Positions 1-22,585 of a stretch of 22,585 nt of DNA are shown piece by piece; the first letter of the stretch is position 1, and every line of letters begins with the position of its first letter. The notes beneath the pieces are model-generated. The model ran no database searches. It was not told the DNA's origin and was given only the letters and a program-made list of their open reading frames with translations. Source of the stretch: a virus. A program made the translations under genes and the position numbers. Where the stretch lies: IMG/VR virus record IMGVR_UViG_3300021185_001439, positions 1-22,585 of that record; one strand, written 5' to 3'.

Positions 1-279
1 CTACTACAACTGGATTGCTTGTATAATTTTATTTCACAAGACACATCAAGTAATATAATAACCAAAGATGATTTGTTTGTTAAACAAAAGATTTGTATCA
101 ACGAAGTAGAATACAATTTAAAAGAGTACTTTGAAGCTGAGACAAATAGAGAATATGCAATGCGTTACACAGAAGATCTTGCAAATTACTTTGTCAACAC
201 CAAAGAATCAATAGCTAAACTACACAAGCATATACTAGAACACTATCCAGACATAGCACAAAAGTATCTAAAGTTTTAG
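1..279 (+). CDS. Hypothetical protein, 5' end cut by window edge
   Basis: An open frame runs from the first base to a TAG at 277-279, giving at least 92 codons with no stop. A TTG at 19-21 could serve as a start, but it has no ribosome binding site and the frame stays open to its left, so I treat the gene as truncated by the window. The visible part is charged and probably helical: an acidic middle (around KEYFEAETNREYAMRY) and a C-terminus rich in Lys and His ending KYLKF. No family is recognised. It is followed by a long non-coding stretch, so it probably ends a transcription unit. Confidence 0.55.
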   Translation, partial: LLQLDCLYNFISQDTSSNIITKDDLFVKQKICINEVEYNLKEYFEAETNREYAMRYTEDLANYFVNTKESIAKLHKHILEHYPDIAQKYLKF

Positions 280-315
280 ACCACTTGACGGATTAACGTC
301 TTGATTTTAGTGGAC

Positions 316-390
316 AGCGAAACCTCGTCGGCAAGAGCTATAGGCATACTCTAAGTATGACATAGCAGTAGAACACACAAAAGACTCGCT
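316..390 (+). ncRNA. Candidate structured RNA (nested hairpin)
   Basis: Three nested helices can be drawn by eye: AGCGA 316-320 with TCGCT 386-390, GCTAT 337-341 with ATAGC 362-366, and CATACT 345-350 with AGTATG 354-359 around a three-base CTA loop. The inner two are separated only by a small internal loop (AGG opposite AC). The element lies between the end of one gene and the promoter of the next. It does not match a tRNA or any riboswitch I know. It could be a 3'-end structure of the upstream transcript, a small RNA, or chance pairing. The plus strand is assumed from the neighbours. Confidence 0.3.
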
Positions 391-415
391 CAAACGAAAA
401 AGACACAGATACAGG

Positions 416-444
416 TTGACAAACACTCCGGATCATTGTATACT
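416..444 (+). promoter_or_regulatory. Strong sigma-70-type promoter
   Basis: TTGACA at 416-421 (perfect -35) is followed by a 17-base spacer and TATACT at 439-444 (5 of 6 matches to the -10). Transcription would start near 450 and read the radical SAM gene at 617 through a leader of about 165 bases. A host-polymerase promoter of this quality in a T4-like phage is typical of early genes. Confidence 0.7.
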
Positions 445-549
445 AACTACACTAGTACGGTATAGGTGCCGTGGTTTTAGCAAGTATTAAATAAAAGTGC
501 GTAGTTAACTAATAAAAAAATTTAAGCTACCGCTTATAAAAATACTGTA

Positions 550-569
550 AAGCGAGGCGGGCCTCGCTT
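550..569 (+). promoter_or_regulatory. Leader stem-loop ahead of radical SAM gene
   Basis: AAGCGAGGC at 550-558 and GCCTCGCTT at 561-569 form a GC-rich perfect inverted repeat, realistically eight pairs closing a four-base loop. No T-run follows (next bases GACGGGG), so it is not a classical terminator for either strand. It lies inside the transcript from the 416-444 promoter, about 40 bases before the ribosome binding site, so it may influence translation or RNA stability. Confidence 0.4.
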
Positions 570-616
570 GACGGGGTTTGGTAAGTACATATGCACCGGC
601 CAACCAAAGGAATGAA

Positions 617-1663
617 ATGCAATATAACGAACAACAATCACAATCTAACAGAAAAGTAATTAAAATTAAAAAAGCCAGCAATGCATTTATTATGTTTTGG
701 CATCTAACTGACTTCTGTAACTATAACTGTACTTACTGCCCTCCATGGCTAAAAGCCGGAGATTATCATATGGGCCGTAAACCTGGACATCCTACTAATG
801 AAGAAATTGATATCTTCTTACATAGATTGCAATATGATATATTAAAAGACAATCGACGATCACATATTATGCTATCTGGAGGAGAACCAACAGTACATAA
901 AAGGTTTGGAGAAATAGTTCATAGGCTATCAGTTGATATGGGTAGTGATGTATGTATTACTACTAATCTAAGTCGACCATTAAAGTTTTGGGAAGGGCTA
1001 GAAACATTACCTGCTGGAATGAATATATCATTACATCATGAAACAACAAACATGGATCAGATTAATGAAAAAATGGAATTCCTTGTTCCTGCTGGAGTAC
1101 AGACTCAATTTAACTTAGTTTGCGATCCAGGTAACTGGGAAAAAGGAACTATGGAAATGTTTAATGGTTTAGATCCTAAATTTCAAAAGTATATACATGC
1201 TTGGCCTTTACACGACAATAGTCATAAAAGAAATAGACACATCTACGAATATAGTGCAGAGCAGAGTAGATGGATGAAAGAACGTAACATAATTTATAGA
1301 GCAACTCGTAAAAGAGAAAAGTCTAAATTTAAACAAGAAAACTCTTTTGTATATTTTAGTGACGGAAGTACTTCTACTATTAAGCAAGTTAGCGAAACAA
1401 CATTTAAACAAGGTGGACAAAACTGGTTTAATGGATGGAAGTGCAGAGCTGGGCAACAAGCAATTGATGTTAATTTTAGTGGCGAGGTATGGTCTAGTGT
1501 ATGTAAGTTTGTCAAGCTCGGTCGTATAGATGATTTTAAGTTATTAGAAGATGCAGTAGTATGTAATAGAGACATTTGTATTCATCCTATGGATTTAGGA
1601 TTAGATAAAATTGCGCCAGGGGAAGCGGAGTTTGATACCTGGGGAAAGTTGCTAGTAGGTTAA
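617..1663 (+). CDS. Radical SAM protein with C-terminal SPASM/twitch-like cysteines
   Basis: Radical SAM enzyme of 348 residues. The CxxxCxxC motif that binds the 4Fe-4S cluster is CNYNCTYC, Cys34, Cys38 and Cys41, and the SAM-binding GGEP follows at about 88-91. Late in the protein Cys276, Cys296, Cys316 and Cys321 are spaced like the ligands of an auxiliary cluster in SPASM/twitch proteins, which modify peptides or other substrates. I chose ATG 617 because AAAGGA lies five bases ahead of it; the frame can also open at a TTG at 578, without a ribosome binding site. The gene has its own sigma-70 promoter and long leader, and is followed after 7 bases by the HAD fusion gene. No precursor peptide gene is evident, so the substrate is unknown. 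It differs clearly from the two twitch radical SAM paralogues further right. Confidence 0.85.
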   Translation: MQYNEQQSQSNRKVIKIKKASNAFIMFWHLTDFCNYNCTYCPPWLKAGDYHMGRKPGHPTNEEIDIFLHRLQYDILKDNRRSHIMLSGGEPTVHKRFGEIVHRLSVDMGSDVCITTNLSRPLKFWEGLETLPAGMNISLHHETTNMDQINEKMEFLVPAGVQTQFNLVCDPGNWEKGTMEMFNGLDPKFQKYIHAWPLHDNSHKRNRHIYEYSAEQSRWMKERNIIYRATRKREKSKFKQENSFVYFSDGSTSTIKQVSETTFKQGGQNWFNGWKCRAGQQAIDVNFSGEVWSSVCKFVKLGRIDDFKLLEDAVVCNRDICIHPMDLGLDKIAPGEAEFDTWGKLLVG

Positions 1664-1670
1664 ATACAGT

Positions 1671-3209
1671 ATGATCAATAATAACACTAAAATTTATCTA
1701 GACATGGATGGCGTACTTGCAGACTTCTTTGGAGCATGGTCTGAAAAGGCAGGCGTTAAAAATTGGAAAGATATTCCGCCTGATCAAGTTAATACTACAT
1801 TAGATGATATGATAGGAACTGATTTCTTTAACACACTTCCTAAGTTTCCTACTGCTAATACACTAGTTGATTTAGCAAAATCATATACTGGAGAGTATCA
1901 TATTAATAGCTCTCCGTTGCGTAACGACCATGAGAATAGCGGACAATGGAAGAAAGTTTGGATTAAAAGAGAATTAAGCACACAACCTAAAACCATTATA
2001 CTTACAAATACAAAAGAGAAGTATGCAGTAAATCCAGATGGTAGTGCTAATATATTAATTGACGATAGAGGTGCTAACATACAAGCATGGGCTCACGCAG
2101 GCGGCATTGGCCTCAAGTATCAAGCAGATGAAAATACCATTGCTGAACTTAGAGCAAAATTAGATAAAGTTTTTAATATTACTCCAGGGCAAGATCCTAA
2201 ACTAACAGAAGGCAAAATTAAAAAGCATCCTGAAGAAGATGGTGCATACTTACTAGACTACAATGGTAAGGAATACAAAGTTTCAAAATTTCTCAATAAT
2301 AATTTAAGACATGCCGGCGAGTGGAGTATTTTTCAATTAGAAAATAACGAATGGGAATGGGTAGATACTGTAACCGGTAGAAACTATGCTATTGAAAGAA
2401 TACGACAGATAAATGAAGATGCAGTAGCATTAAGAGTTATAGATCCAAAACTACCTAACTGGAAAGAACCAAAAAAGCCTACCAAGCATCAAAGACGCAA
2501 AGCATTAACAAAGCAATACAATAAAACTGTAAAAGAGGACCCAGAGCTTAATGACGTTGAAGTCAGCTTACACGGAGATGCTAAAAAAGGTTATGTATTA
2601 AGTAAAATTGCTGTACCAAAAGAATTGCGTAATACAGGTATTGGCTCTAAGGTAATGAACGACTTAACAGACAAAGCAGATGCAGAAGGTGCTATTATCG
2701 CACTAACACCAGATAACACTTACGGTGGATCTAAAACAAGACTTACACAATTTTATAAACGTTTTGGGTTTGTTCCTAACAAAGGAAGAAATAAAGACTT
2801 TCGTTATAGAGAAACTATGATACGTTATCCTGTTACAGAAGATATAGATTACACTCGACCAGATTTTGATAGCGAATGGGAAGAAGCTATGCGTTATCCT
2901 CAATTTGAAAAAATGGGTAAAGAGGCATGGATTGATCTTGCTAGTAGCGGAAGAATAATTAATATTAATGATGCATTATCTAATTTAATGTACAATACAG
3001 ATGCCGGCGAAAAGTTTAGAAATACATGGCACGAATTAGATGCAGACAAGAAGAAAAGATTTGTACAAGCTCTAGATAAAGAAAGAGTTGAATTACCTAT
3101 TATTGCCCGTTGGCCAGATGGTGGTTTAGAATTAATAGGTGGTAATACTCGTTTAACAGGATTAATGTTAAACAAAGGCGAAGCAAAGGCTTGGATATTT
3201 AACGCATAA
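1671..3209 (+). CDS. Fusion protein: HAD phosphatase-like, GNAT-like, ParB-like domains
   Basis: A 512-residue multidomain protein. Residues 1-168 look like a HAD phosphatase of the 5'(3')-deoxyribonucleotidase type: motif I DMDGVL (Asp11, Asp13) and a late LIDDRGANI (Asp131, Asp132). Residues about 180-250 are a small unknown segment. Residues about 290-388 look like a GNAT acetyltransferase, with the acetyl-CoA loop RNTGIGSKV at 320-328 and a FYKRFGF segment. Residues about 405-512 end in a ParB/sulfiredoxin-like GGNTRL motif at 490-495. The domains are joined by charged linkers containing LTE-G (178-181) and INE-D (247-250), which fit the (L/I)xE rule of T4 prohead protease cleavage. Such a combination could act on nucleotides and proteins early in infection, but activity is inferred only from motifs. 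ATG 1671 lies seven bases after the previous stop. Confidence 0.75.
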   Translation: MINNNTKIYLDMDGVLADFFGAWSEKAGVKNWKDIPPDQVNTTLDDMIGTDFFNTLPKFPTANTLVDLAKSYTGEYHINSSPLRNDHENSGQWKKVWIKRELSTQPKTIILTNTKEKYAVNPDGSANILIDDRGANIQAWAHAGGIGLKYQADENTIAELRAKLDKVFNITPGQDPKLTEGKIKKHPEEDGAYLLDYNGKEYKVSKFLNNNLRHAGEWSIFQLENNEWEWVDTVTGRNYAIERIRQINEDAVALRVIDPKLPNWKEPKKPTKHQRRKALTKQYNKTVKEDPELNDVEVSLHGDAKKGYVLSKIAVPKELRNTGIGSKVMNDLTDKADAEGAIIALTPDNTYGGSKTRLTQFYKRFGFVPNKGRNKDFRYRETMIRYPVTEDIDYTRPDFDSEWEEAMRYPQFEKMGKEAWIDLASSGRIININDALSNLMYNTDAGEKFRNTWHELDADKKKRFVQALDKERVELPIIARWPDGGLELIGGNTRLTGLMLNKGEAKAWIFNA

Positions 3210-3212
3210 ATA
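3205..3212 (+). promoter_or_regulatory. T4-like late promoter, CATAAATA
   Basis: CATAAATA differs at one base from the T4 late core TATAAATA and fits the NATAAATA form described for related cyanophages. It overlaps the TAA stop of the upstream gene. It lies 25 bases before ATG 3238, so a start about 6 bases downstream would leave a short leader that still contains the AAAGGAG ribosome binding site. Confidence 0.5.
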
Positions 3213-3237
3213 AACTTAGCAGTTAAAGGAGTTGTCA

Positions 3238-4197
3238 ATGGGTATACCTAAAATTGAGTCTTATCAGATTCAAGATCTATCATTATTAGACGAAATAAAC
3301 AAACATGTCAATAACACAGATTGGTATGCAATGACAGAAAGAAATGATTCATATGAACAAGCAGTAAACGAAGGATTACTAACTGAAACAAAACTTGCCC
3401 AATTAAAAAAAATACACAGTACCAACCTAAACATGCAACTGCTTATAAAAGCAAGAATTAATGAGCAAGGTTTGTGGCCACACCACCATCTCCTGCCTGA
3501 AGAAGACGACGGTATTCTTAAATTGCGTAGTATTGTTAGACAAGCATACGGCTGGGACGAAACTAGTGTTAAAAGAAGAGCACTTCCAGTCTGGAATCTA
3601 TTTGACTATATGAATAAAACATTCTTTAACAATGAACTTACATTAGATGGGCATGGCGAAGAAGTATCCGGTGCTAGGCATATATGGTACGATAAAGATA
3701 ATATGGATATTCCAGGTTGGGGAGATGACACCGGGCCAAATGGAAAATTTGATGAACGAGATCCAACTCCTGTCTTTGTAGCATATGCTAATGGCAAGTC
3801 TAGTTCAACTAGACGTATCGCTGGTGCCAATGCTAGAGGTTTAAGCAACGGTGTACATAGAGATTGGGATCAGGATTGGAGAGAAGATGAAATTGAGGAT
3901 AATGGATATTATTCTTTGTTAGTTCATATTAATAAAGAATGGGCATACTCTGAAGCAGGCGAGCTACTATTTTACGAAACCATAAGCCCTGATAATGCTT
4001 TATCTGTACATGAGAGAAGAGGATACGGAGTTGGCAGACCGACTCATATGTTTGGGCATGTTCCTGGATCTGTAATTTTATACCCTGCAACAGCATTACA
4101 TGCTACACATGGCATTCAAGCTAAAGCCGCAACATCCAAGTCGTTTTCTAAAAAGATAGTTTACAGGGTTCAACGCAGGTCTACACTTGCTAAATAA
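3238..4197 (+). CDS. 2OG-Fe(II) oxygenase (prolyl 4-hydroxylase-like)
   Basis: Non-heme iron, 2-oxoglutarate-dependent oxygenase of 319 residues, a class that hydroxylates proteins, nucleic acids or small molecules. The iron-binding HxD is HRD in GVHRDWDQDW (His207, Asp209). The distal histidine lies in ALHATHG (His288 or His291), followed by a Lys/Arg-rich strand (SKKIVYRVQRR) where the 2-oxoglutarate-binding basic residue is expected. GELLFYET and PGSVILYPA are typical strands of the double-stranded beta-helix. I chose ATG 3238 because AAAGGAG ends six bases before it, rather than the TTG at 3232. Residues about 80-200 form a family-specific part that I do not recognise. The substrate is unknown. 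Confidence 0.75.
   Translation: MGIPKIESYQIQDLSLLDEINKHVNNTDWYAMTERNDSYEQAVNEGLLTETKLAQLKKIHSTNLNMQLLIKARINEQGLWPHHHLLPEEDDGILKLRSIVRQAYGWDETSVKRRALPVWNLFDYMNKTFFNNELTLDGHGEEVSGARHIWYDKDNMDIPGWGDDTGPNGKFDERDPTPVFVAYANGKSSSTRRIAGANARGLSNGVHRDWDQDWREDEIEDNGYYSLLVHINKEWAYSEAGELLFYETISPDNALSVHERRGYGVGRPTHMFGHVPGSVILYPATALHATHGIQAKAATSKSFSKKIVYRVQRRSTLAK
4189..4196 (+). promoter_or_regulatory. Possible late promoter, GCTAAATA
   Basis: The CTAAATA core resembles late promoters reported for cyanomyoviruses. It overlaps the end of the oxygenase gene (stop 4195-4197) and lies 30 bases before ATG 4227, a distance similar to the perfect copy at 6735-6742. AT-rich sequence makes chance matches fairly common. 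Confidence 0.35.
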
Positions 4198-4226
4198 GTA
4201 TAGAATTAAGATAGGAGAATAATTCA

Positions 4227-4520
4227 ATGGGATTTTTTAAAGCAATTAAGTCTTTTTTCAGTGGACCAGAAGAAACCAAAGAAGATAAGAAACTTGCTAA
4301 GGCTTATAGAAAAGTAGTAGAGGTAAAACCATCTGCTATTACTGAGCCAATTGTTTTGGTTACTAAAGCCAAGACTTCAACCGAACTAAAAAAGATGACA
4401 AAGAAAGCACTTGACACATATGCCAGAGAAGAGCATAATATTGAACTCGATGGTCGTTTGACTAAAGATAAGATGATTATTTCTTTTAATAAAGAAATTA
4501 AAAAGAAAAAGAAGAAGTAG
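4227..4520 (+). CDS. Small basic protein with HeH/SAP-like segment
   Basis: A 97-residue Lys-rich protein. Residues about 50-86 (ELKKMTKKALDTYAREEH, then IELDGRLTKDKMI) have the spacing of a helix-extension-helix (HeH/LEM/SAP-type) motif, a small fold that often binds DNA and occurs in phage proteins. The N-terminus (GFFKAIKSFF) is an amphipathic helix. The C-terminus is a run of lysines, encoded by an A/G-only tract at about 4498-4518. AGGAG at 4213-4217 is its ribosome binding site. The stop is directly followed by the next start at 4523. Nucleic-acid binding is plausible but unproven. Confidence 0.6.
   Translation: MGFFKAIKSFFSGPEETKEDKKLAKAYRKVVEVKPSAITEPIVLVTKAKTSTELKKMTKKALDTYAREEHNIELDGRLTKDKMIISFNKEIKKKKKK
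4411..4439 (+). promoter_or_regulatory. Internal sigma-70-type promoter
   Basis: TTGACA at 4411-4416, a 17-base spacer and CATAAT at 4434-4439 (5 of 6 matches). It lies inside the HeH-like gene and would start RNA near 4446, about 75 bases before the gene at 4523. This would let the nucleotidyltransferase-like gene and those after it be transcribed separately. Confidence 0.45.
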
Positions 4521-4522
4521 AT

Positions 4523-5335
4523 ATGTTACTCAGGGATCTATTAGTACCAACAGCAGATGTTGAAACTATTTTAATAAGACGTATACCTATCAACGAAGGT
4601 GGACATGCGTTCAAGGACCCTACAACTAAAGAACTTCTTACTAAACAGAATGCTACGACAGCAGAAGTAGATGCCACCCTAAAAGCATTAGGTTCACGTC
4701 TAGGCATAGACTTAATTAAAAATAAAACAGGGAGTACAATCTATCCAAACAAAATTACAGGCGATGGTGACACTAACTTAGATCCAACTGACTTTATGAA
4801 AGTTGATCCTAGTGAAGATGCTAAAGTTAGTATGAACAAGTTCAGGGAATGGTTGACTAGCAAACTACTTGGAGCAGGCATCCAAGATACACATATTAAA
4901 AAGGGAGGTGACGGTCTTGCAGTTATGTCACCCATTCCCGGAACTGACGAATACTTACAAGTAGACTTAGACATTAGCACACCAGGAGATGGACAATTTG
5001 CTAGGTGGTCTAGAAGAGGAGAGCCAGGATCAGCAAAAGGTGTTTTTAGGCATATACTTAAAAGTGCTATTGCAAGAGGTATTAATCCAAACTTAAAATG
5101 GTCTTTTAAGAATGGTTTAGTAGATGAGGTTACTGGAGAAGCTACAAAAGATCCAGAAACTATTGCCAAGAGATTATTTGGCGATAAAGGAAAAGCAACA
5201 GACCTAGATAATATAGGTGCAATCTTAAATGCACTAAAGAGTTACAGACCTGATATTGCTGATGATGTAATTGAAAAGGCACAACAAGGTGTTGCTAACA
5301 TGAAGTTTGATTATAAATACGGAGAAGAAAAGTAA
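4523..5335 (+). CDS. Putative nucleotidyltransferase-fold protein, leader-tagged
   Basis: A 270-residue protein. In the middle, GSTIYPNKITGDGDTNLD has the shape of the DNA polymerase beta-type nucleotidyltransferase signature (Gly-Ser, about ten residues, then GDxD). A third acidic strand follows as LQVDLDIS (around residue 150). This is the usual three-carboxylate metal site. A basic helix-forming stretch (KGVFRHILKSAIARG) follows. The N-terminus MLLRDLL, then PINE-GG at about 22-27, matches the leader pattern shared with later genes, which suggests packaging in the head. Its weak AAGAAG ribosome binding site lies in the Lys-rich tail of the previous gene. The stop overlaps the next start (TAATG). 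The fold assignment is by motif only. Confidence 0.6.
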   Translation: MLLRDLLVPTADVETILIRRIPINEGGHAFKDPTTKELLTKQNATTAEVDATLKALGSRLGIDLIKNKTGSTIYPNKITGDGDTNLDPTDFMKVDPSEDAKVSMNKFREWLTSKLLGAGIQDTHIKKGGDGLAVMSPIPGTDEYLQVDLDISTPGDGQFARWSRRGEPGSAKGVFRHILKSAIARGINPNLKWSFKNGLVDEVTGEATKDPETIAKRLFGDKGKATDLDNIGAILNALKSYRPDIADDVIEKAQQGVANMKFDYKYGEEK

Positions 5336-5640
5336 TGTGGGATATGTTAACACAATTAGCAACTGATAGGCTATGGATATACACAGGTATTGCTGGAAGT
5401 ATTTTTGGAGCCTTGTTTCTATTTTGGGTTAAAGATACATATATTGCATTTTGGGTGTTTACCAAATGGGATAACATATTAAATTTTCTTGTTGACAGAT
5501 GGGGTTGGACTTGGTTTAAACACGATCCAGAGGGATGGAAAAAGATAAATCCAAAACTAACATCTAAGGTTGAAGATTTAGAAAACCGTATTAGGAAGTT
5601 AGAAAAAACAAAAAAGATTATTATTAAGAATAAAGGTTAA
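5335..5640 (+). CDS. Small membrane protein with C-terminal coiled coil
   Basis: A 101-residue protein. One clear hydrophobic span (about residues 14-32, WIYTGIAGSIFGALFLFWV) is followed by an aromatic-rich stretch (FWVFTKW, WGWTWF) that may lie at the membrane surface. A Lys/Glu-rich heptad-like segment (about 76-95, VEDLENRIRKLEKTKK) forms the end. Its start overlaps the previous stop by one base, indicating translational coupling. No family is recognised. It could be a membrane anchor or a lysis or exclusion protein, but nothing in the sequence decides this. Confidence 0.65.
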   Translation: MWDMLTQLATDRLWIYTGIAGSIFGALFLFWVKDTYIAFWVFTKWDNILNFLVDRWGWTWFKHDPEGWKKINPKLTSKVEDLENRIRKLEKTKKIIIKNKG

Positions 5641-5645
5641 AGTAT

Positions 5646-6683
5646 ATGTTACTAAGAGAGTTACTTAAAGAAGACGAAGAAACTAAACAGGCTATTATTG
5701 CAAAGATTTCTGGCCTTCAGGCAGATAACGAACAGGATGCTGAGATACTTGATAGAATTTTTAGAACATTGCATAATGATGATATATCAGGTAAGATTGC
5801 ACAAGCATTTGGACCTCCAACAGAAGATGATACTTTCCAACTTGAACCTCTTTTAAAAACACTTACACAAATTATATTCCATGCAGGTGTTAATTATAAA
5901 AGCCTAAGTACATTTCTAAGCAAACTAGAAAAAGGCAATGTTGTTGATGTTGGCAAAATTGTTAATCCGGGTGTAGGAAGTGTTAGAGACTTCTTTGGCG
6001 GTGACGAAACAGCAACACGAGTATTTCAATCTATGGCAACATTAGGTGCAGGTAAAAAACAAAAAGGCCCTGGTGAATATGCACTTGCTATGCTATCTAA
6101 TAAAATCAGATTAAAAAGCGATGGTGGAGATATTGAAGCCGCAGGTAAAGGGATTGAAGTTAAAGCCGAAACATCTACTGGAGGCGGACGTCTTGGTGAA
6201 GGTGGACCTACTAACATAGTAGCAAAAGAATACTGGAGCCAACTTCCTAGTATGGCCCAACACTTTGAGAACGGTGGTAAAGGACTTGGACTTAAACGAG
6301 CAGTTCCTTACCTTGCATTAGATCTTCCACTTAACGATCCTGAAAAGAAGAAACAAAGACAAGATATACTTACAAAATGGTTTTCACAAGTCTTTAAAGA
6401 CCCAGCTCCGTTTGTTGCCGCAATGATGCAAGACGATCCGGTTGTAGCAGAAAGAATGTACGGTAAAGCAAACTATGAGGCTTATAAAGCAAATTATGGA
6501 TGGGACGGATTATTAGGCATTAACTTTCCACAATTAAAATATGTGATGGTTAATACAGGTGACGAGTTTGTTAAGATGATAGAAGCAGGACATTTCTCTA
6601 GTCTTAGCATAAGTTTAGTTCCTAGTAGTGCTAGGCCGTCAGAGGTATATGCACAATTAAGTCTTACAAAAGCAAAAGCATAA
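5646..6683 (+). CDS. Leader-tagged protein with PD-(D/E)xK nuclease-like motif
   Basis: A 345-residue protein. Residues 141-182 carry GPGEYALAML, then GGDIEAAGKGIEVKAETS and a downstream GGGRLG. The acid residues Glu144 and Asp162 with Glu171-x-Lys173 reproduce the order of the PD-(D/E)xK (restriction-endonuclease-like) active site, a fold of DNA-cutting enzymes. The N-terminus MLLRELLKEDEE nearly copies that of the gene at 4523 and contains an L-K-E site followed by Asp. AAAGG at 5634-5638 is the ribosome binding site for ATG 5646. The gene ends in a hairpin that closes this transcription unit. Nuclease activity is inferred from motif order only. Confidence 0.6.
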   Translation: MLLRELLKEDEETKQAIIAKISGLQADNEQDAEILDRIFRTLHNDDISGKIAQAFGPPTEDDTFQLEPLLKTLTQIIFHAGVNYKSLSTFLSKLEKGNVVDVGKIVNPGVGSVRDFFGGDETATRVFQSMATLGAGKKQKGPGEYALAMLSNKIRLKSDGGDIEAAGKGIEVKAETSTGGGRLGEGGPTNIVAKEYWSQLPSMAQHFENGGKGLGLKRAVPYLALDLPLNDPEKKKQRQDILTKWFSQVFKDPAPFVAAMMQDDPVVAERMYGKANYEAYKANYGWDGLLGINFPQLKYVMVNTGDEFVKMIEAGHFSSLSISLVPSSARPSEVYAQLSLTKAKA

Positions 6684-6695
6684 CTCGTATGCTTT
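6675..6695 (+). terminator. Hairpin at gene end, possible terminator
   Basis: AAAGCATA at 6675-6682 pairs perfectly with TATGCTTT at 6688-6695 around the loop ACTCG. The stem overlaps the stop codon of the PD-(D/E)xK-like gene. The only T-run is within the stem, so it is a weak intrinsic terminator at best. Its place directly before a late promoter supports a transcription-unit boundary. Confidence 0.4.
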
Positions 6696-6701
6696 AAACA
6701 C

Positions 6702-6718
6702 ATAAACTTTAGGTTTAT
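6702..6718. terminator. Second AT-rich hairpin in same gap
   Basis: ATAAAC at 6702-6707 and GTTTAT at 6713-6718 form a six-pair stem with a five-base loop, just after the first hairpin. It is AT-rich and weak on its own. Two hairpins in tandem in an 83-base gap make a termination or RNA 3'-end role plausible. Confidence 0.25.
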
Positions 6719-6734
6719 ATCATCAACATGTTAA

Positions 6735-6742
6735 TATAAATA
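6735..6742 (+). promoter_or_regulatory. T4-type late promoter, perfect TATAAATA
   Basis: An exact match to the T4 late-promoter core, which is read by the gp55/gp33-modified polymerase. It lies 24 bases before ATG 6767, with the AAAGGAG ribosome binding site between. This is the best evidence in the window for T4-like late transcription, and marks the 6767 cluster as late. Confidence 0.65.
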
Positions 6743-6766
6743 AAGTGTAAGCACAAAGGAGCCGCT

Positions 6767-7183
6767 ATGAATAAATTTAATATTGCGGTTGCTATGATGA
6801 TAGGTATATTAATAGCTTTTGCTAGTCAAAGTAGTGCCGCCCCAACTGATAACGAAATTAAACCGGAAGCACCATCGCAACCGGTCGTACCACAGCCACA
6901 ACAATCTTTTAAACCAGTGATTTGCCAAGTCACGGCAATAGTTGTTGATAATCTCAAAAACAAATATAACGAATTACCAGTATTTGTTGGAGACGGCCAG
7001 GATCAAGCAGGAACTAGTTATGTTGTCTCTCTAAATCGAGACAATGGGGAATTTACTATTGTACAATTTTCAGCAGACAGAGGTACTGCATGTATTATTG
7101 GTTCTGGTACAGGAGCAAAAGTAACTATGATTCCATCAGAGAAAACGAAAGGTATGCCTGTTATTTTTCCAATAAGTAATTGA
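6767..7183 (+). CDS. Secreted protein with signal peptide
   Basis: A 138-residue protein with a clear Sec signal peptide: MNK, a hydrophobic core (about 6-19, IAVAMMIGILIAFA), then SQSSA with likely cleavage after Ala24. A Pro/Gln-rich linker (about 25-48) leads to a compact, beta-rich domain with two cysteines (Cys53, Cys109) that could form a disulfide in the periplasm. The domain resembles small uncharacterised periplasmic proteins of proteobacteria, which suggests capture from a host. AAAGGAG lies just ahead of the ATG, and the late promoter at 6735 precedes it. A role in lysis or envelope change is only a guess. Confidence 0.75.
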   Translation: MNKFNIAVAMMIGILIAFASQSSAAPTDNEIKPEAPSQPVVPQPQQSFKPVICQVTAIVVDNLKNKYNELPVFVGDGQDQAGTSYVVSLNRDNGEFTIVQFSADRGTACIIGSGTGAKVTMIPSEKTKGMPVIFPISN

Positions 7184-7208
7184 CAATGACAGACAAATAT
7201 ACTATAAT
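7180..7208 (+). promoter_or_regulatory. Perfect-consensus sigma-70 promoter
   Basis: TTGACA at 7180-7185, exactly 17 bases, then TATAAT at 7203-7208: a full 12-of-12 match. It straddles the stop of the secreted-protein gene and the start of the small membrane gene (ATG 7186). RNA would start near 7215, after that ATG, so this promoter can express the gene at 7340 and those beyond, but not the membrane protein from its first codon. Confidence 0.7.
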
Positions 7209-7383
7209 GTTTTATATGCTTAACACTTTCTATTTGACAATAGTTATAGGAATGGTGTTAGGGTTTTATATTTTCTTGGGTTCATACTTCTTGATTATTA
7301 CAATAATGTGTGTTCCTTTCTGGATTGCTGGAGAATTATATGGGCAAGAAAAATCTAATTTGGAACCTACAAGAAGAGATTAA
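7186..7383 (+). CDS. Small hydrophobic membrane protein
   Basis: A 65-residue protein with two close hydrophobic spans (about 7-27 and 29-46) and a charged tail ending NLEPTRRD. The ATG lies 3 bases after the previous stop; a TTG two codons upstream is less likely because it overlaps that stop. No ribosome binding site is evident, so it is probably translated by coupling. The 3' end overlaps the next gene by 44 bases. Its size and two spans would fit a holin-like or other small membrane protein, but no family is recognised. The embedded promoter makes it possible that this frame is partly incidental. Confidence 0.5.
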   Translation: MTDKYTIMFYMLNTFYLTIVIGMVLGFYIFLGSYFLIITIMCVPFWIAGELYGQEKSNLEPTRRD

Positions 7384-8074
7384 TTACAATCAAGATTTTT
7401 TTATTCCACTTGACTTAAAGTTAGATCCAGAAGAGAAGAATAACTTTGCAATGCATTTTGCAAAAGAGTATCTACCTGGAATGAGCAAGATGACAAACTT
7501 GTCTGTTGCTGATGGTAATGTAAAGGAATTTTTCCCAAACTCATATAAACAAGCCAACGACTTGCTAAGGCCATTAGGTTTATGTGCTAGAGCTATGACT
7601 TTATTTGTTTCTCCTCCTACTCCTGATATAGAACAATGTAGAAACGTACATATAGATTCTACTAAAACAAGAGAAGGAGATGTATTTCCTTTAGAAGCAA
7701 GACTTAGTTATTACGAAATGGCAGAGGTACCAGGGATTATAAGATGGTATCCTTCAAACAAAGATGAGGTTGAGTATGTTAAACTTCCTCAAGCTGATAG
7801 TGCTATATTTGAAGGAAAGAATAGTAGAATATATGCAACAGAATGGATAACCGCATTAAGACAAGGCAGACTTTCTTGGGAGGATGCACCAGACTACATA
7901 CACTCTACAACTACTTCTGTACCTAGTGCATTACTAAGAACTAACCTACCTCATCATGTTATACAAGGTCCAGGTGTTAGAATAACAGTTTCATGTCAAA
8001 TACAATGGATACATTCAAAGAGTCCCGTAGGTACATGGCAACACATACGGGATAAGTATCTATATGAACAATAA
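7340..8074 (+). CDS. Putative 2OG-Fe(II) oxygenase-like protein
   Basis: A 244-residue protein. VHIDS (His104, Asp106) gives an HxD iron site. Near the end HHVIQGPGVRITVSC gives a second histidine (205 or 206) followed by an Arg-x-x-x-Ser pair (Arg214, Ser218), the arrangement for binding 2-oxoglutarate. The segments between look like beta strands (ARLSYYEMAEVPGIIRWYP). This suggests the aspartyl/asparaginyl-hydroxylase-like branch of the double-stranded beta-helix oxygenases, and differs from the oxygenase at 3238. I chose ATG 7340, with GGAG six bases ahead, over the GTG at 7310. The perfect sigma-70 promoter at 7180-7208 would drive it. The function is by motif only. Confidence 0.55.
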   Translation: MGKKNLIWNLQEEINYNQDFFIPLDLKLDPEEKNNFAMHFAKEYLPGMSKMTNLSVADGNVKEFFPNSYKQANDLLRPLGLCARAMTLFVSPPTPDIEQCRNVHIDSTKTREGDVFPLEARLSYYEMAEVPGIIRWYPSNKDEVEYVKLPQADSAIFEGKNSRIYATEWITALRQGRLSWEDAPDYIHSTTTSVPSALLRTNLPHHVIQGPGVRITVSCQIQWIHSKSPVGTWQHIRDKYLYEQ

Positions 8075-8093
8075 AAAACAAAGAGAATTATCT

Positions 8094-8240
8094 ATGGATT
8101 ACTGTAACAACTGCGGTCGGGGTAGCCACTGTGGTGTGCCAGTAATGGAAGACTTTAGACGAGAGCCATATAATCATGGTATCGAAGGACAAATATGTGT
8201 TTGTAAGTATTGTATGTGCGGAAGATGTGCAACTAAGTAA
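8094..8240 (+). CDS. Short Cys-rich, probably zinc-binding protein
   Basis: A 48-residue protein starting MDYCNNCGRGSHCG. It has two cysteine clusters: CNNCGRGSHC near the N-terminus and CVCKYCMCGRC at the C-terminus, nine cysteines in all, separated by a charged middle (EDFRREPYNHGIEG). This fits a small zinc-ribbon or knuckle. ATG 8094 has AGAG eight bases ahead. An in-frame ATG at 8064 would add ten residues and overlap the previous gene by 11 bases. Proteins of this look occur in marine T4-like phages, as I recall, without known function. Confidence 0.65.
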   Translation: MDYCNNCGRGSHCGVPVMEDFRREPYNHGIEGQICVCKYCMCGRCATK

Positions 8241-8271
8241 ATTACAAGAAGGTATTAACCACTTACATTTG

Positions 8272-8279
8272 ACTAAATA
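8272..8279 (+). promoter_or_regulatory. Possible late promoter, ACTAAATA
   Basis: ACTAAATA in the 78-base gap before the gene at 8319, 39 bases ahead of its ATG. A second weaker match, CTTAAATA, lies at 8295-8302. A TATAAT at 8278-8283 overlaps but has no fitting -35 box. Either late match would start the long cluster 8319-15105. Confidence 0.35.
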
Positions 8280-8318
8280 TAATGAAAGTAGTTACTTAAA
8301 TAGACGAGGAATAAAACT

Positions 8319-9266
8319 ATGAAATTTAGAGATATTGTACATGAAGACGGAGAGGGTGGCGGTGGCGCCGCTAGTACTTCTACTGCTTCTGCTGATGTTG
8401 GTGGACTTGCTTATCCTTTATTTGTTAAAGGTAAAACCCGCAGACAAAAAAGAAAAAATGCAAAAAAAGCAGTAGGACAAAAGAATTACGGTGGACCTAG
8501 TTATATAGGTAAAGGCGTATATGAATCCGAAGGTGCAGATCTAATTGAAGCTGAAATTAATGAAATATTTGGTCTAGGCCAAAAGAAAAATCCAGCTGTT
8601 AAGCAAAGTAGTGTATATAGAGTACTACAACAAATTTCTACAAACACAGATCCTTCGCCAAAAGATGTTAAACTAGATGACGGACAGATTATTGCTGTTA
8701 CTCCAGATCAAGCAACAAGAATTGTTAACGCCGCAACATTACAAGGTAGTGCTGGTGGATGGGAAAAACAATTAGGCGACTGGGAAATTTTTAAAAAAGT
8801 TGTTCAGTTTGCTAAAGTACCTTTAGCCAAACTTCGTAAAAGTACACCAGGAAAACATTGGACAGAAGAGAGTGCAAAATTAGGTGAAGCTAACATAGTT
8901 GACCATGATGGTGTTATTTACAAAATGGATAGACAAGATCCAATGAACAAAACCGAAGTAGCAGTATTAGGTGGAGCAGGACGTTATACATTAGAAGGGC
9001 TAAGAGAGAAAGCAAGAACCGAAGCACAAGCACTAGCAAATGATCTCAAAGAAGGTGGAGCAAGTGGAATGACATTTCTTACAGCCAAACAAAATATCTA
9101 TCAATTATCCAATACTATAGAAACTATTGTATCAGCATACAACCAACTAGAACGTATTAGACGTAAAGGCGGAAGAGGATCAAGAGGAATTACAAGAGAA
9201 CATATTGAACCAGTACAGATTGGTATTAAAGTTTTAACTGAAGCAAAGGAAAAGTTTAAGCTATGA
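8319..9266 (+). CDS. Hypothetical leader-tagged protein, probable virion cargo
   Basis: A 315-residue protein of unknown function. MKFRDIVHEDGEGGGG matches the leader pattern: a basic-hydrophobic start, V-H-E, then Asp-Gly. A Gly/Ser/Thr/Ala-rich linker (10-29) follows and then a very basic patch (about 38-51, KGKTRRQKRKNAKK) that could bind DNA. The rest is mixed alpha/beta, with a helical C-terminus (about 225-315). GAGG at 8305-8308 precedes the ATG. Its stop overlaps the next start in ATGA, so the two are translationally coupled. A packaged DNA-associated protein is plausible but not shown. Confidence 0.6.
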   Translation: MKFRDIVHEDGEGGGGAASTSTASADVGGLAYPLFVKGKTRRQKRKNAKKAVGQKNYGGPSYIGKGVYESEGADLIEAEINEIFGLGQKKNPAVKQSSVYRVLQQISTNTDPSPKDVKLDDGQIIAVTPDQATRIVNAATLQGSAGGWEKQLGDWEIFKKVVQFAKVPLAKLRKSTPGKHWTEESAKLGEANIVDHDGVIYKMDRQDPMNKTEVAVLGGAGRYTLEGLREKARTEAQALANDLKEGGASGMTFLTAKQNIYQLSNTIETIVSAYNQLERIRRKGGRGSRGITREHIEPVQIGIKVLTEAKEKFKL

Positions 9267-9964
9267 TACAGATAAGACTCATGCATGAAGGTAAATTAAT
9301 TAAAAAGATCTCTAGCAGAGTCAGTGAATCTGTTGTGCTTCAACACTTAGATAATTTTGTAGGGGATTATGATGAAATTCATTATTACGGAAACGTGACA
9401 GAAGACTTTAAAGATACAATGAAAAAAGTAGGTAAGAAGATTGTTCCTGCCGCAATGGCGGCTGGTATTGCAATGGGTGCCGCAGATAATGCAGGAGCAC
9501 AGACATTTGATTTGGATCAAAATATTGGTTCACTTATTGGACAGGTATTCTCACCAAACTATCAACAATTAAAAAGAGAACGTGATGCTAATAGACGTGT
9601 TGAAAGAAGAGCATGGGAAGCAAAACGTAGAGAGCTTGACAGAGCAAGAGTTAGAGCCGCAAGAGAAGCTGGTAAGAGAGAAGCTGAAAGAATATATGGT
9701 GCACCTTCGTCAAATAAAAAGAGTGCTGTAGTTTATGATCAGGCCCGTCTTTCAAAAAGCGGAAGAACTATGTACTTGTATAAACCAAATGGACAAGTAC
9801 TTGCAATTAAAACAAAAGACTTGGAATGGATTGCAGGAGACTCTAAGAGAATGGGACATTACCTTAGTCCTACAGGAAAAGTATACTATGTTAAGAATGG
9901 TGTTCCGTTACCAGAAGGAAGAGGAAGAGCTACACATAAAAAAATAAAGGACTTAGTCAAATGA
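9263..9964 (+). CDS. Hypothetical protein, hydrophobic segment and charged coiled coil
   Basis: A 233-residue protein. The start MIQIRLMHEGKLIKK has M-H-E followed by Gly, a weaker version of the leader pattern. Residues 53-80 (KKVGKKIVPAAMAAGIAMG and on to NAGAQ) look like an internal signal or membrane-insertion segment: basic flank, small hydrophobic core, and Ala-Gly-Ala before Gln. Residues about 100-150 are an Arg/Glu-rich, probably coiled-coil, helix. The C-terminal 70 residues are compact and beta-rich (TMYLYKPNGQVLAI and after). Starts and stops overlap at both ends (ATGA). No family is recognised. A packaged protein that touches the membrane on injection would fit. Confidence 0.6.
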   Translation: MIQIRLMHEGKLIKKISSRVSESVVLQHLDNFVGDYDEIHYYGNVTEDFKDTMKKVGKKIVPAAMAAGIAMGAADNAGAQTFDLDQNIGSLIGQVFSPNYQQLKRERDANRRVERRAWEAKRRELDRARVRAAREAGKREAERIYGAPSSNKKSAVVYDQARLSKSGRTMYLYKPNGQVLAIKTKDLEWIAGDSKRMGHYLSPTGKVYYVKNGVPLPEGRGRATHKKIKDLVK

Positions 9965-10545
9965 AAAATATGAGACAATTAATTAATGCCGTTATGGTTA
10001 CAGAAGGCACCTGGGCTTTACCAACTACTGATGATCAAGTAGCTAAGATGAATATGTTAATGCAAAATCCTATAGCATTAGGTGACGGTGGCGAAAATGC
10101 AACAAATCAAATTTCTTTTGCATTTGGTGACGATACATTGTATGACAATTTAGGAGATGCTGGAGATCAAGATCCAACTGCAGATGCTAGGCCAATCATA
10201 ATGAAATGGTTAGATGGTGTAGTAGGAACTTTTGGTGTTGAATACGACAAGTATATGTCTGCTATAGCTGATGCAAACAGAATGGGACAAATGGAATTAC
10301 CTCTAGACGAAGATAGTGTTGATGATGATAAGACTGATCAATTAAACAACCTCTTCATGTCAGTAGATGCATTAAAGCAAGAAGTTGAAGAACTAGCAAA
10401 ACTAGATACTCAGGAAGGTGCTTCAGGGGTTGGAGACTTGCATGATCAGATTACTACAATGTACAATCTATTAGATAAATTTGATGATGTAATTGACAGG
10501 TCAACTAATATTGTACCAACAGGATTAAGACAAGGAAAGTATTAA
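9961..10545 (+). CDS. Hypothetical acidic leader-tagged protein
   Basis: A 194-residue acidic, mostly helical protein, rich in Asp. The N-terminus MKNMRQLINAVMVTEGTW closely resembles that of the next gene (MNMRKLINIVEA), with V-T-E then Gly as a possible cleavage site. The C-terminal half (KTDQLNNLFMSVDALKQEVEE and on) is heptad-like. The start overlaps the previous stop (ATGA), and AAGGAC at 9948-9953 is its ribosome binding site. A second in-frame ATG at 9970 is possible. No family is recognised. Confidence 0.6.
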   Translation: MKNMRQLINAVMVTEGTWALPTTDDQVAKMNMLMQNPIALGDGGENATNQISFAFGDDTLYDNLGDAGDQDPTADARPIIMKWLDGVVGTFGVEYDKYMSAIADANRMGQMELPLDEDSVDDDKTDQLNNLFMSVDALKQEVEELAKLDTQEGASGVGDLHDQITTMYNLLDKFDDVIDRSTNIVPTGLRQGKY

Positions 10546-10547
10546 TT

Positions 10548-13364
10548 ATGAACATGCGTAAACTTATTAATATTGTCGAAGCTGATCCAGCAGTAGGAAC
10601 TATACCTGCTTCTGGTGCTACTCCAGTAACGGCTAGTGTTAAGCCTACGCCACCAGCTAAAGGTTCCGCCGTTCGCAAACAAGAAAAAGATGCCGCACAA
10701 GATCAATCAGCTTTACCAGGTGGTAAAGAAGATCCAAATGCAGTTGAACTTGATAAAGATAACGGATTAGATAAAGGTACACTTGATGCTATTGAAAAAG
10801 CAGGTGTTACCATTAATGTAAAAGAAGCAGATATTAATTCACGCGATGACGATATTTTAAAAGATATACTTGCAAATAATCAAGAGGCGTGGAATAATTT
10901 TAAAGAAGGAAATGACATTACAGATAATGATGATTTCTATCAACAATTAGTTAGTCACTTTATTAGTACAGATCAACTTTCACAAGATGATGTTGATAAA
11001 GGGGTTGCTGTTGAACGTATTACAGGATGGCTAGACACACTAGCTAACAACGTGGAGGTTGTAGAAATGGACGACAACGATTTTGAAAAGTACGGTGACG
11101 AAGCCGATAGAGATGAAAAGGCATCTGATAGTGATCGTAAAAATGCTGATAAGAATGTTATCATGCAGATACGAAGAGCCGCAGATGGACAAAAACCTAC
11201 AAAAATATTTGTAGATGATGGTGAGATTATATTAGACCCAGCAACTGCTAAGAAAGTAAACTATGCATTTGATAATATTCGCCCACAAGCAAAAGGTCAA
11301 TTTCAAGGTATGCTACAAACCAAAGCAGGCCTAACTGATGTGATTAAGATGGTTGACGGCAAAACAATTCCAGAGGCTACCTCCACAGCCGAATCTAAGA
11401 TTGCTGTCAAAGAAGATAATACAGCTAATATGCCTTTCATGGAAGTCATATATCAATACGTAGATGAAGAAGAAGATTCGGATGGTACTATGTACCTTGA
11501 TAGTAGTAGATTAATTGCTGATGTTGAGTATATGATTAAACAAGACAATCCAGGTGTAGAAATTATGTCTGAAGATGTTCAAGAATCTAGAATGGGATTT
11601 AAAGACTTAGATAAACTAGGCAAAGAAAATGCAAGTAAAGTTGACCAAGAGGCACGCCGTCAAGGTAGTGCTGATATGGAGCCTGGTGATGCAGATCAGC
11701 TACGTTATAAGATTGCTAAAAAGATGGGTCTTGCAGAAAATGAAGGAAGTATTAACGAAGGAAGTCTTAACGAAGGAACTATGTCTAATGACGTTGATTC
11801 AGATGAATTTATGAACTTTCTTCAAACAAAAAATTTAGCAGTTGGTCCAGACCCGTTTGCAAATGCTGACGGCGATGAGTATGGCGAAGAAGAAATGGTA
11901 AAAATTATGAAGATGGGTGCAGAAGATAAAGTTGGTGCATTCTTTTTTGATGATGAGCTATGGGACGACCTGCATGTATTAAGAACAGAGCAAGGTGCAG
12001 ATGCAAATGCTATGCCATTAATTGTAAAGAGAGCTAAAGAGTTATTTGTTGATGAATCAGTTCAAGAAGAAAAGGCTCCTCGTACTGCAAAAGATATTGC
12101 ACAAGAGATTAGACAAAAAGAATTAGAACTACAGAAACTATACAAAACAGCAACTATCAAGGATTTAGAAGGTGCTAAAGACTTAATGAATAGAACTAAA
12201 TCATTAGACCGTATTAAGATTGGCGAGAGCTACGAAGGTGCTACAGCAGAAGAAGTAGCTGATGCAATTAAGCAACGTATGTTTGTTAATGGTATGATAG
12301 AGAAAGCACTTGAAAAAGGACAAGATCCTCAGACAATTATGTTAGCAATCGAAGATGTTGCACAATTTCACGAAGGTGCAGAAGAGCTAGGTTCAAGTGA
12401 TATTAGCATTATGTGTAAAGAAGTTATGCAACAATTAGGCGGAATGGACGAAGCATATATTGATGATAATCAAATGGATTCAATTTACGAAGCCGCAGAT
12501 ATTAAACCAAAGTTAACATACGAAGACATTACTAGAGAATTAGAAGAAGGCCAAGTAGTTGATAAAGATATGGCATATCAAATTATGATGATAGGCGATA
12601 ACGACGCAGAATTATATCAACAACAATTCCTTCCAATCATTAAAAACTTAATGAGAAAACGTGATAAAGGCATTTACGAACCTGAAAAGGCTGTTAAGTT
12701 ATGGCGTTATTGGGTTGACAATGTTGTTAAGAAACATGCCAAGGATCTTGGAATTGTATCGTCTAGACAAGTTAGCGGAGCCACTCGTAATGAGGTTGCT
12801 AAAGAAAAAGAAGAACAAGAACGTATGGAAATGGATTTAGGTAATTGGGACAATAACAAGTCAGCTGGAACTGCTAAAGAATCAGTTGAACAAGTTAACG
12901 AAGCAGAAATGTATAAGTCATTAGAAGATGTATATCCAGCAGGTCCTACAGAGATTTGGTTTTGGAAACAAGACAATGGTAGAGATTTTATGATGGGAAT
13001 GAAATGGTTATCTGAACGTGGTGTAGAAGTTACTAAAGCCACATTACAAGATACACATGTAAAGATTGGTACTATTGCAGAAACTGATCCAGAAAAAGTT
13101 TATGGTATGATGCAAGGCGAAAACTGGTCACCAGAAGGTGAAGCAAGAGAGCTTATTAGTAAGTCCGGTTCTGGACATACTAGTATGAGTGTTGGAGATG
13201 TTCTCGTTATTGGAGGCAAACTACAAATGGTAGATAGATTTGGATTTGTTAATCCAGAAGATGAGAAAGAAGTTTCCATGGCAGAGAGTACACTTTACTC
13301 ACCAGAAAAAACAGCCGCACTAATAACAGATAAGATCTTTGAGGAGACTAAAAATGCAAAATAA
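10548..13364 (+). CDS. Very large acidic leader-tagged protein
   Basis: A 938-residue acidic protein of unknown function. It opens MNMRKLINIVEADP, with an I-V-E site followed by Ala after ten residues, then a Pro/Ala/Thr linker (about 11-45). The body appears to be several small helical modules joined by acidic linkers. Around 395-410 a short repeat (INEGS, LNEGT) gives clustered (L/I)xE-G sites. Around 700-735 a helix (EPEKAVKLWRYWV) resembles a module that recurs, as I recall, in proteins of marine T4-like phages. The large size and modules suggest a structural or internal head protein, perhaps processed into pieces. Its last 11 bases overlap the next gene. Confidence 0.65.
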   Translation: MNMRKLINIVEADPAVGTIPASGATPVTASVKPTPPAKGSAVRKQEKDAAQDQSALPGGKEDPNAVELDKDNGLDKGTLDAIEKAGVTINVKEADINSRDDDILKDILANNQEAWNNFKEGNDITDNDDFYQQLVSHFISTDQLSQDDVDKGVAVERITGWLDTLANNVEVVEMDDNDFEKYGDEADRDEKASDSDRKNADKNVIMQIRRAADGQKPTKIFVDDGEIILDPATAKKVNYAFDNIRPQAKGQFQGMLQTKAGLTDVIKMVDGKTIPEATSTAESKIAVKEDNTANMPFMEVIYQYVDEEEDSDGTMYLDSSRLIADVEYMIKQDNPGVEIMSEDVQESRMGFKDLDKLGKENASKVDQEARRQGSADMEPGDADQLRYKIAKKMGLAENEGSINEGSLNEGTMSNDVDSDEFMNFLQTKNLAVGPDPFANADGDEYGEEEMVKIMKMGAEDKVGAFFFDDELWDDLHVLRTEQGADANAMPLIVKRAKELFVDESVQEEKAPRTAKDIAQEIRQKELELQKLYKTATIKDLEGAKDLMNRTKSLDRIKIGESYEGATAEEVADAIKQRMFVNGMIEKALEKGQDPQTIMLAIEDVAQFHEGAEELGSSDISIMCKEVMQQLGGMDEAYIDDNQMDSIYEAADIKPKLTYEDITRELEEGQVVDKDMAYQIMMIGDNDAELYQQQFLPIIKNLMRKRDKGIYEPEKAVKLWRYWVDNVVKKHAKDLGIVSSRQVSGATRNEVAKEKEEQERMEMDLGNWDNNKSAGTAKESVEQVNEAEMYKSLEDVYPAGPTEIWFWKQDNGRDFMMGMKWLSERGVEVTKATLQDTHVKIGTIAETDPEKVYGMMQGENWSPEGEARELISKSGSGHTSMSVGDVLVIGGKLQMVDRFGFVNPEDEKEVSMAESTLYSPEKTAALITDKIFEETKNAK
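11742..11780 (+). repeat. 15-base tandem repeat within the 938-residue gene
   Basis: GAAGGAAGTATTAAC (11742-11756) is followed by GAAGGAAGTCTTAAC (11757-11771) and a partial third copy GAAGGAACT. The repeat keeps the frame and encodes EGSIN, EGSLN, EGT, multiplying a possible (I/L)-N-E|G cleavage site in a linker. Confidence 0.75.
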
Positions 13365-15105
13365 AGAATTTAATAAAATGTATGCTAAAATAAGAGATCT
13401 TAATGATGATACTATTTTAGATGAAGGAGCCTGGTCAGATCTGTGGCATGGTACCAGACAGGAAAAGAAATCAGACCAAGCAACAAAAGATGCTTATGAT
13501 GCATATAGATTAGAAAAGATTACTAAGAAGTTTGAGAAAGACGGTTTATCTCCTGAAGATGCTCGCAAGTATGCATACCGTAAAGTGTACGGTGCTCCGG
13601 TAGAAGAAGCAGATTCAATTGACTTCGCAAAAAAGAAGCAATTGAAACTACCAGATAATTTTTTTAGAAATATTGCGATGATGGATAATCCCCATGCAGA
13701 AATAGAAAGATTACTAAATGATCCAAGCAGTCAAGGTGAAGTAGTTAGAAATTATTATACTTCTTATTCACAAGAATATGAGTTAGATCCTGTAAAAGAT
13801 AAAGAAGAAATTATTGATTATGTTGTCCAAGATTTTGGAGATACAACAGTTGAAGAAGCAGAACCTCTACAAATTGGAACAACATCAGAAATAGAAGACA
13901 AATACTATCCGATCACATATACTGCTGATATTTCATATGATAGCAGAGATCGTATGGAAGTTGATAATATAGTAATACACGATAAAAATGGAGAGATGTT
14001 ACCACCAGACCATCCAGTATATCAAGCAGAGGTAGGATTTATTGAAGACGAAGTAAAACGTACTGGAGAAGAAGATGGAGAAGTAGTTGGTGAAAGCATT
14101 ACTAACGAAGCAGAACAGATTAATAATGAGTTAAATAGAATTCTAAAACTTTCTGGACTGTCTGAAGCTACAAGTCCGCCTGAAGTAATTAATCCTACTA
14201 AAGATAGTTCGCCAGCAGATCTCAAAGCCGCAATCAAGTATGCAAAATACATGAAGGCAAAGATGGATACTGACAAAGCAACAGCAACATATGATAAAGA
14301 AATTGATCAATTAGAAGGTTGGTTAAAATCTAAGTCAACAATGAAAACAGAAGGCAAGATGTCAGGTGTGCACCAAGACGCACAAGAAAATGACAAAGAA
14401 GATTTTATTGCAATGCACAAAGATCACATGTCAGCAGAAGAAGCTGGCAAGATGTGGGACGAAGTACAAAAACAAATGAACGAAGATTTTGATAGTAGTC
14501 ACCCTGACTTTCCTAAAGCACAGGCTTACGCCAGTGAAAAAGATGCTGTAAAAGATATAATTGCAAAGCATCCAGAAGCCGCAAAGACACTTCAGCAATC
14601 CGGTGATGTATTTTCTATTTACGACACAGACTTATATTTAGATTTGTTTGATCACTTTGCAGAGGACATGCCTTATGGAACACAAAAAGGTAGAGACGGA
14701 GATCCAGTAGAGTGGATCAATGATGAATTAGATACAATGGGAATACTTGAAAGTATTGTTGCTTATAAAGTTGAAGAAGGTACACAGAAACCTTTTGTCT
14801 CATTAACTAAAGGTATTTGGACTGTTACTGATGGTAATGGAAATGATGTTAATGGCTTTGATAATAAAGAAGAAGCCTTTCTATATCTCGAAAAACATTA
14901 TGATGAGTTATTAGATCCTCAACCAATTAGATTAAAACGTACACAATCTGATATTGACTATATGAAGCAGATGGATAACTCACACGCATTAATATACGGA
15001 GAGAGCAGAAACACTTACTTCCATAAAGGAGATAAGGAATTTAAAGTTATCCCTGAAGGTTATAAGAAAACTAAAAACGGAACAATTACTAAAGTATTGA
15101 AATAA
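13354..15105 (+). CDS. Large acidic hypothetical protein, probable virion cargo
   Basis: A 583-residue acidic protein. I chose ATG 13354 because GAGGAG lies seven bases ahead (13341-13346); a TTG at 13339 overlaps that ribosome binding site. Its start lies 11 bases inside the previous gene. Near the N-terminus TILDEGAW (about 20-27) has an L-D-E followed by Gly and resembles VTEGTW in the gene at 9961. The middle contains EQINNELNRILKLSGLSEA, with an L-S-E followed by Ala, a helix I have seen in proteins of marine T4-like phages. Several acidic linkers separate modules. The C-terminus is basic (KKTKNGTITKVLK). No catalytic motif is evident. Confidence 0.6.
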   Translation: MQNKEFNKMYAKIRDLNDDTILDEGAWSDLWHGTRQEKKSDQATKDAYDAYRLEKITKKFEKDGLSPEDARKYAYRKVYGAPVEEADSIDFAKKKQLKLPDNFFRNIAMMDNPHAEIERLLNDPSSQGEVVRNYYTSYSQEYELDPVKDKEEIIDYVVQDFGDTTVEEAEPLQIGTTSEIEDKYYPITYTADISYDSRDRMEVDNIVIHDKNGEMLPPDHPVYQAEVGFIEDEVKRTGEEDGEVVGESITNEAEQINNELNRILKLSGLSEATSPPEVINPTKDSSPADLKAAIKYAKYMKAKMDTDKATATYDKEIDQLEGWLKSKSTMKTEGKMSGVHQDAQENDKEDFIAMHKDHMSAEEAGKMWDEVQKQMNEDFDSSHPDFPKAQAYASEKDAVKDIIAKHPEAAKTLQQSGDVFSIYDTDLYLDLFDHFAEDMPYGTQKGRDGDPVEWINDELDTMGILESIVAYKVEEGTQKPFVSLTKGIWTVTDGNGNDVNGFDNKEEAFLYLEKHYDELLDPQPIRLKRTQSDIDYMKQMDNSHALIYGESRNTYFHKGDKEFKVIPEGYKKTKNGTITKVLK

Positions 15106-15117
15106 GGATCTAAGTAT

Positions 15118-16437
15118 ATGGCATTTTGCAGGTTACCCTGGCAGGGATTAATGATCACTCCACTTGGCGACTTTAGACTCTGTGCATTAACTAACGGGTT
15201 AGATTACAATCAGGGCATGTCGACAGATGAAGATGGCAAGCTCATGAACATAATGACTCATTCCCCAAATGAAGGTTTAAACGGAAAGTGGCATCGTGAA
15301 GTAAGAAAGAACGATGTGCAATCTGATGGCTCTTGGCATGACATATGTAGTTGTTGCAGAGATAGAGAAATTGCTACTGGTAGTGACATTAAACACATTG
15401 CCGCTAGTAGAAGACAAAGTATGGAACGTAGAAATCCTAGCACACATATTGTTGATGGTAGCACTTATAAAGACGTTAAAATGGACAAAGACGGATATGT
15501 AGATTGGATGCCTACTACACTAGATATTAGATTTGGTAACCTGTGTAATATGGCTTGTGTACAATGTGGACCTAACTATAGTAACAAATGGTATGAGGAC
15601 TGGGTAGGCTTTTATGGAGAAAATGCTCCATGGGGTTTTGGACGTAGCAGACAACGTTTATCTAGAAACGAGCATAATAAACTTGTTAACAAACAAGAAG
15701 TAAAATGGTGGGAGACACAAACATGGTGGGACAAATTTGACCAGATGCTTCCTAACTTAGAACACATTTACCTCACAGGAGGCGAACCTATGATTGTTCC
15801 TGCACATGATGAGATGCTTGATCGTATTATTGCTTCAGGTCGTGCTAAAGATGTTTACTTAGACTACGACACTAACCTAAGTGTTATTAATACTAAGTTA
15901 GCAAAACGTTGGGACCACTTCAAGCATGTAGAGATTGCTGGTAGTATTGATGCAAGTGAAGACAATTATGAATTTGTAAGACATGGTGGTAAGTGGGAAA
16001 AGTTTGATGAAAACGTTACCCGTATTAAAGAATTTGAGAAGAACGGAGTTGTCAAACTTTATAGACTTACTGCTTGTATGCAACCTACAACAATATTTTC
16101 TATATTACAAACTGAACAATATTGTATGAACAAAGGTATTCCGTTTCAAATAAGATTTGTAGATAGTCCTAAGATGCATAGTATAATGAGCTTACCTCGT
16201 TCAGCTAAAGAAGAAATTATAGAGATATATAGTAAAGTAGATACTATTACATCGAGACTTGTAGTTGAATGGACTACTGATCACTTAGATGAGAAATACG
16301 AAAGTCCAGAAGATGTTAAACGTTATGTAAGAATTATGAATTATCTAGATACATCTCGTGGTACAGACTGGAAAGTACAGACAAAAGGTACATGGGAAAT
16401 GCTAAGTAAGCATTGTAACTTAGGAGAATTAAAATAA
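15118..16437 (+). CDS. Twitch-domain radical SAM protein (paralogue A)
   Basis: A 439-residue radical SAM enzyme. FGNLCNMACVQC (Cys143, Cys147, Cys150) is the CxxxCxxC cluster motif and TGGEP (220-224) the SAM-binding motif. An N-terminal cysteine set (Cys4, Cys22, Cys77, Cys79/80) in a SPASM/twitch-like arrangement probably binds a second cluster. LPRSAKEEI is shared with the minus-strand paralogue ending at 20691, and the two align along their whole length. AAGGAT (15104-15109) precedes ATG 15118. The stop overlaps the endolysin start by one base. Such proteins recur in marine T4-like phages without known substrate; peptide modification or carbohydrate/cofactor chemistry are possible. Confidence 0.85.
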   Translation: MAFCRLPWQGLMITPLGDFRLCALTNGLDYNQGMSTDEDGKLMNIMTHSPNEGLNGKWHREVRKNDVQSDGSWHDICSCCRDREIATGSDIKHIAASRRQSMERRNPSTHIVDGSTYKDVKMDKDGYVDWMPTTLDIRFGNLCNMACVQCGPNYSNKWYEDWVGFYGENAPWGFGRSRQRLSRNEHNKLVNKQEVKWWETQTWWDKFDQMLPNLEHIYLTGGEPMIVPAHDEMLDRIIASGRAKDVYLDYDTNLSVINTKLAKRWDHFKHVEIAGSIDASEDNYEFVRHGGKWEKFDENVTRIKEFEKNGVVKLYRLTACMQPTTIFSILQTEQYCMNKGIPFQIRFVDSPKMHSIMSLPRSAKEEIIEIYSKVDTITSRLVVEWTTDHLDEKYESPEDVKRYVRIMNYLDTSRGTDWKVQTKGTWEMLSKHCNLGELK

Positions 16438-17066
16438 TGGCAGACGCAAAAGATATTGATTTAGCAACATTAAAGGAGTGCTTGCCTAAAGCTAAAGAAG
16501 CTAACCTTGCTAAATTTATAGAAGGTATCAACGAAACATTTGATACATTTGATATGATTAACCCACAACGTCAAGCAATGTTCTTGGCACAGACTGCACA
16601 CGAGTCAGGAAACTTTAGGTATACAGAAGAAAATCTTAACTATAGCGGTTCTGCTTTGATGCGTGTATGGCCTAGACATTATCCGACTAAAGAGATTGCC
16701 GCAGTCTACAATCGTAATAAAGAAATGATTGGTAATAGAAGTTATGGCGGACGTATGGGTAACGGAGATGAAGCAAGTGGCGAAGGATGGAAGTATAGAG
16801 GTAGAGGTATTATTCAGTTAACTGGTAAAAATAATTATCGTGCTTGTGGTAAAGAACTAGGTATTGATTTATTAGAAAATCCAGAAATGGCCAAGGATAA
16901 TCCAGTTGCAGTTTTAAGTGCTGGCTGGTTTTGGGAAACTCGTAGACTTAATAGATGGTGTGATAAAGGTGACGTTAAGAAAGTAACTAGACTTATTAAC
17001 GGAGGCACCAACGGACTTAAGGATAGAGAACAGCATTATAATCATATACTACACGTCTTATCTTAG
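16437..17066 (+). CDS. GH19 chitinase-type endolysin
   Basis: A 209-residue cell-wall hydrolase of glycoside hydrolase family 19, which in phages cuts peptidoglycan glycan strands to lyse the host. FLAQTAHESGNF holds the first catalytic glutamate (Glu56), ENLNYS with Glu64/Glu65 the second region, and GEGWKYRGRGIIQLTGKNNY (115-134) is the family's most conserved stretch. A C-terminal TRLINGGTNGLKDR matches the family end. No signal peptide is seen, so it would rely on a holin for release. The short N-terminal segment (1-45) is a small helical part. TAATG couples it to the radical SAM gene before it. Confidence 0.9.
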   Translation: MADAKDIDLATLKECLPKAKEANLAKFIEGINETFDTFDMINPQRQAMFLAQTAHESGNFRYTEENLNYSGSALMRVWPRHYPTKEIAAVYNRNKEMIGNRSYGGRMGNGDEASGEGWKYRGRGIIQLTGKNNYRACGKELGIDLLENPEMAKDNPVAVLSAGWFWETRRLNRWCDKGDVKKVTRLINGGTNGLKDREQHYNHILHVLS

Positions 17067-17069
17067 TCT

Positions 17070-18458
17070 ATGCAAAATACAAGGAAACGTAATAGGCCTC
17101 CTAAAGCAAAATGGATAGCTGATAGAAACTCTGCTCTTGAAAAATTGCCAGAGAGGAACACTAGTAAGAAACAAACTCCAATTAATTTTTATTGTGATGA
17201 AATTGGATTTCCGTTGGACCACAAACATTGTTTAAGTAGATGGTGCTATCAGTATGTGCTAAACTTAACAGGTACAGTAGACCAACATCACTTTACAAAA
17301 AACCCATTAATAGATCATGTTGCATTACTAAGCACTAACAGAGAAGTAAATGTTAAACTGTTTGAACAAGGTTTATCTAGTACAGGTTCTAATGTAGTTG
17401 TTATAGGATTAATGGGAGGCTGGTCTAGTTATAAACTTGATGCAATTACAAAATGGTTTACTCATGAATCTCGTAAAAGTTTTTGGAATAATGAGGATTG
17501 CCAAATAGTTTTAGATTATAGTCAAGAAGGTTTTGACGAATACTTTGGCTCTATTCATAATTGGGTAAACGAACATAGTTTACATAACAGAGTTACAGTA
17601 GTATCTGGATCTTATAATTGTAAAAAAGTTTTAACTAATTGGGAACATATGGTTTCTAGGCAAAACAATTTTAATATAGTATGGTATGGATTTTTTGCAG
17701 AATGGATTAGTAATAGAGTTGAAAGTAAACCACAACCAGTTAATTATATTGCAGGCAACAAACGCCTTATGTGTCTTAATCGTAGACCTCATCCGCATAG
17801 AATGGTACTAGCTTCTATGTTAGAAAGAGAAAGCCTAATTGATAAGATAGAAATAAGTTTTCCTAAACATATGTCTGAGGCTGGACCTTATCGAACAGCT
17901 GGGCATGATAATGTACGTTTATTCTGGGATCGTACTGTAGATTATCAGAATGGTTTTATTGATCACTTAGTAGAACCTTTTAATAGTTTATTTAAGAAAC
18001 TACCTTTAATAGCAGATACAGATGACTTTGCTACTAATCATGCTACAGATTTTAATGTTGATTTATATAAAAACTTTCCAATTAATATTGTAACAGAAAC
18101 ATTATTTTTTACACAGAATGTTTTTCCTAGCGAAAAGTTATGGAAGCCAATGGCACAAGGACAGCTATTTTTAGTAATGGGTGCTAAAGACTTTTTACCT
18201 TCTTTACGTTCTATGGGATTTAAAACTTTCTCTCCTTTTATTAACGAAGAATACGATACTATTGTAGACCATTTAGAACGTGCAGAAGTACTAGTTCGAG
18301 AGATTAAAAGAATAATCGAATTACCAGAAAAAGAATTTAAAGATATTTTAATTAACTGTCAAGAAGCGATCAAACATAATCAGAGTTTGATATTAAATAA
18401 TAGCGAAGTTAAAAGACTAACTTCAAAAAATATTATTGAATGCCTTGAGAGTATATGA
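17070..18458 (+). CDS. Putative glycosyltransferase-like protein
   Basis: A 462-residue protein. The C-terminal part (about 330-400) has VTETLFFTQNVFPSEKLWKP followed by MAQGQLFLVMGAKDFLPSLR and a GFKTFSPFINEEYD segment. This resembles the nucleotide-sugar-binding end of exostosin or fucosyltransferase-like glycosyltransferases (S-E-K-x-x-K-P then G-x-P/L-F), a pattern common in phage and giant-virus proteins. The N-terminal half is less clear. It precedes a membrane protein and a sugar-nucleotide dehydrogenase with overlapping starts, which supports a role in making a glycan. ATG 17070 has no good ribosome binding site and follows the endolysin stop by three bases, so coupling is likely. Confidence 0.5.
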   Translation: MQNTRKRNRPPKAKWIADRNSALEKLPERNTSKKQTPINFYCDEIGFPLDHKHCLSRWCYQYVLNLTGTVDQHHFTKNPLIDHVALLSTNREVNVKLFEQGLSSTGSNVVVIGLMGGWSSYKLDAITKWFTHESRKSFWNNEDCQIVLDYSQEGFDEYFGSIHNWVNEHSLHNRVTVVSGSYNCKKVLTNWEHMVSRQNNFNIVWYGFFAEWISNRVESKPQPVNYIAGNKRLMCLNRRPHPHRMVLASMLERESLIDKIEISFPKHMSEAGPYRTAGHDNVRLFWDRTVDYQNGFIDHLVEPFNSLFKKLPLIADTDDFATNHATDFNVDLYKNFPINIVTETLFFTQNVFPSEKLWKPMAQGQLFLVMGAKDFLPSLRSMGFKTFSPFINEEYDTIVDHLERAEVLVREIKRIIELPEKEFKDILINCQEAIKHNQSLILNNSEVKRLTSKNIIECLESI

Positions 18459-18664
18459 GAAGAGAAACTAGAACACGAACAATAGTAAAAGCATTAATTT
18501 ATAGATTATGGATTATACTAACAATATGGATAATGTTAGTTCTTATGGGCGAAGAAACCGACGAAGCCCTAGGTGTTTCAGTTGTTACTAATATAGGATG
18601 GACCATTGTATATTATTACTACGACAGACTTTGGTTAAAAATTAAATGGGGAATGGAAGAATGA
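18455..18664 (+). CDS. DUF2061-like small membrane protein
   Basis: A 69-residue membrane protein. RTIVKALIYRLWIILTIWIM, then a short polar turn, then GVSVVTNIGWTIVYYYYDRLW has the layout and key residues of DUF2061 proteins (K-A-x-x-Y-R, two membrane spans, Y-x-x-E/D-R-x-W at the end). The function of the family is not known. It sits between the glycosyltransferase-like gene and the dehydrogenase with ATGA overlaps on both sides, so all three are probably made together. Confidence 0.65.
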   Translation: MRRETRTRTIVKALIYRLWIILTIWIMLVLMGEETDEALGVSVVTNIGWTIVYYYYDRLWLKIKWGMEE

Positions 18665-19932
18665 AAGTTGGATTTATTGGACTAGGTAAACTAGGAATGC
18701 CTTGTGCAGAAGTTATGGCAGAAAAATATGATGTTACAGGATACGATATTGCAAAAGTATCTTCGATTAAAGTTAGTGTAAGACATACTATTAAAGATAC
18801 TGTAAAAGACAGAGACATTATATTTGTTGCTGTACCTACTCCACATGATCCTGCTTACGGAGGAAGTACTCCAATTGCAGATAAAGAACCAAAAGACTTT
18901 GATTATAGTATAGTTAAAAGAGCATTAGATGAAATTGATCTTCATGTAAACAAAACACAGTTAGTAGTTCTTATTAGTACAGTATTACCTGGAACAGTTA
19001 GAAGTGAATTAGTAGACCATATTAAACATGCTCGTTTTATTTACAATCCTTATTTGATTGCTATGGGTAGTGTTGCCTGGGATATGGTAAATCCTGAATG
19101 TTTAATTATAGGAACAGAAGACGGAACAGAAACTGGTGATGCTAAAATACTAGTTGATTTTTATAAACCTTTATTAGAAAACAATCCAGAAATTAATATT
19201 GGTACCTGGGACGAAGCTGAAGCAATTAAAGTTTTTTATAATACTTTTATTTCAGTTAAGATTGGTTTAGTCAATATGATACAAGACGTTGCAGAAGCAA
19301 ATGGAAATATTAATGTTGATGTTGTTACTGATGCATTAAAGAAAGCAACTCAACGTATTGTTGGTCCAAAATATATGACTGCTGGAATGGGAGACGGAGG
19401 AGCCTGCCATCCTAGAGATAATATTGCACTACGTTTTCTTGCACAGAAATTAAATTTAGGATATGATCTATTTCATTCTATTATGCAGTCTAGAGATATG
19501 CAGGCGAAAAAAATGGCAGAACGTTTACTTGAACTATCAACAGAATATAACTTGCCTATTGTTATACATGGTCGTGCATATAAGCCAGGAGTTGAATATA
19601 CAGTTGGTAGTTATAGCGAACTAGTAGCACAATATGCCGCACACGAATTAAATCAAGTATACTATGTTGATCCATTAACTGGTGACAACTTACCTAAAAA
19701 GAATATGAAAGCAGTTATATTATTAGCACACAATGAACAAGTAACATATGCTGGTACGGGTGTAAAAGCAACAGAATCAGGATATTATTTTAAGTTTGCT
19801 AAAGGTAGTATAGTTGTTGATCCTTGGAGGACAACAAAAGAGATTCCAGGTTGTGCTGTTGTACACTACGGTAATCCTAGAAAGATATGGTCTGCTCAAA
19901 GTCAAAGGAAGAAATTTCTTGGTCTGTTTTAA
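18661..19932 (+). CDS. UDP-glucose/GDP-mannose dehydrogenase family protein
   Basis: A 423-residue NAD-dependent sugar-nucleotide dehydrogenase, which oxidises UDP- or GDP-sugar to the uronic acid form. KVGFIGLGKLG at the N-terminus is the Rossmann NAD-binding GxGxxG. GGACHPRD holds the catalytic cysteine (Cys249). EAIKVFYNTFIS supplies the active-site Lys and Asn. The C-terminal domain begins about residue 295 (IVIHGRAYKPGVEYTVGS). I chose ATG 18661, overlapping the previous stop as ATGA, over the ATG at 18646. With the glycosyltransferase-like gene it suggests sugar modification of the cell surface, virion or DNA. Its 3' end overlaps the opposite-strand carbamoyltransferase gene by 56 bases. 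The exact sugar cannot be told. Confidence 0.85.
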   Translation: MKVGFIGLGKLGMPCAEVMAEKYDVTGYDIAKVSSIKVSVRHTIKDTVKDRDIIFVAVPTPHDPAYGGSTPIADKEPKDFDYSIVKRALDEIDLHVNKTQLVVLISTVLPGTVRSELVDHIKHARFIYNPYLIAMGSVAWDMVNPECLIIGTEDGTETGDAKILVDFYKPLLENNPEINIGTWDEAEAIKVFYNTFISVKIGLVNMIQDVAEANGNINVDVVTDALKKATQRIVGPKYMTAGMGDGGACHPRDNIALRFLAQKLNLGYDLFHSIMQSRDMQAKKMAERLLELSTEYNLPIVIHGRAYKPGVEYTVGSYSELVAQYAAHELNQVYYVDPLTGDNLPKKNMKAVILLAHNEQVTYAGTGVKATESGYYFKFAKGSIVVDPWRTTKEIPGCAVVHYGNPRKIWSAQSQRKKFLGLF

Positions 19933-20716
19933 GAAGTAATACTAATAGAGCCATTCTAATATATAATCCATTTTCCATTTGCTCAAAATATTTTGCTCTT
20001 GGATCTTTATCAAACCAAACAGGTATTTCTTCGTTGCGTGGGAACGGATGCATAACTATTGCATCTTCTGGTATGTGATGTATATGTTCTTTCTTCATAC
20101 TGTAACTACCACTACTTCCTCTTTCTTTTTGTACTCTCGTTAGATAGTAAACATCACTCTTTGGCCATATACTCTTATCGTATGTATCTATAAAATGCTT
20201 TTTGCAATTAGGTAATGCTTTATCTAAACTATGTACTGTTCTGCCGTTTTCTATATCTCCAATAAATGTAATTGTAAGATCTTTGATCTTGTTAAATTTT
20301 TTATAGATTGTATACAAATCTAAAAGTGTTTGTGTAGGATGTTCTCCATTGCCATCACCTGCGTTTATTATAGGAACCTTACTTACTTTTGATGCTATTG
20401 ATGCATCACCTGCTTGTTGACTTCTCAATACAATTAAGTCGCAATAGTTAGACATTGTAATAATAGTATCTTCTAGATTTTCTCCTTTAGACACCGAACT
20501 ATAGTTTACATCATTAATTGAAATTACTTGTCCGCCAAGTTTATACATTGCACTAGCAAAAGAACTGCTAGTTCTTGTACTTGGTTCGTAAAATAAGTTA
20601 GTTATTATTTTACCTTTTAAACTTTCTTGAAATTCTGTAGGAGCTGACTTTATATTATTTGCTAATTTAAATATTGAAATAAAATCAATTTTATTCAGTT
20701 GAACTAGGTGTTGCAT
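19877..20716 (-). CDS. pyrB: Aspartate carbamoyltransferase, compact form
   Basis: A 279-residue transcarbamoylase that joins carbamoyl phosphate and aspartate, the first committed step of pyrimidine synthesis. The carbamoyl-phosphate site is complete: STRT 46-49, Ser74 and Lys77 of the mobile loop, Arg98, HPTQ 126-129. Aspartate-site residues are present: GRTVHS 158-163, TRVQKER 193-199, HPFPR 223-227 (Phe where E. coli has Leu267). From GRTVHS to TRVQKER, Arg159 to Arg194 are 35 residues apart, against 62 between Arg167 and Arg229 in E. coli. Part of the aspartate domain is therefore missing. The gene's start overlaps the radical SAM gene upstream and its end overlaps the dehydrogenase gene. 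No regulatory chain gene is seen. Confidence 0.85.
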   Translation of the reverse strand: MQHLVQLNKIDFISIFKLANNIKSAPTEFQESLKGKIITNLFYEPSTRTSSSFASAMYKLGGQVISINDVNYSSVSKGENLEDTIITMSNYCDLIVLRSQQAGDASIASKVSKVPIINAGDGNGEHPTQTLLDLYTIYKKFNKIKDLTITFIGDIENGRTVHSLDKALPNCKKHFIDTYDKSIWPKSDVYYLTRVQKERGSSGSYSMKKEHIHHIPEDAIVMHPFPRNEEIPVWFDKDPRAKYFEQMENGLYIRMALLVLLLKTDQEISSFDFEQTISF

Positions 20717-22127
20717 GTAAGTTCTCTATCTTTTCCGGATCACAATGTTTAGAAAGTAAATCGTATACGTCATGTAATACAACTCTCCATTTATGTTTTC
20801 TACGTTGATCAAGTATGTCCATGTATTTTATATATTCGTTTAAATGAAAGTATTGGTCTTCTAATTTATCATCATCAATATATTTTTCTAACAATCTAAT
20901 CATTGAGAAGATCCAATTTCTATATTTCTGTGAATGTTCGTATGTTTCGTTGAAGTGATAAAAGTTTTGAATAATTTCTTCTTTAGCACTTCGTGGCAGA
21001 TATCTAACATCCAACCATTTAGGTCCTTCTAAAAATCTAAAGTTAGCCTTAACTTGGTATTTCTCGCATAGCTCAATTACTCTAAATATAGCATAAGGAC
21101 TTTGTATTCCTACACAACTACTAAGGTACTCAATTTCTAATCCAGGAAATTCTTGAACCATCTCTAAATTTCTAATAAACCTTTCCCAATTACCAGGGTT
21201 ACGAATTAATGTATATCTTTCTTCTGTATCATCGACACTTATACATAAGAATACCTGTTTAAACTTAGTTAACTTTTCTAGTAATCTTTTGTTAATGATT
21301 GTTAAGTTAGTGTCAAATCTTAATGTCATTTCTTTTGCTGTATCGGCTTCAATTAGTTTATCTAACGTTTGCTCTAGTTCAGGAACAACAAAGGGTTCTC
21401 CGCCTGTGAAGTATATGTGTCTTAGTCTAGGAATGATTGCTTCAAACTTGTCTCTCCAAGTTTGTGTCTGCCACCATTTCTCTGAATTTGCAATATCAGT
21501 TTTACCATTCTTATCAGGTAGTAAGTAAAATGTTTTATATTTTCCTAGTTTAAAGATTGGTTCCCCGTCGTAGTAATCAAATGCAATCCAGTCGTCATAC
21601 CACATACTACTATGCTGAGGGCTACACATCACACATCTCATGTTGCATAAGTTACCAAATCGTATGTGCAGGTTAACTACTCTTGATGTTGTTGAACCAT
21701 CTGGTTGCATATAGTAGTGTGCTTGGCTTGGAACTACATAACCTTTAGTACGTTGGGCTGTACCAATTGAAACTCTCATTCTCTTACTAATGCCACGTTC
21801 TCTTAACTTCTTCCCGTAACGTGTGCCTTTCATTCCTTTAGTAGCTTCTTCTGACTCATAGCAATTACGACAACGTTGTGGTTTTTCATTTCTAGATAAT
21901 TGTAGTCTGTGATCTTTGTGTGTTTTACTGTTTAGTGCTTCGTCAAAGTCATGTGTCATTACATTCATAACTTGATCGTCTTCATCTCTAGCCATCCCAA
22001 ACGTTTCATCATAGTTTGCTAAACAACAGATACTAAAATCTCCGTTTGATGATATTTCAAGTTGGCTCCAAGGTTCAGAACAAAAGCTGTCCTCGCTGAA
22101 GTTATAAGGGCTTGGTTTATAATCCAT
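20691..22127 (-). CDS. Twitch-domain radical SAM protein (paralogue B)
   Basis: A 478-residue radical SAM enzyme homologous to the one at 15118-16437. FGNLCNMRCVMC (Cys161, Cys165, Cys168) is the cluster motif and TGGEP (241-245) the SAM motif. N-terminal Cys16, Cys34/35, Cys86 and Cys89 suit an auxiliary cluster. LPRSAKEEI and KWWQTQTW recur in both. Compared with paralogue A it carries an insertion of about 20 residues around 185-215 and a longer C-terminal helical part (about 390-450). It lies between the FMN-enzyme-like and carbamoyltransferase genes on the minus strand, with an overlap at its 3' end, so it belongs to that operon. The ribosome binding site is weak (GAG, then a run of A before ATG). 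Confidence 0.85.
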   Translation of the reverse strand: MDYKPSPYNFSEDSFCSEPWSQLEISSNGDFSICCLANYDETFGMARDEDDQVMNVMTHDFDEALNSKTHKDHRLQLSRNEKPQRCRNCYESEEATKGMKGTRYGKKLRERGISKRMRVSIGTAQRTKGYVVPSQAHYYMQPDGSTTSRVVNLHIRFGNLCNMRCVMCSPQHSSMWYDDWIAFDYYDGEPIFKLGKYKTFYLLPDKNGKTDIANSEKWWQTQTWRDKFEAIIPRLRHIYFTGGEPFVVPELEQTLDKLIEADTAKEMTLRFDTNLTIINKRLLEKLTKFKQVFLCISVDDTEERYTLIRNPGNWERFIRNLEMVQEFPGLEIEYLSSCVGIQSPYAIFRVIELCEKYQVKANFRFLEGPKWLDVRYLPRSAKEEIIQNFYHFNETYEHSQKYRNWIFSMIRLLEKYIDDDKLEDQYFHLNEYIKYMDILDQRRKHKWRVVLHDVYDLLSKHCDPEKIENLHATPSSTE

Positions 22128-22144
22128 AAATTTTTTTTCTCATT

Positions 22145-22585
22145 TTATATTAGACTCTGTACTAGAGTATTTACCGTTACGATACTAGTTATATGACTGA
22201 TACCTTTTCCAGCAAAAACATGTCCTGTAGTTCCTGTTGTAATTCCAGCATGTAAACTAAATGTATTATTATCGTTATCTTTACCTTTGTATTCTGAAAA
22301 TATCAATGCATTTTGCTTTGCACTTTCTGTTTGTAACTTTCCTAATGTTTCTGCATTCTTATTTACTAATTGATTTTTTGCTTCGTTGCTTAAAGGACTC
22401 TCTTCTGTAGCCGCGAATAAAGTGCCAATACCTACATAGTCTGCACCTAGTTCTGTCATAGATTTGATATCCTCTTTTGTTCCAACTCCACCTACTGCTA
22501 TAATATCAATTCCACTATAATATTCTCTAGCATAATTTATACAAAACTCAATTCCTTTTGCATCTCCAGCTCTACCAGCACCGTG
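22145..22585 (-). CDS. FMN-dependent TIM-barrel enzyme, nitronate-monooxygenase-like, 5' partial
   Basis: The last 146 residues of a gene that runs off the right edge. HGAGRAGDAKG and IDIIAVGGVGTKEDI, then GADYVGIGTLFAATEESP, match the phosphate-binding end of FMN TIM barrels, closest in pattern to nitronate monooxygenases (2-nitropropane dioxygenase family: GGI, GAD, GTxFxATEES). The end HVFAGKGISHITSI also fits that family. IMP dehydrogenase/GMP reductase-like or other FMN enzymes cannot be excluded, since the N-terminal half is missing. An internal ATG at 22459 is not the true start. It lies 17 bases upstream of the radical SAM gene, probably its operon leader. Confidence 0.55.
   Translation of the reverse strand, partial: HGAGRAGDAKGIEFCINYAREYYSGIDIIAVGGVGTKEDIKSMTELGADYVGIGTLFAATEESPLSNEAKNQLVNKNAETLGKLQTESAKQNALIFSEYKGKDNDNNTFSLHAGITTGTTGHVFAGKGISHITSIVTVNTLVQSLI

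Follow-up and report, generated by a model that had tools for sequence, protein, structure and literature searches.

Short N-terminal leaders in a marine phage gene set resemble the T4 capsid-targeting sequence and are enriched in related phages

Seven genes of a T4-related marine phage, present on the 22.6-kb virus fragment analyzed here (the whole stretch is referred to as the window), start with short leaders, and we demonstrated that leaders of this kind occur beyond chance in the group of related phages. The best-supported reading is a T4-like head tag that has expanded in this phage group. The leaders probably represent a variant form of the capsid-targeting sequence (CTS) of T4 and would serve the docking, trimming, and delivery of the tagged proteins. 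All seven open reading frames, their N-termini, and the Glu positions were located exactly where the preliminary description of this DNA had put them (Table 1). No literature describing such a leader set was found among open PMC papers.

Table 1. Leaders and analyzed bodies of the window. The p values were obtained with a profile trained without the window families and scored against internal Met positions.
Feature	Position	Strand	Sequence or basis	Profile p
Leader of gene 4523-5335	4523..4597	+	residues 1-25, MLLRDLLVPTADVETILIRRIPINE then GG	0.023
4523 body: predicted pol beta-superfamily nucleotidyltransferase	4598..5335	+	AF2, Foldseek
Leader of gene 5646-6683	5646..5672	+	residues 1-9, MLLRELLKE then DE	0.003
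5646 body: conserved in 14 viral loci	5673..6683	+
Leader of gene 8319-9266	8319..8345	+	MKFRDIVHE then DG	1e-4 (top score of the window)
Possible leader of gene 9263-9964	9263..9289	+	MIQIRLMHE then GK	0.31 (not significant)
Leader of gene 9961-10545	9961..10005	+	MKNMRQLINAVMVTE then GTW	0.24
Leader of gene 10548-13364	10548..10580	+	MNMRKLINIVE then AD	0.34
Weak leader of gene 13354-15105	13354..13425	+	MQNKEFNKMYAKIRDLNDDTILDE, ending AKIRDLNDDTILDE, then GAW	0.08 (marginal)

The window was connected to its larger relatives via shared genes rather than by one continuous contig. The search with the 5646 protein led to the 14 loci, some of them on contigs of 127 and 132 kb. One of these loci (G002) carries a gp17-like terminase with the nearest named relatives in PA5oct, Phosso, 2.275.O, Atu_ph07, and 121Q/GAP32, hence the group is T4-related and close to jumbo phages. 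Relatives of the G002 terminase or of the 4523 protein were found on contigs of 180, 132, and 192 kb, each with a PF03420 protease.

A pool of 2.5 Mb from related uncultured phages, comprising 2,264 distinct N-termini from 204 sources, was used to look at the leader frequency; genes were called by a simple script, and some starts may be wrong. The strict leader M[KR][ILFVA]x[DE][ILVFM] was present at 101 of the 2,264 N-termini versus 12 of 11,109 internal Met positions, and shuffling of residues 2-20 produced a mean of 3.6. These 101 N-termini precede 42 unrelated body families, a count that carries more weight than the p value since the sequences are related, not independent, and the expression was shaped by the data. 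Once an N-terminus started with M[KR][hydrophobic], the motif continued in 101 of 205 cases (12 of 294 internal sites). The second pattern, with positions taken from the published mutagenesis of the IPIII tag and residue classes chosen by us (hydrophobic residues at i and i+3, I/L/V at i+4, E at i+6), fitted 95 of the 2,264 N-termini versus 25 of the 11,109 internal Met positions (shuffle mean 7.5), and 60 of these 95 had E at position 9. The counts of strict leaders per genome were modest: nine in PA5oct, six in G025, three each in 2.275.O and 121Q, two each in G019 and G034, and one each in T4 (first 112 kb), SPO1, and phiKZ. None was detected in Syn9 or HTVC008M, although both have gp21-like proteases. 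A broad expression applied to single contigs showed mild enrichment, and for this reason the pooled and trained tests were adopted. The comparison with shuffled sets, made in the relatives, bears out the earlier proposal of a shared leader at the level of the phage group.

Within the window, the seven leaders combined differed from internal Met positions with p = 6e-6 on the profile trained on other families, a value carried by 8319, 5646, and 4523. Four of the seven (13354, 9961, 9263, and 10548) were above the p<0.05 threshold. The preliminary claim of similar leaders on all seven genes held for the three best scorers and marginally for 13354; as judged from sequence, 9263, 9961, and 10548 would belong to the set through the conservation of the cut site or a second leader type. 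The full T4-derived pattern was fitted by 5646 and 8319, the latter also fitting the strict one, and incompletely by the remaining five. In 11 orthologs of 5646, E9 was kept in at least 90% of sequences and the remaining leader residues varied. The ortholog of 9263 at 38% identity starts with MITLKILHE↓GK (the arrow marks the putative cut site). The second leader type, MR[KNQ][LF]IN..., takes in 9961 and 10548 and is present in relatives too (e.g., MRNLINLLE-D and MRKLINLLLSE-A); its expression was picked after inspection of the data and is exploratory. To say that Glu follows soon after the start is imprecise for 4523, where it is residue 25, and for 13354, where it is residue 24. Besides the seven, the endolysin gene at 16437 also scored on the profile (p = 0.006).

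Ten N-terminal residues of IPIII are sufficient for packaging in T4; of these, positions 4 and 7 function in targeting and positions 8 and 10 in processing, with L/I-x-E as the signal after which gp21 cuts (PMC9026906). The likeness to the T4 CTS was confirmed, the typical leader of the group repeating the IPIII determinants shifted by one (3, 6, 7, 9). As in IPI-III, a short N-terminal leader precedes unrelated bodies, with predicted hydrophobic targeting residues three apart and putative [LI]-x-E processing sites; T4 IPI has a spacer before ITE↓A, like window 4523 and 9961. In contrast to IPI-III, most leaders of this group are one residue shorter, V is common at P3, far more families are tagged, and the seven window bodies lack Pfam or PHROG matches. 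Judged from these Pfam and PHROG searches, none of the seven bodies was recognized as a relative of IPI, IPII, IPIII, or Alt. The T4 gp61.1 gene (18966-19130) itself starts with MKTFKEFIKE, resembling the internal-protein tag.

The residues at P3/P1 in gene order were I/E, L/E, V/E, M/E, V/E, I/E, and L/E; as had been stated, only some sites are strict, four of the seven having [LI]xE and the other three V, M, and V at P3. E at position 9 occurred in 40% of leader families versus 6% of other N-termini, and hydrophobic-x-E at positions 7-20 in 32 of 42 leader families versus 713 of 2163. In relatives, the domain behind the 9961 leader forms the C-terminal portion of a larger protein encoded adjacent to gp17. 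In this gp17-downstream family, the site is internal, [ILV]-x-E↓[GSA]-[TSA]-W, in approximately 45 distinct sequences (the list includes a few unrelated matches); P3 is nearly always I, L, or V, used alike, and P2 is free. The 13354 site fits E↓[GSA][TSA]W. Nearly all relatives of 4523 have [ILV]-x-E↓GG after a leader of 5 or 25 residues, one pair (L186/L187) being without the E. We abandoned the idea that 4523 acquired its I-x-E↓GG together with the leader, since most relatives begin with M-x-[ILV]-x-E↓GG and have no longer leader, so the conservation may partly reflect the fold. The E-GG and E-G-T-W patterns would fit a gp21-like rule accepting V, and the same residues could be retained for folding, not cutting. 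Sites of the [IL]xE[GAS] type were also counted in the 10548 body (7 versus 2.4 in shuffles) and in the 13354 gene (4 versus 1.2).

The alternative that survives best, though we consider it improbable, assumes that the leader docks proteins to the prohead core, or to a different part of the virion, and stays uncleaved, with the Glu incidental or related to the fold. Neither the leader enrichment nor the virion annotation of PA5oct (see below) requires cleavage, 10 of the 42 leader families are without a site at positions 7-20, and the Glu is not universal, homologous proteins encoded between the portal and scaffold genes having E, Q, or R at its place. Against this alternative stand two independent families in which P3 and P1 are conserved and P2 is free, the excess of E9, and the fact that the equivalent arrangement is cut in T4 (PMC9026906).

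The link to the virion comes from PA5oct, whose record marks proteins detected by ESI-MS/MS. Seven of the nine strict-leader proteins bear this annotation, compared with 93 of 423 CDS overall (p = 5e-4), and the excess persisted among proteins of 60-490 aa (p = 3e-4); two strict-leader proteins are without it. The annotation stands for the virion and resolves neither head from tail nor cleavage. By analogy, the window proteins may be virion components as well. The PA5oct protein immediately after the portal starts with MKINDIITE, and a leader-like start is shared by the small proteins encoded between the portal and scaffold genes of PA5oct, 2.275.O, 121Q, G019, and G025. It is this head-gene position, together with the agreement of the tag anatomy with the T4 head tag, that makes it quite unlikely that the tag directs proteins to the neck, tail, or baseplate instead of the head interior, an address that the mixing of head and tail proteins in the PA5oct data would allow. 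The slightest chance is left for coincidence through wrong starts or a composition bias of gene starts (K/R and hydrophobic codons 2-3 in AT-rich phages), which, despite several window leaders failing the trained profile and the mild single-contig enrichment, is largely refuted for the phage group, with the exception of 9263 and 13354, by the shuffles, the continuation of the motif at N-termini, and the variability of both synonymous codons and K/R.

The CTS-like reading calls for a prohead protease. The gp21-like enzyme was found in relatives and not in the window: PF03420 is absent from the window contig, a fragment only, and from contigs near-identical to it, all of them fragments, and it is present in PA5oct (at 84079-84711, with a Gp23 capsid protein, both confirmed), T4, Syn9, HTVC008M, 2.275.O, Phosso, 121Q, and the three uncultured contigs mentioned above. 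The window phage presumably possesses such a protease. Diverged gp21-like proteases also cut N-terminal propeptides of phiKZ and SPN3US head proteins, including ejection proteins, after x-x-E (PMC10052503, PMC9026906). The SPN3US propeptides differ from the present leaders in length (20-24 to 254 residues) and in the listed sites, A-x-E (PMC10052503), and in phiKZ, the short leader is not enriched (1 in 369 genes).

Another short peptide, L/I/M-x-x-L-[AS]-G-[ILVM], recurred in the pooled, redundant proteins of the group (142 versus 14 in shuffles). It is present at residue 263 of the window 13354 gene product and in PA5oct at 127321, 131940, and 155221; in G019 (62976) and G025 (56872), it is the very C-terminal end of the protein at the scaffold position. 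Several PA5oct proteins with MS annotation have it, and its enrichment in single genomes is small. It may represent a further peptide that binds the core.

No Pfam or PHROG match was found for any of the seven leader proteins. The 4523 body was modeled by AF2 with pLDDT of 88.7, and leader residues 1-23 were disordered (pLDDT <50). The modeled body resembled pol lambda/beta/mu in Foldseek (E~2e-5, TM ~0.45) and is thus predicted to adopt a pol beta-type nucleotidyltransferase fold and to have the corresponding activity. The 5646 protein gave no match in Pfam or PHROG and no credible one in the PDB; the model built with 11 orthologs (pLDDT 51) was unusable, no fold search being made from it, and the profile search of solved structures gave weak, chance-like matches, mainly to designed repeat proteins, so that the PD-(D/E)xK-like D162...E171-V-K173 stays a lead only. 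Tagged proteins of relatives included a CCA-adding-type enzyme (PolyA_pol, E=8e-34), DUF6267, and a cytidylyltransferase-like protein barely above its cut-off; weaker matches were an NT5C-like protein and Kinase-PolyVal, both below cut-off, and LPD23 (E=0.026). Like the polyvalent phage-injected proteins (PMC5512222), some tagged bodies of relatives are enzymes or have weak polyvalent-protein domains; the difference is that most tagged proteins of this group are single short bodies and the domain matches are weak.

Several neighboring genes were also inspected. The 5'-nucleotidase-like gene of the window (1671-3209) has no leader, and in its relative on G036 (20591-21130), MRANELIKATPE precedes the shared domain. 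A small gene lies directly 5' of the 4523-type nucleotidyltransferase in the window (4227-4520), G033 (5765-6034), and G035 (9134-9412). The window copy, with a lysine-rich stretch and a weak PHROG match to a prohead protease inhibitor (E=2.5e-5), was not accepted as such; other unrelated PHROG families matched it at weaker E. In G025 (122552-124357), the 4523-type domain is followed within one protein by a K-W-D-G segment with putative likeness to ligase-type nucleotidyltransferases. Three radical SAM-type genes were present within 22 kb (617-1663, 15118-16437, and 20691-22127), and many related ones in G001.

Altogether, we infer for the window proteins a location in the head, reached by docking to the core, then trimming and injection. 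During head assembly, the leader, whose hydrophobic residues are spaced by three, frequently preceded by K/R and flanking D/E, would dock the individual proteins into the core of the prohead. Cutting by the prohead protease after [ILV]-x-E would follow, and the mature protein would remain with the packaged DNA and, by analogy with T4, be delivered with it. As the tag is short and may be fused to varied bodies, the group could load many unrelated proteins, probably including enzymes acting on nucleotides and nucleic acids. More tentatively, and with doubts on our part, the portable tag may load a large, changing enzyme cargo (pol beta-type nucleotidyltransferase, CCA-adding enzyme, nucleotide/cofactor enzymes, possibly kinases), trimmed by the prohead protease and injected alongside the genome, ready to act in repair or counter-defence; some virion proteins may alternate between existing as an internal segment freed by cleavage, as in the gp17-downstream family, and being encoded by a tagged gene of their own, as in 9961.

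If the CTS-like reading is right, it would provide a sequence rule that predicts head-carried proteins, many of them currently without annotation, across a large, uncultured group of phages related to T4. The injected T4 proteins Ip1-3, which have only the leader in common, inhibit host restriction enzymes (PMC12373910); hence, the tagged sets would be candidates for injected counter-defence or repair functions, active before phage gene expression.
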